From contig JAGOQB010000007.1 of NCBI GenBank assembly GCA_017991675.1, forward strand, positions 124,001-188,000: a stretch of DNA of 64,000 bases, written 5' to 3'. The position numbers and the translations under genes were made by a program. The notes under the pieces were generated by a model. It was not told where the DNA came from. It worked only from the letters and a program-made list of their open reading frames with translations, and did no database searches. The stretch is from Phenylobacterium sp. (GTDB lineage: Bacteria; Pseudomonadota; Alphaproteobacteria; Caulobacterales; Caulobacteraceae). Of this stretch, positions 1-64,000 are shown piece by piece. Within the stretch, counting starts at the first letter, position 1. Each line of letters starts with the position of its first letter.

Positions 1-2100
1 CACCTCGCGGGCGATGCGGTCGAGCTCGGCGAGGTTAGCGCCCGAGACCTTCACCCCGATCGGGCTCTTGATGCCGGTCGCCAGCATGTCGATGCGGTTG
101 CGGATCGGCGGAACCCAGACATTGGCCAGGCCCGGGACCTTCACCGCACGGTCCAGCTCTTCGACCAGCTTGTCGGGCGTCATGCCGGGCCGCCACTCGC
201 TGCGCGGCTTGAACTGGATGGTGGTCTCGAACATCTCCAGCGGCGCGGGGTCGGTGGCGCTCTCGGCGCGGCCGGCCTTGCCGAATACGGTCTTCACCTC
301 CGGCACGGTCTTGATCAGCCGGTCGGTCTGCTGCAGCAGCTCGCCGGCCTTTTGCGCCGAGAGCCCGGGCAGGGCCGAGGGCATGTAGAGCAGGTCGCCC
401 TCGTCCATGGCCGGAATGAACTCGCCGCCAAGCCGGCTGAGCGGCCAGGCCGTGGTGGCGAAGACCAATGCAGCGATGATCAGGGTGGTCCGCGGACGGT
501 CCATCACCCAGTCCAGGGCCGGCTTGTAGGCGGCGGTCAGCCACCGGTTCAGGGCGTTGTCGCTTTCGCGCGGGATGCGGCCGCGGATCAGGTAGCCCAT
601 CAGCACCGGGACCACGGTCACCGACAGGATCGCTGCTCCAGCCATGGCGTAGGTCTTCGTGAAGGCCAGCGGCGAGAAGAGGCGGCCTTCCTGCCCCTGG
701 AGCGTGAAGACCGGCACGAACGAGAGGGTGATGATCACTAGGCTGAAGAACAGGGCCGGGCCGACCTCGGCCGCGGCGTCGGTGATGACCCGCCAACGGG
801 TTTCGCCCTCGAGCGGCTGGCCGGGGTGTTCCTCCTCCCAGCGCTCGATCTTCTTGTGGGCGTTCTCGATCATCACCACGGCGGCGTCGACCATAGCCCC
901 GATGGCGATGGCGATGCCGCCCAGCGACATGATGTTGGCGTTGACGCCCTGGGCGCGCATGACGATCAGCGCGAACAGCACGCCCAGCGGCAGGGTCAGG
1001 ATCGCCACCAGCGCCGATCGCGCGTGCCAAAGGAAGATTGCGCAGACCAAGGCGACGACCACGAACTCCTCGACCAGCTTCTCGCGCAGATTGGCGATCG
1101 CCCGGTCGATGAGCTGGGATCGGTCATAGGTGGTCACAACCTCGACGCCGGGCGGCAGACTCTTCTTCAGGTCCGCGAACTTGGCCTTCACGGCGGCGAT
1201 GGTCTCCCGCGCGTTCTTGCCCGAACGCAGGATCACCACGCCGCCGGCGACCTCGCCCTGGCCGTTCAGTTCGGCCAGGCCGCGGCGCATCTCCGGACCG
1301 AGCTGGACGATGGCCACGTCGCCCAGCCGCACCGGCACGCCCCCGGCGGCGGTCTTCAGCGGAATGGCCCGGAAGTCGTCGAGGCTGGTGAGATAGCCGG
1401 AGGCGCGGACCATGTACTCGGCCTCGGCCAGCTCCAGCACCGAGCCGCCGGTCTCGCTGTTGGCCCGCTGTATCGCCTCTACGGCCTGGCGGTGGGTGAT
1501 GCCGTAGGCGGCGAGCTTCACCGGGTCGAGCACGACCTGGTACTGCTTGACCATGCCGCCGATGCTGGCGACCTCCGCCACGCCCGGCAGGCTCTTCAGC
1601 TCATAGCGCAGGAACCAGTCCTGCAGGGACCGCAACTCCGACAGGTCATGGCGGCCGGTGCGGTCGACCAGGGCGTATTCGTAGACCCAGCCGACCCCGG
1701 TGGCGTCCGGCCCCAGCGCCGGCTTGGCCGCTTCCGGCAAGCGGGCCTGGACCTGGTTCAGGTACTCCAGCACCCGCGAGCGGGCCCAGTAGAGGTCGGT
1801 CCCGTCCTCGAAGATCACATAGACGAAGCTGTCGCCGAAGAACGAGTAGCCGCGGACGGTCCTGGCGCCCGGTACCGAGAGCATCGTAGTGGTCAGCGGA
1901 TAGGTGACTTGGTTCTCGACGATCTGCGGCGCCTGGCCGGGATAGGGGGTGCGGATGATCACCTGCACGTCGGATAGGTCGGGCAGGGCGTCGACTGGTG
2001 TCGTGCGCGCCGCGAGCGCGCCGGCCGCGATAAGCGCCACGGCGGCGAGCAGAACGAAGAAACGATTGCGGACCGACCAGCGGATCAGGGCGGCGATCAT
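1..2100 (-). CDS. cusA: CusA/CzcA heavy-metal RND efflux pump, 3' end cut by window edge
   Basis: Inner-membrane proton-driven RND transporter of a tripartite copper/silver (or related cation) efflux system. About 700 of the usual ~1040 residues are visible, starting with [17 protein letters not shown]. The first transmembrane segment is followed by typical heavy-metal RND motifs: [20 protein letters not shown] near the N-terminus, [19 protein letters not shown] in the porter domain, and a central transmembrane block with [20 protein letters not shown] and HPG. Its ATG overlaps the cusB stop by 4 nt (ATGA), so translation is probably coupled. The C-terminal half-porter domain and last transmembrane helices lie beyond position 1. 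The neighbouring copper-type CusB favours Cu/Ag, but Co/Zn/Cd cannot be excluded from sequence alone. Confidence 0.93.
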
Positions 2101-3572
2101 CGCGCCGCCCCCATCCGGGCGATACGACGCACGACGGCTCCATCCGGCCGCTGCTCGAAGCCGAACGCCACCTGGTCGCCGACCTTCAGGCCCTTGGCCA
2201 GGGCGGCCGGCTCCAGCTTGAAGGTCATGGTCATGGCGGGCCAGCCAACCGCGGGCACGGGCTCATGACTGAGGGTGATGGATTCGGCCGACAGAGCCTC
2301 GATCCGACCCCGCGTCTCATGGAGCGCGCCCGGCGCCGTGGTCGGCGTACCCGCACCGGTCGCGAGCGGCCGCGCCTGCAGCCCGGCGAGGCTCGCTTCG
2401 GAATCGATCAGGAATTGGCCGGAAGCAACGACCTGCTGGCCTTCGCTGAGGCCGGCCAGGATTTCGGTGCGCTCGCCGCTCTCGCGGCCGACCCGAACCT
2501 CCACCGGCGCGTACCGGCCTTGCTCGCCGGCCACCATGACGAGGCTGCGCTTGCCAGTGCGGATCACCGCCTCGGACGGCACGGACAAGGCCGTCTGCGC
2601 CTCGCCGCCGAGATGGACCGTGGCGAACATCCCAGGCCGCAGTCGTCCGCTAGGATTAGGCAGCTCCGCCCGAACGGTGAGCGTCCGGCTCTCCGCCTGG
2701 GCGGCCGGCAGGATGGCTGCGATCCGGCCGCTAAAGGTCTCGCCGGGGAATGCAGCGAGAGTTGCCGTGACGGCCTGGCCGATCTTGATCTGATTGGTCT
2801 GGGCCTCCGGGACCGCCGCGTTGAGCCAGACGCTTGAGAGGCCCGACACCTGCGCAAGGGTCTGCCCCGCGCTGACGGTCATGCCTTGGCGCACGTCCAG
2901 GGTCTGGAGTGCGCCGCCGATCGGGGCGCTGACCGTGATGACGTTGCGGGGGCGACCGGTGCGAGCGACCTGGTCGATCAGCGGATCCGGCATACCCAGC
3001 AGCGCCAGTCGCTGGCGGGCGGCAGCCTCCAGCCTCGCGTCGCCAGACTTTCGCACCGCGAGGTACTCGGCCTGGGCGCCGCTCCAGGACGGCACGAGCA
3101 GGTCGGCGATCGGCGCTCCGGCGGCGATGACATCGCCAGGCGCGCGGGCATGGACCCGTTGCACAAAACCGTCGGCCCTGGCCTGGACGATGGCGACGCT
3201 GCGCTGGTTGAAGTCGAGGACGCCTGTCGCCTCGACGCTCTGGGCGAACGCGCTGCGCTCGACCCGGGCCAACCTCACGCCGAGGTTCTGCGCCGCCGCT
3301 GGGTCGATCCGCACGCCGCCGCCCGCTTCGGTCTCGTCGGCGTACTTGGGGATCAGGTCCATATTCATGGACGACTTGCCGGGCCCCGGATAGCGCTCCA
3401 TTGGGACCATCGGATCGTACCAGTAGAGGATCTTGCGCCCCTCCGATCCGGGCGTGCCGGCCGATGGGGCTGGGAGCCTCTGCAAGTGAGCCAAGCCATA
3501 ACCGAGCCCGCCGGCGGCGAGGGCGACCACGGCCGCGGCGGCGGCGAGCTGAGTGCGGGAGAGGGCGATCAT
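2097..3572 (-). CDS. cusB: CusB-type periplasmic adaptor with HMBD and C-terminal CusF-like domain
   Basis: Membrane-fusion protein linking CusA to the outer-membrane channel; 491 residues. An N-terminal anchor/signal segment (residues ~5-28) precedes a heavy-metal-binding domain of the YHS/HMBD type ([10 protein letters not shown], then [11 protein letters not shown], residues ~45-75). The barrel-sandwich and beta-barrel follow ([30 protein letters not shown]). The last ~75 residues form a CusF-like copper-binding fold ([20 protein letters not shown], then [11 protein letters not shown] with the W-x2-MTM signature). The start at 3572 gives a 4-nt overlap with the cusC stop. A CusF domain fused to CusB supports copper/silver specificity and may replace a separate CusF chaperone, which is not seen here. 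Confidence 0.93.
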
Positions 3573-4795
3573 TGGGCGTCGCTTCCGTAGGTCTGGACGA
3601 TGCGGACCGCGTCGCGCTGGACGGCGGCCTCGCGGTCGAGAATGTCGATCTTGGCTTCGGCGAGGGCGACCAGCGCGCCCAGTACGTCCGACAGCCCCGC
3701 CGTGCCGGCGGCATAGCTCGCCGTCTCCAGGTCGGCGCGGCGGGCGGCCAGCGGCTCCAGGGTCGTGCGGCCGCGCATGAGACGGTCGTGATGCATGGCG
3801 TGGTCGGCGAGGTCGGCCTCCAGCGCTGCGGCCAGCGCCCGGCGCGCCGCCTCCCGTTCGTAGCGGACGCGGGTGGCGCTGGAGGCGCGAGCGGCGACCA
3901 TCGGGTCCTGTCGTTTGGCGGCGAACAGCGGCAGGCTGACCGACGCACCAAGCGAGACCATGTCGCCATACATCGGGTCGCGGTGCTGGTAGGTGAGATC
4001 CCAGCTCCAATCCGGCCGCTTCTCCGCCTTTGCGGCCGAGACATCGGCGTCGGCTTGGCGGCCGGCGGCGTCATAGGCCCGGAGCGCGGGCAGCCTCTCG
4101 AGGCCGGCGCGCAAATTGGCCGGATCGACTTGGAAGTTCGGCGGGGGGCCAGCCACATCAGCATCGGCCTCGCCAGTCCAACGAACGAGTTCAGCCCGGG
4201 CCCTGCCAACCGCGGCGACCAGTTCGGCGCGCCGATCGTCGAGGGCGGCGCTGAGTTGGTCTGGCTCGAGGGCTTGGGCGGGCCGCGTCGATCCGGACGC
4301 CAGTTGCGACGGCGCGCTGGCGCGCAGGGGCGTGAGGGCGCGCTCCACCTCATCCAACGCCGCGAGCCGCTTCCTGGCGTAGAAGAGGTCGATCCAGGCC
4401 AGGGAGGCCGCAAGACGGACCGCCCGCGCCTCGACCCGTGCGCCGGCCTCGGCTGCCTCTATGTCTGCGGTGGCGCGTTCACGGTCCGCGCGGCGTTTGG
4501 CGGAGCTGGGCATGTCCTGGCTCACACCGACCGTGGCCATGGTCATGCTGTCGCGGTCGAAGGTCCCCGCTGGAGGTCCTGAGATCGGGAAGTTGCCGAG
4601 ACCCACGGCGAGCTTCGGGTCGGGTAGGCGGCCAGCGGATACGGCTGCGGAGCGCGCCGCGGCGACATCGGCGTCCTTGCTCAAGAGGCTTGGCGCTGAG
4701 GTGTCGGCGAGCCTGAGCGCGGCATCGAAGGTTAGTGGCGCAGCCTGGGCCGCGCCGCCTAACGCCGCGCAGGCCAGGGTCAAGACAAGACGCAT
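3569..4795 (-). CDS. cusC: CusC/TolC-family outer-membrane efflux protein
   Basis: Outer-membrane channel of the tripartite metal pump, 408 residues from the preferred ATG at 4795. That start begins a clean signal peptide, MRLVLTLACAALGGAAQA. An in-frame ATG 21 nt upstream adds only an unhelpful MITTGTP extension. The mature protein has two OEP repeats rich in Ala, Arg and Glu, as expected for the coiled-coil tunnel; typical pieces are TFDAALRLADTSAPSLLSKD and the repeat-two segment SLGASVSLPLFAAKRQDP. The gene order cusC-cusB-cusA with 4-nt overlaps indicates one transcript. Assignment to the CusC side of the TolC family rests on context. Confidence 0.88.
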   Translation of the reverse strand: MRLVLTLACAALGGAAQAAPLTFDAALRLADTSAPSLLSKDADVAAARSAAVSAGRLPDPKLAVGLGNFPISGPPAGTFDRDSMTMATVGVSQDMPSSAKRRADRERATADIEAAEAGARVEARAVRLAASLAWIDLFYARKRLAALDEVERALTPLRASAPSQLASGSTRPAQALEPDQLSAALDDRRAELVAAVGRARAELVRWTGEADADVAGPPPNFQVDPANLRAGLERLPALRAYDAAGRQADADVSAAKAEKRPDWSWDLTYQHRDPMYGDMVSLGASVSLPLFAAKRQDPMVAARASSATRVRYEREAARRALAAALEADLADHAMHHDRLMRGRTTLEPLAARRADLETASYAAGTAGLSDVLGALVALAEAKIDILDREAAVQRDAVRIVQTYGSDAQ

Positions 4796-4870
4796 CGGAG
4801 TTCCGGTCGTGATCATGATGAAACGAGGGCCGGTAGCGCCGACGGTTGATCACCGCCGGCGCCCCTGCAT

Positions 4871-4899
4871 CCCCGCGCCAGGGGATAGACGGCGCGGGG
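4871..4899. other. Intergenic hairpin between the small Cys/Met protein gene and cusC
   Basis: A perfect 9-bp inverted repeat, CCCCGCGCC / GGCGCGGGG, with an 11-nt loop sits in the gap upstream of cusC. No T-run follows it on the minus strand, so it may be an mRNA processing or attenuation element rather than a true terminator. Its role is unproven. Confidence 0.3.
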
Positions 4900-4911
4900 A
4901 TTGGCAGTCGG

Positions 4912-5202
4912 CTAGCCCTTCGGCTGCGGGCTGTGGCGGCCCATGCTCATGCACATGTCGCGCATGGCCGCGTCGCTCTTCATCATCGGGCAGTCGCAAT
5001 CCGCCGCCCGTGCCTGGTCACCCGCAGCGGGCGAGCCTGGGACCTTTTCGACTGTGCGGAAGTAGTCGTGCGGGTTCGAGGACGGCGGGGCGACCCGCAG
5101 GCGGTAGTCGCCCTGCGGCTCAGCGGCGGCCGCATGGGCCGCGGCTGACAGGCCGAGCGTCAGCGCCGCAGCGCTGATCGCAGTGAGTGTTCGGAAGGTC
5201 AT
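4912..5202 (-). CDS. Small exported Cys/Met-rich protein with NPHDYFRTV motif
   Basis: A 96-residue protein of no family I recognise. The ATG at 5202 is chosen because it has a good ribosome-binding site (AGAAGGAT) and opens a signal peptide (MTFRTLTAISAAALTLGL...AHAAAA); a longer upstream reading lacks both. The mature part has the motif APPSSNPHDYFRTVEK. It ends in a metal-ligand-like tail DCDCPMMKSDAAMRDMCMSM, with three Cys and five Met in 20 residues. It lies just upstream of cusC on the same strand. A periplasmic Cu/Ag-binding role is inferred from composition and position only. The same central motif occurs in the 66-residue protein at 5853-6053. Confidence 0.75.
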   Translation of the reverse strand: MTFRTLTAISAAALTLGLSAAAHAAAAEPQGDYRLRVAPPSSNPHDYFRTVEKVPGSPAAGDQARAADCDCPMMKSDAAMRDMCMSMGRHSPQPKG

Positions 5203-5319
5203 GATCCTTCTCCATGCCGATGGCGCCCGTCCGACGGACGGGCTGATCTGATTGAGCGGCGTCATGCGCGCGTCCGCGGTCGCTCGTTGAGAGCTCCTGC
5301 AGACGCTGACGCCAGCGCG

Positions 5320-5712
5320 TCAGGCCAGCGGTCTAGGAGGATGGAAGAGCAAGGGGGCGAGCACGCCCTCGCGCGTTAGGTCGGAGAGCGCGAAGTGCAC
5401 GCCCTCGTAGGTGAACGTATGCGGGATGCTCGCAATCGCCGGAACTGGCGGCGGCACCGTGGCGCAGCCCATCTTACCAATGCAATCGAGCGTGACGCCC
5501 TTACATGGTGTCGGCTTGGAGACCGGCCTGGGCGCATCGGCCATTTGCGACATGCCAGGCATATCGGCGCAGTCCATCCCAGCCATTGCAACGTGGTCAG
5601 CCGGTGCAGCCGCCTCGACCATCGCCATCATTGGCATAGCACGCGCCGTCGTCTGGCCGACGAAGCCGACCAGGGCGAGCGCTGCGACGACGATGCGGAT
5701 CAGGTTCCACAT
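5320..5712 (-). CDS. Small exported Met/His/Cys-rich protein of copper island
   Basis: A 130-residue protein with an N-terminal signal or anchor segment (MWNLIRIVVAALALVGFVG). Next comes a Met-rich stretch with paired His/Cys: MPMMAMVEAA, DHVAMAGMDCADMPGMSQM. A four-Cys segment with spacing CKGVTLDCIGKMGC precedes a conserved-looking tail (HTFTYEGVHFALSD). No family is recognised. The methionine clusters resemble those of periplasmic Cu(I)-binding proteins, and the gene lies in the same-strand run leading to cusCBA. Copper or silver binding is an inference. The ATG at 5712 is the only start that keeps the hydrophobic segment at the N-terminus. Confidence 0.72.
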   Translation of the reverse strand: MWNLIRIVVAALALVGFVGQTTARAMPMMAMVEAAAPADHVAMAGMDCADMPGMSQMADAPRPVSKPTPCKGVTLDCIGKMGCATVPPPVPAIASIPHTFTYEGVHFALSDLTREGVLAPLLFHPPRPLA

Positions 5713-5852
5713 GAGGCGATAGGGGTATGCCCGAGCTTCGGTTTGCGCAAGGTCACAGTTCGGCGGCGACGGCCTGGACGATCAACCGGGCCGTCATTGA
5801 GCAATACGCGGCGCCTGCGCCGATCCCTCGGAATCGACGCAGACTAGGTGCG

Positions 5853-6053
5853 TCAGCGAGGCCGCTCGACCGCGACGGCGTCGGCCTTTTCGCCTTCGGC
5901 CGCGAGCGGTTCACGGGTCACCGTGCGGAAGTAGTCGTGTGGGTTCGAGGATGGCGGCGCGGTGCGATAGGCGTACTGTCCGGACACGGCGCAGGCCCCG
6001 GTCGCCAGCGGCAGGCTGAGCGCCAAGGCGGTGATGGTGAAGCGAATGGTCAT
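5853..6053 (-). CDS. 66-residue probable lipoprotein with NPHDYFRTV motif
   Basis: A very short exported protein: MTIRFTITALALSLPLATGACAVSG carries a signal peptide ending in a lipobox-like ATGAC. The mature part contains TAPPSSNPHDYFRTVTREP and an acidic/basic tail with no further Cys. The 14-residue core APPSSNPHDYFRTV is identical to that of the protein at 4912-5202, so the two are paralogues or share an interaction motif. A GGGGAAG ribosome-binding site precedes the ATG. It lacks the Cys/Met tail of its relative, so it may be an anchor or partner rather than a metal carrier. Function is unknown. Confidence 0.7.
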   Translation of the reverse strand: MTIRFTITALALSLPLATGACAVSGQYAYRTAPPSSNPHDYFRTVTREPLAAEGEKADAVAVERPR

Positions 6054-6185
6054 GGGTCTTCCCCAAGATTGATGGATCCGCCGGGCGGTGAGCCGTCCCG
6101 GCGAGACGGCGCCTGGGCTGGGGCCGGATCTCGCTCGCGAGCGGCCGGCGCAGGCGCGGTGGAACCGACGATTTCGTCGTCGGCC

Positions 6186-6542
6186 TCAGGCCAACAGTTT
6201 CGGGGGCCGATCTGGGCCGGGAGGCCTATGGGGATGCACGGCGGGACCGTTTCCAGGCTCAGGCGCCACTTGAGCGGCTAGGGCCGCCCCACTCGGCGTC
6301 GCCGACAGCACTGCGACCGCGCCGGCACAGATGCTTGCGCACGTTGCGGCGCAGTTCTTCAGCGCCTTGTCGCAGCAGGGAGTGATCGGGGCGCTCGGCT
6401 GTTCGCCGGGAGGCTCATCCATGGACGCCATGGCGTTTGGCCTTGATGCCTCCACGCCGCACTCAATGGTCGCCGCCGAGGCGGTGATCGGGCTGGCCAC
6501 CAGGGCCAGAATGGCGAGGATGGCGATTAGAAGTCGCGCCAT
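6186..6542 (-). CDS. Small exported Cys-rich protein of copper island
   Basis: The ATG at 6542 starts a strong signal peptide (MARLLIAILAILALVASPITASA); the reading frame extends upstream but without signal character. The 118-residue product has a cysteine cluster of spacing CC-x6-C-x3-C-x3-C (CCDKALKNCAATCASIC). A Pro/His-rich tail follows (GPAVHPHRPPGPDRPP). No known family is recognised. It begins 59 nt downstream of the glutaredoxin-type arsC stop on the same strand, so it is either read through from the ars operon or heads the copper operon. A thiol-based metal-binding role in the periplasm is inferred. Confidence 0.68.
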   Translation of the reverse strand: MARLLIAILAILALVASPITASAATIECGVEASRPNAMASMDEPPGEQPSAPITPCCDKALKNCAATCASICAGAVAVLSATPSGAALAAQVAPEPGNGPAVHPHRPPGPDRPPKLLA

Positions 6543-6601
6543 ACGGACATTATCCGCCCGATTGGCTGAAGTGTCACTGGCGGGCGGAGCTTCCGCGCGA
6601 C

Positions 6602-7015
6602 TTAGAGGCGGACGACCTCGCCGTCTTCTTTCGTGAAAGTCTCCGGTGCGCGGTCGAGCAGGTCGAGAACCGCTTCCGAAGGCCGGCACAACCTGACGCC
6701 CTTCGGCGTCACGACGATCGGCCGGTTCACCAGGATCGGGTGTTCGACCATTGCCGCGAGCAGCGCATCGTCGCTGACATCGGGATCTAGGAGGCCAAGT
6801 TCGGCGGCCGGCGTGCCTTTCTCGCGCAGGATGTCGCGCGGTGCGGCGTGCATCTCGCTCAGAAGATGGACAAGCTGTTCGCGGGTCCAGCCGGCCTCGA
6901 GGTACTCGACGACGGCCGGCTCGTAGCCGGCCGCCTGGATCATCGCCAGGGCGTTGCGGGAGGTGCCGCAGGCCGGATTGTGGAAGATGGCGATCGGAAA
7001 TTCGGATGAGCTCAT
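6602..7015 (-). CDS. arsC: Arsenate reductase, glutaredoxin-dependent type
   Basis: Reduces arsenate to arsenite with glutathione and glutaredoxin as electron donors. The 137-residue product has the ArsC thioredoxin-like fold signature HNPACGTSRNAL with catalytic Cys16. The three anion-binding arginines of the family are at Arg64 (ILREKG), Arg98 (VNRPIV) and Arg111 (LCRPSE). These match Cys12/Arg60/Arg94/Arg107 of the plasmid R773 enzyme with a 4-residue shift. The ATG at 7015 overlaps the acr3 stop by 4 nt, so the gene is translationally coupled and last in the ars operon. It sits beside a second, structurally unrelated arsenate reductase. Confidence 0.93.
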   Translation of the reverse strand: MSSSEFPIAIFHNPACGTSRNALAMIQAAGYEPAVVEYLEAGWTREQLVHLLSEMHAAPRDILREKGTPAAELGLLDPDVSDDALLAAMVEHPILVNRPIVVTPKGVRLCRPSEAVLDLLDRAPETFTKEDGEVVRL

Positions 7016-8142
7016 GACTTCACCGGCGAGGCTTTCGGAGTTGGGGTCTGTTCGCGGGCGGCCACCCGGCGCACGGCGCCGCCACGCTCGTACCAACCCT
7101 TGCTGGCGTTCACGATCGCGACGACCGAGAGCATGACCGGGACTTCGATCAGAACGCCGACGACGGTCGCCAAAGCCGCGCCCGACGTGAAGCCGAACAG
7201 GCTGATGGCGGCGGCGACCGCCAGCTCGAAGAAGTTGCTGGCCCCGATCAGGGCCGACGGCCCGGCGACGCAGTGGGCTTCACCGCTAGCGCGGTTAAGC
7301 AGATAGGCCAGCCCGGAGTTGAAGTAGACCTGGATCAGGATCGGAACGGCCAGCATGGCGATGATCGCCGGCTGGGCGATGATCTGCTGGCCCTGGAAGC
7401 CGAACAGCAGGACCAGCGTCGCCAGGAGCGCGATGATCGAGACCGGGCCGAGCGTGGCGAGCGCGCCTTGCAGCGCAGCTTCGCCGCGGGTCATCAGGGC
7501 CTTGCGGGCGACCTGGGCGATGATCACCGGAATGACGATGTAGAGCCCGACGGAGAGCATCAGGGTCTCCCAGGGCACGGTGATCGCGGAAATGCCCAGC
7601 AGCAGACCGACGATCGGAGCAAAAGCCACGATCATGATGGCGTCGTTCACCGCGACCTGGCTGAGCGTGAAGTTCGGCTCGCCGCGCGTCAGGTTGCTCC
7701 AGACGAACACCATCGCGGTGCAAGGCGCAGCCGCGAGTAGGATCAGCCCGGCGATGTAACTGTTGATCTCGCCGGCCGGCAGGTAGGGGCGGAACAGATA
7801 GCCGATGAAGAAGGCGCCCAGGGCTGCCATCGAAAACGGCTTCACCGCCCAGTTGATGAACAGGGTCACCCCGATCCCGCGCCAATGGCGGCCGACCTGG
7901 CGCATCGCGCCGAAGTCGACCTTCATCAGCATCGGAATGATCATCAGCCAGATCAGGACGGCGACCGGCAGATTGACCTTGGCGACCTCGGCCGAGCCAA
8001 TCAGCTGGAAGGCAGGCTGAAAGAAGTGGCCCAAACCAATGCCGAGCACGATGCAGAGCGCTACCCAGAGGGTCAGGTAGCGCTCAAAAAGCGACATGGC
8101 TTTCGGCGCTTCGGGCGCCGTCTGTTCACGCGACACAGTCAT
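7012..8142 (-). CDS. acr3: ACR3-family arsenite efflux permease
   Basis: Inner-membrane As(III) (possibly also Sb(III)) exporter of the ACR3/BART superfamily, 376 residues with about ten hydrophobic segments starting at MSLFERYLTLWVALCIVLGI. Family motifs seen include the transmembrane-4 segment LLAAAPCTAMVFVWSNL, which contains the conserved essential Cys of ACR3, and GASNFFELAVAAAISLFG. It lies between two arsC genes under the upstream arsR. Length and motifs are typical and the reading frame is intact. Some annotations call this arsB, but it is not of the ArsB (IT superfamily) type. Confidence 0.95.
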   Translation of the reverse strand: MTVSREQTAPEAPKAMSLFERYLTLWVALCIVLGIGLGHFFQPAFQLIGSAEVAKVNLPVAVLIWLMIIPMLMKVDFGAMRQVGRHWRGIGVTLFINWAVKPFSMAALGAFFIGYLFRPYLPAGEINSYIAGLILLAAAPCTAMVFVWSNLTRGEPNFTLSQVAVNDAIMIVAFAPIVGLLLGISAITVPWETLMLSVGLYIVIPVIIAQVARKALMTRGEAALQGALATLGPVSIIALLATLVLLFGFQGQQIIAQPAIIAMLAVPILIQVYFNSGLAYLLNRASGEAHCVAGPSALIGASNFFELAVAAAISLFGFTSGAALATVVGVLIEVPVMLSVVAIVNASKGWYERGGAVRRVAAREQTPTPKASPVKS

Positions 8143-8152
8143 CCTCTCAAAG

Positions 8153-8692
8153 TCATTCGGTCCCGGCGGGCTCGCCCTGGGTCTTGCCGATGTCGTCCAG
8201 GCGCTTCTGCAGCGAGAGGCTGTCGAGCGAGGTGATCGGCAGGTTCACGAAGATGCTGATGCGATTGTTCAGCATCCGGTAGGCGTCGGCGAAGGCGAGG
8301 GTCTTCTCGGCCTCGCTACCCTCGACCGCTGCGGGGTCAGGCAGACCCCAATGGGCGCTCATCGGCTGACCCGGCCAGATCGGGCAGACCTCGCCAGCGG
8401 CGTTGTCGCAGACGGTGAATACGAAATCGAGTTCGGGGGCCTCGGGGTTGTTGAGCGCGGCGAACTCGTCCCAGGGCTTCGAGCGCAACTGGTCGGTCGG
8501 GTAGTTGAGCTTCTGCAGCAGCGTGATGGCGTAGGGATTGACCTTGCCGGCCGGCATGGAGCCGGCGGAGTAGGCTTTGAACTTGCCCGCCCCGACCCGG
8601 TTCATGATCGATTCCGCGAGGATCGATCGCGCCGAATTGCCGGTGCAGAGGAAGAGGACGTTGAAGGGCAGCTTCTTCTCGGGGTGGAGCAT
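8153..8692 (-). CDS. Arsenate reductase / LMW protein-tyrosine-phosphatase family
   Basis: A 179-residue ArsC of the low-molecular-weight phosphatase superfamily. The N-terminal P-loop is FLCTGNSARSILAES (C-x5-R, with Cys16 as nucleophile). The family's Asp-Pro loop follows (GLPDPAAVEG), and downstream is VFTVCDNAAGEVCPIWPG, where the second and third redox cysteines of this class are expected. It probably uses thioredoxin or mycothiol/glutaredoxin-type recycling; the partner cannot be read from sequence. It lies directly behind arsR and 10 nt before acr3. Together with the glutaredoxin-type enzyme at 6602-7015 it gives the operon two unrelated arsenate reductases. Confidence 0.9.
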   Translation of the reverse strand: MLHPEKKLPFNVLFLCTGNSARSILAESIMNRVGAGKFKAYSAGSMPAGKVNPYAITLLQKLNYPTDQLRSKPWDEFAALNNPEAPELDFVFTVCDNAAGEVCPIWPGQPMSAHWGLPDPAAVEGSEAEKTLAFADAYRMLNNRISIFVNLPITSLDSLSLQKRLDDIGKTQGEPAGTE

Positions 8693-8702
8693 GGCGCGTT
8701 CC

Positions 8703-9062
8703 CTAGGCTTTGACGAGGTCGTCCGCGCAGCAGGCGCTGCGGCTGAGCATGTCGGCCAAGGGCGCGCAGATCTCCGGCGATCCGGCGCAGCAGTCTTCCA
8801 TCAGGAAGGCCAGCAGCGCGCTCATGGCGTCGTAGTGGGCGGTGTAGATGATCGAGCGGCCTTCGCGGCGCGAGCCGACCAAGCCGGCATGGCTCAGGAC
8901 GGTGAGGCTCGCCGAAAGCGTGTTCGGCAAAATCTCAAGCCTGCGAGCCAGCTCTCCGGCCGCCAAACCAGACGGGCCGGCTTGAACCAACAGGCGGAAG
9001 GCGGCGAGGCGGTTTTCGTGGGCGAGCGCGGCGAGGCTGGTGACGGCGGCTTTCATTTCCAT
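8703..9062 (-). CDS. arsR: ArsR-family arsenite-responsive repressor
   Basis: A winged-helix SmtB/ArsR repressor of about 119 residues (MEMKAAVTSLAALAHENRLA). The recognition helix region is GELARRLEILPNTLSASLTV. The sensor is C-terminal: the vicinal pair in EDCCAGSPEIC (Cys91, Cys92, Cys99) resembles the Acidithiobacillus-type As(III) site rather than the CxC of R773 ArsR, and a further CC pair is near the end. An in-frame ATG at 9077 would place five extra residues inside the operator-like palindrome, so 9062 (or 9056) is preferred. It heads the operon arsR-arsC-acr3-arsC and diverges from arsH. Confidence 0.88.
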   Translation of the reverse strand: MEMKAAVTSLAALAHENRLAAFRLLVQAGPSGLAAGELARRLEILPNTLSASLTVLSHAGLVGSRREGRSIIYTAHYDAMSALLAFLMEDCCAGSPEICAPLADMLSRSACCADDLVKA

Positions 9063-9085
9063 ATTTCCAACATACATGAAATATG
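9060..9085. promoter_or_regulatory. Probable ArsR operator between arsR and arsH
   Basis: A perfect inverted repeat, CATATTTC-N10-GAAATATG, lies at the arsR start in the divergent arsR/arsH gap, where an autoregulatory ArsR site is expected. It is one of the few AT-rich spots in the region. Binding is inferred. Confidence 0.6.
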
Positions 9086-9135
9086 CGACCGTTCAATGAC
9101 GCTCGCGCTAGCTGCTTCGCAAAATTGAGTACCCG

Positions 9136-9870
9136 ATGACCGATTTTCCGGCCCTTGAGCCGCAGTTCCTTGACGCCCCGACGCTCGCCAAGCTGGAGCC
9201 GCCGAAGGTCTCCTCGCACCCGCCGCGCATCCTGCTGCTCTACGGCTCGCTGCGCGAACGGTCCTACAGCCGCTTCCTGACCGAGGAGGCCGCTCGCATC
9301 CTTGAGCGCCTTGGCGCAGAGACGAAGATCTTCGATCCCACCGGCTTGCCTCTGCCGGACGCGGAGTCGCCCGATCACCCCAAGGTGCAGGAACTGCGCG
9401 CACTGTCCCTCTGGTCGGAAGGCCAGGTGTGGTGCAGTCCCGAACGCCACGGCGCGGTCACCGGGATCATGAAGGCCCAGATCGACTGGATTCCTCTGGA
9501 GGTCGGCAGCGTTCGCCCGACGCAAGGACGCACGCTGGCGGTCATGCAAGTCAGCGGCGGCTCACAGTCGTTCAACGCCGTGAACACGCTGCGCCTGCTG
9601 GGACGCTGGATGCGAATGATCACCATTCCGAACCAGTCCTCGGTGGCCAAAGCCTATCAGGAGTTCGACGAGGCCGGCCGCATGAAGCCGTCGGCCTACT
9701 ACGATCGGGTGGTCGACGTGATGGAGGAACTGGTGAAGTTCACTCTGCTGACCCGAGGCCGCTCCGACTATCTGGTCGACCGCTATAGCGAGCGGAAGGC
9801 CGAGGGGCGGGTGACGGTCGGCGACGAACTGGGCGCCATCGCCATGGCTCATGAGCGGAAGGCCAGCTAG
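9136..9870 (+). CDS. arsH: ArsH NADPH-dependent flavoprotein
   Basis: FMN-binding flavodoxin-like oxidoreductase of 244 residues that oxidises trivalent organoarsenicals in characterised members. The FMN phosphate loop is [19 protein letters not shown]. Other family landmarks are [39 protein letters not shown] (which covers the typical ArsH segment) and [20 protein letters not shown]. It diverges from arsR across a 73-nt gap that carries the palindrome. Its stop TAG shares a base with the GTG start of the next gene, so the two are co-translated. ArsH in the cluster suggests that organoarsenicals, not only inorganic As, are handled. Confidence 0.93.
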
Positions 9871-11135
9871 TGCGGCCGCTCACTCAGGAAGAGCAGCTCA
9901 ACCGAGATTGCTTCTGTATCGACGTGGATCCGGACCACGTCTGGTCGATTGTCGACCGGGCAGGGGGCGGCGTCGTCCCGCTCGACGTGCTGAAGGCCGC
10001 ACGTCCGCACCTCTTCTCCGAGGCCCCGGTGTTCCTGTCGGCCGCCGACCTGGCGGCGATGCAAGCCGTCGTGGCGGCCATCGAGGCGGTCGCAGAGTTG
10101 CCTGCCTTCCAGGACCTCGTGCTGGGCTGGGCGCCAGAGATCGCGAAGGCTGACCCTGGGCCGCGCGGCGCCTTCATGGGCTACGACTTCCACCTGACCC
10201 CTGAGGGGCCCAAGCTCATCGAGGTCAACACAAACGCCGGAGGCGCCTTCCTGAACGCCTTGCTGGCGCAGGCCCAGGTCGCCTGCTGCCCTCAGGTGCG
10301 GGCGCTCGTGCCGGCGGCGACGCCGTTGGAGGATTTCGAGGCCGCCGCCTGGCGCATGTTCGAGGCCGAGTGGCGACTGCAGGGAAGGGCAGGGCATTCG
10401 CGCGTTGTCGCCATCATCGATGAGCGGCCGGAGGAGCAGTATCTCTATCCCGAGTTCCTGCTGGCCCAGGCCTTCTTTGAGCGCCACGGCGTGGAGGCGC
10501 TGATCGCGGATCCCCGAGACCTGCGCTTAGAAGGCGGGCGCCTGCGCCTGGGCGGCGTGGCCATCGACATGGTCTACAATCGCCTGGTCGACTTCTCGTT
10601 TTGCCGGCCCGAACACGCCGTCCTTCGGCAGGCCTATTCGACCGGCGACGTGGTCGTGACTCCCAACCCGCGCAATCACGCCCTGCTGGCTGACAAGCGC
10701 AACCTGACGATACTGTCGGACCCACAGCGGTTGGAAGAGCTGGGTGTTCCAACGGGCCTCCGCCGCGCGTTGGCTCGCCTACCTGATGCGCGCCTGGTGA
10801 CGCCCGAGAACGCCGACGCGCTTTGGCGGGGGCGAAAATCGCTGTTCTTCAAGCCGGCGAACGGCCATGCCGGGAAGGCGGTCTATCGCGGCGACAAGCT
10901 GACGCGCGGCGTCTGGGAGACGATCGTCCGGGGCGGCTACATCGCTCAGGACTTTGCGCCGCCCAGCGAGCGCCACGTCCAGGTCGACGGTGACCCGCAG
11001 CCCCGAAAGATGGACGTCCGCCTCTACACCTATGCCGGCGAGACGATGCTCGCCGCCGCGCGTCTCTATCAGGGCCAGACGACCAACTTCCGGACGCCGG
11101 GAGGCGGATTTGCGCCGGTGATCACGCTCGCATAG
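9870..11135 (+). CDS. ATP-grasp-like protein coupled to arsH
   Basis: A 421-residue protein starting at GTG 9870, which overlaps the arsH stop (TAGTG). It resembles ATP-grasp ligases of the glutathione-synthetase kind: the segment LIEVNTNAGGAFLNALL matches the metal-binding end of the fold. The segments LADKRNLTILSD, SLFFKPANGHAGKAVYRG (a likely ATP-binding loop) and GGYIAQDFAPPSER fit the remaining grasp elements, although their order differs from the standard linear fold. A thiol- or peptide-ligase role, perhaps making an arsenic-binding thiol, is inferred from its coupling to arsH. The substrate is unknown, and I do not recognise a named family. Confidence 0.75.
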   Translation: MRPLTQEEQLNRDCFCIDVDPDHVWSIVDRAGGGVVPLDVLKAARPHLFSEAPVFLSAADLAAMQAVVAAIEAVAELPAFQDLVLGWAPEIAKADPGPRGAFMGYDFHLTPEGPKLIEVNTNAGGAFLNALLAQAQVACCPQVRALVPAATPLEDFEAAAWRMFEAEWRLQGRAGHSRVVAIIDERPEEQYLYPEFLLAQAFFERHGVEALIADPRDLRLEGGRLRLGGVAIDMVYNRLVDFSFCRPEHAVLRQAYSTGDVVVTPNPRNHALLADKRNLTILSDPQRLEELGVPTGLRRALARLPDARLVTPENADALWRGRKSLFFKPANGHAGKAVYRGDKLTRGVWETIVRGGYIAQDFAPPSERHVQVDGDPQPRKMDVRLYTYAGETMLAAARLYQGQTTNFRTPGGGFAPVITLA

Positions 11136-11311
11136 TTCGAAGCGCCTGAACGTGCAGGGAGGCGCTTTCATGATTCACGCGTGCGAGTTCGGCGAGACCT
11201 AGGTCTCTTCGTGACACGCAAGGGCGACGCGGCAGATCGAGGGCTAAAGAAGCCCGGCAGCGTGTGCGCTTGGCGGTGGGAGGCGAGTGGGTCCGGCGCG
11301 CATTTTTCTGG

Positions 11312-11342
11312 TTGATCCTCTAGCAGCTAGAGCAATTAGGGT
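11312..11342 (+). promoter_or_regulatory. MerR-family-type promoter (19-bp spacer with dyad)
   Basis: A -35 element TTGATC (11312-11317) and a -10 element TAGGGT (11337-11342) are separated by 19 bp, the over-long spacing typical of MerR-activated promoters. The spacer contains the perfect dyad CTCTAG-CAG-CTAGAG (11318-11332), close in sequence style to CadR/PbrR/ZntR operators. It lies 25 nt upstream of the transporter ATG. No matching MerR gene adjoins it, and the window's own CueR recognises a different dyad. Confidence 0.72.
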
Positions 11343-11367
11343 CGGCTTGGAAACAAGGTCGCCCACG

Positions 11368-12237
11368 ATGACGAAGACCGACGCTAGCGCCCTAGACGTG
11401 GTTCGCTACCGGATCACCGGCATGGACTGTGGCGACTGCGCCGCCAAGATCGAGAAGGCGGTCGGCAAGCTGCCCGGCGTAGAGGAAGCACGCGTCTCCA
11501 TCGCCACGTCGCTGATGACGCTGAAGCTTGACAACCCGGCGCTCCGCGCGCCGACGGTCGAGCAGGCGGTGGAGTCGCTCGGCTATCGGCTCGACCGGCT
11601 GCGAGAAGCGGTTACGGACGACGACGATTTGCCGGACCTCAGTCATGTTACGCCGGCCTACAAGCGGGCGCTCTGGCTCGTCGTTTTGATCAACGCTGGC
11701 TATGGCCTGGTCCAGATGGCCGCCGGTTTTGTGGCAGGCTCGCAGGCGCTTAAGGCCGACGCATTGGACTTCATGGGCGACGGGACCATCACCTTCTTGG
11801 GCCTCCTGGCCATCGGCTGGTCGCTCGTTTGGCGCGCGCGCTCCGCCCTCATGCAGGGCGTATTCCTAGGGCTGCTGGGCGCCGGCGTCCTGCTCAACAC
11901 GGCCTATCGGGTGCTGGTGCTCAACCGTCCGGAGGCCGAGATCATGGGGGTCTTCGGCGTGATCGCCCTGGTCGCCAACGTGATCGCCGCGCTCCTGCTC
12001 GTGCCGCACCGGAGCGGCGATGCTAACGCGAAGGCGGTCTGGCTGTTCTCGCGCAACGACGCGCTCGGCAACCTCGCCGTAGTCATCGCCGCGGGCCTCG
12101 TCGCCTGGACCGGCACGGCCTGGCCCGACCTCGTCGTGGCCGTGATCATCGCGGGCCTCTTCCTTCAATCCTCCTGGTCGATCGTCCGCCATGCGCGGAC
12201 GGACCTGCGCGAGGCGCGCCTCTTGGCGGCGGCATGA
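11368..12237 (+). CDS. HMA-domain/cation-diffusion-facilitator fusion transporter
   Basis: A 289-residue membrane protein from ATG 11368. Residues ~8-75 form an HMA metal-binding domain (YRITGMDCGDCAAKIEKAV), a variant of the GMxCxxC site. The rest is a six-helix CDF-like transporter with acidic residues DDDDLPD in the linker. The CDF metal site is altered. The helix-2 motif, normally H-x3-D, reads DALDFMGD (His replaced by Asp), and the helix-5 motif reads LFSRNDALGN (His replaced by Phe). The metal is therefore uncertain. The gene is controlled by a MerR-type promoter and overlaps the next gene by 4 nt. The in-frame start further upstream (11287) would lie before the promoter, so it is rejected. 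Confidence 0.82.
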   Translation: MTKTDASALDVVRYRITGMDCGDCAAKIEKAVGKLPGVEEARVSIATSLMTLKLDNPALRAPTVEQAVESLGYRLDRLREAVTDDDDLPDLSHVTPAYKRALWLVVLINAGYGLVQMAAGFVAGSQALKADALDFMGDGTITFLGLLAIGWSLVWRARSALMQGVFLGLLGAGVLLNTAYRVLVLNRPEAEIMGVFGVIALVANVIAALLLVPHRSGDANAKAVWLFSRNDALGNLAVVIAAGLVAWTGTAWPDLVVAVIIAGLFLQSSWSIVRHARTDLREARLLAAA

Positions 12238-14516
12238 GTGCGGGGATGAGACGCGGTCCAACGCCATTGTCTCCCAGGGCGCCGCTGGGATTGCCGGCGC
12301 GGGCGGTCAAAGATCTGCATCAGGCCGTGGCGCACGCCAACGCCGGTCGCTGGACGGACGCCCGGGGCTATGCAGAGAGGGTCCTGGCCGTGCAGCCTCG
12401 GGACCCGTCGGCCATGAATGTGCTCGGCACGGTCGCGTTGAACACGGGGCGCGCCGGGGAGGCCATCACGTGGTTCGAGCGGGCGGCGACAGGGCAGCCG
12501 AAAAATCCGTTCATTCAGTACAACCTGGGGGAGGCCCACCGGCGCGCGCAAGCTTACGAGGCTGCCGCCGCGGCGTTCGTACGCGCCGGCCGGCTGAAGC
12601 CGGATTTCGCCGAGGCCTTCGCCGCCGCCGGGGACACGCTTCGGCGGCTCGGCCGAAGCGGCGAGGCCGAGGCTCACTACAAGAAGGCGCTTCGAATCGC
12701 ACCGGCCTTGGCCGCGGCGCTGAGCGGGTATGGCCTGTTGCGCCTCGGCGTCAGCGATCCGGCCGGCGCCGCCGACCTCTTCGCTGCGGGCCTGAGTGCA
12801 ACGTCGCTCGGCCATCCATTGCGAGCCGCCCTGCTCACGAACCTCGGCCTTGCGCTTCTGCAGCTCGGGCAAGGTGTTGGGGGGCTCGACGCGCTCGCGC
12901 AGGCCGTGGAGGCAGCCCCCGACGACGACGGGGCTTGGCGGCGGTTGGCCCGGGCGCTGCGGCACACGCGCGTGGCTCCGGCGACGCCCGTCTTTCGCGC
13001 GCTCCTTCTCCAGCTGTTCGATCGCACTGACGTCAATCCCCGCAACCTGGCGACCGCGGCCATCGCCGTCCTGCGTCAGGATCCGGAGATCGATCGGCTC
13101 CTCGGATCGATCGCCGTTGCCCCGCGGATGTTGGCGAAGACGCTGGAGCGCGAGGCCGCGGCCGCCACTCGGCTGGTGGCGGATCCGCTGTTCCGAGGCC
13201 TCCTGGCCTCAGCGCCGATCCCGGACGTCGGGATCGAGTTGCTGCTTGTGCAACTGCGGGCGGATCTTCTGGTGCTTGCAGACCGAGAACCCGAGGCGCT
13301 CGAAGGGGAGCTCGGCCTCGCGGTTGCGCTCGCCCGGCAGGCGTTCCTCAACGAGTACGCCCACTTCGCCGAAGCGGAGGAGCAACGGCGGGTGGACGCC
13401 CAGATCGCCGCCCTCGACCACGGCGAACTGGACGCTGGAGACGCGGCGCGGGTCGCGATCGTGGCCGCCTATCGGCCGCTGGCGTCGACGCCCTTAGCCG
13501 CGCGTCTCCGGGCCAGGCCCCTGCCGGCGCTTGCCGACCTGCTGCGCGAACAGCTAGCCGAGCCGGCCGAGGAGGCGGCGCTGCGCGCCGCCCTTCCGAT
13601 TCTCAAGTCTCCAACCGACGCCGTCTCGCTCGCGGTCCGGGCGCAGTACGAGCAGAATCCCTATCCCCGCTGGACCCGCGGCAGCCTTGACGAGCCGCTG
13701 GCCTTCCGCTCGGCGGTGCAGAGCGCTGTCCCGGACTTGCCGGCCTGCGAGGTTCCTGACCTTGAGCGGCCGCGCGTGCTTGTGGCCGGCTGCGGCACGG
13801 GCCTCGAAACCCTGCGCGTGGCGAACATCTACCGCGGCGCCTCGATCCTTGCCGTCGACCTCAGTGCGACGAGCCTCGGCTACGCCATGCGCAAGGCCCG
13901 GGAATACGAGCTGACCGAGGTCCAGCACCTGCAGGCCGACATCCTCGACCTGCCAGCGCTCAGCGAGCGCTTCGACCTAATCGACAGCTTCGGAGTGCTG
14001 CACCACATGGCCGATCCGGCCAAGGCGCTGCAGGTTGTCGCCGAGTTGCTCAAGCCCGAAGGATTCCTTCTCGTTGGTCTCTACAGCGAGATCGGCAGGC
14101 AAGCGGTGGTGGCGGCGCGAGCGCACATCGCGCGGTCCGGCTATCGGGATGACGCCGAAGGCATACGGGCGTTGCGGCGGGACCTGATGCTCGACGGCGA
14201 GCCGCCGGAGCTGGAGGGCGTGATGAGCCCGGCCTCCGACTTCTGGACGCTCTCGGACTGTCGGGACCTACTGTTCCACGTGAACGAGCATCGCTTCACC
14301 CTGCTGCAGGTCGGCGAATTGCTGGGCGGTGCCGGGCTCGAGTTCCTCGGCGTGCAGTTCGGCCATGCGGCCGATCAGGCGCGTTACCTTGCGGAGAACC
14401 AGCGAACGGCCGCCCTGCGCGATTTCGAGCGTCTGCATCGGTACGAGCTGCAGTATCCCGAGACCTTCGGGGACACCTATCGGCTCTGGGCCCGTCCTAG
14501 GAGGCCATCGAGGTGA
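12234..14516 (+). CDS. TPR protein with C-terminal SAM-dependent methyltransferase
   Basis: A 760-residue soluble protein. The first ~260 residues form tetratricopeptide repeats (VLAVQPRDPSAMNVLGTVAL, EAHYKKALRIAPALAAALSG). A helical middle region follows. A class I methyltransferase starts with QYEQNPYPRWTR (~residue 471), with motif I VLVAGCGTGLETL (~515) and the DSFGVLHHMADPAKAL post-motif. Such TPR-methyltransferase fusions occur in alphaproteobacteria, but I know of no assigned substrate. Here it is locked between a metal transporter and a MAPEG-like membrane protein by 4-nt overlaps on both sides. That implies a role in the same metal- or metalloid-related response. It might methylate a metalloid, a lipid or a protein; the sequence does not decide. 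Confidence 0.85.
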   Translation: MSAGMRRGPTPLSPRAPLGLPARAVKDLHQAVAHANAGRWTDARGYAERVLAVQPRDPSAMNVLGTVALNTGRAGEAITWFERAATGQPKNPFIQYNLGEAHRRAQAYEAAAAAFVRAGRLKPDFAEAFAAAGDTLRRLGRSGEAEAHYKKALRIAPALAAALSGYGLLRLGVSDPAGAADLFAAGLSATSLGHPLRAALLTNLGLALLQLGQGVGGLDALAQAVEAAPDDDGAWRRLARALRHTRVAPATPVFRALLLQLFDRTDVNPRNLATAAIAVLRQDPEIDRLLGSIAVAPRMLAKTLEREAAAATRLVADPLFRGLLASAPIPDVGIELLLVQLRADLLVLADREPEALEGELGLAVALARQAFLNEYAHFAEAEEQRRVDAQIAALDHGELDAGDAARVAIVAAYRPLASTPLAARLRARPLPALADLLREQLAEPAEEAALRAALPILKSPTDAVSLAVRAQYEQNPYPRWTRGSLDEPLAFRSAVQSAVPDLPACEVPDLERPRVLVAGCGTGLETLRVANIYRGASILAVDLSATSLGYAMRKAREYELTEVQHLQADILDLPALSERFDLIDSFGVLHHMADPAKALQVVAELLKPEGFLLVGLYSEIGRQAVVAARAHIARSGYRDDAEGIRALRRDLMLDGEPPELEGVMSPASDFWTLSDCRDLLFHVNEHRFTLLQVGELLGGAGLEFLGVQFGHAADQARYLAENQRTAALRDFERLHRYELQYPETFGDTYRLWARPRRPSR

Positions 14517-15085
14517 GACAGCCCCTTGTGTCGCCGCACGTCGACCTTCCGAAGGAGCAGCGAGCCGTGCTTCAGCAGTCGCTCCTGGCCTTAGCCGTCT
14601 GCGCCCCGATCCTCGTGATCGCTAGCCTGGGCCTGCCCAGGATCTTCACCTTTCCCGAGCCCCTGGTGGAGCGACTGGCCTTCGCACTCAGGGCCGGACT
14701 CGTAGTCGTGCTTTGGGTCGTGCTGGGCGTGCGGATGGTCGCCAAGGTGCGGTTTGAGTCCGCGGAGGACAATGCAGGTTCCGCCTACAGCCGGCCAAGT
14801 CCTCGCCTAGCGGTGCCAAGAGCCTTCCTCCAGAACACCCTCGAACAGGCGTTCATCACGGTCGTCGCAATCCTCGCACTCGCTACGGTCGGCGGCGAAG
14901 CGGCGCTAGCCTACGTTATTGCGACCGTCGTGCTCTTCAGCCTCGGGCGGGTGACTTTCCTGCGCGGCTATCCGCATGGCGCGGGCGGTCGCGCCTTCGG
15001 CATCGCCATGACGGTGCTCCCCGGCCTCGGCGCCATTGGCTGGGCGGCGATCGACGTTGCGTCCGAGGTGGCGGCCTTGGGCTGA
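14513..15085 (+). CDS. MAPEG-family-like four-helix membrane protein
   Basis: A 190-residue protein starting at GTG 14513, inside the stop of the upstream gene. It has about four hydrophobic helices (LLALAVCAPILVIASLGL, LRAGLVVVLWVVLGVRMVAK, AFITVVAILALATVGGEAAL and a C-terminal pair). The segment RAFLQNTLEQAFITVVAIL, followed by GRVTFLRGY, resembles the Asn/Glu-containing core of MAPEG proteins (membrane-associated eicosanoid/glutathione metabolism). A glutathione-dependent membrane activity would fit a metal-stress operon, but activity is not shown. It is the last gene before the tRNA fragment. Confidence 0.72.
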   Translation: MRQPLVSPHVDLPKEQRAVLQQSLLALAVCAPILVIASLGLPRIFTFPEPLVERLAFALRAGLVVVLWVVLGVRMVAKVRFESAEDNAGSAYSRPSPRLAVPRAFLQNTLEQAFITVVAILALATVGGEAALAYVIATVVLFSLGRVTFLRGYPHGAGGRAFGIAMTVLPGLGAIGWAAIDVASEVAALG

Positions 15086-15181
15086 GCTCGACTCCATCCG
15101 CCGCCACAGGTGGTGAAGCCGTGACAGTGCTGCCGCATCGAAGCGGCTGGACCCCGCCGCATATGTCGCCGTACCGCACGA

Positions 15182-15202
15182 GTTACACAGTCGGTTACAC
15201 AG
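15182..15202 (+). repeat. Direct repeat GTTACACAG next to tRNA fragment
   Basis: GTTACACAG occurs at 15182-15190 and 15194-15202, one helical turn apart, just inside the putative island end. An AT-rich stretch follows. Such pairs can be arm-type integrase sites or excisionase sites. This reading depends on the attachment-site interpretation of 15243-15314. Confidence 0.3.
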
Positions 15203-15242
15203 CTCGCTTGACGCGGAAATAAAATATATTAGAATCAAAAGA

Positions 15243-15314
15243 TTGGTGGAATCGGAGGGGACTCAAAATCCGGTTCCGAAAGGAGTGTCGGTTCGAGCCC
15301 GACCGCCCGCACCA
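15243..15314 (+). other. Truncated tRNA-Leu(CAA) 3' part, candidate attachment site
   Basis: From 15259 the sequence reads like the last 56 nt of a tRNA-Leu: anticodon loop CTCAAAA (anticodon CAA), a long variable arm (TTCCGAAAGGAG), a T-arm with GGTTCGAGCC, a 3' acceptor strand CGCCCGC and encoded CCA. Upstream, TGGTGGAATCGG resembles a D-arm, but the D-loop remainder is missing and the 5' side of the anticodon stem (GGGGA) no longer pairs fully with TCCGG. No GCGGGCG 5' acceptor strand precedes it; AT-rich DNA does. It cannot fold into a functional tRNA. It fits the 3'-end duplicate left by integration of an element into tRNA-Leu. Confidence 0.75.
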
Positions 15315-15336
15315 ACTGCTCAAGGCCTTGTGGCGC

Positions 15337-16191
15337 TTAGCCCGGCCGGGTGGCGGAAAGTCCATACATCAGCGGAATCCGGGGCACGGACGGGGGCGGG
15401 GCGAGGCGGCCGCCGCCGAGGTCCTGCATGTCCGCAAACGCCGCCCAGCCGTTCGAATAGGGGTACTCCACCAGCCGCTCGATCGTCAGGCCGGCCTCGA
15501 GCAGGGCGCTGACGACTTCGCCCACGCCCCAATAGAATTCGAAGGCCGGATTGGGATTGCGGAAACCCTCGACCCCCGGGTGATAGGCGTCGAGCGCCAG
15601 GGTCTCGCCGGAATCGGCCACATAGTCGCCGACGCCGTCCGGCTCCTCGATCGGCCCCTCGGCGAAGTAGTCGTGGCGCGGCGTCCACTGCGGATCGAAC
15701 ACCATCGCAAAGGGATGGAACTCGACCATGCCGAAGCGGCCGCCGGACTCCAGCAGATCGGCGACCCCGCGCCCCCAGGCCTTCAGGTCCGACAGCCAGC
15801 AGATCGTGCCGTAGGAGGTGAAGACCCGTTCGAAGCGGCGGTCTTCCGCCCGCGCCTTGGCGAACCAGTCGAACAGGTCCGAGCGTTCGAACCGGGCCGC
15901 CACGCCGCTCTCGGCCGAGAGCCTGGCGGCGAAGGCGACCGCCTCGTCGGAGATATCGACGCCGGTCACGCGTGCGCCGAACTGCGCCAGGCTCAGGCTG
16001 TCCTGGCCGGAATTGCACTGCAGGTGCGCGAGGCTGCGCCCGGCGATGTCGCCCAGCATCTCCAGCTCTTCGGGATAGAGCGTCGATCCGCCCGCGCGGA
16101 AGAACGCCGCCTGATCGCCCTTGTGGCTGTTGTGGGCGCGGGTCGCCTCGTTCCAGGAGCGGCGGTTGGCTTCGTGCAGGTCGGGTCGCAT
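15337..16191 (-). CDS. Class I SAM-dependent methyltransferase
   Basis: A 284-residue soluble methyltransferase. The N-terminal RRSWNEATRAHNSHKGDQAA is followed by motif I (LAHLQCNSGQDSLSLAQFGA), GVDISDEAVAFA as motif II, and FTSYGTICWLSDL as the acceptor-site region. The CNSGQD form of motif I is typical of a subgroup of uncharacterised alphaproteobacterial methyltransferases. Its ATG lies one base from the stop of the GNAT gene upstream on the same strand, so the two form a pair. Substrate unknown. This is the first ordinary chromosomal gene beyond the tRNA-Leu fragment. Confidence 0.85.
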   Translation of the reverse strand: MRPDLHEANRRSWNEATRAHNSHKGDQAAFFRAGGSTLYPEELEMLGDIAGRSLAHLQCNSGQDSLSLAQFGARVTGVDISDEAVAFAARLSAESGVAARFERSDLFDWFAKARAEDRRFERVFTSYGTICWLSDLKAWGRGVADLLESGGRFGMVEFHPFAMVFDPQWTPRHDYFAEGPIEEPDGVGDYVADSGETLALDAYHPGVEGFRNPNPAFEFYWGVGEVVSALLEAGLTIERLVEYPYSNGWAAFADMQDLGGGRLAPPPSVPRIPLMYGLSATRPG

Positions 16192-16192
16192 G

Positions 16193-16675
16193 TCAGGTCT
16201 CGAAGGTCAGCAAGGCCTCGGCCTCGTCGCCCAGCATCTCGCCGGTCGGGCGAAAGCCCAAGCGCGCATAGAAGCCGGCGGGGCTGGCCTCGCCCAGTCC
16301 GTAGCTGGTGTAGAGCTCAGTGTAGCCCTTGGCGCGCAGGCCGCGGACCACCATCGCGAGCGCGCGCTGGCCGACACCCTTGCCCTGGTAGGGGCCGGCG
16401 ATCATGAGCCGCCACAGGAACGCGCCGTCGTGCTCGATGCCGTCGTGCCAGTCGCCGCCCAGGTGCAGCATGACGAACCCGGCCGGCTCCTCGTCCGCAT
16501 AGATCCCGCGGAACCAGGCGTTTTCGGAATAGTGCGCCTCGGCGATGGATTGGCCGTTGTCGGCGACCTTGCCGCGCTGGGCCTCGGACAGGGTTTCGCT
16601 CAGGTCGCAGATGTCGGTCACGCTTTCGGCGGTGACGCGGCGCAGGCTGACTTCAAACGCGGCGGCGACGGTCAT
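16193..16675 (-). CDS. GNAT-family N-acetyltransferase
   Basis: A 160-residue acetyltransferase from the ATG at 16675, chosen because the upstream extension of the frame overlaps cueR. The acetyl-CoA-binding motif A is LWRLMIAGPYQGKGVGQRAL (Q-x-x-G-x-G), followed by GEASPAGFYARLGFRPTGEM, the usual motif B. Its resemblance to diamine/spermidine acetyltransferase-like members is only general. It is cotranscribed with the downstream methyltransferase. Confidence 0.87.
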   Translation of the reverse strand: MTVAAAFEVSLRRVTAESVTDICDLSETLSEAQRGKVADNGQSIAEAHYSENAWFRGIYADEEPAGFVMLHLGGDWHDGIEHDGAFLWRLMIAGPYQGKGVGQRALAMVVRGLRAKGYTELYTSYGLGEASPAGFYARLGFRPTGEMLGDEAEALLTFET

Positions 16676-16767
16676 GATCTTCTCGGCGTCGAAAAAATGG
16701 GCCGCGGGATTGGCCGCGTCCACGTCGAGACGCCGTCGAGACGTGGTGGAGAGAGTCTCGGGGCGCC

Positions 16768-17211
16768 TCAGTTTCCGTGAACCAGGGCCCGCCCGCCCTT
16801 CGGTTTCGGATCGGCCGGCAGGGTTCCCTGGGTCAGGTCGGCGAGGATCGGGCAGTCGGGACGGTCGTCGCCGGCGCAGCAATGCGAGAGGTGACGCAGG
16901 GTGTCGGCCATGGCCTGCATCTCGGCGATGCGCGCGTCGAGATCGGCCAGGTGCCGCTCGGCGATCGCCTTGACCTCGCGGCTGGGGCGCACCCGATCGC
17001 GCCACAGCGACAGGAGCTGGGTGATCTCCGGCATCGAGAAGCCGAGCGAGCGGGCGCGGCGGATGAAGCGCAGCTCGTTGATCTCCCGCTCGTCGTACTC
17101 GCGATAGTTGGAGTCGGTCCGCGCCGAGGGCCGCACCAGCCCGATCTCGTCGTAGTAGCGGATCATCTTGGTCGTCACGCCGGACGCCTTGGAAGCCTGG
17201 CCGATGTTCAT
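16768..17211 (-). CDS. cueR: CueR-like MerR-family copper-responsive regulator
   Basis: A 147-residue MerR activator. The N-terminal winged helix-turn-helix is MNIGQASKASGVTTKMIRYY. A dimerisation helix follows, and the C-terminal metal loop contains HCCAGDDRPDCPIL. The Cys pair C-x7/8-C typical of Cu(I)/Ag(I) CueR (Cys112/Cys120 in E. coli) is matched by the Cys of HCC and DRPDC. The ATG has a GAGGAG ribosome-binding site and lies 14 nt after the copA stop, so cueR is expressed with copA. Two CueR-type operators lie between copA and copZ, which fits autoregulation of the whole cluster. Confidence 0.9.
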   Translation of the reverse strand: MNIGQASKASGVTTKMIRYYDEIGLVRPSARTDSNYREYDEREINELRFIRRARSLGFSMPEITQLLSLWRDRVRPSREVKAIAERHLADLDARIAEMQAMADTLRHLSHCCAGDDRPDCPILADLTQGTLPADPKPKGGRALVHGN

Positions 17212-17225
17212 GGGAATCTCCTCTG

Positions 17226-19703
17226 TTAGGCGGCGACCGGAGGCCGGAAGGCCTTCAGTCGCAAGGCGTTGGTCAGGACGCTCACGCTGGACAGCGCCAT
17301 GGCGCCGGCCGCCACCATCGGCGACAGCAGCAGGCCGAAGGTCGGGAACAGCACCCCGGCGGCGACCGGGATCAGGATGACGTTGTAGCCGAACGCCCAG
17401 ACCAGGTTCTGGCCGATGTTGCGCATCACCGCCCGGCTCAGGGCGGCGGCGGTGGCCACGGCCCGCAGGTCGCTGCGCATCAGCACCACGTCGGCGCTCT
17501 CGATGGCGACATCGGTGCCTGCGCCCATGGCGATGCCGACGTCGGCCGCGGCCAGGGCCGGGGCGTCGTTGACCCCGTCGCCGACGAAGGCGATGGCGCC
17601 GAACCGTTCCCGCAGCGCCTTGATCGCCGCGACCTTGCCGTCCGGCAGCACCTCGGCCTCGATCTCGTCCAGGCCCAGCTTGGCAGCCACGGCGCGGGCG
17701 GTGTGGGCGTTGTCGCCCGTGATCATCGCCACCTTCAGCCCCATGGCGTGCAGCGCGGCCAGCGCCTCCGGCGTCGTCGGCTTGATCGGGTCGGCGACCG
17801 CCAGGATGGCGGCCAGCTTGCCGTCGAGCGCGACATAGAGCGGGCTCTTGGCCTCGGCCCCCAGCCGCTCGGCGGTCGCGGCGAACGCGCCGACGTCGAG
17901 GCCGAGCTTGGCCATGAAGCGGTCGGCGCCGACCTGCACCAGCCGCCCGCCCGCGCGGGCCTGGGCGCCGAAGCCGGGAACCGCCTCGAAGTCCTGCGGC
18001 TCGGCGACCGCCAGGCCCTTGGTCTTGGCCGCCTCGACGATGGCCTCGGCGATCGGGTGCTCCGAGCGGGCCTCGACCGCCGCGGTCAGGGCCAGGACCT
18101 CGTCTTCGCCGAAGCCGTTCGCGGCCTGCAGGTCGGTCAGGGCCGGGCGGCCCTCGGTCAGGGTGCCGGTCTTGTCGAAGGCCACCACCTTGACGTCGCG
18201 CAGCGCCTGCAGCGCCTCGCCGCGCCGGAACAGCACGCCGAGCTCGGCGGCCTTGCCGGTGCCGACCATGATCGAGGTCGGCGTCGCCAGGCCCATGGCG
18301 CACGGGCAGGCGATGATCAGCACCGCCACGGCGTTGACCAGGGCGAAGGCGAGCGCCGGGCTCGGCCCGAACACCATCCAGGCGGCGAAGGTCAGCAGCG
18401 CGGCGGCGATCACCACCGGCACGAACCAGGACGTCACCTTGTCCACCGTCGCCTGGATCGGCAGTTTCGAGCCCTGGGCGGCTTCGACCATGCGCACGAT
18501 CTGCGCCAGCATGGTTTCGGAACCGACCTTGGTGGCGCGGAAGCGGAAGGCCCCGGTCTTGTTGACCGTCCCGCCGACCACGGTCGCGCCGATCGTCTTC
18601 TCCACCGGGATCGGCTCGCCGGTGATCATGGATTCGTCGATGAACGAGGCGCCGTCGACCACTTCGCCGTCGACCGCGACCCGTTCGCCCGGGCGCACCG
18701 CGACGACGTCGCCGGCGACCACCTCGGCGATCGCGACCTCGACTTCCTCGCCGCCGCGGACGACGCGGGCGGTCTTGGCCTGCAGGGTCATCAGCCGCTT
18801 GATCGCCTCGCTGGTGCGGCCCTTGGCCTGGGCCTCGAACAGCCGGCCCAGCAGGATCAGGGTGACGATGACCGCGGCGGCCTCGTAATAGACGTGGTCG
18901 GCGCCGGCCGGCAGCAGGAACGGCGCGAAGGTCGCCACCGCCGAATAGGCGAAGGCCGCGCTGGTCCCCAGCACCACCAGCGAGTTCATGTCCGGGGTGC
19001 GGCGGATCAGGTTCGGCACGCCCTTGCGGAAGAACCGCAGGCCCGGGCCGAACAGCACGATCGCGGCCAGCACGAAGCTGGCCAGCCGCCAGGGCTGCTC
19101 GCCGATGGATCCGGCCAGCCAGTGGTGGACGCCGGGGATGAAGTGGCGGCCCATCTCGATCACGAACAGCGGCAGGGTGCCGGCCGCGGCGACGGCGACG
19201 GCGCGCTTCAGGCCGGTGATCTCGGCCTCGCGGGCTTCGCGCTCGCGGTCGGCCAGGTCGGGGGCGGCGGCCGGGTCGATGTCCTCGGCGCCATAGCCGA
19301 TGGCTGCGACCGCGGCGATCAGCTGCGCGGTCTCGGCGCCGCCGGCCAGGGCGCGGACATGGGCCCGCTCGGTCGCCAGGTTCACCTGGGCGTCCAGCAC
19401 GCCGGGGACGGCCTTCAGCGCCTTCTCGACCTTGGCCACGCAGGAGGCGCAGGTCATGCCCTCGATCTTGAGGTCGACGGTGCGGTCCAGCGGCTCGTAG
19501 CCGGCCTTGCGGATCGCCTCGACCACGGCGGCGGTGTCGCCCTCCGGGGTCAGCTCCACATGCGCCCGCTCGGCGGCCAGGTTGACGCTGGCGGCGGCGA
19601 CCCCGGGCACGGCGGCGATGGCTTTTTCCACGCGTCCCACGCACGAGGCGCAGGTCATGCCCAACACGGGGATGTCCAGCGGCTTCAGGGTTATCTGCGA
19701 CAT
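17226..19703 (-). CDS. copA: Cu(I)-exporting P1B-type ATPase
   Basis: An 825-residue copper-efflux ATPase from ATG 19703, preferred because a GAGGAG ribosome-binding site precedes it and the frame's earlier ATGs lie inside the promoter. Two N-terminal HMA domains carry GMTCASC (Cys18/Cys21 and Cys85/Cys88). Eight transmembrane helices include the CPC metal site ([15 protein letters not shown], Cys466/Cys468). The actuator loop has TGEPIP. The phosphorylated Asp is D510 in DKTGTLTEG, and the hinge is [10 protein letters not shown]. All catalytic motifs are intact. It is transcribed with cueR and diverges from the chaperone gene copZ. Confidence 0.97.
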
Positions 19704-19741
19704 GACGGGCTCCTCGAACTCTTGATGCCCGCCATCCATGA

Positions 19742-19765
19742 ACTCTCCCATCATGGGAGGGTCAA
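19742..19765 (-). promoter_or_regulatory. CueR-type promoter of copA-cueR
   Basis: On the minus strand a -35 TTGACC (complement of 19760-19765) overlaps the imperfect dyad ACCCTCC-N7-GGAGAGT (19742-19762), close to the ACCTTCC-N7-GGAAGGT CueR consensus. It lies about 40 nt upstream of the copA ATG. Confidence 0.75.
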
Positions 19766-19780
19766 GCGACGATTTTCAGT

Positions 19781-19811
19781 TTGACCTTCCCGTCGTGGGA
19801 AGGTGCAGAAC
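19781..19811 (+). promoter_or_regulatory. CueR-type promoter of copZ
   Basis: The -35 TTGACC (19781-19786) runs into a perfect 21-bp dyad ACCTTCC-N7-GGAAGGT (19784-19804). A weak -10 CAGAAC follows at 19806-19811, giving the 19-bp spacing expected for a CueR-activated promoter. It is back to back with the copA promoter. Confidence 0.85.
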
Positions 19812-19843
19812 CGCTCCAGAATGATCCTCAAGGAGTAGGTCGG

Positions 19844-20041
19844 ATGATGAATTTCCAGGTTGAAGGCATGTCCTGCGGCCACTGCGTGCAGTCGGTGACC
19901 AAGGCCGTGCAGGGGGTCGAACCCCAGGCCAAGGTCGCGATCGACCTGGCCAGCGGGCGGGTCGCCGTCGAGGGGAGCGAGCGCCGCGACGCCGTCGCCC
20001 AGGCGATCAGGGACGCGGGCTACAGCGTCGCGGCGGCCTAG
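19844..20041 (+). CDS. copZ: CopZ-type copper chaperone
   Basis: A 65-residue single HMA domain: MMNFQVEGMSCGHCVQSVTK carries the Cu(I)-binding MxCxxC (Cys11 and Cys14). The rest has the expected beta-alpha-beta-beta-alpha-beta pattern (VAIDLASGRVAVEGS, AIRDAGYSV). The start at 19844 follows an AAGGAG ribosome-binding site; the longer in-frame start at 19781 would place the CueR operator inside the gene and is rejected. It probably hands copper to the HMA domains of CopA. It is driven by its own CueR-type promoter, divergent from copA-cueR. Confidence 0.95.
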   Translation: MMNFQVEGMSCGHCVQSVTKAVQGVEPQAKVAIDLASGRVAVEGSERRDAVAQAIRDAGYSVAAA

Positions 20042-20044
20042 CCG

Positions 20045-20353
20045 TCAGTTGCGGCGGCTGCCGTCCTCCCAATAGTACCGGCGCGCGCCGGGGTCGTAGT
20101 AGTAATAGCGCCCCGCGCGCTCGTCATAGTATTGGCGGCGGTTGACGTTGCTGTCGTGCTTGGGCGTGGTCGCCGCGCCCAGCGCCGCCCCGGCCGCGCC
20201 GCCGATCAGGGCGCCCGTCCAGGAGCTGTCGACCGCGCCGCCGATCGCCGCCCCGGCCAGGCCGCCGGTCGCCGCGCGCTCGGTGGTGGTGGTGCCGCAG
20301 GCGGCCAGGAGCAGGACCGAACCGACCGCGGCGGTCTTCAGACTGAGTGTCAT
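20045..20353 (-). CDS. Glycine-zipper outer-membrane lipoprotein
   Basis: A 102-residue lipoprotein: the signal peptide ends in the lipobox LLLAACGTTT (acylated Cys ~19). A glycine-zipper domain of the Rick_17kDa/YMGG type follows (GGLAGAAIGGAVDSSWTGAL, IGGAAGAALGAATTP). The Tyr-rich tail contains YYYYDPGARRYYW. Such proteins are small envelope lipoproteins of unknown exact role. It converges on copZ with 3 nt between the stops. Confidence 0.8.
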   Translation of the reverse strand: MTLSLKTAAVGSVLLLAACGTTTTERAATGGLAGAAIGGAVDSSWTGALIGGAAGAALGAATTPKHDSNVNRRQYYDERAGRYYYYDPGARRYYWEDGSRRN

Positions 20354-20416
20354 CGCGAACCTCTCTGGGTTACGCCGTCCCGTGGAGACGAACGGGCGCG
20401 CGCTGACGGTGGTTCC

Positions 20417-21565
20417 CTACTCCGGCCGGGCCCAGGCCTTGCCGGCCATCGCGTTTTCCTCGCCCAGCTTGAACAGCCTGCGCATGCTCTCGGGCTCGAA
20501 GTTCAGGCTGCCGCTCTCGGCGTCGCGCGGCACCTCGGCGATCTCGAACTCCATGTGGTTGCGCTCGGCGAAGGCGCGGTTGGCGGCGATGTGGGCGCGC
20601 AGGTTGGTCTTCATCATGGTGTCGAAGGTGCGGCCCAGGATGGTCGGGGCGCGGCCGCGCACCACCGCGAAGGTGGGGTCCAGCTTGCCGTTGACCAGCA
20701 CGAAGATGCGGCCGGGCGTCATCGCCTGGCCTTCCGGGGCCTCCCAGAAATAGAGCCCCTCGGGGATCGAGACGAACGGCGCGGTCACCCCGCCGTCGAC
20801 GTGCATCTCGTCGATCTGGTGGCCGTCGGCGTCGCCGATCGGGATGACCACCGGCGGGAACACGCCGGGAATGGCGGCCGAGGCGACCAGCACCTCGCGG
20901 AACAGCGTCAGCGCGTCGGGACCGCCGCGCGAGGCGATCGCCCCCATGTCCCAGACCACGGTCTGCTGGCTGTCGAGGTTGGTGGTGGCGATCAGCAGCC
21001 GTCGGCCCTTGGCGTGCTCCTGGGCGATCTCGTGCAGCATCACCGAGGTGCAGTAGGTCTCGACCAGGCCGCGCAGGTGCTCGGGGCTGTAGAGGCTGGA
21101 CGAGAACAGCACCCCCAGGCCCTGGCCCTTCAGCACCGTGCTGGCCCGACCGCCGGCATAGGCCTCGCGCAGGGTGGCGTCCCAGCGCGGGCCGAGAAAG
21201 GCGAACGGCGCGATCAGCGCCCCGGTGCTGACCCCGGTGACGACCTCGAAGCTCGGCCGGGTCCCAGCCTTGGTCCAGCCGGCCATCACCCCGGCCCCAT
21301 AGGCGCCGTCGGCCCCGCCGCCAGAGATCGCCAGCACGTCGACCCGCCGGTCGCCGGCGCCGGCCAGCTGCCGCTGGGTGCGGTTGGTGAAGGCCAGGGC
21401 CGAGGCCTGGTCCGAGGCGTCGAAGCGGATGTCGGCGGCGGTCGGCGGCAAGGCGCGGTGCGCCTCGTCGGCGGTGAAGTCCTCGCGCGAGAACGATGCG
21501 CAGCCCGCCAGCGGGGCGGAGATCAACGCCAGGACAAACGCGGCCAGTACTGATCGACGCAACAT
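20417..21565 (-). CDS. Patatin-like phospholipase lipoprotein
   Basis: A 382-residue envelope lipase. The signal peptide with lipobox LAGCAS (start at 21565 chosen for MLRRSVLAAFVLALISAPLA) anchors it as a lipoprotein. The patatin domain has the oxyanion glycine loop ISGGGADGAYGAGV, the nucleophile elbow GVSTGAL (G-x-S-x-G) and the catalytic Asp in HVDGGV. The catalytic Ser/Asp dyad is therefore intact. Lipid acyl hydrolysis in the periplasm or outer membrane is the likely activity. No operon partner is evident; the MAPEG gene upstream is on the same strand, about 50 nt away. Confidence 0.88.
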   Translation of the reverse strand: MLRRSVLAAFVLALISAPLAGCASFSREDFTADEAHRALPPTAADIRFDASDQASALAFTNRTQRQLAGAGDRRVDVLAISGGGADGAYGAGVMAGWTKAGTRPSFEVVTGVSTGALIAPFAFLGPRWDATLREAYAGGRASTVLKGQGLGVLFSSSLYSPEHLRGLVETYCTSVMLHEIAQEHAKGRRLLIATTNLDSQQTVVWDMGAIASRGGPDALTLFREVLVASAAIPGVFPPVVIPIGDADGHQIDEMHVDGGVTAPFVSIPEGLYFWEAPEGQAMTPGRIFVLVNGKLDPTFAVVRGRAPTILGRTFDTMMKTNLRAHIAANRAFAERNHMEFEIAEVPRDAESGSLNFEPESMRRLFKLGEENAMAGKAWARPE

Positions 21566-21616
21566 CGGCTCTGTTGCCGCACGCCCGGCGTGCGGCGTCA
21601 AGCGGCCTTCGCGCGG

Positions 21617-22012
21617 TTAGGGCAGCAGGATCGCCTGGGCGATCATGCCAAGGCCGACGATGCTGACGATCCAGGCCAGCGAGCGCAGGTGGCGCACGCC
21701 CCAGGCGTAGAGCGGCACATAGGCGACCCGGGCCCAGAAGTAGATCTGCGCGCCGAGCGCGGTGGTCTCGTTCTCTTTGCCCGCGACGTGGGCGATCAGC
21801 ACCGCGCCGAGGAACAGCGGCAGGGTCTCGAACAGGTTGTCCTGCGCGCGCTTGAGGCGCTGGGCCCGGTCGCTCAGCGGCGGCATCTCGCCGTCGCGCG
21901 GGCCGGTGTTCCACTTCAGGCCGTACTGAGCGGTCCTGGCGATGTCGAAAAGCAGGATCTGCGCGAAGGCCAGGACCAGCGTCCAGGCCGCCATCATCAA
22001 ACCGATCGTCAT
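21617..22012 (-). CDS. MAPEG-family membrane protein
   Basis: A 131-residue integral membrane protein with four predicted helices. It shows the MAPEG signature around the second helix: RLKRAQDNLFETLPLFLGAV (the conserved Arg/Asn/Glu/Thr set). It ends with the family's YFWARVAYVPLYAWGVRHLR segment. MAPEG proteins include glutathione transferases and peroxidases of membrane lipids; the bacterial role is usually unknown. This one is canonical, and more typical than the MAPEG-like protein at 14513-15085. Confidence 0.9.
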   Translation of the reverse strand: MTIGLMMAAWTLVLAFAQILLFDIARTAQYGLKWNTGPRDGEMPPLSDRAQRLKRAQDNLFETLPLFLGAVLIAHVAGKENETTALGAQIYFWARVAYVPLYAWGVRHLRSLAWIVSIVGLGMIAQAILLP

Positions 22013-22150
22013 GCCGAATCTCCCCGAGTTTGACCCCCACTGTGGGGCCTGGGGCCCGTGGCGGCGAGTCGCAACCGCCCCGGCCGGGTCCGGCGGCTAT
22101 GGCGCTGGGCAGGCAGGGCCTCTATGCACGGCGCTTCCAAGGAGAGAGCC

Positions 22151-23056
22151 GTGCCCGCCGACCCGCCGTCCCACGCCGTCCCGCAGAGCAACGGCGCCGG
22201 GATCGCCCTGCGCGTGGCGGCGATGGCCTGCATGGCCGTGCTCGCCGCGCTGGTGAAGGCCTGCGCCGAGCGCGGCGCGCCGGTGCTGGAGATCGTCTTC
22301 TTCCGCAACGCCTTCGCCTTCGTGCCGGTGCTGCTCTACGTCTCGCGCACGACCGGGTTCTCGGTGCTGAAGACCAACCGCCTCGGCGGCCACGCCACCC
22401 GCGCGGGGGTGGGGCTGGTGGGCATGGTCTGCGGCTTCACCGCCGTCTCGATGCTGCCGCTGACCGAGTCGACGGCGCTGTCCTTCGCCTCGCCGCTGTT
22501 CATGACCGCGCTGTCGGCGCTGATCCTCAAGGAGGTGGTCGGCGTCCATCGCTGGGCGGCGGTCGCCATCGGCTTCGTCGGGGTGCTGATCATGGTCCGC
22601 CCCGATCCTGGCCACATGGCCAATCTGGGCACCGCCTTCGCGCTGCTCGGCGCGCTGGGCGCGGCCGGGGCGATGATCGCCATCCGCGAGATCGGCCGCA
22701 CCGAGCCGGGCCCGACCATCGTCTTCTACTTCACCCTGGCCGGCACGCTGCTGGGCCTGGCCAGCCTGCCGTTCGGCGGCTGGACGATCCCCGACCTGAC
22801 CACCCTGGCCATGCTGGTCAGCGCGGGCCTGATCGGCGGCACGGGGCAGCTGCTGCTGACCGAGGCCCTGCGCCGCGCGCCGGTCGCGGTGGTGGCGCCG
22901 TTCGACTACAGCCAGCTGATCTGGGCCGGGATCATCGGCTACCTGGTCTGGGACGAGATCCCCCGCGCCGCGACCGTGGCCGGCGCGCTCGTCGTCGCCG
23001 GCAGCGGCGTCTACATCCTCTATCGCGAAACCCGCCGCCTGCGCCGCGGCGTCTGA
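22151..23056 (+). CDS. EamA/DMT-family inner-membrane transporter
   Basis: A ten-helix drug/metabolite transporter of 301 residues from GTG 22151, preferred over upstream in-frame ATGs because AAGGAGAG sits right before it. It has two EamA repeats: the first begins GIALRVAAMACMAVLAALVK, with FFRNAFAFVPVLLY. The second contains GTAFALLGALGAAGAMIAIR and ends with PFDYSQLIWAGIIGYLVWDE. The substrate cannot be told from sequence; relatives export amino acids or metabolites. A C-terminal RRLRRGV tail fits the positive-inside rule. Confidence 0.87.
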   Translation: MPADPPSHAVPQSNGAGIALRVAAMACMAVLAALVKACAERGAPVLEIVFFRNAFAFVPVLLYVSRTTGFSVLKTNRLGGHATRAGVGLVGMVCGFTAVSMLPLTESTALSFASPLFMTALSALILKEVVGVHRWAAVAIGFVGVLIMVRPDPGHMANLGTAFALLGALGAAGAMIAIREIGRTEPGPTIVFYFTLAGTLLGLASLPFGGWTIPDLTTLAMLVSAGLIGGTGQLLLTEALRRAPVAVVAPFDYSQLIWAGIIGYLVWDEIPRAATVAGALVVAGSGVYILYRETRRLRRGV

Positions 23057-23177
23057 GGTCGCTCCAGCCTGACATTGACAGACCGGTGTTACGGGAGGAC
23101 TCTTCCTGTCGCCGGACGAACGCGCGTCGGGCCCTTCCCAGCCTGACTCGGCCGTCGCGGACACACGGAGGCTGACG

Positions 23178-23735
23178 ATGTTCAAGGGGGTCATGCTCGC
23201 GATGATGGCGCTGGCGATGCTGGCGGTCGCGACGACGGCGGAGGGCGCGGTCAGCGTGTTCGGCGGCGGCCTGGCCCAGGATTGCGCCGACGCCGCCATC
23301 CGCGGCGAGGACGATCCCAAGTTTCAGGATTCCTGCACCCTGGCGCTGGAGACCGAGCTGCTCGCTCCGCGCGACCGGGCCGGCACCTTCGTCAATCGCG
23401 GGGTGCTGAAGCTGCGCCGCGCGGCCTTCTCGGACGCCGCCCGAGACTTCGATTTCGCCGTCCGCCTGCAGCCCGATATGGGCGAGGCCTATGTCAACCG
23501 CGGCGCGGCCGCGATCGGCCGCAAGCGCTACGCCGAAGGGCTCAGCGACATCAACCGCAGCCTCGAACTGGGCGTCAGCGAGCCGGAGAAGGCCTACTAC
23601 AACCGCGCCCTGGCCCACGAAGGTCTCGACGACCCGAAGTCGGCCTATTTCGACTACCAGAAGGCGCTGGAGATCGCCCCCGACTGGGACGCTCCGCGCC
23701 AGCAGTTGAGCCGCTTCACGGTTTCACGCCGCTGA
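23178..23735 (+). CDS. Exported tetratricopeptide-repeat protein
   Basis: A 185-residue protein with an N-terminal signal peptide (MFKGVMLAMMALAMLAVATTAEGA). Two Cys are near the mature N-terminus (DCADAAIRG, DSCTLALETE). At least three TPR units follow (AGTFVNRGVLKLRRAAFSDA, EAYVNRGAAAIGRKRYAEGL, KAYYNRALAHEGLDDPKSAY). A periplasmic scaffold role is likely, but no partner is known. A short exported protein follows it by 37 nt, possibly in one transcript. Confidence 0.82.
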   Translation: MFKGVMLAMMALAMLAVATTAEGAVSVFGGGLAQDCADAAIRGEDDPKFQDSCTLALETELLAPRDRAGTFVNRGVLKLRRAAFSDAARDFDFAVRLQPDMGEAYVNRGAAAIGRKRYAEGLSDINRSLELGVSEPEKAYYNRALAHEGLDDPKSAYFDYQKALEIAPDWDAPRQQLSRFTVSRR

Positions 23736-23772
23736 TGCGGAGCCAGGCGGCCGGTTCGGACGTTTGTTGACC

Positions 23773-24135
23773 ATGCGACCGATGCTCCTCGCCCTGGCTG
23801 TCCTCGCTGCGTCCGCCTCGCCGGCCCCGGCCCAGGCGCCGCGCGATCCCGTCGCCCGCGACCTGACCGTTCGCAACCAGGAGCTCCAGGCCCAGCAGAT
23901 GTTCGACCGGCAGCGGTCGGTGGCGCTGGAGAACGACCTCAACAGCCTGGAGGCGCGGGTGCAGAGCCAGGAGCGACTGCTGGGGCTGCAGGCCCAGCGC
24001 GGTCCGACCTTGGCGCCGCTGGAGTCCGAGGTGCGGCCGCCGCCCCTCAACATGGGCAGCTACGCCTCGATCCCCGACGCGGCCCTGGCCGCCTCGAACG
24101 CCCGGGTCCGCGAAGCTTCGCAAAACAAGCGCTGA
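23773..24135 (+). CDS. Small periplasmic coiled-coil protein, unknown function
   Basis: A 120-residue protein. The ATG at 23773 starts a signal peptide (MRPMLLALAVLAASASPAPAQA); in-frame TTG codons just upstream are less likely. The mature protein is a charged helix with heptad-like spacing (LQAQQMFDRQRSVALENDL, SLEARVQSQERLLGLQAQRG), followed by a Pro-rich stretch and a helical tail. It looks like a small coiled-coil envelope protein; no family is recognised. Confidence 0.72.
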   Translation: MRPMLLALAVLAASASPAPAQAPRDPVARDLTVRNQELQAQQMFDRQRSVALENDLNSLEARVQSQERLLGLQAQRGPTLAPLESEVRPPPLNMGSYASIPDAALAASNARVREASQNKR

Positions 24136-24204
24136 CAGCGGCGCTATTCGGCCGCATCCTCTCGCCGGGCTGGGGCGTTGAGGCGTCACGGGAAGGATCA
24201 GGAC

Positions 24205-25053
24205 ATGCGTTGGCAGGGCGGCCGAAGAGGCGGCAACATCGAAGATCGCCGCGGAATGAGCGCGGCCGGGGTCGGGGGCATCGGGCTGGGCGGCCTGGCC
24301 CTGGCGCTGATCGGCTACTTCGTGTTCGGCATCGACCCGTCGACCACCATGTCGGTGGTGCAGGACAGCGGCGGCCAGGCCGAACAGCAGGCCGGCGTGC
24401 GCGGCACGACCGAGGACGCCGGCGGCCAGTTCGTCGACGTCGTCGAACAGTCGACCACCGACGTCTGGAGCCAGATCTTCGCGGCCGAGGGGCAGCGCTA
24501 CCGCCGCCCGGCGGCGGTGGTGATCTATGACCAGGCGACCGGCACCGGCTGCGGCATGGGCCAGTCGGCGATGGGGCCGTTCTATTGCCCGGCCGACCAG
24601 AAGATCTATCTCGACCTGGCGTTCTGGAACGAGCTGGAGAGCCGCTTCGGCGCCAAGGGCGAGGCCGCCCGCGCCTATGTCATCGCCCATGAGGTCGGCC
24701 ACCACGTCCAGAACCTGACCGGCGCCACCAACAACGTCCAGCGCGGCTCGCGCGGCGCCGACTCCTCGGCCGTGCGGCTGGAGCTGCAGGCCGACTGCTT
24801 CGCCGGCGTCTGGGTCGCCCATGCCCCGGCCGCGTCCGGCGGCCAGGTTGCGCTCGACCCCGCCGACATCGAGGACGGCATCCGCGCCGCCGCTGCGGTC
24901 GGCGACGACGCCATCCAGAAGCAGTCCCAGGGCCGCGTCATGCCCGACGCCTTCACCCACGGTTCCAGCGAGCAGCGCATGCGCTGGTTCCGGATCGGGG
25001 TGGAGAAGGGCGACCCGGCCGCCTGCGACACCTTCCGCGCCGCACGGCTCTGA
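24205..25053 (+). CDS. Neutral zinc metallopeptidase, YpfJ family
   Basis: A 282-residue protein of the bacterial putative neutral zinc metallopeptidase family. The N-terminal MRWQGGRRGGNIEDRRG precedes one transmembrane helix (residues ~25-45), so it is anchored with the catalytic part in the periplasm. The zinc site is IAHEVGHHVQNLTG (H-E-x-x-H, first His ~162), with downstream ELQADCFAGVWVAHA giving the third ligand. The C-terminal SSEQRMRWFRIGVEKGD is a family signature. The start at 24205 is favoured by AAGGATCAGG upstream. Substrates are unknown. Confidence 0.92.
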   Translation: MRWQGGRRGGNIEDRRGMSAAGVGGIGLGGLALALIGYFVFGIDPSTTMSVVQDSGGQAEQQAGVRGTTEDAGGQFVDVVEQSTTDVWSQIFAAEGQRYRRPAAVVIYDQATGTGCGMGQSAMGPFYCPADQKIYLDLAFWNELESRFGAKGEAARAYVIAHEVGHHVQNLTGATNNVQRGSRGADSSAVRLELQADCFAGVWVAHAPAASGGQVALDPADIEDGIRAAAAVGDDAIQKQSQGRVMPDAFTHGSSEQRMRWFRIGVEKGDPAACDTFRAARL

Positions 25054-25054
25054 C

Positions 25055-25366
25055 CTAATCAGGCGCCTTGAGGAACTCGACGTAGAAGCGGACCGGGCCG
25101 GTCAGCGCGACGTGGTGCTTGATCTGCGGCTCCACGACGCCGGGCCGGCTCTCCGGGGTCAGCAGCCGCTCGCTCGCCTCGCGCCGCGGGTCGGTGACGC
25201 GGTAGAGCAGGGCGCCCTCCAGCACCTGGATCCGTCCCCAGACCCCAGCCTTGGTGTTGTGCTCGCCGAGCAGGCCCGCGGGCGTCGTCGCCGCGTCAAA
25301 CTCCGGGGTGCGGCGATAGGCGACGACGTCGCCCGGGAAGGTGTCGGCCGGTTTGGTCCGGGACAT
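25055..25366 (-). CDS. DUF1971 / TehB N-terminal-like cupin protein
   Basis: A 103-residue protein matching the small beta-barrel domain fused to some TehB tellurite-resistance methyltransferases. The landmarks are LLGEHNTKAGVWGRIQVLEG, LLYRVTDP and the C-terminal VRFYVEFLK. A strong AGGAGG ribosome-binding site precedes the ATG. It stands alone here, with no TehB methyltransferase next to it. Function is unknown; relatives are sometimes linked to tellurite or oxyanion stress. It converges on the metallopeptidase gene with one base between them. Confidence 0.85.
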   Translation of the reverse strand: MSRTKPADTFPGDVVAYRRTPEFDAATTPAGLLGEHNTKAGVWGRIQVLEGALLYRVTDPRREASERLLTPESRPGVVEPQIKHHVALTGPVRFYVEFLKAPD

Positions 25367-25460
25367 GCTTGATCCCTCCTATTGCTCCACGGAAACTGGC
25401 AAGACTTCCGCTAGGGCGTAGTGATCGTCGTCAAAGACTAGGCGACCAAGGGGGCGAACC

Positions 25461-26162
25461 ATGAGCTTTTCGAGGTTGCGGCCGTTCGGACCTGAGATCT
25501 GGCTGGCCGATGGCGGCCAGGCGCAGGTCGCCGGGTTTCGCTATCCGACGCGCATGGCGGTGGTCCGGCTGACCGGCGGCGGCCTGCTGGTCTGGTCGCC
25601 GGTGGGGCTCGACGACGACCTGGCCGGCGAGCTTGCGGCGCTGGGCGAGGTCGCCGTCCTGGTCGCGCCTAATTCGCTGCATGACCTGCACCTGGCGCAA
25701 TGGCGCTCGGCGTTCCCCACCGCTCGTCTGTACGCCGCGCCAGGCCTGGCGGCGAAGCGGGCGGATCTGCGCATCGACGCCGAACTGGGCGACGACCCGC
25801 CGGGCGACTGGCCGGCCGACCTCGACTACGTGCTGATGGCGGGCAATGCGATCACCACCGAGGCGGTGTTCTTCCACCGCCCCAGCCGCACGGTGCTGTT
25901 CACCGACCTGCTGCAGCAGTTTCCGCCGGGCTGGTTCACCGGCTGGCGGGCGCTGGTCGCGCGGCTGGACCTGATGACGCAGCCGCAGGCGAGCGTCCCC
26001 CGCAAGTTCCGCCTGGCCTTCACCGACCGCCGCGCCGCCCGCGCCAGCCTGGCGCGGATCCTCGATTGGCCGAGCGACAAGGTGGTCATGGCGCACGGAA
26101 CCCCGGTGGACCGCGACGGCCGCGCCTTCATCGCCGCCGCCTTCGCCTGGCTGTCGGCCTAG
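25461..26162 (+). CDS. DUF4336 metallo-beta-lactamase-fold-like protein
   Basis: A 233-residue protein of the DUF4336 type. The N-terminal FGPEIWLADGGQAQVAGFRY is followed by MAVVRLTGGGLLVWSPVGLD. The segment LVAPNSLHDLHLAQWRSAFP gives the H-x-x-H-like part seen where metallo-beta-lactamase enzymes bind metal. The C-terminal VVMAHGTPVDRDGRAFI offers another His. The classical HxHxDH motif is missing, so hydrolase activity is uncertain. Its stop shares the four bases CTAG with the convergent TetR gene. Confidence 0.8.
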   Translation: MSFSRLRPFGPEIWLADGGQAQVAGFRYPTRMAVVRLTGGGLLVWSPVGLDDDLAGELAALGEVAVLVAPNSLHDLHLAQWRSAFPTARLYAAPGLAAKRADLRIDAELGDDPPGDWPADLDYVLMAGNAITTEAVFFHRPSRTVLFTDLLQQFPPGWFTGWRALVARLDLMTQPQASVPRKFRLAFTDRRAARASLARILDWPSDKVVMAHGTPVDRDGRAFIAAAFAWLSA

Positions 26163-26779
26163 CCGCGCTGGGCGAACAGACCGTCCAGCATGACGTCCAG
26201 CAGCTTCGTTCCCGGCGACCAGGGATGTTCGCTGACCGTGATCAGGTTGTGCGCGACGCCGATCATCATGCAGAGCAGCGCCTCGGCCTTGGCGGTCTTG
26301 TCGCCGGGGGCGATCTCGCCGGCGGCCTGGCAGGCGGCGATGGCCTCGGAGAATACGGCGTGGCGGTTCGCCGTTTCGGGCCGGTGCGCATAAAAGACCT
26401 CGCCGTCCTCCACCCGGTCGTCGTTCAGATAGACCAGCCGGTAGTGGTCGGGATGCGCCAGCCAGTAGGCGAGGTAGGCTTGGCACATGCCGCGCAGGCG
26501 TTGCTGCGGCGTCGTCGCCTTCGCGCCCGCCGCGGCGACGGAGGCGAACAGCGGGTCGAAGACCTGCTCCCAGATATGGCGCAGCAGCGCGCTCTTGTTG
26601 CGGAAATAGCCGTAGAGCGCCATCGGCGAACAGCCGGCCTGCGCCGCGACCCTGCGCATCGACACGCTTTGGAAGCCTTCGGCCGCGAACAGGCCGCGCG
26701 CGGTGGCGATGATGCGCTCGCGCATGGCGTCCACCTGCTCCGGCGAGCGTCGGGGCCGTCCCCTCCGAGCCTGCGTCAT
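26159..26779 (-). CDS. TetR-family transcriptional repressor
   Basis: A 206-residue regulator with an N-terminal helix-turn-helix (VSMRRVAAQAGCSPMALYGY, then FRNKSALL) after a basic arm (RRGRPRRSPEQVDAM). The C-terminal ligand domain resembles the WHG/TetR_C type, with AYLAYWLAHPDHYRLVYLND. It diverges from the amine oxidase gene across an 89-nt AT-rich gap that contains the palindrome TACGCGTA at 26837-26844. Regulation of that oxidase is therefore likely. The ligand is unknown. Confidence 0.88.
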   Translation of the reverse strand: MTQARRGRPRRSPEQVDAMRERIIATARGLFAAEGFQSVSMRRVAAQAGCSPMALYGYFRNKSALLRHIWEQVFDPLFASVAAAGAKATTPQQRLRGMCQAYLAYWLAHPDHYRLVYLNDDRVEDGEVFYAHRPETANRHAVFSEAIAACQAAGEIAPGDKTAKAEALLCMMIGVAHNLITVSEHPWSPGTKLLDVMLDGLFAQRG

Positions 26780-26868
26780 CCGTCCTCCGTGGCCGCACGA
26801 ACCCTATTGCACGATCGCCGTTCGCCAATTTAAATATACGCGTAAAATAAAATAAGTCGGAGGCGAGG

Positions 26869-28314
26869 ATGCAGAACCAACCTGATCGGCGCGCGGTGCT
26901 GACGGCGTCGATGGCCGGGGCCATAGCGGTCGGCGGATCGGCTGCGGCCACGACGCCGGCGGCCCGGAGCGCCGACGTCATCGTGGTCGGCGGCGGTTTT
27001 TCGGGCCTGGCCGCGGCCCGCGCGCTCAAGGCCGCCGGGCGCCGGGTGCTGGTGCTCGAGGCCCGCGATCGCGTCGGCGGGCGGGTTAAGCCGGGCCGTA
27101 TCGCCGGGGTGACCATCGATCTGGGCGGCATGTGGCTGGGCCCGACCCAGACGCGGCTGGCCGACCTGGCCAAGGGCTACGGCGTGGCCACGTATCCGAC
27201 CTTCCTGGACGGCAAGAACCTGTTCGAGGTGAACGGCGTGCGCGGGACCGGGCGGGGCGAGGACTCGTTTTCGGCCCTGCTGCCCGACGCCCTGGCCGAC
27301 TTCGCCGCCATGGTCGGCGAGTTGGAGCAGATGGCCGGCAAGCTCAAGGGCGTGGCGCCCTGGGCCGCGCCTGACGCCGAGAAGCTGGATGCGATCACCT
27401 TCGCCACCTGGCTCGACGCCCACGCCAAGACCAAGGGCGGGCGCGGGGTGTTCGAGATGCTGATCCCGGCCCTGCTGTGCGCGCAGCCGCACGACGTCTC
27501 GCTCTTGTTCGTCCTCTTTTACCTGCAGTCGGCCGGCGACCTTGCGACCCTGATCTCCTCGGGACCGGGCGGGGCGCAGAACTTCCTGTTCGTCGGCGGG
27601 CTGCATCAGGTCGCCGTGCGGATGGCCGCCGAGCTCGGCCCGGCGGTGAAGCTGAACAGCGCCGTGCGCACGATCCGCCAGGACGCCTCGGGCGTGGAGG
27701 TGGTCTGCGACGACGGCCGCTATACCGCCCCGCGCGTGATCGTCGCTCTGCCGCCGCCGCTCGCCGGCCGCATCGACTACGCGCCGATGATGCCGCACGC
27801 GCGCGACGCCCTGACCCAGCGGATGCCGATGGGCTCGTGCATCAAGGTCTGGGTGGCCTACGAGGCCCCGTTTTGGCGCAAGGCGGGCCTGAACGGCTCG
27901 CTGTTCAGCGACGCCTTCGCCTTCGGCCCGGCCTTCGACGTCGGCCCGCCGGGACAGCCGCGCGGCCTGATCGCCGGGTTCTTCGATGGCGCCCACGCCA
28001 GGAAGTGGAGTTCGCGCACGCCCGCCGAGCGGCGCGCCGAGGTGCTGCGCCTGCTGGTCGAGGGGCTGGGGCCGCAGGCGGCGGCCCCGCTGGACTATGT
28101 GGAGCAGGACTGGTCGACCGACCAGTGGTCGCGCGGCTGCTACGGGGCCTTCGCGCCGCCCGGCGTGCTGTCGGCCTACGGGCCCTCGCTGCGCGCGCCG
28201 GTCGGCCGGGTGCACTGGGCCGGCACCGAGACCGCCGAGATCTGGACCGGCTATGTCGAGGGCGCGATCCGGGCCGGCGAGCGCGCCGCCGCCGAGACGC
28301 TGGCCGCCGGCTAG
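26869..28314 (+). CDS. Tat-exported flavin monoamine oxidase
   Basis: A 481-residue FAD amine oxidase. The N-terminus (DRRAVLTASMAGAIAVGG) looks like a twin-arginine signal, so the enzyme should act in the periplasm. The dinucleotide-binding loop is VIVVGGGFSGLAAARAL, with E-A-R-D-R-x-GGR following. Near the C-terminus WSRGCYGAFAPPG aligns with the SGGCY segment of mitochondrial MAO, putting Cys424 where FAD is covalently attached. The terminal AGTETAEIWTGYVEGAI is the usual FAD-binding end. The substrate is probably a primary amine, but its identity is unknown. A divergent TetR gene probably controls it. Confidence 0.9.
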   Translation: MQNQPDRRAVLTASMAGAIAVGGSAAATTPAARSADVIVVGGGFSGLAAARALKAAGRRVLVLEARDRVGGRVKPGRIAGVTIDLGGMWLGPTQTRLADLAKGYGVATYPTFLDGKNLFEVNGVRGTGRGEDSFSALLPDALADFAAMVGELEQMAGKLKGVAPWAAPDAEKLDAITFATWLDAHAKTKGGRGVFEMLIPALLCAQPHDVSLLFVLFYLQSAGDLATLISSGPGGAQNFLFVGGLHQVAVRMAAELGPAVKLNSAVRTIRQDASGVEVVCDDGRYTAPRVIVALPPPLAGRIDYAPMMPHARDALTQRMPMGSCIKVWVAYEAPFWRKAGLNGSLFSDAFAFGPAFDVGPPGQPRGLIAGFFDGAHARKWSSRTPAERRAEVLRLLVEGLGPQAAAPLDYVEQDWSTDQWSRGCYGAFAPPGVLSAYGPSLRAPVGRVHWAGTETAEIWTGYVEGAIRAGERAAAETLAAG

Positions 28315-29000
28315 AGCGCGGGAACCGGTTCGAGGCCCAGGCAGACCGCCACGCAGCGGCGGGCCAGGGCCTCGCCGGCGTCGATGAACGGCAGGCGGAT
28401 GTCGTCGGCTCCAAGCACCAGCGGGACCTCGGTGCAGCCGGCGATGACCGCCTCGGCCCCGCCGGCCGCGAGGTCGGCGGCCAGGGCGGCCATGCCGTTG
28501 CGCACGTCCGGGCCGCGCTCGCCGCCCTTGATGCGATAGAGCAGCGACATGAATGCCTCCTGGCGCTCGGGCTCCAGGGTGACCATGCCCATGCCCTGGG
28601 CGGCCAGGTACTCGCGATAGAGCTTCAGCGCCTCGCGGGCGCCCAGCACGCCGGCCCGCCGCGCGCCGCTGTCGCGCGCCGCCGCCGAGGCGGTGCCGAT
28701 CATGTCGATCAGCGGCAGGCCGCTCGAGCGGGTGATGACGTCGGCATAGGCGTGGGCGGTGTTGCAGGCGATGGCCAGCACGTCGGCCCCGGCCCCGCGC
28801 AGCGCGCCGGCCATCTCGGCCAGCACCGGGCCGGGCCGGTTCACCGGGTCGCTGCGGTCGGGCGTCTGGGGGTTGATGTCGACCAGGGTGCGGATGTGGT
28901 CCTGGTCGCGCTTGGCGGGGGTCAGCGCCTGCAGCTTGGCCAGGAAGTCCAGCGTCGCCGCCGGCCCCATCCCGCCCAGCACGCCCAAGACCAGGCTCAC
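28311..29000 (-). CDS. Aspartate/glutamate racemase family protein
   Basis: A 229-residue PLP-independent racemase-like protein. The N-terminal LGVLGGMGPAATLDFLAKL is the Asp-racemase signature. The two catalytic cysteines are present in LAIACNTAHAYAD and VIAGCTEVPLVLG. Both halves of the active site are therefore intact, and aspartate racemase activity (or a close variant) is likely. Its stop shares the bases CTAG with the convergent amine oxidase. Confidence 0.9.
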   Translation of the reverse strand: MSLVLGVLGGMGPAATLDFLAKLQALTPAKRDQDHIRTLVDINPQTPDRSDPVNRPGPVLAEMAGALRGAGADVLAIACNTAHAYADVITRSSGLPLIDMIGTASAAARDSGARRAGVLGAREALKLYREYLAAQGMGMVTLEPERQEAFMSLLYRIKGGERGPDVRNGMAALAADLAAGGAEAVIAGCTEVPLVLGADDIRLPFIDAGEALARRCVAVCLGLEPVPAL

Positions 29001-29156
29001 GTCAGCGATCCTTCCAGCCGCGGGGCGGGCTCCAGCGGGGCGGGCAGGTGCGCGGACCGCGCGCGTGGGAACCTGGCAAGCTGCATGGGATGCTCCTCGA
29101 GCGCCTGCCTAGCACGCGCCCAAGGTCGCTCGCGAGCCCAGATTCGCAAGGTCCCT

Positions 29157-29564
29157 TTAGGGCTTCACCTTGGGCGGCAGGGCGGCGGCCTGCTCCGGCG
29201 TCAGCTTGGTTATGTCCTTGATGATGCAGGGAGAAAGCATCCCGGGGCTGGTGCGCACCTTGAGGTCCAGGTCGAGCGGGCGGCAGATCAGGTCGACCCC
29301 GGCGGTCGGCTGCATGACCAGGGCGTCGTTCGAGCTCGCGCCAGCCAGGCAGTTGCCCGACATGCCCAGGCGATAGACGTCGCGATGGCGCACCGACAGG
29401 TAGAGCGTCTGGTCGTCGCCCTTGGTGTGGTTGTCGATCTGGCTCATCCGGAAGCACGGGTTGGATGTGGCCGCAGGCTTGGCGGGCTCCTGGGCCAGGG
29501 CCGGCGCGGCGAGCGCGGCGGCCGTTAGGGCGGTCAGGGCGGCGGCGAGGACGAGGCGTTGCAT
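29157..29564 (-). CDS. Small exported protein (DUF6491-like), unknown function
   Basis: A 135-residue exported protein with a clear signal peptide (MQRLVLAAALTALTAAALAAPALA). Four cysteines in the mature part (NPCFRMSQIDNHTKG, GNCLAG, LICRPLDLDL, SPCIIKDITKL) could form two disulfides. The pattern of Cys-Phe-Arg near the start and a terminal KDITKLTPEQAAAL resembles small alphaproteobacterial secreted proteins of the DUF6491 kind; this assignment is from memory and tentative. It stands alone, upstream of and divergent from thiC. Confidence 0.7.
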   Translation of the reverse strand: MQRLVLAAALTALTAAALAAPALAQEPAKPAATSNPCFRMSQIDNHTKGDDQTLYLSVRHRDVYRLGMSGNCLAGASSNDALVMQPTAGVDLICRPLDLDLKVRTSPGMLSPCIIKDITKLTPEQAAALPPKVKP

Positions 29565-29659
29565 GGCGATCCTCCTTCAAGGGCGCAGTCTAGGCGCCAG
29601 ATTGCGGCTGGACGGCGGCGCTTTCAATCGGCGGCGTTCGCGCCTATGACTGACGCTTG

Positions 29660-31646
<1,987 letters not shown>

Positions 31647-31652
31647 CCAGCT

Positions 31653-31680
31653 TCCCCTCTCCCCCACGGGGGAGAGGGGA
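31653..31680 (+). terminator. Hairpin after thiC
   Basis: A perfect 13-bp stem, TCCCCTCTCCCCC / GGGGGAGAGGGGA, with a 2-nt loop, begins 7 nt after the thiC stop. There is no T-tract, so it may stabilise the 3' end or be a member of a repeated intergenic hairpin family rather than a classical rho-independent terminator. Confidence 0.5.
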
Positions 31681-31721
31681 CGATGGCGGGCATCCCTGTT
31701 TGCCCGGTCGATCGCCAGCTT

Positions 31722-31832
31722 GGATCCCGGCTTTCGCCGGGACGAGCGGGCAGGCGCTGCGACCGTTTTCGACGTGGATGGGGCATAGTCAGCCCTAGCT
31801 CCCGGCCTTCGCCGGGATGAGCGGAGGCAGGC
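31722..31832 (+). repeat. Pair of intergenic palindromic repeats
   Basis: Two near-identical units lie at 31722-31754 (GGATCCCGGCTTTCGCCGGG, then ACGAGCGGGCAGG) and 31798-31832 (CCCGGCCTTCGCCGGGATGA, then GCGGAGGCAGG). Each contains the small hairpin CCCGGC-N4-GCCGGG. A diverged copy in the opposite orientation is seen near 35760. They look like REP-type intergenic elements. Confidence 0.6.
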
Positions 31833-32570
31833 ATGGAACTCAAGGCGGGCGCGCAGTTTTCGGGCGTGGACCTCTCGGACGCCGATTTCGCCGACGCCGA
31901 TCTCACCGATGCGGTGTTCGACGCCTGCACCCTGCGCGAGGCGCCGCTGCAAGGGACGGTCCTGCAGGGCGCGCAGTTCAAGGACTGCCGCCTGATCCGC
32001 TGCCGGTTCACCCACGCCGACCTGCGCGAGGCGGTGTTCGAGGGCTGCAGCTTCGCCGACGACGAGGGCCACGTCGGGTCCGTCTTCGCCTTCTGCCGGC
32101 TGGAGGAGGCGCGGCTGCGCAAGTGCGACCTGTCGTTCGCCCGGTTCGAGCGATCGAGTCTCTGGGGCGTCGAGATGGAGGGCTGCAACCTGCGCGGATC
32201 GGCGTTCGTCCGCGCCGACTTCGGCCGCGCCTTCGGGCGCAATGTCGTTCAGTGGGCCGGGGCGCTGAAGGGCTGCAACCTGGAGCTTGCCGACCTGACC
32301 CAGCTGCGGCTGCCCAAGGGCGACCTCAATCGCTCAAGCTTCCGCGAGGCGGTGCTGGTCGACGCCGACCTGGAGGGGGCGGACCTGCGCGAGTGCGACC
32401 TGTTCCAGGCCCTGACCGTCGGCGCAAAACTGGCCGGCGCCGATCTGCGCGGCGCGGAGGTGAGCGGCCTGAACCTGACGGAACTGGCCACCCTGCAGGG
32501 GATGAAGATCACGGTCGACCAGCAGTACCGGCTGCTGAACGCGATGGGCGTGGACGTCCACGCCGAGTGA
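31833..32570 (+). CDS. Pentapeptide-repeat protein
   Basis: A 245-residue right-handed beta-helix protein made of A(D/N)LxX repeats from residue ~8 to ~225. Examples are FSGVDLSDADFADADLTDAV, FREAVLVDADLEGADLRECD and KLAGADLRGAEVSGLNLTEL. Cys often takes the outer position (CTLREAPLQG, CRLIRCRFTH, CNLELADL). The length and continuous quadrilateral helix resemble Qnr/MfpA-type gyrase-protecting proteins, but many such proteins have other roles and no resistance function can be claimed. It stands alone downstream of the repeat pair. Confidence 0.88.
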   Translation: MELKAGAQFSGVDLSDADFADADLTDAVFDACTLREAPLQGTVLQGAQFKDCRLIRCRFTHADLREAVFEGCSFADDEGHVGSVFAFCRLEEARLRKCDLSFARFERSSLWGVEMEGCNLRGSAFVRADFGRAFGRNVVQWAGALKGCNLELADLTQLRLPKGDLNRSSFREAVLVDADLEGADLRECDLFQALTVGAKLAGADLRGAEVSGLNLTELATLQGMKITVDQQYRLLNAMGVDVHAE

Positions 32571-32786
32571 TCAGTCGCGGTCGGCGCGGACCTTCACCGG
32601 CTCGGCCTTCCAGACGCGGACGGCGACGGCGGCGGTGATCGAGGCGAGGACGGCGGTGATCGCCCCACACCACTGGAGGGTGTTCATGCCCTCGGCGGCG
32701 AAACGGCCGACGGCGGCGCTGACGAAGAACACCAGGGCCGCGGTGCCCCACTCGGCGCCCCAGCTCGAAAACAACAGCTTCAGCAT
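32571..32786 (-). CDS. Small two-helix membrane protein, unknown function
   Basis: A 71-residue protein starting at ATG 32786 (MLKLLFSSWGAEWGTAALVF); upstream in-frame codons lack a ribosome-binding site. Two hydrophobic helices (TAALVFFVSAAVGRFAAEG and AITAVLASITAAVAVRVW) are joined by a short loop. It ends in a charged tail EPVKVRADRD. No family recognised. It converges on the pentapeptide-repeat gene with no spacing. Confidence 0.6.
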   Translation of the reverse strand: MLKLLFSSWGAEWGTAALVFFVSAAVGRFAAEGMNTLQWCGAITAVLASITAAVAVRVWKAEPVKVRADRD

Positions 32787-32870
32787 CAACAAGACCTCAC
32801 GATCGCGACTGCGGCCGGCAAAAGCCACAGAGAACGGCGTTCGGGAATGCGGCAAGGGGTCGCTTGACCG

Positions 32871-34904
<2,034 letters not shown>

Positions 34905-35008
34905 TTGCCCCCGGCCCCTTACTCGGCGCTACAGATCGCAACAGTGGCGGCAAGGTGGTTAAAGGAGGGTGTGGTCCGGAAAATTGCACGAAAGAGGCGA
35001 CTGATCCT

Positions 35009-35743
35009 TCAGGCCTGCCGGTGCGGGTTGAGTTCGGCGATGGAGCGCACGATACGATCTGGCCGGATCGGGCTGCCGGCGGGCAGGCCCTCGCCCAGAT
35101 GGTCGTGCCAGATGGCGTAAATGCCGAGGCGCTGCGGCGCAGCCACCTCCCATTCGAGATTGTCGCCGACCATCCAGGTTTCGTGCGGTTTGACGTTCAG
35201 GACCTGCATGGCATGGATGTAGGCCTGTTCCTCCGGCTTGCCGAAGCCGGCCTCGCCCTCGATCTGCACGTGGTCGAACAGCGGCGCCAGGTTGAAGCGC
35301 TCGACCTTGGCCCGCTGCGGCTTGGCAGCGCCGTTGGTGACCAGGGCCAGCTTCACGCCCAGATCGCGGAACGCCTGGACTGTCTCCAGCGCCCCGGGGA
35401 AGAACTTGGCCTGCTGCTCGCGATAGACGTGGAAGCGCTCGCCGAAGGCGTGGGCGAACTCGGCGGACAGTCCGGGGGCCCGGGCGCGCAGTTCGGCGAA
35501 GCCTTCCTCGACGGCCAGGATGCGGCCGGCGCCGAGGTTCTGGCGCCAGATGGCGGCGCGGGCCTCGTCCGACCAGAACCGTCGGAACCCGGCCTCCATG
35601 ATCACGCCGGCGTCCTCGGGCGTCACCGGGGCGAAGCGGGCGGCGAACTCCTCGATCACCGCCTGCAGGATCAGCCGACGCGATCCGAAGGAGATGATGG
35701 TTTCGTCCAGGTCGAACAGAATCGCTTTGGGCAGGCTGCTCAT
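35009..35743 (-). CDS. HAD-superfamily hydrolase
   Basis: A 244-residue haloacid-dehalogenase phosphatase. Motif I is AILFDLDETIISFG (nucleophile and acid Asp pair D-x-D). Motif II Thr is in LALVTNGAAKPQR, with Lys of motif III nearby, and motif IV is TWMVGDNLEWEV. The helical cap contains FHVYREQQAKFFPGALETVQ. It looks like a phosphoglycolate-phosphatase/YjjG-type enzyme, but the substrate is undetermined. It lies upstream of the hybrid kinase on the same strand with a 104-nt gap. Confidence 0.88.
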   Translation of the reverse strand: MSSLPKAILFDLDETIISFGSRRLILQAVIEEFAARFAPVTPEDAGVIMEAGFRRFWSDEARAAIWRQNLGAGRILAVEEGFAELRARAPGLSAEFAHAFGERFHVYREQQAKFFPGALETVQAFRDLGVKLALVTNGAAKPQRAKVERFNLAPLFDHVQIEGEAGFGKPEEQAYIHAMQVLNVKPHETWMVGDNLEWEVAAPQRLGIYAIWHDHLGEGLPAGSPIRPDRIVRSIAELNPHRQA

Positions 35744-35915
35744 GGCGCGTTGGGATGCCAGCGAAAGCCGGGCGATTCCAGCCCCGCCGGCGCCGGGTGA
35801 GTCCTTTCCGCCACGCTGGCGTTCGCCTGACGCGTGTGTGACCGGATGCGGTCATGGCCTAGCTTGACCCCCCCGACCGGGCGCCTCCAAGGTGGCGTCA
35901 CGTCGGAGGGAATGA

Positions 35916-37703
35916 ATGCGACTCAAGGCGCGTCTGGAACGTGATTGGCGGTTCTTTCGCAGCCTGAGACGCACCCTCAAGCGGGTGAAGTCGATTGCGC
36001 CGACCTCGGACAACCTGATCTGCGACGACATCCAGGCGGCGGTCGAGCAGTGGCGCGAGCGTCCGGCCCTGACCTTCGAGCACAAGACGCTGACCTATGG
36101 CGAGATGGACGCCGTCGCCAACCGCTTCGCCCACTGGGCCAAGGGGATCGGCGTGCGGCGCGGCCAGACCGTGGCGCTCTTCCTGCCCAACCGGATCGAG
36201 TACTTTCCGATCTGGTACGGCCTGACCAAGATCGGCGCCGTCACCGCCCTGATCAACAACCAGCTGGCGGGCGGGCCGCTGGCCCATTGCCTGAACATCT
36301 CCGGCGCGGCGCACGTCATTGTCGACGGCGAGACCTCGCCGGCCTTCGAGCAGGCCAAGGGGCTGCTGGAACGGCCCATGCAGCAATGGGTGCTGGGCCT
36401 GGCGCACGGCGACCAGCGCGACCTGAGCCAGGCTCTGAAAAGTTGCAGCCAGCTGCCGCCCGACCGCTCGGTGCGCGACGGCATGACCGCCAAGGACACG
36501 GCGCTCTACATCTACACCAGCGGCACCACCGGCCTGCCGAAGGCCGCGCGCATCACCCATGTCCGGGCCCAGCTCTACATGCGCGGGTTCGCCGGCTCGA
36601 CCGGGGCGACCGACAAGGACCGCGTCTACGTCACCCTGCCGCTCTACCACGCCACCGGCGGCCTCTGCGCCCTGGGCGCGGCGCTGTTGAACGGCGGCTC
36701 GGTGGTGCTGAAGAAGAAGTTCTCGGCCAGCCATTTCTGGGACGACGTGGTCGAAGAGAACTGCACCATGTTCGTCTATATCGGCGAGCTGTGCCGCTAT
36801 CTCGTGAACCACGAGGAGGTCGAGGGCGAGCGCGCGCACAAGATCCGCCTGGCCTTCGGCAACGGCCTGCGCGCCGACGTCTGGGCGCAGATGAAGAGCC
36901 GGTTCCGCATCCCGGAGATCCTCGAGTTCTACGGCGCGACCGAGGGCAACGTCTCGATGTTCAACTTCGACGGCAAGGTCGGGGCGATCGGGCGGGTGCC
37001 GAAGTGGCTGAAGGAGCGGTTCAACTTCCGGCTCGTCCAGTTCGACGTCGAGAAGGAAGAGGAGGTCCGCAGCGTGAACGGCCTCTGCATCGAGGCCGGC
37101 CCCGGACAGATCGGCGAGTGCATCGGCAAGATCGGCCACGACGCCCGCAGCGAGTTCACCGGCTATGTCGACAAGGCCGCCTCGGACAAGAAGATCCTGC
37201 GCGACGTGTTCGCCAAGGGCGACGCCTGGTTCCGCACCGGCGACCTGATGAAGACCGACGTCGACGGCTACTTCTATTTCGTCGACCGCATCGGCGACAC
37301 TTTCCGCTGGAAGGGCGAGAACGTCTCGACGGGAGAGGTGGCCGGCCATCTGCAGGCGATCCCCGGCGTGGCCGAGGCCAATGTCTACGGCGTCGCGGTC
37401 GAGGGCGCGGACGGCCGCGCCGGCATGGCCGGGCTGGTGGTCGAGCCGGAGTTCGACATCAAGGCCTTCGAGGAGGTCGTGAACCGCGAGCTGCCGTCCT
37501 ACGCCCAGCCGGTGTTCGTGCGCATCCTGCCGGCCATCGAGACCACCGGCACCTTCAAGTACCGCAAGATCGACCTGGTGGACGAAGGCTTCGACCCGGC
37601 GCGCTTCAAGGGGCCGGTCTACTACAAGGATCCAAACAAGGGCTATGTGAAGCTGACCAAGCCCGGCCACGCCAAGATCCTGGCCGGCGGGGTGAAGCTC
37701 TAG
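35916..37703 (+). CDS. Long-chain acyl-CoA synthetase (FATP/very-long-chain type)
   Basis: A 595-residue adenylate-forming enzyme activating fatty acids to acyl-CoA. The ATP-binding P-loop is [18 protein letters not shown]. Further motifs are [40 protein letters not shown] (with its R-x-G-D core) and [19 protein letters not shown] (the fatty-acid signature). The terminal [18 protein letters not shown] carries the catalytic Lys. The layout matches the FATP-like long-chain-acyl-CoA synthetases rather than FadD of E. coli. A GGAGGG ribosome-binding site precedes the ATG. It lies next to uvrC, without evident functional linkage. Confidence 0.93.
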
Positions 37704-37749
37704 CGCTGCATGGCCTGCGCCGGCCCGCGGACTCGCCTATATTGCCGCC

Positions 37750-39618
37750 ATGCCGACCGAAACGACCGCTGACGCGCCCCTGCAGGGCGCGGCCCTCATC
37801 AAGGACGAGGTGCGCCGCCTGCCGGACGCGCCGGGCGTCTATCGCATGATGGGCGAGGGCGGCGAGGTGCTCTATGTCGGCAAGGCGCGCTCGCTGAAGA
37901 AGCGCGTGCTGCAATACGCGCAAGGCCGCTTCCACACCCAGCGCATCGCCCTGATGGTCGACCTGACCCGGTCGATGGAGTTCGTCACGGTCCGCACCGA
38001 GACCGACGCCCTGCTGCTGGAAATCAACCTGATCAAGCAGCTGAAGCCGCGCTTCAACGTGCTGCTGCGCGACGACAAGAGCTTTCCCGAGATCGTCATC
38101 CGGCGCGAGCATCCGGCCGCCCAGCTGCGCAAGCATCGCGGCGCGCACACCATCAAGGGCGACTATTTCGGGCCGTTCGCCAGCGCCCATTCGGTCACCA
38201 AGACCCTGAACACCCTGCAGAAGGCGTTCCTGCTGCGGTCGTGCTCGGACAGCGTCTACGAGAGCCGCACGCGCCCCTGCATGCTGCACCAGATCAAGCG
38301 CTGCTCGGCGCCCTGCACGGGGCTGATCAGCCTGGAGGACTACGGCGGGCTGGTCGATCAGGCCGAGGATTTCCTGCGCGGCAAGAGCCGGGCGGTGATC
38401 GGCCGGCTGTCGGCCGAGATGCAGGCGGCCTCCGACGAGATGGAGTTTGAGCGTGCGGCCCGCATCCGCGACCGCATCCGGGCGCTGGCCTCGGTCTCGC
38501 AGGAGCAGCAGATCAATCCCGAGACGCTGGAGGAGGCCGACGTCTTCGCCCTGCATGCCGAGGGCGGGCAGGCCTGCGTGCAGGTGTTCTTCTTCCGCGC
38601 CGGCCAGAACTGGGGCAACCGCGCCTACTTCCCACGGGTGGACAAGACCGACGAGGACCCCGACGTGATGTCGGCGTTCCTCGGCCAGTTCTACGACGAC
38701 AAGCCGATCCCCAAGCTGATCCTGACCAATATCGAGCCGGCCGAGTGCGAGTTGCTGTCGGAAGCCTTCGCCGTGAAGGCCGGGCGCAAGGTCGAGATCA
38801 ACCAGCCCAAGCGCGGAGAGAAGGCCCAGCTGGTCGAGCACGCCTTGACCAACGCCCGCGAGGCGCTGGGCCGCAAGATGGCTGAGAGCTCGGCCCAGTC
38901 GAAACTGCTGGCCGGCGTCTGCGAAGCGTTCGGCCTCGAGACCAATCCCGAGCGGATCGAGGTCTATGACAACGCCCACATCTCGGGCACCAACGCGGTC
39001 GGCGGCATGATCGTGGCCGGGCCCGACGGCTTCCAGAAAGGCCAGTACCGCAAGTTCAACATCAAGGGGACCGACCTCACGCCCGGCGACGACTACGGCA
39101 TGATGAAGGAGGTGATGCGTCGCCGCTTCTCGCGCCTGGTCAAGGAGGAGGAGGCCGGCGAGAACCCGGTGCGCCCGGACCTGGTGCTGGTCGACGGCGG
39201 CGCGGGGCAGCTGGCCGCGGTGCTGGAAGTCATGGCCGACATCGGTGTCGACGACATCAGCGTCGTCGGCGTCGCCAAGGGGCCGGACCGCGACGCGGGC
39301 CTGGAGCGGTTCTTCATCGAGGGCAAGACGCCCTTCATGCTCGAGCCGAAATCGCCGGTGCTCTACTATCTTCAGCGCCTGCGCGACGAGGCCCACCGCT
39401 TCGCCAACGGCAGCCATCAGGCCCGCCGCTCGATGGATCTGAAGAAGAACCCGCTGGACGAGATCGACGGGGTCGGGCCGGGCCGCAAGCGCGCCCTGCT
39501 GCACGCCTTCGGCTCGGCGCGCGGGGTCAGCCGTGCGTCGGTCGACGATCTGGCCAAGGTGGACGGGGTGAGCGAGGCGCTCGCCCAGCGGATCTTCGAC
39601 TTCTTCCGCAAAAGCTAA
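37750..39618 (+). CDS. uvrC: Excinuclease ABC subunit C
   Basis: A 622-residue dual-incision nuclease subunit of nucleotide-excision repair. The N-terminal GIY-YIG nuclease is [20 protein letters not shown] (GVY and YVG forms). It is followed by a Cys-containing region ([20 protein letters not shown]), the UVR motif for UvrB contact ([18 protein letters not shown]), the RNase H-like endonuclease ([20 protein letters not shown]) and two C-terminal helix-hairpin-helix motifs ([39 protein letters not shown]). All parts are intact. The downstream gene is pgsA, a neighbour often found with uvrC in alphaproteobacteria. Confidence 0.97.
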
Positions 39619-39771
39619 GTCTGCGGTTAGTCTGTCGCCAAGGCGAGGCCTGACACGGGCTTGCCGTGCTAGGGGAAGGCGCGGACAAGCGAATCTGCGT
39701 CTATGCCAAGCAAACCCAGAAGGTCGAGCTGACGCCGGCCATTTAAAGGACCGCTCTGCGTTAAAGCCGCC

Positions 39772-40395
39772 ATGAAAGCTCTGCCGAACATCCTGACCTC
39801 GCTGCGGCTGGTCCTGACCCTCTTCGTGTTTCTGGCGCTGGCGACGGCGGCCGGGGCGGTGCCCTATGTCAGCGAGCACCTGACGCCCGAGGCGCAGTTT
39901 TCGCTGCAGCGCTGGGCCTTTTGGTCGTTCGTGATCGCCGCGGTCACCGACTTCTTCGACGGCTGGCTGGCGCGCAAGCTGGACGCGGTCAGCGTCTGGG
40001 GCGCGATCCTCGACCCGATCGGCGACAAGGTGCTGGTCTGCGGCGCGATCCTCGGCCTGCTGGCCATGGGCGGCCAGCCGGCGGTGGTGCTGCCGGCCGG
40101 GCTGATGCTGTTCCGCGAGTTCACGGTCAGCGCCCTGCGCGAGGTCGGCGCCGGCAAGGGCGTGAAGCTGCCGGTCACCATGCTGGCCAAGTGGAAGACG
40201 ACGCTGCAGCTCACCGCCCTGGCGGCCGAGCTGCTGGTCGCCTCGTGGGGCGCCTTCGGCCTGCCGCCGGAACCGGCCATCGAGCAGCCGGTCACCCTGT
40301 TCGCCCATGGCCTGATGTGGCTGGCGACCATCGTCACCCTGATCACCGGCGCTCAGTACTGGGAACAGACTCGCAAGGCGCTGGTCGGGAAGTAG
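39772..40395 (+). CDS. pgsA: CDP-diacylglycerol-glycerol-3-phosphate 3-phosphatidyltransferase
   Basis: A 207-residue integral membrane enzyme making phosphatidylglycerol phosphate. The CDP-alcohol phosphatidyltransferase motif DG-x2-AR-x8-G-x3-D-x3-D is present in DFFDGWLARKLDAVSVWGAI and DPIGDKVL. The N-terminus MKALPNILTSLRLVLTLFVF is typical. It follows uvrC by 153 nt; that gap holds no gene that I can support. The usual neighbouring moaD/moaE genes of Caulobacter-like genomes are not seen after it. Confidence 0.95.
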   Translation: MKALPNILTSLRLVLTLFVFLALATAAGAVPYVSEHLTPEAQFSLQRWAFWSFVIAAVTDFFDGWLARKLDAVSVWGAILDPIGDKVLVCGAILGLLAMGGQPAVVLPAGLMLFREFTVSALREVGAGKGVKLPVTMLAKWKTTLQLTALAAELLVASWGAFGLPPEPAIEQPVTLFAHGLMWLATIVTLITGAQYWEQTRKALVGK

Positions 40396-40411
40396 CGCGA
40401 CGAACAAATCC

Positions 40412-40512
40412 TCCCCCTCCGTCTCGGCGCCATGCGCCGAGACGGAGGGGGACTGGAAGCTAAAGTCCCCCTCAGCCGGCCGTTCGGCCGACAGCTCCCC
40501 CAGAGGGGGAGC
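40412..40512. repeat. Cluster of intergenic hairpins
   Basis: Three hairpins fill the gap between pgsA and the convergent glutathione transferase gene. The first is a perfect 18-bp stem with a 5-nt loop (40412-40452, arms TCCCCCTCCGTCTCGGCG and its complement). The second is a small CGGCCG-TT-CGGCCG stem (40479-40492). The third is GCTCCCCC-AGA-GGGGGAGC (40494-40512). They may serve as a bidirectional transcription barrier. The third resembles hairpins common between Caulobacter-type genes (from memory). Confidence 0.6.
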
Positions 40513-40524
40513 ATCTCACTCGCG

Positions 40525-41142
40525 TCAGGCCGGCGCCTTCTCGGCGGCGCGGGCCTTCACGCGCTCGACCCAGGCGACGATGTTCTTGTTGTCCGGGTTG
40601 ATCGGCTGGCCGACCGACGCGCCGAACTGCAGGAAGCAGAACAGCAGGATGTCGGCCAGGGTGAAGCGATCGCCCGCCACCCAGGTCTTGCCGGTCATCA
40701 GGCCGTCGAGCCAGGCGATCTTTTCCTGGGCCAGTTCCTTCAGGTCGCCGGCCGCGTGCGGGATCGTGCGCAGGCGGCTCTGGAACAGCGGCAGACCCTC
40801 GGCGAACCGGAAGCCGTTGGCCATCGGCTCGCAGATGTTGAGGTCGATGCGGCGCACCCACATGCGGGTGGCGGCGCGCTCCTCAGGCGTCGAGCCGATC
40901 AGCGACGGGCCGGCGAACTTCTCGTCGAGGTATTCGCAGATGGCGGTGATCTCAGCCAGGTGCGAGCCGTCGTCCAGCTCCAGGCAGGGCAGCTGGCCGG
41001 CCGGGTTCTTGGCGACGTAGGGCGGCTGGCGGTTTTCGCCGGCCATCAGGTCGACCTTCTCGGTCGGAACCTGCGCGCCTTTCTCGGCCAGGAACATGGT
41101 CACGACGGCCGGATTGGGGCCCATCGACGTGTAGAGTTTCAT
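40525..41142 (-). CDS. Glutathione S-transferase family protein
   Basis: A 205-residue cytosolic glutathione transferase from ATG 41142. The thioredoxin-like N-domain begins MKLYTSMGPNPAVVTMFLAE and contains the glutathione-contact segment NPAGQLPCLELDDGSHLAEI (cis-Pro and the E-S/E-I pair). The helical C-domain contains WVAGDRFTLADILLFCF, the usual GST N-capping box. The substrate is unknown. It stands between the hairpin cluster and the pirin gene on the same strand. Confidence 0.92.
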   Translation of the reverse strand: MKLYTSMGPNPAVVTMFLAEKGAQVPTEKVDLMAGENRQPPYVAKNPAGQLPCLELDDGSHLAEITAICEYLDEKFAGPSLIGSTPEERAATRMWVRRIDLNICEPMANGFRFAEGLPLFQSRLRTIPHAAGDLKELAQEKIAWLDGLMTGKTWVAGDRFTLADILLFCFLQFGASVGQPINPDNKNIVAWVERVKARAAEKAPA

Positions 41143-41216
41143 GCCGTCCTCCCTGGACTTTTGTGCGGCCGGCATTTGGCGCGGTTTACGTTGGGGCGAT
41201 CAAGCCCCAAGCGCCC

Positions 41217-42107
41217 TCACGACATCGGATTGGCCGCCGGCGGCGGCTCGGGCAGGGGGATGAACTCCTGGTCGTCGGCGTCGGGCAGCTTCATGCGCCC
41301 GGCCCGCCAGTCGGCCTTGGCCTGCTCCAGGCGGTCCTTGGACGAGGAGACGAAGTTCCACTCGATCAGGCGCGGGCCGATCGGCTCGCCGCCCAGCAGC
41401 ATGACGATGGCGTCGCTGATCGCCGTGAACAGGACAGGCTGGCCCGGCTCGAAGACCAGCATCTGGCCCTCGTGGAACTGGCGGCCGTCGACCTCGACCA
41501 TGCCCTGGGCGACATAGGCCGCGCGCTCGGGGTACTCGGCGGGAAGCTGGGCCCGGGCGCCGGCGTTCAGGTGCCAGTGGACATAGAACATCGGCGAATG
41601 GGTCTTCACCGGCGAGGCGGCGCCGAAGGCCTGGCCGGCGATCAGTCGCGCCCACAGGCCCTTTTCCTCATGCGTCGGCAGGACGTCCGGCGAGTAGTGG
41701 TCGAACGAGGGGGCCATCTCCTCGTCCTCGACCGGCAGGGCGATCCAGGTCTGGATGCCGTTCATCCGGCCGCCCTTCTCGCGCAGGGTCTCGAAGCGCT
41801 CGGAATGGGTGATGCCGCTGCCGGCGGTCATCCAATTCACCTCGCCCGGCCGGATCGGCTGGGTGACGCCGACGGAATCGCGGTGGGTCATCTCGCCCTC
41901 GAACAGATAGGAGAGCGTCGAGAGCCCGATGTGCGGGTGGGGGCGCACGTCGACCTCGCGGCCGAAGCCGGCCTGGAATTCGGCCGGGCCCATGTGATCG
42001 AAGAAGATGAAGGGGCCGATCATCCGACGCTTGGCGAACGGCAGGACGCGGCCGACTTCGAACCCGCCAAGGTCCTTGCGTCGTTGGTCGATGACGAGGT
42101 CGATCAT
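41217..42107 (-). CDS. Pirin-family bicupin protein
   Basis: A 296-residue bicupin starting at ATG 42107 (MIDLVIDQRRKDLGGFEVGR). The iron-binding cupin motif is VDVRPHPHIGLSTLSYLFEG with the further ligands in EMTHRDSVG (E/H) and the ITHSER segment. The C-terminal cupin includes FEPGQPVLFTAISDAIVMLL and GGEPIGPRLIEWNFVSSSKD. Bacterial pirins are redox-sensing or quercetinase-like proteins; the role here is unknown. It lies just downstream of the Lrp-type regulator gene on the same strand. Confidence 0.92.
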   Translation of the reverse strand: MIDLVIDQRRKDLGGFEVGRVLPFAKRRMIGPFIFFDHMGPAEFQAGFGREVDVRPHPHIGLSTLSYLFEGEMTHRDSVGVTQPIRPGEVNWMTAGSGITHSERFETLREKGGRMNGIQTWIALPVEDEEMAPSFDHYSPDVLPTHEEKGLWARLIAGQAFGAASPVKTHSPMFYVHWHLNAGARAQLPAEYPERAAYVAQGMVEVDGRQFHEGQMLVFEPGQPVLFTAISDAIVMLLGGEPIGPRLIEWNFVSSSKDRLEQAKADWRAGRMKLPDADDQEFIPLPEPPPAANPMS

Positions 42108-42154
42108 GGTCCGGCTCCCTGCGCAGGTTCCTGCGAGGGAGCGCAGGAACGAGG

Positions 42155-42664
42155 CTAGCCTTGCGCGCTCACATAGGGGCTGACAAGGCCGAGCGGCGCG
42201 GCGGTGGTGTTCTTGACCGAGCGGATCACGATCCGGCTCTCGATGTTCGACACCAGGCCCAGCGACAGGATCTTGTCGCGCAGGAAATCGTCGAACGCAT
42301 GCATGTCGCGGGTCACGATGCGCAGCTCGTAGTCGGCTGCGCCGGTGACGGTGGCGCACTGCACCACCTCCGGCAGCTTGGTGATCGCGGTTTCGAAGGC
42401 GTCGAGATTGTCCTTGGTCGGCAGGCTCAGCTTGACGGTGCAATAGACCTCGAAGCCCAGGCCCAGCAGATCGCGGTCGAGGATGGTCACCCGGCGCTGA
42501 ATGACGCCCGTATCCTCCAGCCGCTTGATCCGCCGCCAGCAGGGGCTGGAGGACAAACCAACCCGTTCAGCGATCTCGGCGACCGACAATCCGGCGTCGT
42601 GCTGGATGAGATCCAGAATCTTGGCATCGACCGCGTCGAGGGCCTCGGACAATTTTTCCTCCAT
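42155..42664 (-). CDS. Lrp/AsnC-family transcriptional regulator
   Basis: A 169-residue amino-acid-responsive regulator. The N-terminal helix-turn-helix is LSVAEIAERVGLSSSPCWRR (then IKRLEDTGVI). The C-terminal RAM ligand/oligomerisation domain contains VVQCATVTGAADYELRIVTR, the conserved GxxDY. It diverges from the indolepyruvate oxidoreductase gene across a 129-nt gap that is AT-rich for this region, and probably controls it. This arrangement is the usual one for BkdR-like Lrp proteins next to amino-acid catabolic genes. Confidence 0.92.
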   Translation of the reverse strand: MEEKLSEALDAVDAKILDLIQHDAGLSVAEIAERVGLSSSPCWRRIKRLEDTGVIQRRVTILDRDLLGLGFEVYCTVKLSLPTKDNLDAFETAITKLPEVVQCATVTGAADYELRIVTRDMHAFDDFLRDKILSLGLVSNIESRIVIRSVKNTTAAPLGLVSPYVSAQG

Positions 42665-42793
42665 CAAACCGCATAATTTGGCGTCAATCTTGCCCCGAAA
42701 TGACCTTGCGGGGGCACGCCTTTGGCAAGCAATTCCATCGCACTTATATGATCTTCTATTGGCATTAGGGAGCCGAAAAGGAAAGATATTGCT

Positions 42794-45700
42794 ATGCGGC
42801 ACGCTGACGTGACGCTCGACGACAAATTCCTGCTCACGGAAGGTCGAGTTTTCATCACGGGCGTCCAGGCGCTGCTCCGGGTGATGATCGATCAGCACCG
42901 TCTGGACAAGGCCGCGGGGCTCAACACGGCCGGATTCGTCTCCGGTTATCGCGGTTCGCCGCTCGGCGGGCTGGACCAGCAGGCGCACCGCGCCGGCAAG
43001 TTTCTCAAGGACGCCGAGGTCGTCTTCAAGGAGGGCCTGAACGAGGACCTCGCTGCGACCGCCGTCTGGGGCAGCCAGCAGGCCAACCTGTTCCCGGGCG
43101 CCAAGTTCGATGGCGTCACCGGCATGTGGTACGGCAAGGCCCCTGGGGTCGACCGCACGGGCGACGCCTTCAAGCACGCCAATTTCGCCGGGACCTGGGC
43201 CAAGGGCGGCGTGCTGGCGGTGGCCGGCGACGACCACACCTGCAAGTCTTCGACCCTGCCGTCGCAGTCGGAATACGCTTTCCAGGACTTCGAGATGCCG
43301 GTGCTGTCGCCGGCCGACGTACAGGAAGTGCTCGACTTCGGCCTGATGGGCATCGCCATGTCGCGGTTCTCGGGCCTGTGGGTCGGGCTGATCGCGCTGG
43401 CCGACACCATGGACTCCGGCGTCACCATCGACGTCTCGATGGACCGCCACCAGATCCTCACGCCGACGAACTTCGCTCTGCCGGCCGGCGGCCTGGGCAT
43501 CCGGCTCAAGGACCAGCCGCTGGAGAAGGAGCGCCGGCTCCGCAACTTCAAGATCCCGGCCGCCTTGGCCTTCGCCCGCGCCAACCGCCTCGACCGGGTG
43601 ATGCTCGGCTCCTCGCGCCCGCGCCTCGGCATCGTCTGCCAGGGCCAGGCCTACAAGGACGTGATCGAAGCCCTCGCCGCCATGGGCGTTTCGGCCAAGC
43701 AGGCCTCGGACCTCGGCGTGGCGATCTACAAGGTCGGCATGCCCTGGCCGCTGGAGCCGACCGGCCTGCGCGCCTTCGCCGCCGGCCTCGAGACGCTGAT
43801 GGTGGTCGAGCACAAGCGCCCGCTGATCGAGACCCAGGCCCGCGCCGCGCTCTACGATCTGCCGGCCCACGCCCGCCCGAAGATCATCGGCAAGGTCGAC
43901 GAGCAGGGCCACCCGCTGCTCTCCGAGCTCGGCTCGCTGTCGGTGGCCGAGGTCGCGCTCGCCATCGCCGACCGGCTTCCGCCCGGCCCGCACATGGAGC
44001 GGGTGCACGACTACCTTTCGCGGGTGTCGGCCGCCTCGATGGCCGCCGTCACCCTGGCCGCCGAACAGCAGCGCAAGCCGTTCTTCTGTTCGGGCTGTCC
44101 GCACAACACCTCGACGCGACTGCCCGAGGGGACCCGCGCCCTGGCCGGGATCGGCTGCCACTACATGGCCAGCTTCAACGACCCGCAGACCGACCTGAAC
44201 AGCCACATGGGCGGCGAGGGGCTCACCTGGGTCGGCTCGGCGCCGTTCACGACCGAACCGCATGTGTTCGTGAATCTCGGCGACGGCACCTACAACCACT
44301 CCGGTTCGCTGGCGATCCGCGCCTCGATCGCCGCAGGTTCGCACGTCACCTACAAGCTCCTGTTCAACGACGCCGTCGCCATGACCGGCGGCCAGGCGGC
44401 CGAGAGCGGCTTCACGCCCGCCCAGATCACCCGCCAGCTGGCCTCGGAGGGCGTGACCAAGACCGTGATCGTCGCCGACGATCCCAGCCGCTACGAGGGC
44501 GTCACCGACCTGGCGCCCGGCGTCGAGGTCAAGCCGCGCTCCGAGCTGATGGACGTGCAGAAGATGCTGCGCGAGACGCCCGGAACCACGGTCCTGCTCT
44601 ATGACCAGGTCTGCGCCACCGAGAAGCGCCGCCGCCGCAAGCGCGGTTCGATGGAAGTCGCCACCAAGCGCGTCTTCATCAACCCGCTGGTCTGCGAGGG
44701 CTGCGGCGACTGCTCGAAGAAGTCGAACTGCGTCTCGGTCGAGCCGCTGAACACCGAGTTCGGCCGCAAGCGGAAGATCAACCAGTCGAGCTGCAACACC
44801 GACTATTCCTGCCTGCAGGGCTTCTGCCCCTCCTTCATCACCATCGAAGGCGGCGAAAACGCCCAGTCCAAGGCGATGCCGGCCCTGACCGCGGATTCCA
44901 CCCCGCTGCCGGCGTTCGAGCCGCTGGAAGGCGTGCGCAACATCGTCTTCACCGGCATCGGCGGCACCGGCGTGACCACCGTCGCCTCGATCCTGGCCAT
45001 GGCCGCGCACGTCGACGGGCGCGCCGCGTCGGTGGTCGACATGACGGGCCTGGCGCAGAAGGGCGGGGCGGTGTTCAGCCACGTCCGCATCGGCGAGACC
45101 GAGGAGACCGTGGTCGGCGGCCGCGTGCCGGCCGCCTCGGCCAACGTGCTGATCGCCTGCGACATCCTCTCGGCGGCGGGCGCCGACGCCCTGGCGCTCT
45201 ACGCCAAGGACCGCACCGCCGCGGTAGGCAACGAGGACTTCGCCCCGACCGCCGACTTCGTCAGCGATCGCGACGTGCGGTTCGACTCCGGCCTGATGTC
45301 GCGCAAGATCAAGGCGGCGACCAAGACCTATGACGAGTGCCCCGCCCACCACCTGGCGGAGAGCAACTTCGGCGACGCCATCTACGCCAACATGATCATG
45401 GTCGGCTTCGCCTGGCAGAAGGGCCTGATCCCGCTGTCGAGCCGGGCGGTCTATCGCGCCATCCGCCTGAACGGCGTCCAGGCCGAGGCCAATCTCCAGG
45501 CGTTCGAGCTGGGCCGCCGCGTCGCCCACGACCCGAGCCTGGCCCGAGCGGCTGAGGATCACACCCCGACGCCCGAGACCATGCCACTGGACGAGCTGAT
45601 CGCCCACCGCACCCGCGAGCTGACCGCCTATCAGGACGCCGCCTACGCCCGGCGCTACGCCGACCAGGTGGCCAAGGTCGCCGCGGCCGAGGCGCCGCTC

Positions 45701-46216
45701 GGCTCGGATAAGCTGACCCGCGCGGTGGCGGTCAACCTCTACAAGCTGATGGCCTACAAGGACGAGTACGAGGTCGCCCGCCTCTATACCGACGGCCGCT
45801 TCGCCCAGGAGCGGAACAAGGCGTTCAAGGGCGGCAAGACCAAGATCCTGCTGTCGCCGCCGCTGATCGCGCCCAAGGGGCCGGACGGCAAGCCGAAGAA
45901 GATCGAGTTCAGCGGCTGGATGCTGGAGACCGCCTTCCCGATCATGGCCAGGATGAAGGGGCTGCGCGGCGGCCCGCTCGACATCTTCGGCCGCACAGAG
46001 GAACGCCGCATGGAACGCGGCCTGATCGCCGACTACGAGGCCGGCCTGGCCAAGCTGCTGGCGGGCCTCGACGCCGAACGCCTGCCGCTGGCGACCAAGA
46101 TCGCCGCGGTCCCGCAGGCCATCCGCGGGTTCGGGCACATCAAGGAAGCCTCGGTGAAGACGGCCAAGGCCGACGAGGCCAAGCTGTGGGCCAAGTGGGA
46201 GGTGGCGGCCGCCTAG
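42794..46216 (+). CDS. Indolepyruvate:ferredoxin oxidoreductase, fused alpha and gamma chains
   Basis: A 1140-residue thiamine-pyrophosphate enzyme oxidatively decarboxylating aryl- or branched-chain 2-oxo acids and passing electrons to ferredoxin. The N-terminal pyrimidine domain starts FVSGYRGSPLGGLDQQAHRA, and the TPP-binding part has GSAPFTTEPHVFVNLGDGTY. Fe-S binding residues are in FCSGCPHNTSTRLPEG, VCEGCGDCSKKSNCVSVEPL and CNTDYSCLQGFCPSF. The gamma-chain-like domain begins NIVFTGIGGTGVTTVASILA. The single-chain form is common in proteobacteria. It is divergent from an Lrp-type regulator, and its stop shares the bases CTAG with the next, convergent gene. Confidence 0.93.
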   Translation: MRHADVTLDDKFLLTEGRVFITGVQALLRVMIDQHRLDKAAGLNTAGFVSGYRGSPLGGLDQQAHRAGKFLKDAEVVFKEGLNEDLAATAVWGSQQANLFPGAKFDGVTGMWYGKAPGVDRTGDAFKHANFAGTWAKGGVLAVAGDDHTCKSSTLPSQSEYAFQDFEMPVLSPADVQEVLDFGLMGIAMSRFSGLWVGLIALADTMDSGVTIDVSMDRHQILTPTNFALPAGGLGIRLKDQPLEKERRLRNFKIPAALAFARANRLDRVMLGSSRPRLGIVCQGQAYKDVIEALAAMGVSAKQASDLGVAIYKVGMPWPLEPTGLRAFAAGLETLMVVEHKRPLIETQARAALYDLPAHARPKIIGKVDEQGHPLLSELGSLSVAEVALAIADRLPPGPHMERVHDYLSRVSAASMAAVTLAAEQQRKPFFCSGCPHNTSTRLPEGTRALAGIGCHYMASFNDPQTDLNSHMGGEGLTWVGSAPFTTEPHVFVNLGDGTYNHSGSLAIRASIAAGSHVTYKLLFNDAVAMTGGQAAESGFTPAQITRQLASEGVTKTVIVADDPSRYEGVTDLAPGVEVKPRSELMDVQKMLRETPGTTVLLYDQVCATEKRRRRKRGSMEVATKRVFINPLVCEGCGDCSKKSNCVSVEPLNTEFGRKRKINQSSCNTDYSCLQGFCPSFITIEGGENAQSKAMPALTADSTPLPAFEPLEGVRNIVFTGIGGTGVTTVASILAMAAHVDGRAASVVDMTGLAQKGGAVFSHVRIGETEETVVGGRVPAASANVLIACDILSAAGADALALYAKDRTAAVGNEDFAPTADFVSDRDVRFDSGLMSRKIKAATKTYDECPAHHLAESNFGDAIYANMIMVGFAWQKGLIPLSSRAVYRAIRLNGVQAEANLQAFELGRRVAHDPSLARAAEDHTPTPETMPLDELIAHRTRELTAYQDAAYARRYADQVAKVAAAEAPLGSDKLTRAVAVNLYKLMAYKDEYEVARLYTDGRFAQERNKAFKGGKTKILLSPPLIAPKGPDGKPKKIEFSGWMLETAFPIMARMKGLRGGPLDIFGRTEERRMERGLIADYEAGLAKLLAGLDAERLPLATKIAAVPQAIRGFGHIKEASVKTAKADEAKLWAKWEVAAA

Positions 46217-47484
46217 ACCGGCAGCGCGTTCGCTCGTTCCGCCAGCAAGGCGTCGCGCAGGGGCAGGTCGCCGTTGCGGGCGGCGGCTTCGATGATGGTC
46301 AGGTCGATGACGTCGCGCTGGGCGTGACTGCCGCCGAAGCGTGTGGCGCGGTTGCGCACGTCGCGCAGGCGCTCGAGCGTCAGGGCGTAGCGGCCCTCGC
46401 CGAAGGCGTGCAGGGCCTCCATCACCGGCAGGCCGACGTCGCGGACGAAGCCGGCGTTGTCGCGGCCGCCGGCCAGCACCTGCTTTTGAAGGTCGAGCAG
46501 AGCCCTGGCCGCCTCGGTACGGCCGGCGCCGACGAAGGCCATCATCGCGTGGGCGTCGTCGAAGGCGTAGGTCCCCTTGTCGATCTTGGCCTCGTAGGCG
46601 TCGGCCAGCGGCGCCCAGCGCTCGCCCAGGTCGACGCCGCGCAGGTGCAGCCGCCAGAGCAGGGCGGCGGCGTCGACCATGTCGAAGGCCATGTCCGATT
46701 TCGCGCCCCAGATCGGGCCGTCGTAGAGGGCCAGAACCTCGTCCACCTCGCCGAGGCCGAGGTGGAACAGCGCCAGGTGCCACCAGTTGTGCACCTGGAA
46801 GAAGCTGTCGCCGGTCCAGGCCGGCAGGTCGCCGCGGAACCAGGCCACGCCGTCGCGGCGGCGGTCCTGCATTTCCATCACATGCGCCCCCGCGTGCCAT
46901 GACCAGCCGTTGCGGGGATTGAGATCGAGGGAGCGGCGAGCGGCCTCCTCGGCGCGGCCGTACTGGCCGGACTCCTCCAGCCCGAACGCGTGCATGCCAA
47001 GCATCGCGTGATAGCCCGGCGCCGCCGCCGACCAGGAGGGCAGGGCCCGGCCGATGCGGTCGCGCAGCATGCGGCTGTCGCCGACCAGGAAGTCGACCAG
47101 GTGTCCGACCTGCAGCGCCAGTCCGTCATGGGGATTGGCGATGGCCAGATCCTCCAGCGCGCGCCCCGCAGCCTTCAGCTCGCCGTCGCGGAAATGGGCG
47201 AGGGCGACCAGGTGTCCGCGCTCGCGGTCGTTGGCCGGCAAGCCCTCGGCCCTGGCCAACGCCTGGACGCCGAGGGCGGCGGCCTCGGCGTTGGTTCCGA
47301 TCATGGTCAGATAGGCCATCAGAGCATGGCCCATGACGAACTGCGGGCTGTCGGCGAGCGCCTCCTCCAGCAGGGCCAGAGGATCGCCCGCGTAGCAGTA
47401 GAAGGCCTCGAGGGCGCTCTCGTAACGCTCGGCGGCCAGGGCGCTGGCGCCGGTGAGGACATCGCCTGAATGCGCTTTCTGCAC
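46213..47484 (-). CDS. TPR protein of the TTC38 type
   Basis: A 423-residue cytosolic protein of tetratricopeptide-like helical repeats, resembling bacterial homologues of TTC38. Landmarks are FYCYAGDPLALLEEALADSP, MGHALMAYLTMIGTNAEAAA, AAPGYHAMLGMHAFGLEESG, NGWSWHAGAHVMEMQDRRRD and FFQVHNWWHLALFHLGLGEV. The conserved His/Trp residues in the last two suggest an enzyme-like centre, but no activity is known. It converges on the indolepyruvate oxidoreductase gene with shared stops. Confidence 0.85.
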   Translation of the reverse strand: MQKAHSGDVLTGASALAAERYESALEAFYCYAGDPLALLEEALADSPQFVMGHALMAYLTMIGTNAEAAALGVQALARAEGLPANDRERGHLVALAHFRDGELKAAGRALEDLAIANPHDGLALQVGHLVDFLVGDSRMLRDRIGRALPSWSAAAPGYHAMLGMHAFGLEESGQYGRAEEAARRSLDLNPRNGWSWHAGAHVMEMQDRRRDGVAWFRGDLPAWTGDSFFQVHNWWHLALFHLGLGEVDEVLALYDGPIWGAKSDMAFDMVDAAALLWRLHLRGVDLGERWAPLADAYEAKIDKGTYAFDDAHAMMAFVGAGRTEAARALLDLQKQVLAGGRDNAGFVRDVGLPVMEALHAFGEGRYALTLERLRDVRNRATRFGGSHAQRDVIDLTIIEAAARNGDLPLRDALLAERANALPV

Positions 47485-47556
47485 CGTATCCCCTCCTTGG
47501 GGCGAGATACGGCGGCCAGAATACGCTCGGCGCTGGAGCCCAGCAATTACAAGCTG

Positions 47557-48735
47557 TTACTTGGCCGCCGCCCGCACCGCTTGGGCGAAGGCCATCTGCG
47601 CCTGCCAGAGCTCGTCCTTCGACGCCGCCGGCCAGGCCGAGTTGACCGCGATGACCAGCTTCTCGGCCGGATAGACGAAGATCTGCTGGCCGAAGATGCC
47701 TTCGGCCGCATAGCCGTCGGGGATGATCCACCAGAAATAGCCGTAGCCGGTCTCGACCCCGCCGGGCGGGAACGATTGGTGGGCGCGGGTGGCGTCGGCG
47801 ACCCAGCCGGCCGGCAGCACGTCCTGGCCGTTGACCTTGCCGCCTTCCAGCATGAACTGCCCGAGCCGCGCGTAGTCGCGGGCGGTCATCGACATGCAGC
47901 AGCCGCCGCGTTCGTGGCCAGCCGCGTCCTTCACCCAGATGGCGTCCTGCTCCATGCCGTAGGGCGCCCAGATCTTTTCCGAGAGATAGGCCGACAGCGG
48001 CTTGCCGACGGCGTTGGAGACCAGGATCCCGGCCAGGTCGGTCTCGCCGGTCTTGTAGACGAACTTGGCGCCGGGCTCGGCCTCGCGCGGCAGCTTGCGC
48101 ATGTAGCTGACGATCGGGTTCATGCCCGGCTCGCCCGGCGTCGTTCCGGCCTTGGCGACGTCGGAATTGAGGTCGGTATAGTCCTCGTTCCACTTCACGC
48201 CAGAGGTCATGGTCAGCAGCTGGCGGACGGTGACGCCCTCGTAGGCGCCGCCCTTGAGCTCGGGGATGTAGTTGGTGACGACGTCGTCCAGGCTCTTGAT
48301 CTTGCCGTCCTTGATCGCCGCCCCGACCAGGGTGGCGGTGACCGACTTGGCGACCGAGAACGAGGTCCAGCGCTCATTGGCCTTGCGGTCCAGGCCGTAG
48401 CGCTCGAGCACGATCTGGCCGTCCTTCAGCACCACCACGCCGGAGGTGTTCATCGCGGTCATGTAGCCGTCGAGGCTCTGGGCCTGGCCGTTCCAGGTCC
48501 ACTTCGGATCGATCTGGCGGGGGGCGAGCGGCAGCTCGCGCACTTGCGCGCCGCGCGGCACGACCTCGACCGGGGTGACCTTCTCCATATTGCGATAGCC
48601 GTAGCGCTGCTGGTCCGGCGTCCAGGCCAGGATCGAGGCGCCGGCGGGCGGCGGGGCCGGGTCCTGGGCCAGCGCCGCGCCGTGCAATCCGCCGGCGACC
48701 GCCAAGGCCATCAGTGTGAGTCTGCTCGCGTTCAT
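47557..48735 (-). CDS. Exported serine hydrolase, beta-lactamase/NylB-like
   Basis: A 392-residue secreted hydrolase with a signal peptide (MNASRLTLMALAVAGGLHGAALAQ). The S-x-x-K active site is WTSFSVAKSVTATL. The second catalytic motif is FVYKTGETDLAGIL, as in 6-aminohexanoate-dimer hydrolase relatives rather than the YSN of AmpC. A third motif is likely at GYGYFWWIIPDG. Family members hydrolyse esters or amides; activity on beta-lactams should not be assumed. No operon partner is seen. Confidence 0.9.
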   Translation of the reverse strand: MNASRLTLMALAVAGGLHGAALAQDPAPPPAGASILAWTPDQQRYGYRNMEKVTPVEVVPRGAQVRELPLAPRQIDPKWTWNGQAQSLDGYMTAMNTSGVVVLKDGQIVLERYGLDRKANERWTSFSVAKSVTATLVGAAIKDGKIKSLDDVVTNYIPELKGGAYEGVTVRQLLTMTSGVKWNEDYTDLNSDVAKAGTTPGEPGMNPIVSYMRKLPREAEPGAKFVYKTGETDLAGILVSNAVGKPLSAYLSEKIWAPYGMEQDAIWVKDAAGHERGGCCMSMTARDYARLGQFMLEGGKVNGQDVLPAGWVADATRAHQSFPPGGVETGYGYFWWIIPDGYAAEGIFGQQIFVYPAEKLVIAVNSAWPAASKDELWQAQMAFAQAVRAAAK

Positions 48736-48824
48736 GGCGCCCTCCCGCTCTATTTGTGATTGAAGGCCAAGCTAGAGAGCGGCGCGCGGTTTGCATACCG
48801 CTGTCGTTCGGCTAGGCCTTGGCC

Positions 48825-49937
48825 ATGGTTGATTTCGATTTCGACGCGGTGGTGGTCGGGGCTGGCGCGGTGGGCCTGGCCTGCGGTTATGCGCTCAGCA
48901 AGCGCGGCCTGGTGGTCGCGGTGCTGGAGGCCGGGCCGATCATCGGCGAGGGGGTCTCGGCCCGCAATTCCGAGGTCATCCACGGCGGCCTCTACTATCC
49001 GACCGGCTCGCTGAAGGCGCGGCTCTGCGTCCAGGGGCGGCGGGCGCTCTACGCCTTCCTCGACGCGCACAAGGTCGCCTACGACCGCTGCGGCAAGCTG
49101 GTGGTCGCCACCAACGCCGAGGAGACGGGCCGTCTCGACGGCATCCTCGCGCAGGCGCAGACCAACGACGTCGAGGGCATGGCCCGCCTGACCAAGGCCC
49201 AGGCCCTGGCGCTCGAACCCCAGCTCAACTGCGAGGCGGCGCTGATCTCGCCCGAAAGCGGCGTCTTCGACAGCCACGGCTACATGCTGGCCCTGCAGGG
49301 CGAGATCGAAGCGGCCGGCGGGGCGGTGGTGACCTCGACGCCGTTCGAGGGCGCGACCCCGTTGGACGGCGGCGGCTACAGGGTCCGCGCCGGCGGCGCC
49401 GAGCCGACCACCCTGACGGCCCGCCTGCTGGTCACCGCGCCGGGCCTGTCGGCCCAGGCTGTGGCCGGCGAGATCGAGGGCTTTCCGAAGGATACGATCC
49501 CGCCGCTGCACTACGGCAAGGGGGTCTATTTCCGGCTCAGCAGGCGGGCGCCGTTCGCGCGGCTGATCTATCCGCCGCCGATCCCGGGCGCGCTGGGCAC
49601 CCACTATCGCCGCGACCTGGGCGGCCAGGCGGTGTTCGGCCCCGACCTGCACTATGTCGACGAGCTGGACTACAGCGTCGACCCGGCGCTGGGCGATGAG
49701 TTCTACGCCTATATCCGCAAGTTCTGGCCGGCGCTGCCGGACGGCGCCCTGGCGCCCGACTACGCCGGGATCCGGCCCAAGCTGCATGGCCCGGGCGAGC
49801 CGCAGCCGGACTTCCGCATCGACGGCCCGGAGGCGCACGGCCTGGCGGGCCTCGTCACGCTGTTCGGCATCGAGAGCCCGGGTCTGACCTCCTCGCTGGC
49901 GATCGGCGAAGAGGTCGCAGGCAGGCTGGGGATGTAG
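48825..49937 (+). CDS. FAD-dependent oxidoreductase, L-2-hydroxyglutarate-oxidase-like
   Basis: A 370-residue DAO-family flavoprotein from ATG 48825 (a TTG two codons upstream is in frame but unlikely). The Rossmann loop is AVVVGAGAVGLACGYALSKR. Next come VSARNSEVIHGGLYYPTGSL (the YgaF/LhgO-type active-site region) and a C-terminal LVTLFGIESPGLTSSLAIGE. Oxidation of an L-2-hydroxy acid feeding the respiratory chain is likely. The exact substrate is not decided by sequence. Confidence 0.9.
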   Translation: MVDFDFDAVVVGAGAVGLACGYALSKRGLVVAVLEAGPIIGEGVSARNSEVIHGGLYYPTGSLKARLCVQGRRALYAFLDAHKVAYDRCGKLVVATNAEETGRLDGILAQAQTNDVEGMARLTKAQALALEPQLNCEAALISPESGVFDSHGYMLALQGEIEAAGGAVVTSTPFEGATPLDGGGYRVRAGGAEPTTLTARLLVTAPGLSAQAVAGEIEGFPKDTIPPLHYGKGVYFRLSRRAPFARLIYPPPIPGALGTHYRRDLGGQAVFGPDLHYVDELDYSVDPALGDEFYAYIRKFWPALPDGALAPDYAGIRPKLHGPGEPQPDFRIDGPEAHGLAGLVTLFGIESPGLTSSLAIGEEVAGRLGM

Positions 49938-49975
49938 GCGTCTCAGGTTCGCCGCTCGGAGCGGGGCTTTCGCCC

Positions 49976-50100
49976 ATCCTATGGTTCGTCATGGCCGGGC
50001 CGGCAGGTCCCGGCCATCCATAGACGCCGAGCTTTGTCGAGGATTTCCGGCGCGTATGGATCCCTGGCACGCATGCGCGACCGGGGATGACGAGCAGAGA
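49976..50100. repeat. Imperfect inverted intergenic repeat
   Basis: The gap between the convergent oxidoreductase and sugar dehydrogenase genes contains two related blocks in opposite orientation. The left is near CATGGCCGGGCCGGCAGGTC and CCGGCCATCC; the right is near GGATCCCTGGCACGCATGCG and ACCGGGGATGACG. The sequence style (CCGGGGATGACG ends) is that of REP-type intergenic elements. Boundaries are approximate. Confidence 0.35.
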
Positions 50101-50142
50101 TCGGGTCGACACGATTGCCTCGCTGGAAGCAATCGGAATGCG

Positions 50143-51369
50143 TTAACCCTTCGGCGTGACCTTCAGCACCCGGCCGTTCTTGCTGTCGGTGGCGAGGTAC
50201 AACGCCCCGTCGGGGCCGACGACGACGTCGCGGATGCGCTCGTTGAGGTCGGTCAGCAGCCGCTCCTCGCCGACCACCTTGCCGTCCTGCATGACCAGCC
50301 GCACCAGCGCCTTGCTGCCCAGGCCGCCGATCAGGATGCTGCCCTTCCAGGCCGGGAACAGGTCGGCCTCGTAGAAGGCCATGCCGGCCGGGGCGATCAC
50401 CGGGTCCCAGTAATAGACCGGCTGCTCCATGCCGTCCTTGGCGGTCAGGCCGGCGCCGACCGGCTTGCCGGAATATTCCAGGCCATAGGTGATGGTCGGC
50501 CAGCCGTAGTCCTTGCCGGCCTGCGGCTGATTCAGCTCGTCGCCGCCGCGCGCGCCGTGCTCGACTTCCCACAGCTTGCCGGTCTTGGGATCGATCGCCG
50601 CCGACAGGATGTTGCGGTGGCCGTAGGACCAGATCTCCGGCTTCACCCCGGGCTTGCCCACGAACGGGTTGTCCTTCGGAATCGAGCCGTCGGAATTGAT
50701 GCGGACCACCTTGCCCAGGGTGCCGTCCAGGCGCTGGGCCTGGGCGCGGCCCTCGAGGATCGAGCGCTCGCCGGTGGTGATGAACAGCGTGCCGTCGGGC
50801 GCGAACACCAGCCGCCCGCCATAGTGCTTGGTCGAGTTCAACGACGGGGTCTGGCGGAAGATGACCTGGACGTTCTCGATCCGGTCGCCGGTCAGCTTGC
50901 CGCGCGCGACGGCGGTGTTGTTGGTCCCGTCCCCGGCCGGCTGCGCGTAGCTCCAGTAGATCAGGCCGTTGTCTGCGAACTTCGGATCGACCGCCACGCC
51001 CAGCAGGCCGCCCTGGTCGGCGCCGACCACGGCGGGCAGGCCGATGATCGGCCCTGACAGCTTGCCGTCGGTTCCGAGGATCTGCAGTTGGCCGAGGTGC
51101 TTTTCGGTGATCAGCAGCCGGCCGTCCGGCAGGAAGGCCAGGCCCCATGGCATGTCCAGGCCCTCGGCCAGCGTCGTGACCTGCAGGGCGAGGTTCGACT
51201 TCACCTCCGGCGCGCGGGTCTGGCCGGCGAAGGCGGGCTTCTGGTCGGGCGCATTGGCGGGCTTGGCGGCGACCGGCGCGCCGGCCGCGCCGGACTGCGC
51301 CTGGCCTTCGGTTCCGCCGCAGGCGGCGACCAGGGCGGCGAGGGCGGTGGTGAGGACAAGACGGCGCAT
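50143..51369 (-). CDS. PQQ-dependent aldose sugar dehydrogenase-like lipoprotein
   Basis: A 408-residue six-bladed beta-propeller of the soluble glucose dehydrogenase/YliI family. The signal peptide ends in the lipobox [10 protein letters not shown] (start at 51369). Signature segments are [80 protein letters not shown] and [20 protein letters not shown]. The His and Arg of these segments bind PQQ and the sugar in relatives. Periplasmic aldose oxidation is likely. PQQ synthesis genes are not in the window. Confidence 0.92.
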
Positions 51370-51383
51370 CGGAACTCCTGGGG

Positions 51384-53075
51384 TCAAGGGCGGCCGGCCA
51401 CGGCGGCCAAGGCGTCGCTCGGCGCGGCGCCTTCGAGGTGGATCAGCGACCAGACCGCAAAGAACAACAACGGCCAGCGCCCGGACGCCTGCGTCGCAAA
51501 GGTGGCGCCCGCCTCCGGCCCCAGGATGCGCCGCACCGCCTCGACCTGGCCGATCCGCGCGGCGATCTCTGCGGCGCGCGGCGCGATCCAGGCGTCGACC
51601 GGCACGGTGAAGCCCTTCTTGCGGCCCCAGGGATCGGCGGCGGGGCAAGCCTGCTCCAGCCACTTGCGCAGCAGCCATTTGCCGTAACGGCCCTGGACCT
51701 TCATGCGGTCGGGCAGGGGGAAGGCGAAGTCGGCGACTTGGCGGTCCAGGAACGGCGTACGCCCCTCCAATCCATGCGCCATCAGGCAGCGGTCCAGTTT
51801 CAGCAACAGGTCGTTGGGCAGCCAGGTGGCGATGTCGGCCCACTGCGCCCGCTGCAGGCCCGAAAGGCCCTTCGGAGCCTGGGCCGCGGCGCGCCAGCGC
51901 TCGATCACGCCTTTGTCCGCGTGGCGCGGCTCGGCGGGGCGGCCGCCCAGCCAGGCCGGGCGCAGGGCGCGGCGATAGCGGCCATAGCCGCCGAACAGCT
52001 CGTCGCCGCCTTCACCGGTCAGCACCACGGTCAACGTGCCCTTGGCGGCCTCGGCCAGCTTGTAGGTCGGCAGGGTCGCGTAGTCGGCGGTCGGGTCGTC
52101 CATCGCCCAGGCGACCTGCGGCAGGATCCGCCAGAAGTCCTCCTCGCCGAAGCTGGTCTCGCGCCAGTCGAGGTTCAGCGCCGCGGCCACCCGCTCGGCC
52201 TGGGCCCGCTCGTCGCGGGCGCCGGGCGCGTCGAACCCGCAGGTGAAGGCGGTGACCGGGCGCGCGTTCAGCCGCGCCATGAGGGTGGCGATGGTCGCCG
52301 AGTCGATTCCCCCGGACAGGAACAGGCCGTAGGGCACGTCCGAGCGCTGGTGCACGCGCACGCTGTCTTCCAGCACCGCGTCGAGCCGCTTGATCAGGTC
52401 TGCTTCGTCGCCGCCCCGGGCCGGCGGCCGCGCGACGACGGCCGGGCGGACTTCGCGCGGGACGATCCTGCTGCCCACCACCTCGACGATTTCGCCCGGC
52501 GCCAGGCGGCGCAGGCCCTGGAAGATCGTCTCGCCGGTCAGGGTGTAGTTGAAGGCCAGAAGTTCGCGCGCCCGGTCCGGCGACAGCTCGGCGCCGATCA
52601 TCCCTGCGGCCAGGAACGCGCGCGGCTCGGAGGCGAAGGCCACCGACCCCTCGTGTTCGAGCAGATAGAGCGGCTTGATGCCGAACGGGTCGCGCGCCAG
52701 CCAGGTGCGGCCGTCGTTCCCGACCAGGCAGAAGGCGTACATGCCCCTCAGTCGGTGGAAGGCGGCGGGGCCTTCCTGGGCGTAGATGTGCAGCAGCGGT
52801 TCGAAGTCCGAGCCGGTGCCCATTCGGCCCTCAAGGCCGAACTCCTGCGCCAGCTCGACATAATTATAGATCTCGCCGTTGCCGATGACCGTGCAGCCGG
52901 CGCCATGCAGCGGCTGCCAGCCGCCCTCCAGGTCGATGATCGACAGCCGCGCATGGGCCAGGGACCGGCCGCCGGCCTCCTCGACGAACACGCCATTCGG
53001 ACCGCGATGGGTCAGGGCCTCGATCATCGGTCGGGCCGAGCCGTTCGCGCCGAGGATCCCGGCGATGCCGCACAT
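51384..53075 (-). CDS. asnB: Asparagine synthase (glutamine-hydrolysing)
   Basis: A 563-residue AsnB-type amidotransferase starting MCGIAGILG at 53075, so that Cys2 is the class II glutaminase nucleophile. The glutaminase domain includes [29 protein letters not shown] and [15 protein letters not shown]. The synthetase ATP loop is [20 protein letters not shown]. Its start overlaps the glycosyltransferase stop by one base (TGATG). Paired with a glycosyltransferase, it could amidate a sugar or peptide in cell-surface polysaccharide synthesis instead of making free asparagine; the sequence alone does not separate these. Confidence 0.92.
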
Positions 53076-54103
53076 CAGACGGCCCCGTAGTCGGCGAACA
53101 GCCGCCGCCATTGGGCGACCACCGCGGCGGGCGAGAAGTCGGCCTCAACCCGCTCCGAGCCGTTCTGGACCATGCGGATGCACAGCATCGGGTCGGCGAT
53201 CATCCGGTTCACCGCCTCGGCCAGCGCTCCGGCGTCGTCGATCGGGACCAGCAGCCCGTCCTCCTCGTTGCGGATCAGCGCCGAGGGGCCCTGGCTGGCG
53301 GCGGCGACCACCGGCAGCCCATGCGCCCAGGACTGGATCACCACATTGCCCAGCGGCTCGTAGCGCGAGGGGAAGACGCAGATGTCGGCGGCCCGATAGA
53401 GCGCCGAGGGATCGTTGCGCCAACCCAGGAACCGAACCCGCGGCGCGACGCCCAGCGCCTCGGCCATGGCCCGCAGCTTGGCTTCCAGCGGCCCGGCGCC
53501 GGCGATCCAGAGATAGGCCTCGGGAATCTGGGCCAGGGCCTCCAGCGCCACGTCGTGGGCCTTGGCCTCGTGCAGCCGGCCCATGGCCAGCAGCAGAGGG
53601 ACGTCCTCGGGGGTGCGCAGCTCGGCGCGATCAGCCGGCGCCGTGTCGGGCGGAGCTAGCGCGAAGTTGGGAATGTAGCGGACCTTGCCGGCCGGCCAGC
53701 CCTGGCTCACCACCCAGTCGGCGATGTCCTCGGTGTTGGCCACCAGCTCCTCGAAGCCCTTGTAGTACTTCAGGCTGTAATAGCCGCCGAGCCGGCCGAT
53801 CCGCGCCCAGGGCCCAGGCGGGGTGTGCCGCGCGGCCCGGTTCATCCAGGCCAGGGCCAGCTTCACGTCATGGCGGCCGGCGAAGGCTTTCAGCTTCGGC
53901 CGCGTCAGCACGTCGATGGGGCCGCCGAACCCGAACACGCCGGTCGGCACGTTGAGGCGCTGCAGGGCCGCTTCGCGATTCGGATTGGCGCGGATAGCGG
54001 CGGCCTGCTTGACCCCGTCGTCGGCCAGGGCCGCGATCAGATCGAGGAAATAGGTCTCCGCGCCGCCTTCGCCGGCCGTTCCCAGAAGATGCAGGACGCT
54101 CAT
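53075..54103 (-). CDS. Glycosyltransferase family 4 protein
   Basis: A 342-residue GT-B glycosyltransferase. The N-terminus is SVLHLLGTAGEGGAETYFLD. The donor-binding half carries LLAMGRLHEAKAHDVALEAL, VRFLGWRNDPSALYRAADIC and VFPSRYEPLGNVVIQSWAHG (the E-x7-E retaining GT4 motif in variant form). It transfers a sugar to a lipid or polysaccharide acceptor, probably at the cytoplasmic face. It is coupled to the asparagine synthase downstream; no other polysaccharide genes are in the window. Confidence 0.92.
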   Translation of the reverse strand: MSVLHLLGTAGEGGAETYFLDLIAALADDGVKQAAAIRANPNREAALQRLNVPTGVFGFGGPIDVLTRPKLKAFAGRHDVKLALAWMNRAARHTPPGPWARIGRLGGYYSLKYYKGFEELVANTEDIADWVVSQGWPAGKVRYIPNFALAPPDTAPADRAELRTPEDVPLLLAMGRLHEAKAHDVALEALAQIPEAYLWIAGAGPLEAKLRAMAEALGVAPRVRFLGWRNDPSALYRAADICVFPSRYEPLGNVVIQSWAHGLPVVAAASQGPSALIRNEEDGLLVPIDDAGALAEAVNRMIADPMLCIRMVQNGSERVEADFSPAAVVAQWRRLFADYGAV

Positions 54104-54228
54104 GCCGGGGCGACCCTAGTGTGGGCCGCGGCAAAACGGAATCCGCTTTTGGTCGACAGGTCGCATCCTACCCGCTTGAAGATGCGAAAAACCCAATCTA
54201 TAACCCGCGCCTCGCCGAAAGGCCCGGC

Positions 54229-54305
54229 GGCTGGGTAGCTCAGATGGTTAGAGCGGTGGATTCATAACCCACAGGTCGGCGGTTCGATCCCGCCCCCCGC
54301 CACCA
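54229..54305 (+). tRNA. tRNA with CAT anticodon, probably elongator tRNA-Met
   Basis: A 77-nt cloverleaf with encoded CCA. The D-arm is GCTCAGATGGTTAGAGC, the anticodon loop TTCATAA (CAT) on stem GTGGA... with CCCAC, and the T-arm GGCGG-TTCGATC-CCGCC. The acceptor strands GGCTGGG and CCCCGCC pair at all but position 4:69 (T opposite C). The loop would also fit tRNA-Ile2, where the C is modified to lysidine; initiator identity is unlikely because the anticodon stem lacks three G:C pairs next to the loop. Downstream T-run CCCTTTTT may end transcription. Confidence 0.9.
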
Positions 54306-54332
54306 CCCTTTTTACACGCTCGGTGGACGTCC

Positions 54333-54560
54333 TTAATTGTGAACCCGTGAGGCCGCGCAGGCCCGCTGCAGGTCGTAGCGCAGGTTGCGTCCGCGCAGGT
54401 CCGTGAGCGGCGTCGCGTAGCCCTCGTCGCGCAGCCGGCGGATGATCGCCGGGACATCGACATAGCGGCCGCTTTCGGCCAGCTCGTAGGCGCGCTCGAC
54501 GGTCCGATGGCCGTCCTGGATGTGGTTCGGCGACACCTGCTGCTCCCTCCGATCCCGCAT
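54333..54560 (-). CDS. Small hypothetical protein (75 residues)
   Basis: The sequence RTVERAYELAESGRYVDVPA, followed by IIRRLRDEGYATPLTDLRGR, reads as a compact helical protein with a typical small-regulator composition. The start may be ATG 54560, or a GTG codon eight residues in. It lies antiparallel to the tRNA gene just upstream. No function is recognised; it resembles conserved short alphaproteobacterial proteins only in style. Confidence 0.55.
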   Translation of the reverse strand: MRDRREQQVSPNHIQDGHRTVERAYELAESGRYVDVPAIIRRLRDEGYATPLTDLRGRNLRYDLQRACAASRVHN

Positions 54561-54805
54561 CTTTCGGCAGACTCAGCACAAGGGCCGAATGGCCGTCGGC
54601 CGCCAATCGGGTGAAACCCTGACGAGTGGGGAGGCTAGTGTCCGAAGGCCGCGCTAGTTCAGTAATCCACCCGGGTGCCGGGCGAGGCGTGCGGGGCTAC
54701 ACAGCCTGGGGTCGTGGCGTCCGTCACGGCCGAACCGGGCGGTTCAGCGTTCCTCCGGGGAGGTGAAGACTGGGCCGTCTTCGCAGCCGAGAAGGAGGAC
54801 CGGCC

Positions 54806-55168
54806 ATGCGCCCGTCCGGTATCGTGGTTTCGCTCGCCGTGGCGGCGGCGCTGACCTTGGCTCCCATGGCGTCGCACGCCCAGAACCTGGCGACCGGCCG
54901 CGATTGGCAGCGCTCCTCGCTCGAGGAGCGGCGGGCCTACCTGATCGGCATCTCCAATTCGATCTCGGTCGGGGCGCTCTACGATCAGAAGTCCGGCGCG
55001 GGCGATAGCTTCGCGCGGCGGGCCCAGCGCAGCCTGGCCAACGCGCAACTGGGGCCGACGGTCGACTTTCTCGACGCCCATTATCGCAGCAACCCGTCCG
55101 ATCTCGACAAGCCGGTGATCTCGGTCCTCTGGTCCCAGGTCGCCAAACAGACAGCCTACTCGAAGTAG
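54806..55168 (+). CDS. Exported protein of 120 residues, unknown function
   Basis: A signal peptide (MRPSGIVVSLAVAAALTLAPMASHAQ) is followed by a helical mature part: WQRSSLEERRAYLIGISNSI, then LDAHYRSNPSDLDKPVISVL. An AAGGAGGA ribosome-binding site precedes the ATG. The pattern (short helices, conserved Y-x5-NP and P-V-I-x-V-L-W) is that of Rap1a/DUF-type periplasmic proteins, but I cannot name the family. A 57-residue lipoprotein gene follows after 12 nt, so the two are probably cotranscribed. Confidence 0.75.
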   Translation: MRPSGIVVSLAVAAALTLAPMASHAQNLATGRDWQRSSLEERRAYLIGISNSISVGALYDQKSGAGDSFARRAQRSLANAQLGPTVDFLDAHYRSNPSDLDKPVISVLWSQVAKQTAYSK

Positions 55169-55180
55169 GAGAGCGGCATC

Positions 55181-55354
55181 ATGAACACGATCATTCGCAC
55201 TATCGTCGTTGTCGCCGCGACCCTGGCGATCAGCGCCTGCGCGACAGCCAAGGGCGCAGCGGTCGGGGCGGGCATCGGCGCTCTCGCCGGCGACGCCGGC
55301 AAGGGGGCCCAGATCGGGGCCACGGTCGGCGCCGTCGTCGACATCGTCGATTGA
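55181..55354 (+). CDS. 57-residue glycine-zipper lipoprotein
   Basis: A very small gene: MNTIIRTIVVVAATLAISAC is a lipoprotein signal with acylated Cys20 (ISACAT). It is followed by a single glycine-zipper hairpin, AAVGAGIGALAGDAGKGAQI and GATVGAVVDIVD. A GTAGGAGAG ribosome-binding site lies just upstream. It is the shorter cousin of the Gly-zipper lipoprotein at 20045-20353. It sits 12 nt after the exported protein gene, and its product probably lies in the envelope. Confidence 0.75.
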   Translation: MNTIIRTIVVVAATLAISACATAKGAAVGAGIGALAGDAGKGAQIGATVGAVVDIVD

Positions 55355-55378
55355 TTTCGCCGCGACGCCGCCGAGCGT

Positions 55379-56038
55379 CTATCCGGCGGTCGCGGTCTCG
55401 GCGGCGATGGTCCGGATCGCCCGTTCGAACGCCGCGGCGGGCTGGCCGCCTGAAATCAGGTAGCGGTCGTTGACGATCACCGCCGGCACCGAGCTGATCC
55501 CGGCCTGATGCCAGTGGCGTTCGGCGGCGCGGACCTCGTCGGCGTAGCGCCCGCTGGCGAGCACCTCGCGCGCGGCGTCGGCGTCCAGGCCGGCGGCCTG
55601 GGCGGCGGCGACCAGCACCTCGTGATCGGCCGGGCTCTGGTTGTTCGTGAAATAGGCCTCGAACAGCGCACGCTTCAGCGCGTGCTGCCCGCCGACGATC
55701 CCGGCCCAGTGCAGCAGCCGGTGGGCGTCGAAGGTGTTGTAGATCCGGCTTTGCTCGTTGGTCTTCATGGCGAAGCCCGTCTCGGCCGCGCGGGCGTGGA
55801 TGGCGGCACGGTTGGCGGCCGACTGCTGGGGCGTGGCGCCGTACTTCTGGCCGACGTGCTCGACGATGTTCTGTCCCTCCGGCGGCATGTCCGGATTGAG
55901 CTCGAAGGGATGGAAGGTGATCTGCGCCTGCACCAGGTCGCCGACCTTGCGCAGCGCCTCCTCCAGGCCGCCCAGCCCGACGATGCACCAGGGGCAGGAG
56001 ACGTCGGAGACGAAGTCGATCTTCATGGGTTGGGTCAT
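55379..56038 (-). CDS. DsbA-family thiol oxidoreductase, FrnE-like
   Basis: A 219-residue cytosolic thioredoxin-fold protein. The N-terminal IDFVSDVSCPWCIVGLGGLE has the CPWC active site of the FrnE/2-hydroxychromene-2-carboxylate isomerase-like group. A helical insert follows, and the fold ends with SSVPAVIVNDRYLISGGQPA (cis-Pro loop V-P). There is no signal peptide, so it acts in the cytoplasm, perhaps as a disulfide isomerase or glutathione-related enzyme. The start at 56038 rather than the frame's earliest ATG avoids a non-conserved extension. Confidence 0.9.
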   Translation of the reverse strand: MTQPMKIDFVSDVSCPWCIVGLGGLEEALRKVGDLVQAQITFHPFELNPDMPPEGQNIVEHVGQKYGATPQQSAANRAAIHARAAETGFAMKTNEQSRIYNTFDAHRLLHWAGIVGGQHALKRALFEAYFTNNQSPADHEVLVAAAQAAGLDADAAREVLASGRYADEVRAAERHWHQAGISSVPAVIVNDRYLISGGQPAAAFERAIRTIAAETATAG

Positions 56039-56197
56039 GGGGCTTGCCTGGGCCTGGACGAACAACGCCCGCGCCGGGGGGAAGGCGCGGGCGTTTCTCT
56101 GTGGACGCGAGTTCCGGCGGGGGAACCGGGGAGGAGGTGTCTCGCCGTCGAACAGGAGATTGGGATCGGTGGGGCGAAGTTCAATAGGCGCCTGTCG

Positions 56198-56383
56198 CTA
56201 CTGCGTCATTTCGGCGACCCATCGGCTCAGGGCGGCCATCTCCTCACGTGAGCGCGAGATGTCCTGGCGGATCACCACGCAGGCCGACGGCTCGATGACT
56301 CCGGCCTTCATGTGAATTTCCAGCGCCGCGATCAGGGCCTCCTGCGCGGCTTCCACGCGCGAGACCGGATAGGTGTTGGACAA
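56198..56383 (-). CDS. Small helical protein (61 residues), unknown function
   Basis: The product MSNTYPVSRVEAAQEALIAA is followed by further helix-forming segments (LEIHMKAGVIEPSACVVIRQ, ISRSREEMAALSRWVAEMTQ). It has no signal peptide. No family recognised. Codon use fits the neighbours, but with so short a frame the call rests on this and on the absence of a competing gene. Confidence 0.5.
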   Translation of the reverse strand: MSNTYPVSRVEAAQEALIAALEIHMKAGVIEPSACVVIRQDISRSREEMAALSRWVAEMTQ

Positions 56384-56504
56384 TGCACTACTCCCGATTG
56401 CAACAACCTTGGCCTTAGGCAGGGAGGGGCGTCAACTGGCGACGGCTCGCTCGTTGTGAACGCCCACATTGCCCGCAGGGGGCCAGTGAGCGATGATCGC
56501 CGGC

Positions 56505-56816
56505 ATGAAACGAGGGGCGATTGCGTTGAGGTCGTGGTTCTTGTTCGCCGTGCTGGCGGCGACGGCGGCAGGCTGTTCGCCGCGCGAGTTCAAGGACCGC
56601 GCCGGCGAAATCCAACTCTGGGCCCAGCGCGGCTTCGCCGAATCCCAGGCCGACTATGGCGACAGCTTCCCCACCAGCGGCGGGGGCGGGGGCGGGGTCT
56701 ATCCCCGGCCGCAGACCGATCCGGCCGCGGAAAAGGCGGCGGCCGAGAAGGCCGCGGCGGACGCAGCCGCCGCCGCGCCGCCGCCGCAGCAGCGGTACGT
56801 GGTGATCATCCCCTGA
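56505..56816 (+). CDS. Small lipoprotein with Ala/Glu/Lys-rich tail
   Basis: A 103-residue exported protein from ATG 56505 (an in-frame ATG at 56493 gives a near-identical product). The signal peptide ends in the lipobox TAAGCSPREF. The mature part has LWAQRGFAESQADYGDSFPT and a Gly run. Next is a low-complexity stretch (PAAEKAAAEKAAADAAAAA) and the terminus PPQQRYVVIIP. No family recognised; an envelope location is likely. It converges on the 57-residue gene with no gap. Confidence 0.65.
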   Translation: MKRGAIALRSWFLFAVLAATAAGCSPREFKDRAGEIQLWAQRGFAESQADYGDSFPTSGGGGGGVYPRPQTDPAAEKAAAEKAAADAAAAAPPPQQRYVVIIP

Positions 56817-56990
56817 TCAGTCGGGGCGCTGGCTTTCCAGCTCGCGCAGCGCCTTGACGCCGTGTGCGTCGGTCGCATGCCAGAGGGCGGGCAGGAAGCG
56901 GCGCAGGCCGGTGCGCCAGCGCTTGCGGTAGCGCCAGCGCTCGCCGTCGGGGGCGATTTCCAGTTCGTAGGCCGCGGGCGCCTTGTCCAT
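56817..56990 (-). CDS. 57-residue basic cytosolic protein, unknown function
   Basis: Reads MDKAPAAYELEIAPDGERWR, followed by YRKRWRTGLRRFLPALWHAT and a C-terminal helix ending in ESQRPD. It is very rich in Arg and Trp, a composition seen in small RNA- or DNA-binding or membrane-surface proteins. Stops of this and the convergent lipoprotein gene are adjacent. There is no better frame in the gap, but a real gene this short needs confirmation. Confidence 0.5.
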   Translation of the reverse strand: MDKAPAAYELEIAPDGERWRYRKRWRTGLRRFLPALWHATDAHGVKALRELESQRPD

Positions 56991-57055
56991 AATCGATCCT
57001 CACGCGCAACGTTCGGGCCGTTGCGAGCAGGATCGGCGCCATCGCGGCGCAGGGC

Positions 57056-57463
57056 TCAGCGGTCGTCGCGCAGATAGACGACGTTCGAGCGGGCCGCGCT
57101 CATCAGATGGCCGATCAGGAAGCCGGCCAGCGCGGCGGCGGCCAGGGCGACATAGGGGCGTTCGTGCACGAACACGTCGGCCTCTTCGGCGCGCTGCTTG
57201 GCCTGGACCTTCAGCTTGCCGTACTGGACCTCGGCCTCGCGGCGGGCCTTGCCGACCTTGTCCTCCATCACCGTGCGGGCGTCCCGCGCGAAGGTGGTGG
57301 CCGCCTCGGCCAGGGCGCCGGACGCCGCCACGGCGCTCTTCTGGGCGCGCTTGGCGGCGCGCTTGGTTTCGGCCCGCACGTCGCCGGCGGCGTCCTTGAA
57401 GGTGTCAGCCGCTTCGCGAACGGCCTCGCGGGCCTCGCCGCGGGTTCCATAGGCGTTGGTCAT
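57056..57463 (-). CDS. DUF883/YqjD-ElaB-like membrane-anchored protein
   Basis: A 135-residue protein with a long Ala/Lys/Glu-rich amphipathic helix (residues ~8-95: REAVREAADTFKDAAGDVRA, VEDKVGKARREAEVQYGKL-type periodicity). A C-terminal transmembrane helix (YVALAAAALAGFLIGHLMSA) completes it. This architecture is that of the DUF883/YqjD/ElaB family, which is linked to ribosome association or envelope anchoring in stationary phase. The last residues SNVVYLRDDR are cytosolic or periplasmic depending on orientation. Confidence 0.8.
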   Translation of the reverse strand: MTNAYGTRGEAREAVREAADTFKDAAGDVRAETKRAAKRAQKSAVAASGALAEAATTFARDARTVMEDKVGKARREAEVQYGKLKVQAKQRAEEADVFVHERPYVALAAAALAGFLIGHLMSAARSNVVYLRDDR

Positions 57464-57712
57464 GGGTCCTCTCCGCTCTGTGGACGCGCCGCGCCCTGTT
57501 CTCCTGGGGGTGAGCCCTTGAAACGGGAGCGGAAAGCGAGGGTTCCGGTCGGCCTGGCGAAAAGGCGCCGCGGCGGCGCAGGCGTCACGGGGCGCAAAAA
57601 TACTGGGCGCCTACATCAATCTGACATTGCGCTGCAGCAGAATAGGGGTACCTCGACTTTTGCAAGTGCACAGTTGCGTAGACCCTCGACGGGTCAAATT
57701 GAGGCAAGTCCG

Positions 57713-57925
57713 ATGATCATGACGTCCCTTCGTGTTTTCCCGAGCCTGTTTATCGGTCGGCGGGAAGTCCTCCAGGCGGTCGAAAGCCCGGTGGTCTCGG
57801 AGAGCGAGGCGGGCTCGGTGTTCCTCTGCGGGGCGTGCGAAGAAGTGGTGATGACCGGCCGCGACAAGGCGCAGATGCGCGACGTCGTCGTGAAGTGCCG
57901 CTGCGGCGAGTACAACCAGCTCTAG
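57713..57925 (+). CDS. Small zinc-ribbon protein (70 residues)
   Basis: From ATG 57713 the product is MIMTSLRVFPSLFIGRREVL, then a Cys-rich part VFLCGACEEVVMTGRDKAQM and RDVVVKCRCGEYNQL. The C-x2-C plus C-x-C pattern suits one zinc ion. Such small ribbons are common in alphaproteobacteria; a partner is unknown. Its stop shares the four bases CTAG with the convergent metalloprotease gene. The 249-nt gap upstream holds TTGCGCTGCAGCA at 57627-57639, which resembles phasin-repressor-type operators. Confidence 0.7.
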   Translation: MIMTSLRVFPSLFIGRREVLQAVESPVVSESEAGSVFLCGACEEVVMTGRDKAQMRDVVVKCRCGEYNQL

Positions 57926-59562
57926 ATCGCGACGATCCAGCCGTCGGTCAGGCTGGCCGACGCCACGCCCACCAACACCAGCTGGGCGCCGCCGCTCAGG
58001 GCGACGACGGTGTCCGCGCCCACCTGGCTCACGGTCCAGGTCGCGCCTTCGCCGACCAGCACCCGGTCGCCTTCGGCGCGGTTGAAGTCCGTGACGCGAT
58101 CGACGCCGGCCTCGGCCCAGGTGTGGAAGCTGTCGGCGCCGGCGCCGCCCGACAGGGTGTCGTCGCCGCGGTCGCCGGACATCCAGTCGTCGCCGGCCTC
58201 GCCGTACATGACGTCGTTGTGCTGGCCGCCGCGCATGACGTCGGCGCCGACGCCGCCGTACATCGTGTCGTCGCCCATGTTGCCATAGACGAGGTCGGCG
58301 CCGTTCTCGCCCAGCAGCAGGTCGTTGTGCTGGCCGCCGACGACCCAGTCGTCGCCGTCGCCGCCATAGGCGGTGTCGGCCCCCTGGTTGCCGTGGATGT
58401 CGTCGAAGCCGGCGCCGCCGACGATGTAGTCGTCGCCCGTCTCGCCGCGCAGGAAGTCCTGGCCGTCGCCGCCGCTCAGCTTGTCGTTCCCGGTTCCGCC
58501 ATAGACGACGTCGTCGCCCGCGCCGCCGGTCAGGGCGTTGGCTGCGGCGTTGCCGGTGATGGTGTCGGCGGCGCTGCCGCCGATGGCGTTCTCAATGGTC
58601 GCGCCGACCGCGACCGCGACATTGCCGACCAGCCCGCCGACGTTCGAGAACGCACCCTCGCGCAGGTCGATCAGCTGGCGGACCGCAAAGCCCGAGAAGT
58701 CGAAGGTGTCGACGCCGCCGGCGTCCCAGGCCGCGAAGATCAGCTTCTGTCCTGAGGCGACTGCGTCGAACCACGGCCGTCCGGCGGTGGAGTTGAAGCC
58801 GTAGGTCGTGTCGCCCGTGCGGGTCGACATGTTCGCCCCGTACTCCAACTGGGCCGCGGCGATGTCGTCGAGCAGCGGCGATGCCGAATAGCGGCCGCCG
58901 AAATCGGCTCCGGTGTTTTTCTCGCCGAAGTAGCTCATCACCGTGAACTGGCGGGAGTCTTCATAGTAGAGCGCATCAGCGCCGTAGCTGGGCTCGCCCT
59001 CGGCGTCGTAGTCGGCCGGGTGGGCCAGTCCGATGGCATGGCCGATCTCATGGACCAGCACCATGCCGCCATAGTTGCCGGTGGTCGGATAGGTGTTGCT
59101 GCCCGAGGTCGAGTTCACCCACACGTCGCCCGACTGGGCGGCCGCGGCGCTCGAGCCCGGGTAATAGGCGAAGGCGGCGGCGTCGTCGGCCCCGCTCGAA
59201 TAGTTGCCGAACAGGATGGTCGCAAAGTCGGAATAGGCCGCCTCGCTGCCGGTCGCGACCCCGACCCGCATGAAGTGGATGTTGGCCACGTCGCTCCAGC
59301 CGTGCAGGGCCAGCTCGGCCTGGGCGATCTGGGCGGCGTTGAAGCGCGAGAAGCCGGCGGTGTCGTCCGGCATGGTGGCCGGGGCGCTGGCGCGGAACGC
59401 ATAGGTGATGGTGGCCGGGGCGCCCAATGCGCCCGACCAGCCCGGCTCGCCACGGATGATCTGGTTGGCCGCCTGCGCCACGGTGTAGCTCTGCTTGCCG
59501 TCGACCAGGCCGCCGCGGGCGTCTGCGTTGAGGAGGTGCTGCGGGGCGGAATCAAGCGACAT
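57922..59562 (-). CDS. Serralysin-type M10 metalloprotease with RTX repeats
   Basis: A 546-residue secreted protease without a signal peptide, as expected for type I secretion. The zinc site is VHEIGHAIGLAHP (His171, Glu172, His175, His181) with the Met-turn VMSYFGEKN. Residues ~330-480 form calcium-binding nonapeptide repeats GGxGxDxUx (for example GGAGDDVVYGGTGNDKLSGG, GGDGDDWVVGGQHNDLLLGE). The final ~65 residues end in a hydrophobic segment TDGWIVAI, fitting a C-terminal secretion signal. The ABC exporter is not in the window. Confidence 0.93.
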   Translation of the reverse strand: MSLDSAPQHLLNADARGGLVDGKQSYTVAQAANQIIRGEPGWSGALGAPATITYAFRASAPATMPDDTAGFSRFNAAQIAQAELALHGWSDVANIHFMRVGVATGSEAAYSDFATILFGNYSSGADDAAAFAYYPGSSAAAAQSGDVWVNSTSGSNTYPTTGNYGGMVLVHEIGHAIGLAHPADYDAEGEPSYGADALYYEDSRQFTVMSYFGEKNTGADFGGRYSASPLLDDIAAAQLEYGANMSTRTGDTTYGFNSTAGRPWFDAVASGQKLIFAAWDAGGVDTFDFSGFAVRQLIDLREGAFSNVGGLVGNVAVAVGATIENAIGGSAADTITGNAAANALTGGAGDDVVYGGTGNDKLSGGDGQDFLRGETGDDYIVGGAGFDDIHGNQGADTAYGGDGDDWVVGGQHNDLLLGENGADLVYGNMGDDTMYGGVGADVMRGGQHNDVMYGEAGDDWMSGDRGDDTLSGGAGADSFHTWAEAGVDRVTDFNRAEGDRVLVGEGATWTVSQVGADTVVALSGGAQLVLVGVASASLTDGWIVAI

Positions 59563-59662
59563 GGGTAAGCTCCGAGCGCCTCTGACGGGCGCCTGCGGCA
59601 GGTCCGGCTACAGGTCGCCGTGATGCGTGTTCACTCCTAGCGCCGTGAACTTGCAAAACAAT

Positions 59663-60286
59663 TTACGCAGGCGTCGCTGCGCCCCATTCGTTCCACCCGG
59701 CGAAGCGCGGAGTTCGCGGCAGGTACATCGTCTCCGAGCGCTCGATGCGGAAACCGGCGTCGGCGATCGCCCGCGTCACCGGCCGGGTCAGATGGCATCC
59801 GCCAGCCAGCCGCTTCCACAGCGGCTCGATCCGCCGCTGCCACTTGGCGACCTCCGGGTCCGGGGCCAGGCCATGCTCGCAGTACAGCAGCCGCCCGCCG
59901 GTCTTCAGCACCCGGCGCGCCTGAGCCAGGGCGGCGGCCGGCGTGTGCACCGAGCAGAGCGTGAACGTGCAGACGACGGTGTCGAACGCTCCGTCGTCGA
60001 AGGGCAGCGCCTCGGCCGTTCCGTCGGCGATCGTCACCTTCAGCCGCGGATCGCGGGGCGCGGCCATGGCCTGGGCGCGCAGTTCGGCCGCGGGGTCGAC
60101 GCCGGCGACGCTGGCGACCTTGGCCGCGTCGTAGAGCGCCAGGTTCAATCCCATGCCGACGCCCAGCTCCAGCACCTTGCCTTCCGCCAGCGGCACGATC
60201 TTCGCGCGCTGCTTCATCATCGGCGGAGAGGCGCACGCGCAGGTCAGCAGCTTGGGCAGGATGCGGCGTTCGTAGAAATTGGCCAT
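59663..60286 (-). CDS. SAM-dependent methyltransferase, METTL7/UbiE-like
   Basis: A 207-residue class I methyltransferase. Motif I is KVLELGVGMGLNLALYDAAK, motif II VAGVDPAAELRAQA, motif III EALPFDDGAFDTVVC, and the post-motif GGRLLYCEHGLAPDPEVAKW is typical. The N-terminal FYERRILPKLLTCACASPPM has a CAC segment common to the methyltransferase 11 subgroup near thiol methylases. Substrate unknown. It is on the same strand as the kinase-like gene, 39 nt downstream of that gene's stop. Confidence 0.9.
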   Translation of the reverse strand: MANFYERRILPKLLTCACASPPMMKQRAKIVPLAEGKVLELGVGMGLNLALYDAAKVASVAGVDPAAELRAQAMAAPRDPRLKVTIADGTAEALPFDDGAFDTVVCTFTLCSVHTPAAALAQARRVLKTGGRLLYCEHGLAPDPEVAKWQRRIEPLWKRLAGGCHLTRPVTRAIADAGFRIERSETMYLPRTPRFAGWNEWGAATPA

Positions 60287-60325
60287 GCGCCGACGATGAC
60301 CCCAGTCGGCGGGCGCGCCTAGCCC

Positions 60326-61471
60326 TTACGCCGCGGCAGCATCGCCGCTTGAGCCGCCGAGGTTCTCCTGCAGGGTGCGCAGCAGGTGCTCCGGCTTCAT
60401 CGGCTTTTCGACCACCCCGTTCATCCCGGCCTTCAGATAGCCGGCGGCGTCCTCTGGATCGGCGTTGGCGGTCAGGGCGATGATCGGCACGCGGCCGGGG
60501 GCGCCGGGCAGGGCGCGGATCTCGCGCGTGGCGGTCACCCCGTCCATGCGCGGCATCTTGATGTCCATCAGGATCAGGTCGAAGCGCCCGGTGCGGGCGG
60601 CCTCGACGGCCTCGACCCCGTCGGTGGCCGATTCCGAGGTGCAGTCGAACATCTCGCAGAGCGTTTCGGCGACCATCCGGTTGGTGGCGTTGTCGTCGAC
60701 CACCAGGATGTGGGCGGCGCGCTCGGTCTGGCCCAGGGTTTCCTCGGGCGGGACCTCTTCGTAGGCGGTCGGCACCGCGACTTCGAAGACCAGGGTCTCG
60801 CCCGTCCCGACATTGGCCTCGGCCCGAACCTGGCCGTTCATGGCGTCGACGATCTGGCGGCTGAGCGCCACGCCCAGCGCGGTCTCCAGCCCGAACAGCG
60901 CCTCGATTTCCCTCAGGTCCAGCGCCCGGTCGCCCATCACCCGGTCGGCGGCGCCGCGGATGCGGCCTTCCAGTCGGGTTGAGTCGCCATCGGCCACGGC
61001 CCTCAGCGTCGCCTCGACCGCGCCGCGGCGGACGCCGGCCAGCGCTTGAGCGATGAAGGCGTCGAAGATCTGGTTGATGCGCCCGCTGTCGACCATGACC
61101 AGGGCGTCAGGGTCGCCGTCATAGGAGACCAGCAGGGTGACGCCGCCGTCAGTGGCGCGTTCTTCCCAGCGGGCCTGGACGTCGTCGGCCAGTTCCGCGG
61201 CGCGCCGCGGCTGCAGGTCGAACGACAGCCCGTCGGCGGCGGCGGCCTTCAGATCGGATGACGACACCAGGATCTGGCGCACCGCGCGGGCGGCCTCGGC
61301 GACGCCGGCCACGCAGGCCTGCGCATCGGCGCCCATCGGTTGCCGGGCAAGGCGTTCGGCGAGAGCCAGAACGCCCTCCATCTGCTGATGGATTTCGCTC
61401 GTGACGCGCTCGTAGAAGAACTCGGGCAGAGACATGAACGCCAGGGTCCAAAGGGAACTTATGCTCAGCAT
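60326..61471 (-). CDS. Hybrid histidine-kinase-like protein with degenerate kinase core and intact REC
   Basis: A 381-residue soluble protein. The dimerisation-helix region SEIHQQMEGVL aligns to SHEIRTPLNGV, with Ser25 at the phospho-His place (a His is three residues on). The ATP-binding domain is degenerate: N-box FDAFIAQAL lacks both Asn, no D-x-G-x-G follows, and the G2 region reads LETALGVALSR. The C-terminal receiver is intact (VVDDNATN, Asp in LILMDIKMPRMDG, Thr/Lys in ALTAN and VVEKPM). It has no sensor or transmembrane part. The start may be ATG 61471 or 61435. It resembles pseudokinase-receiver proteins that take phosphate from others. Confidence 0.85.
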   Translation of the reverse strand: MLSISSLWTLAFMSLPEFFYERVTSEIHQQMEGVLALAERLARQPMGADAQACVAGVAEAARAVRQILVSSSDLKAAAADGLSFDLQPRRAAELADDVQARWEERATDGGVTLLVSYDGDPDALVMVDSGRINQIFDAFIAQALAGVRRGAVEATLRAVADGDSTRLEGRIRGAADRVMGDRALDLREIEALFGLETALGVALSRQIVDAMNGQVRAEANVGTGETLVFEVAVPTAYEEVPPEETLGQTERAAHILVVDDNATNRMVAETLCEMFDCTSESATDGVEAVEAARTGRFDLILMDIKMPRMDGVTATREIRALPGAPGRVPIIALTANADPEDAAGYLKAGMNGVVEKPMKPEHLLRTLQENLGGSSGDAAAA

Positions 61472-61564
61472 GGGCCTAAGCGCTTGCGGAGACGTTAAAT
61501 TCCACCCAGGGTTAGCGTAAATTGACGCTATGTCGAAATGGTGCGTCGGGTTCCCGACAGCAGA

Positions 61565-61594
61565 AAGGGCGGCGGGATTTCTCCCGCCGCCCTT
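61565..61594 (-). terminator. Rho-independent terminator after TonB-dependent receptor gene
   Basis: A 12-13-bp stem, AAGGGCGGCGGG / CCCGCCGCCCTT, with a short loop lies just past the receptor's stop. On the minus strand it is followed by TTTCT. This is the clearest classical terminator in the window. Confidence 0.8.
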
Positions 61595-61618
61595 CTCCGT
61601 TCCAGGTCTGGTCCGCCT

Positions 61619-64000
61619 TTAGAAGCGGTACTGCAGCTCGACCCCGTAGGTGCGCGGCTGGATCAGGCCGCGGGTGATCGCGGTGCTGGTCTGGCGCAGA
61701 TAGGTGTTGCCGCCGACCACCAGGCCCGTGTTCGGATTGGCGAACACCGCCGTCGGGTTGGTCGAGGACGTCGAGGTGAAGCCCTCTTCGTCGGTCACGT
61801 TCTTCACGTAGCCGATGAGCGAGTAGCGGTCCTGGGCGTCCTTCCACAGCACCCGCAGGTCGCCGGTGCCATAGGACGGCACGGCGAAGTCGGGGTTGTC
61901 GAAGGGCTGGTAGGTGGTCTCGTCGGTCCAGGTGTAGCTGCCCGACAGGATCAGCGAGCCCGGCTCGAAGTCGAAGGTGTAGTTGGCGTTCAGCGCGAAC
62001 TTGTTTTCCGGCGACTGGTAGATCTTCGATCCGGCCAGGTCTTGGAACACCAGCAGCACGCCGTTGGTCGTCGCGGTGCCGCCCGACGGACGAGCCGTCG
62101 ACTTCAGGGCGCTCGGATCGGCCGGGTCGTAGAAGCAGCAGCCCTTGGTGATCTCGGTGTGCAGGTAGCCGTACGAGGCCGAGATCTGCAGCGGCTCGAT
62201 CGGCTGCCACATGGCTTCCAGTTCCAGGCCGTAGGCTTCGGCGTCGACGTTGACGAAGTTGTTCGACGAGGCGGTGCCGGCCGCGTTCAGCTGCGACAGG
62301 TTCAGCTGCAGGCCTTCGAAGTCGTTGTAGAAGGCCGAGGCGTTGAGGATCAGGCGTCCGCCGATGGTCTGCTTCAGGCCGACCTCGTAGGCGTTGACGG
62401 TCTCTTCGTCGGCGGTCGGCTTCGGCGCCAGGGTGCCGAGCAGGAAGCCGCCCGACTTATAGCCGCGGCTGTACTTGGCGTAGACCAGGGTGTCGTCGTT
62501 CGGCGTCCAGTCGAGGTTCAGGGTGCCGGTGACCGCCGACCAGCTGTCCGACAGGTTGCGGTAGTTCTGAACGCCGGGGCGGTTCGGATCCATGTCGCTG
62601 GAGACGTCCACGGCCGCGCCGCCGAAGGCGCTGGTCGGGTTGAACAGCACCAGCCGCTGGGACTCGTAGCCGTCCTTCTCGTCCTTGGTGTAGCGCAGGC
62701 CGCCGGTCAGCGCCCACTGGTCGTTGAATTCATAGGTCGCCTGGCCGAACACGGCCCAGGCCTTGGATTCCAGCTCGGCGTAGTTGTCGGCGAAGTTGCG
62801 CGACGGGTTGGCCGCCTGCTGGCCGGCGCCGGAGACCCCGGCGGGGCCGCCGTTGACCGAGCCGTAGTGGAACAGCGGCGTGGCGAGCTGGGCTTGCAGC
62901 GGGCTCGCGAGCTGAATGCGCTGCTTGTACTCTTCCTTGTACTGGTAGAGGCCGACGATCCAGTTCAGCGGGCCTTCGCCGTTCGACGACAGGTTGATTT
63001 CGTTCGAGAAGTACCGCTTGTGCTCGTTGAAGTCCGTCGTGTGGTCGCTGAACACCGGCACGCCGTTCATCAGGTACGACGTCGTGCGGTTGGTCGAGTC
63101 GTAGTCGCCGCCGGTCTGGTAGTTATATTTCTGGAAGCCGCCGATGTACTTCAGGCTCGCCCAGCCCAGATCGTAGGTGATCGAGGTCGTGAACAGGTTG
63201 TTGCCGCGCAGCTGGCCATAGCCGTCACGGTTGGTCGATTGCTTGTACGGATCGGCGACGCCCGGATTGGGGGTGGTCATGCCGTATTGCGGGTTCGGGA
63301 CCAGGCCGCCGATCGGCTGGAAGAAGCGGGTGGTGTCGTAGGGGGTGATCAGGTTGGCGAGGCGGTCGCCGACGCCGGTGGAGTCGTCCCAGTTCGAACG
63401 CGAGTAGCGGAGCCAGACGTCCAGGTTGTCGCCCAGCTCGGCCTCGGCCTGGATCTCGAAATAGGTGCGCTTGATGGTGGCGCCGTCGTTGGCCCCGCCG
63501 ACGTTCTCGATGAAGCCGTCGCGCTGCCAGTCCTGGCTGCCGCCGATCTTGAAGCGCAGGTTGTCGGCCACCGGGATGGAGACGACGCCCTCGATCTTCG
63601 TGCGGTCGAAGTTGCCGTAACCGGCGCGGATCTCGCCGCCGAACTCATGCGACGGACGCTTGGAGATGGTGTTCAGCGCCCCGCCCATGGCGTTGCGGCC
63701 GTACAGCGTGCCTTGCGGGCCGCGCAGGATTTCCGTCCGCTCGACGAACAGCGAGCTCTTGAACAGCTCCGAGGACGAGGCCGAATAGAAACCGTCGGTG
63801 TAGGCGGCCACGCCCGGATCGTTGCCGATATAGAAGGTGTTGCGGCCGGCGCCGCGCAGCGACACGCGGTCGGTGCCCGAATAGTTCATGCCGGGCGTGA
63901 AGTTCACGAAGTCCTGGATGCCGGTCATGCCGCGCACGTCGCGCTGCTCGGAGGTGTAGGCCGAGACGGCCACCGGCACGTCCTGCAGCGCCTGCTCGCG
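61619..64000 (-). CDS. TonB-dependent outer-membrane receptor, 5' end cut by window edge
   Basis: Outer-membrane beta-barrel importer. About 793 residues are visible; the signal peptide and TonB box lie beyond position 64000. The plug domain begins ALQDVPVAVSAYTSEQRDV and contains GRNTFYIGNDPGVAAYTDGF and VERTEILRGPQGTLYGRNAM. The barrel ends with LIQPRTYGVELQYRF, the expected aromatic C-terminus for BAM recognition. The family type (iron-complex or plant-polymer receptor of Caulobacterales/Sphingomonadales) is not decided. A terminator follows. The gene is upstream of, and on the same strand as, the kinase-like gene. Confidence 0.93.
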   Translation of the reverse strand, partial: REQALQDVPVAVSAYTSEQRDVRGMTGIQDFVNFTPGMNYSGTDRVSLRGAGRNTFYIGNDPGVAAYTDGFYSASSSELFKSSLFVERTEILRGPQGTLYGRNAMGGALNTISKRPSHEFGGEIRAGYGNFDRTKIEGVVSIPVADNLRFKIGGSQDWQRDGFIENVGGANDGATIKRTYFEIQAEAELGDNLDVWLRYSRSNWDDSTGVGDRLANLITPYDTTRFFQPIGGLVPNPQYGMTTPNPGVADPYKQSTNRDGYGQLRGNNLFTTSITYDLGWASLKYIGGFQKYNYQTGGDYDSTNRTTSYLMNGVPVFSDHTTDFNEHKRYFSNEINLSSNGEGPLNWIVGLYQYKEEYKQRIQLASPLQAQLATPLFHYGSVNGGPAGVSGAGQQAANPSRNFADNYAELESKAWAVFGQATYEFNDQWALTGGLRYTKDEKDGYESQRLVLFNPTSAFGGAAVDVSSDMDPNRPGVQNYRNLSDSWSAVTGTLNLDWTPNDDTLVYAKYSRGYKSGGFLLGTLAPKPTADEETVNAYEVGLKQTIGGRLILNASAFYNDFEGLQLNLSQLNAAGTASSNNFVNVDAEAYGLELEAMWQPIEPLQISASYGYLHTEITKGCCFYDPADPSALKSTARPSGGTATTNGVLLVFQDLAGSKIYQSPENKFALNANYTFDFEPGSLILSGSYTWTDETTYQPFDNPDFAVPSYGTGDLRVLWKDAQDRYSLIGYVKNVTDEEGFTSTSSTNPTAVFANPNTGLVVGGNTYLRQTSTAITRGLIQPRTYGVELQYRF

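Follow-up and report, generated by a model that had tools for sequence, protein, structure and literature searches.

The window analysed here is a stretch of 64,000 nucleotides from Phenylobacterium sp., in which three genes lie in tandem on the forward strand behind a MerR-type promoter. The first gene (11368..12237) encodes an HMA-CDF cation exporter of 289 aa, assigned by Pfam, NCBIfam and alignment. It is followed by the gene for a TPR-methyltransferase (TPR-MT) of 760 aa (12234..14516), assigned by Pfam, PDB sequence searches, AlphaFold2 and Foldseek, and by that for a MAPEG-family membrane protein of 190 aa (14513..15085), assigned by PF01124, AlphaFold2, Foldseek and residue conservation. 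The window sequence bears out the two 4-nt overlaps reported in a preliminary description of this DNA, ATGA between the CDF and TPR-MT genes (12234-12237) and GTGA between the TPR-MT and MAPEG genes (14513-14516).

The promoter/operator occupies 11312..11342 on the forward strand, with a -35 element (TTGATC) at 11312, a -10 element (TAGGGT) at 11337, and a 19-bp spacer that contains CTCTAGCAGCTAGAG and carries the dyad CTCTAG-CAG-CTAGAG. When up to 3 mismatches were allowed, the promoter pattern TTGATCCTCTAGNNNCTAGAGNAANTAGG had a single match in the window and a single one in the whole assembly, and 100 shuffled versions of the window gave none. In 12 of 13 relatives, the operator precedes the CDF gene in an identical or similar form. 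The dyad CTCTAG-N3-CTAGAG occurs at exactly two sites in the 3.03-Mb assembly, that of the operon and one upstream of a CadR/PbrR-like MerR gene (C25:92862), which is on the same island at a distance of 42 kb. The best model for this MerR gene was CadR-PbrR, at 113 below the cut-off of 151.45, followed by CueR at 105.7. A copy of the dyad with one mismatch lies upstream of a ZntA-like ATPase gene, also on the island (C25:118-120 kb), and the best model for this ATPase was the zinc/cadmium/mercury/lead type. We favored the MerR gene at C25:92862 as the regulator over the MerR gene at 16834-17211 of the window (C25:140834-141211) because the dyad points to the former. The adjacent gene was rejected; it sits behind a CopA-type gene and to the right of the island end.

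The tested stretches within 1-15317 were 100% identical to Phenylobacterium haematophilum, and this identity stopped at 15317. The right flank showed 85-90% identity, and we read the operon as lying at the right end of a mobile heavy-metal island of about 89 kb that was recently transferred. The island probably ends on the right with the 3' part of a tRNA-Leu(CAA) gene, at 15259..15320 on the forward strand; a 62-bp comparison of this part with a stretch at the intact gene (C25:49972-50056) gave 92% identity. A search for integrases with PF00589 found no match on contig C25 and four on other contigs. Arsenic genes had been described to the left of the operon, and the NCBIfam models agreed: ACR3 (7012-8142, reverse strand), an ArsR-type regulator (8703-9077, reverse) and ArsH (9136-9870, forward) scored over their cut-offs, and an ArsC-like gene (8153-8692, reverse) scored below its own. 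With an unassigned 421-aa open reading frame (9870-11135, forward), these genes (7012..11135) are context and lie outside the operon.

In Pfam, the exporter matched HMA (PF00403, 5.5e-15) and Cation_efflux (PF01545, 2.3e-16), the latter with 60.6 bits, over the cut-off of 26.6. Against the NCBIfam superfamily model TIGR01297 it scored 72.8 bits, below the cut-off of 82.35. An N-terminal HMA domain with the motif GMDCGDC precedes the CDF transmembrane core. The C-terminal cytoplasmic CDF domain was not found by Pfam or alignment; the Cation_efflux match extends to residue 280 of 289 and therefore leaves no space for it. CDF members without this domain exist.

The TPR-MT matched Methyltransf_11 (3.5e-18) and TPR_2 (2.9e-16) in Pfam. 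Its TPR repeats span residues 22-240 or so, a further helical part extends to about residue 460, and a class I SAM methyltransferase domain follows at approximately 464-755. The AlphaFold2 model had a mean pLDDT of 79.9, with the methyltransferase domain modelled at moderate confidence. The best methyltransferase match in the PDB was 8hkr (Rv2067c), a protein lysine methyltransferase, with E values of 6.4e-22 for the profile and 3.4e-17 for the single sequence, in an alignment of about 200 residues that appears to extend beyond the SAM core. The same entry was the best methyltransferase relative by fold in Foldseek. PKMT2 (5doo) was matched in the PDB sequence searches, where 3mgg, an uncharacterised methyltransferase, and 6uv6, a glucose O-methyltransferase, outscored it; PKMT1 (5do0) was present in the fold list. 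The SAM core is shared by all class I methyltransferases. Among the 25 NCBIfam families listed for the TPR-MT, none was over its cut-off. By sequence and model, the domain is probably related to protein lysine methyltransferases, and the TPR-MT is predicted to be a protein-methylating enzyme. In a family-wide search at E 1e-20, the TPR-MT was found in 8 of 149 genomes including its own. The other seven matches were at most 40% identical, which makes the present form an uncommon one among these genomes. The island also carries a solo methyltransferase, which is 53% identical (210 bits) to the solo methyltransferase of Sphingobium. We considered the TPR-fused and solo enzymes as a single orthologous family and rejected this, the TPR-fused domain being 30% identical to the island's solo enzyme over 106 aa (30 bits).

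The MAPEG protein matched PF01124 (5.1e-8) with 33.5 bits, over the gathering cut-off of 23.4. Its AlphaFold2 model (mean pLDDT 94.6) has four long helices in a four-helix membrane fold and resembles mPGES-1, LTC4 synthase and MGST2. Ranks 1-38 in Foldseek were all MAPEG entries, with probabilities of 0.99-1.00 but E values of 0.028-0.21, so that none matched at E 0.001; PDB sequence searches gave no match. We aligned the window protein with those of 65 of the 80 MAPEG loci described below, excluding near-duplicates, partial loci and L046, which has an in-frame stop. N108, R146 and R160 were kept in 66/66 rows, and E111 and Y153 in 65/66. These residues may map onto glutathione-binding residues of the known enzymes. 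Position 104, presumably the site of the arginine that eukaryotic MAPEG enzymes have four residues before the NxxE motif, was alanine in all 66 rows.

The same three genes stand in this order on other plasmids and genome contigs, from Phenylobacterium and Caulobacter, where the promoter is mostly retained. The suspicion that the order might be confined to its own genome failed, as it was found on a plasmid of P. zucineum HLK1, on a plasmid of Caulobacter sp. FWC26, where it lies downstream of TolC-adaptor-CzcA-DUF190-exchanger, and in loci L027-L035 and L038. The sequence and the recurring order support the preliminary description, in which an operon of three genes, with a promoter of MerR geometry, lies where a metal island ends on the right. 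In the relatives, the 4-nt overlap between the methyltransferase and MAPEG genes was the sole junction kept, its start codon being present in 14 of 14 loci. At the junction of the CDF and methyltransferase genes, measured to the first possible methyltransferase start, the 4-nt overlap was found in L027 (P. haematophilum) alone, an identical copy of the window. Nine loci (L020, L021, L028-L032, L034 and L035) have a gap of 6-7 nt and L033 has an overlap of 1 nt; L036 has an extra gene between the two, L037 loses the junction at a contig end, and L038 has a frameshift there.

Relatives of the MAPEG gene gave a broader sample, in which 80 of 118 loci were retained, forming 65 clusters at 90% identity. 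Neighbors were called by phmmer with our own reference proteins at more than 40 bits, without curated models, and "MerR" here means any MerR-type gene. Within 4 kb of the MAPEG gene we found CDF in 36/80 loci (29/65 clusters), MerR in 34 (25 clusters), LspA in 20 (18 clusters), P-ATPase in 19 (17 clusters) and CzcA in 19 (14 clusters). An FTR1 permease was near the gene in 28/80 loci, and its cytochrome half alone in 3 more. A methyltransferase lay within 3 kb in 33/80 loci (25/65 clusters), together with a CDF gene within 4 kb in 30 (23 clusters). These counts are lower bounds because just 62 of the 80 loci have about 4 kb on both sides; among these 62, CDF was found in 28 and CDF with methyltransferase in 26. 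In 19 of the 80 loci, CDF, FTR1, MerR, P-ATPase and CzcA were all absent from the flank examined. A rough chance baseline for one CDF gene within 4 kb is about 1%, based on three CDF genes that the same query found in the assembly (3.03 Mb, 71% complete). On the MAPEG tree, the label of CDF plus solo methyltransferase needs six changes, three of them forced by well-supported branches, so gain or loss of the CDF-methyltransferase association must have happened repeatedly.

On balance, we lean towards reading the whole, with the roles given below to the MAPEG protein and the TPR-MT, as an accessory operon that is inducible, belongs to a resistance regulon of the Pb/Cd/Zn type and sits on a mobile island. 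From the identity of the operators, a MerR activator of CadR/PbrR-like type, whose gene lies at another place on the island, would bind the CTCTAG-N3-CTAGAG dyad and, when metal-bound, switch transcription of the operon on. The HMA-CDF protein, judging by its family, would take a divalent soft metal via its CxxC domain and export it. The fold, the conserved residues and known MAPEG activities suggest that the MAPEG protein may be a glutathione-dependent membrane enzyme that limits damage from lipid peroxides or to thiols under metal stress, by reducing hydroperoxides of lipids or by conjugating electrophiles. The TPR-MT, from its relatives in sequence and fold, may methylate proteins in the cytoplasm, probably on lysines, and select its substrate through the TPR part. 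More tentatively, metal-inducible protein lysine methylation could be part of heavy-metal resistance, in which a TPR-guided methyltransferase made from the exporter's message acts on proteins of the envelope or cytoplasm, for instance by masking metal-binding lysines or tuning the exporter, and the MAPEG protein repairs the membrane.

Other readings were weighed against this one. The methyltransferase might instead act on a lipid, quinone or thiol made or used by the MAPEG enzyme, so that the membrane is changed under metal stress. We regard this as doubtful but worth keeping in view, since sphingomonads, among others, have the module with another methyltransferase, of UbiE-like type, LspA lies near the MAPEG gene at the frequency given above, and a cytochrome P450 gene lies downstream of HMA-CDF in two of three plasmid loci inspected. 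However, the nearest relative of the TPR-fused domain is a protein methyltransferase, and binding to proteins is the usual task of TPR repeats. It is rather unlikely that the methyltransferase and MAPEG genes function in general stress or at the cell surface and were merely gathered by metal islands as useful genes. The 19 MAPEG loci without the metal neighbors searched for would fit such hitch-hiking, as would a TPR-MT relative in Azospirillum that adjoins glycosyltransferase genes, but the order, operator and overlap are conserved, CDF and methyltransferase occur together in 23/65 clusters against the rough 1% for CDF alone, and their association was gained or lost repeatedly; moreover, a TPR-MT relative in Hydrogenophaga lies near a CzcE-CzcCBA cluster.

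The operon logic could also hold with copper or another soft metal, not Pb/Cd/Zn, as inducer and exported metal. CueR was the best or second-best model for three of the MerR genes examined: besides the dyad-linked gene, those beside the module in Sphingobium YBL2 (CueR best, 124.8 against 123.7) and Rhizorhabdus (CueR best, 123.1 against 105.5) were both below cut-off. Yet CadR-PbrR is the best model for the dyad-linked gene, and the near-identical operator faces an ATPase of zinc/cadmium/mercury/lead type by best model, which makes copper improbable. We give still less weight to a route in which the MAPEG protein and the methyltransferase generate or alter a metal conjugate of glutathione type for export by HMA-CDF; the MAPEG fold and the CxxC domain would suit it, but CDF proteins are known to move free cations. 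Methylation of a metal or metalloid, as proposed in the preliminary description, is very improbable. Arsenic genes adjoin the operon, but the operator is MerR-type and not ArsR, the curated ArsM models matched weakly, far below their cut-offs (NF041537, 37.8 bits against 510; NF041536, 31.7 against 575; NF040539, 29.5 against 240), and among solved methyltransferases the nearest relative is a protein lysine methyltransferase. Returning to the accessory operon, the grouping of CDF, methyltransferase and MAPEG arose or disappeared repeatedly and draws on two methyltransferases that are unrelated to each other. Methylation and glutathione chemistry at the membrane may therefore belong regularly to such metal resistance and have been overlooked.

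The combination of HMA-CDF, TPR-MT and MAPEG was not named in the titles and abstract openings listed from the open-licence literature, consistent with the earlier remark that no such described system was known, and the MAPEG passages of PMC10434023 and PMC11089254 are not about this three-gene unit. The TPR-MT and the MAPEG protein are two enzymes for which we could find no published role in metal resistance, in a conserved, operator-linked unit with an exporter. The exporter itself is about 70% identical to HMA-CDF proteins encoded beside ArsR-type genes on alphaproteobacterial plasmids (Agrobacterium, Rhizobium and Pararoseomonas). In those operons another type of regulator adjoins the exporter gene, which is followed by LspA with CcdA, P450 or other genes, and neither TPR-MT nor MAPEG adjoined it in the three plasmid loci inspected. 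Like mPGES-1, LTC4 synthase, MGST2 and the family of Sll1147, a cyanobacterial MAPEG protein described as protecting against lipid peroxidation (PMC6798054), the window protein has a four-helix membrane fold, and its NxxE and R/F/Y/R residues are conserved among its relatives; unlike the solved MAPEG chains, it is some 30-60 aa longer and has no detectable PDB sequence similarity to them. The TPR-MT shares the class I SAM core with Rv2067c, described as a protein lysine methyltransferase (PMC10739865), and with Rickettsia PKMT1/2, which methylate lysines of outer-membrane proteins; by description it can also be set beside KmtA of Acinetobacter sp. Tol 5, another bacterial outer-membrane protein lysine methyltransferase (PMC11784438). 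It differs from the PKMT/Rv2067c type in its long N-terminal TPR part and in lying in a metal operon.

The pbr operon of Cupriavidus metallidurans pMOL30 (pbrUTRABCD) has a MerR-family activator and a promoter with a 19-bp spacer and a dyad (PMC3431237). The window promoter is likewise MerR-type with a 19-bp spacer and a dyad, and LspA (PbrC-type) genes lie near the module in relatives. Relatives of the module also have a divergently oriented cytochrome c-FTR1 gene that is faced by a copy of the operator; we place this gene broadly in the class of PbrT. The ZntA-like ATPase with the near-identical operator is encoded elsewhere on the island, and PbrA within the pbr operon. Unlike pbr, the operon has no adjoining regulator gene in the window, its exporter is an HMA-CDF protein whereas that of pbr is the P-type ATPase PbrA, and it adds a TPR-MT and a MAPEG protein.

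Three tandem genes, encoding an HMA-CDF transporter, a TPR-methyltransferase (TPR-MT) of 760 residues and a MAPEG-family membrane protein, run head to tail at 11368-15085. The preliminary description held that the genes overlap and that their promoter has MerR-type geometry, and both points are borne out by the window: the HMA-CDF/TPR-MT overlap is ATGA, the TPR-MT/MAPEG overlap is GTGA, and the promoter, at 11312-11342, combines a 19-bp spacer with the dyad CTCTAG-CAG-CTAGAG. This promoter pattern was absent from 100 shuffled windows and, at up to three mismatches, gave one match in the assembly. To the left, ACR3 and ArsH score above the NCBIfam cut-offs; arsenic genes adjoin the operon. Directly after arsH, with a GTG start that overlaps its end, lies a 421-aa ORF (9870-11135), for which Pfam and NCBIfam searches at E 0.1 returned no match.

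The three-gene order, which the preliminary description proposed to look for in other genomes, was found on two plasmids and at further loci. Of 72,556 plasmid records searched with tblastn, those of P. zucineum HLK1 and Caulobacter sp. FWC26 carry TPR-MT at 80% or more of its length, flanked on its two sides by CDF and MAPEG genes; in FWC26 the three genes come after TolC, adaptor, CzcA, DUF190 and exchanger genes. A MAPEG alignment scan of the genome collection, in which 80 of 118 relatives were kept, placed TPR-MT immediately upstream of MAPEG in 12 loci (L027-L038) from Phenylobacterium, Caulobacter and one uncultured member of the Caulobacteraceae. HMA-CDF stands upstream of TPR-MT in L027-L035 and L038, a short CDF and a cytochrome c-FTR1 gene precede it in L036, and L037 is cut off. 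TPR-MT was not found in the other listed Caulobacteraceae, Brevundimonas (L040, L103) and Asticcacaulis (L085). The start codon of the 4-nt methyltransferase/MAPEG overlap is present in 14 of 14 loci; the 4-nt CDF/methyltransferase overlap is not kept among relatives. On a Novosphingobium capsulatum plasmid (L022), TPR pieces alone, apparently of a broken TPR-MT copy, lie at 11962-12792 behind an RND/exchanger cluster, with MAPEG about 9 kb away.

The operator also recurs. TTGATCCTCTAG-N3-CTAGAG or a near form was found upstream of the CDF gene in 12 of the 13 relatives examined (L020, L021, L027-L036 and L038), and is exact in six (L027-L029, L031-L033); L035, close to a contig start, has the right half alone. 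A second, reversed copy lies upstream in L020, L028-L032 and L038 and faces a divergent cytochrome c-FTR1 gene, the frame of which was read in L020 (there split in two), L030 and L031.

Across the assembly, CTCTAG-N3-CTAGAG with exact arms was found at two sites (backward-pattern control, 0): one is the promoter of the operon, and the other lies about 45 bp upstream of where a MerR-type gene (C25:92862-93242) probably starts, C25 being the contig of the window. The best NCBIfam model for this gene is CadR-PbrR at 113 bits, below the cut-off of 151.45, followed by CueR at 105.7. A copy with one mismatch faces an HMA P-ATPase gene (C25:118164-120284) whose best model is a zinc/cadmium/mercury/lead ATPase. 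At up to four mismatches the operator gave eight matches at six sites in a 139-kb stretch; five mononucleotide shuffles gave 0, 0, 3, 0 and 0. The operon, the MerR-type gene and the ATPase probably form one regulon of the Pb/Cd/Zn type. Against the metal assignment, CueR is the top-scoring model for the MerR genes that adjoin the module in Sphingobium YBL2 and Rhizorhabdus, by a lead of one bit in YBL2, all these scores being below cut-off. Within C25:115867-122408, a near-identical operator separates the ZntA-like HMA ATPase from a divergently oriented cytochrome c-FTR1 gene; behind the ATPase lie an HTH_18 gene and a gene for a methyltransferase without a TPR part (solo MT).

The wider neighborhood was counted over 80 MAPEG loci (65 clusters at 90% identity). 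Within 4 kb of MAPEG there was a CDF in 36 loci (29 clusters), a MerR-type gene in 34 (25), LspA in 20 (18), a P-ATPase in 19 (17) and CzcA in 19 (14). A cytochrome c-FTR1 match lay nearby in 31 (24 clusters), the permease itself being matched in 28; a methyltransferase lay within 3 kb in 33 (25), and CDF and methyltransferase were both near in 30 (23). CDF, FTR1, MerR, P-ATPase and CzcA were all missing from the examined flank in 19 of the 80. A rough single-genome baseline, from three CDF genes in the 3.03-Mb, 71%-complete assembly, puts the chance that a random gene has a CDF within 4 kb at about 1%. In the MAPEG tree of 66 rows, TPR-MT rows form a single branch (support 99/89), and the CDF-plus-solo-MT label requires six changes, three of them forced by well-supported branches. 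The solo MT matches are UbiE-like, of a family different from the TPR-fused domain, with the SAM core alone in common; the island's own solo MT (C25:115867-116571) is 53% identical to that of Sphingobium. Among L048, L050 and L074, MAGs labelled Verrucomicrobiales and Caulobacteraceae share near-identical MAPEG neighborhoods, and a Paceibacterota label goes with metal genes that resemble those of Proteobacteria; either transfer or a binning error would account for this. The MAPEG frame of Sphingomonas yabuuchiae (L046, 8001-8516) has an in-frame stop and was excluded from the alignment.

In the exporter, the HMA domain bears GMDCGDC and the usual C-terminal CDF domain is absent. Among 1065 matching records, all three inspected HMA-CDF genes, about 70% identical, lacked an adjoining TPR-MT or MAPEG, and the exporter therefore seems not to require them, which counts against a joint role of the three proteins in metal resistance; at one of the three, in Agrobacterium, a MAPEG gene is about 10 kb off. 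On two rhizobial plasmids (L134, L135) an ArsR-type or unnamed regulator gene is divergent from HMA-CDF, which is followed by exchanger, CcdA, LspA and cytochrome P450 genes; in L134 a second P450 adjoins a MAPEG gene about 10 kb away.

Methylation of a metal or metalloid by TPR-MT had been suggested, and this is not supported: ArsM models score far under cut-off against it. A relative in Azospirillum sits among glycosyltransferase genes, a further point against the joint role in metal resistance. On a Hydrogenophaga sp. BPS33 plasmid (L117, 4810-6882), however, a relative (41% over the methyltransferase region) has porin genes on one side and CzcE-CzcCBA on the other; a metal P-ATPase is close by, and the stretch examined has no annotated MAPEG. 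Among solved methyltransferases, the domain matches best the protein lysine methyltransferase 8hkr (Rv2067c; E 6.4e-22 by profile, 3.4e-17 by single sequence), followed by 3mgg (uncharacterised methyltransferase), 6uv6 (glucose O-methyltransferase), then others and PKMT2 (5doo). In the best 50 of 1943 fold matches, TPR proteins come on top, and the first methyltransferases are 8hkr at ranks 20 and 21 and PKMT1 (5do0) at rank 45. According to PMC11784438, KmtA-like protein lysine methyltransferases occur widely among Gram-negative bacteria.

For MAPEG the structural model is confident (pLDDT 94.6). In Foldseek its first 38 ranks all go to entries for mPGES-1, LTC4 synthase and MGST2, at a probability of 0.99 or more, although E is nowhere below 0.028; among them 4bpm, titled just 'human integral membrane enzyme', is mPGES-1. 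Across the 66 aligned rows N108, R146 and R160 do not vary, and E111 and Y153 are each conserved in 65. Position 104, which we take to correspond to an arginine in the eukaryotic enzymes, is alanine in all 66. According to PMC6798054, a cyanobacterial MAPEG protein guards against lipid peroxidation.

The 3' part of an intact tRNA-Leu(CAA) (C25:49972-50056) is duplicated just 3' of the operon at window 15259-15320 (92% over 62 bp), and this copy probably marks the right end of an island. The stretch of about 89 kb between the copies contains P-ATPases, an FTR1 gene, at least two CzcA genes and genes of the VirB4 and T2SSE families. The island carries type IV secretion genes, and the contig gave no match to a tyrosine integrase. 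Two stretches of the window, 1-9000 and 6513-15317, match P. haematophilum DSM 21793 (NZ_JACIDK010000009.1) at 100% identity, while the right flank is 84.6% (15353-16192) and 90.2% (16798-18883) identical; the island appears to have been shared recently between the two lineages. P. haematophilum has about 4.8 kb extra 3' of the tRNA fragment (L027, 8805-13576), with a TonB-dependent receptor and a PepSY-domain gene.

The gene order, overlaps, operator, candidate regulator, island and family matches are established at the level of sequence. We propose that metal would induce the operon, HMA-CDF would export the metal, MAPEG may protect the membrane and TPR-MT may methylate a protein, the substrate of the methyltransferase being the weakest link. 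Among the matches listed from the open-licence literature, no title or abstract start names a CDF-methyltransferase-MAPEG unit. PbrT of the pbr lead-resistance system is an iron/lead transporter according to PMC3431237. The ATPase/cytochrome c-FTR1 layout at C25:115867-122408 resembles a pbr-like arrangement, and the unit can be seen as a variant of the known heavy-metal resistance operons, with TPR-MT and MAPEG as two further enzymes.
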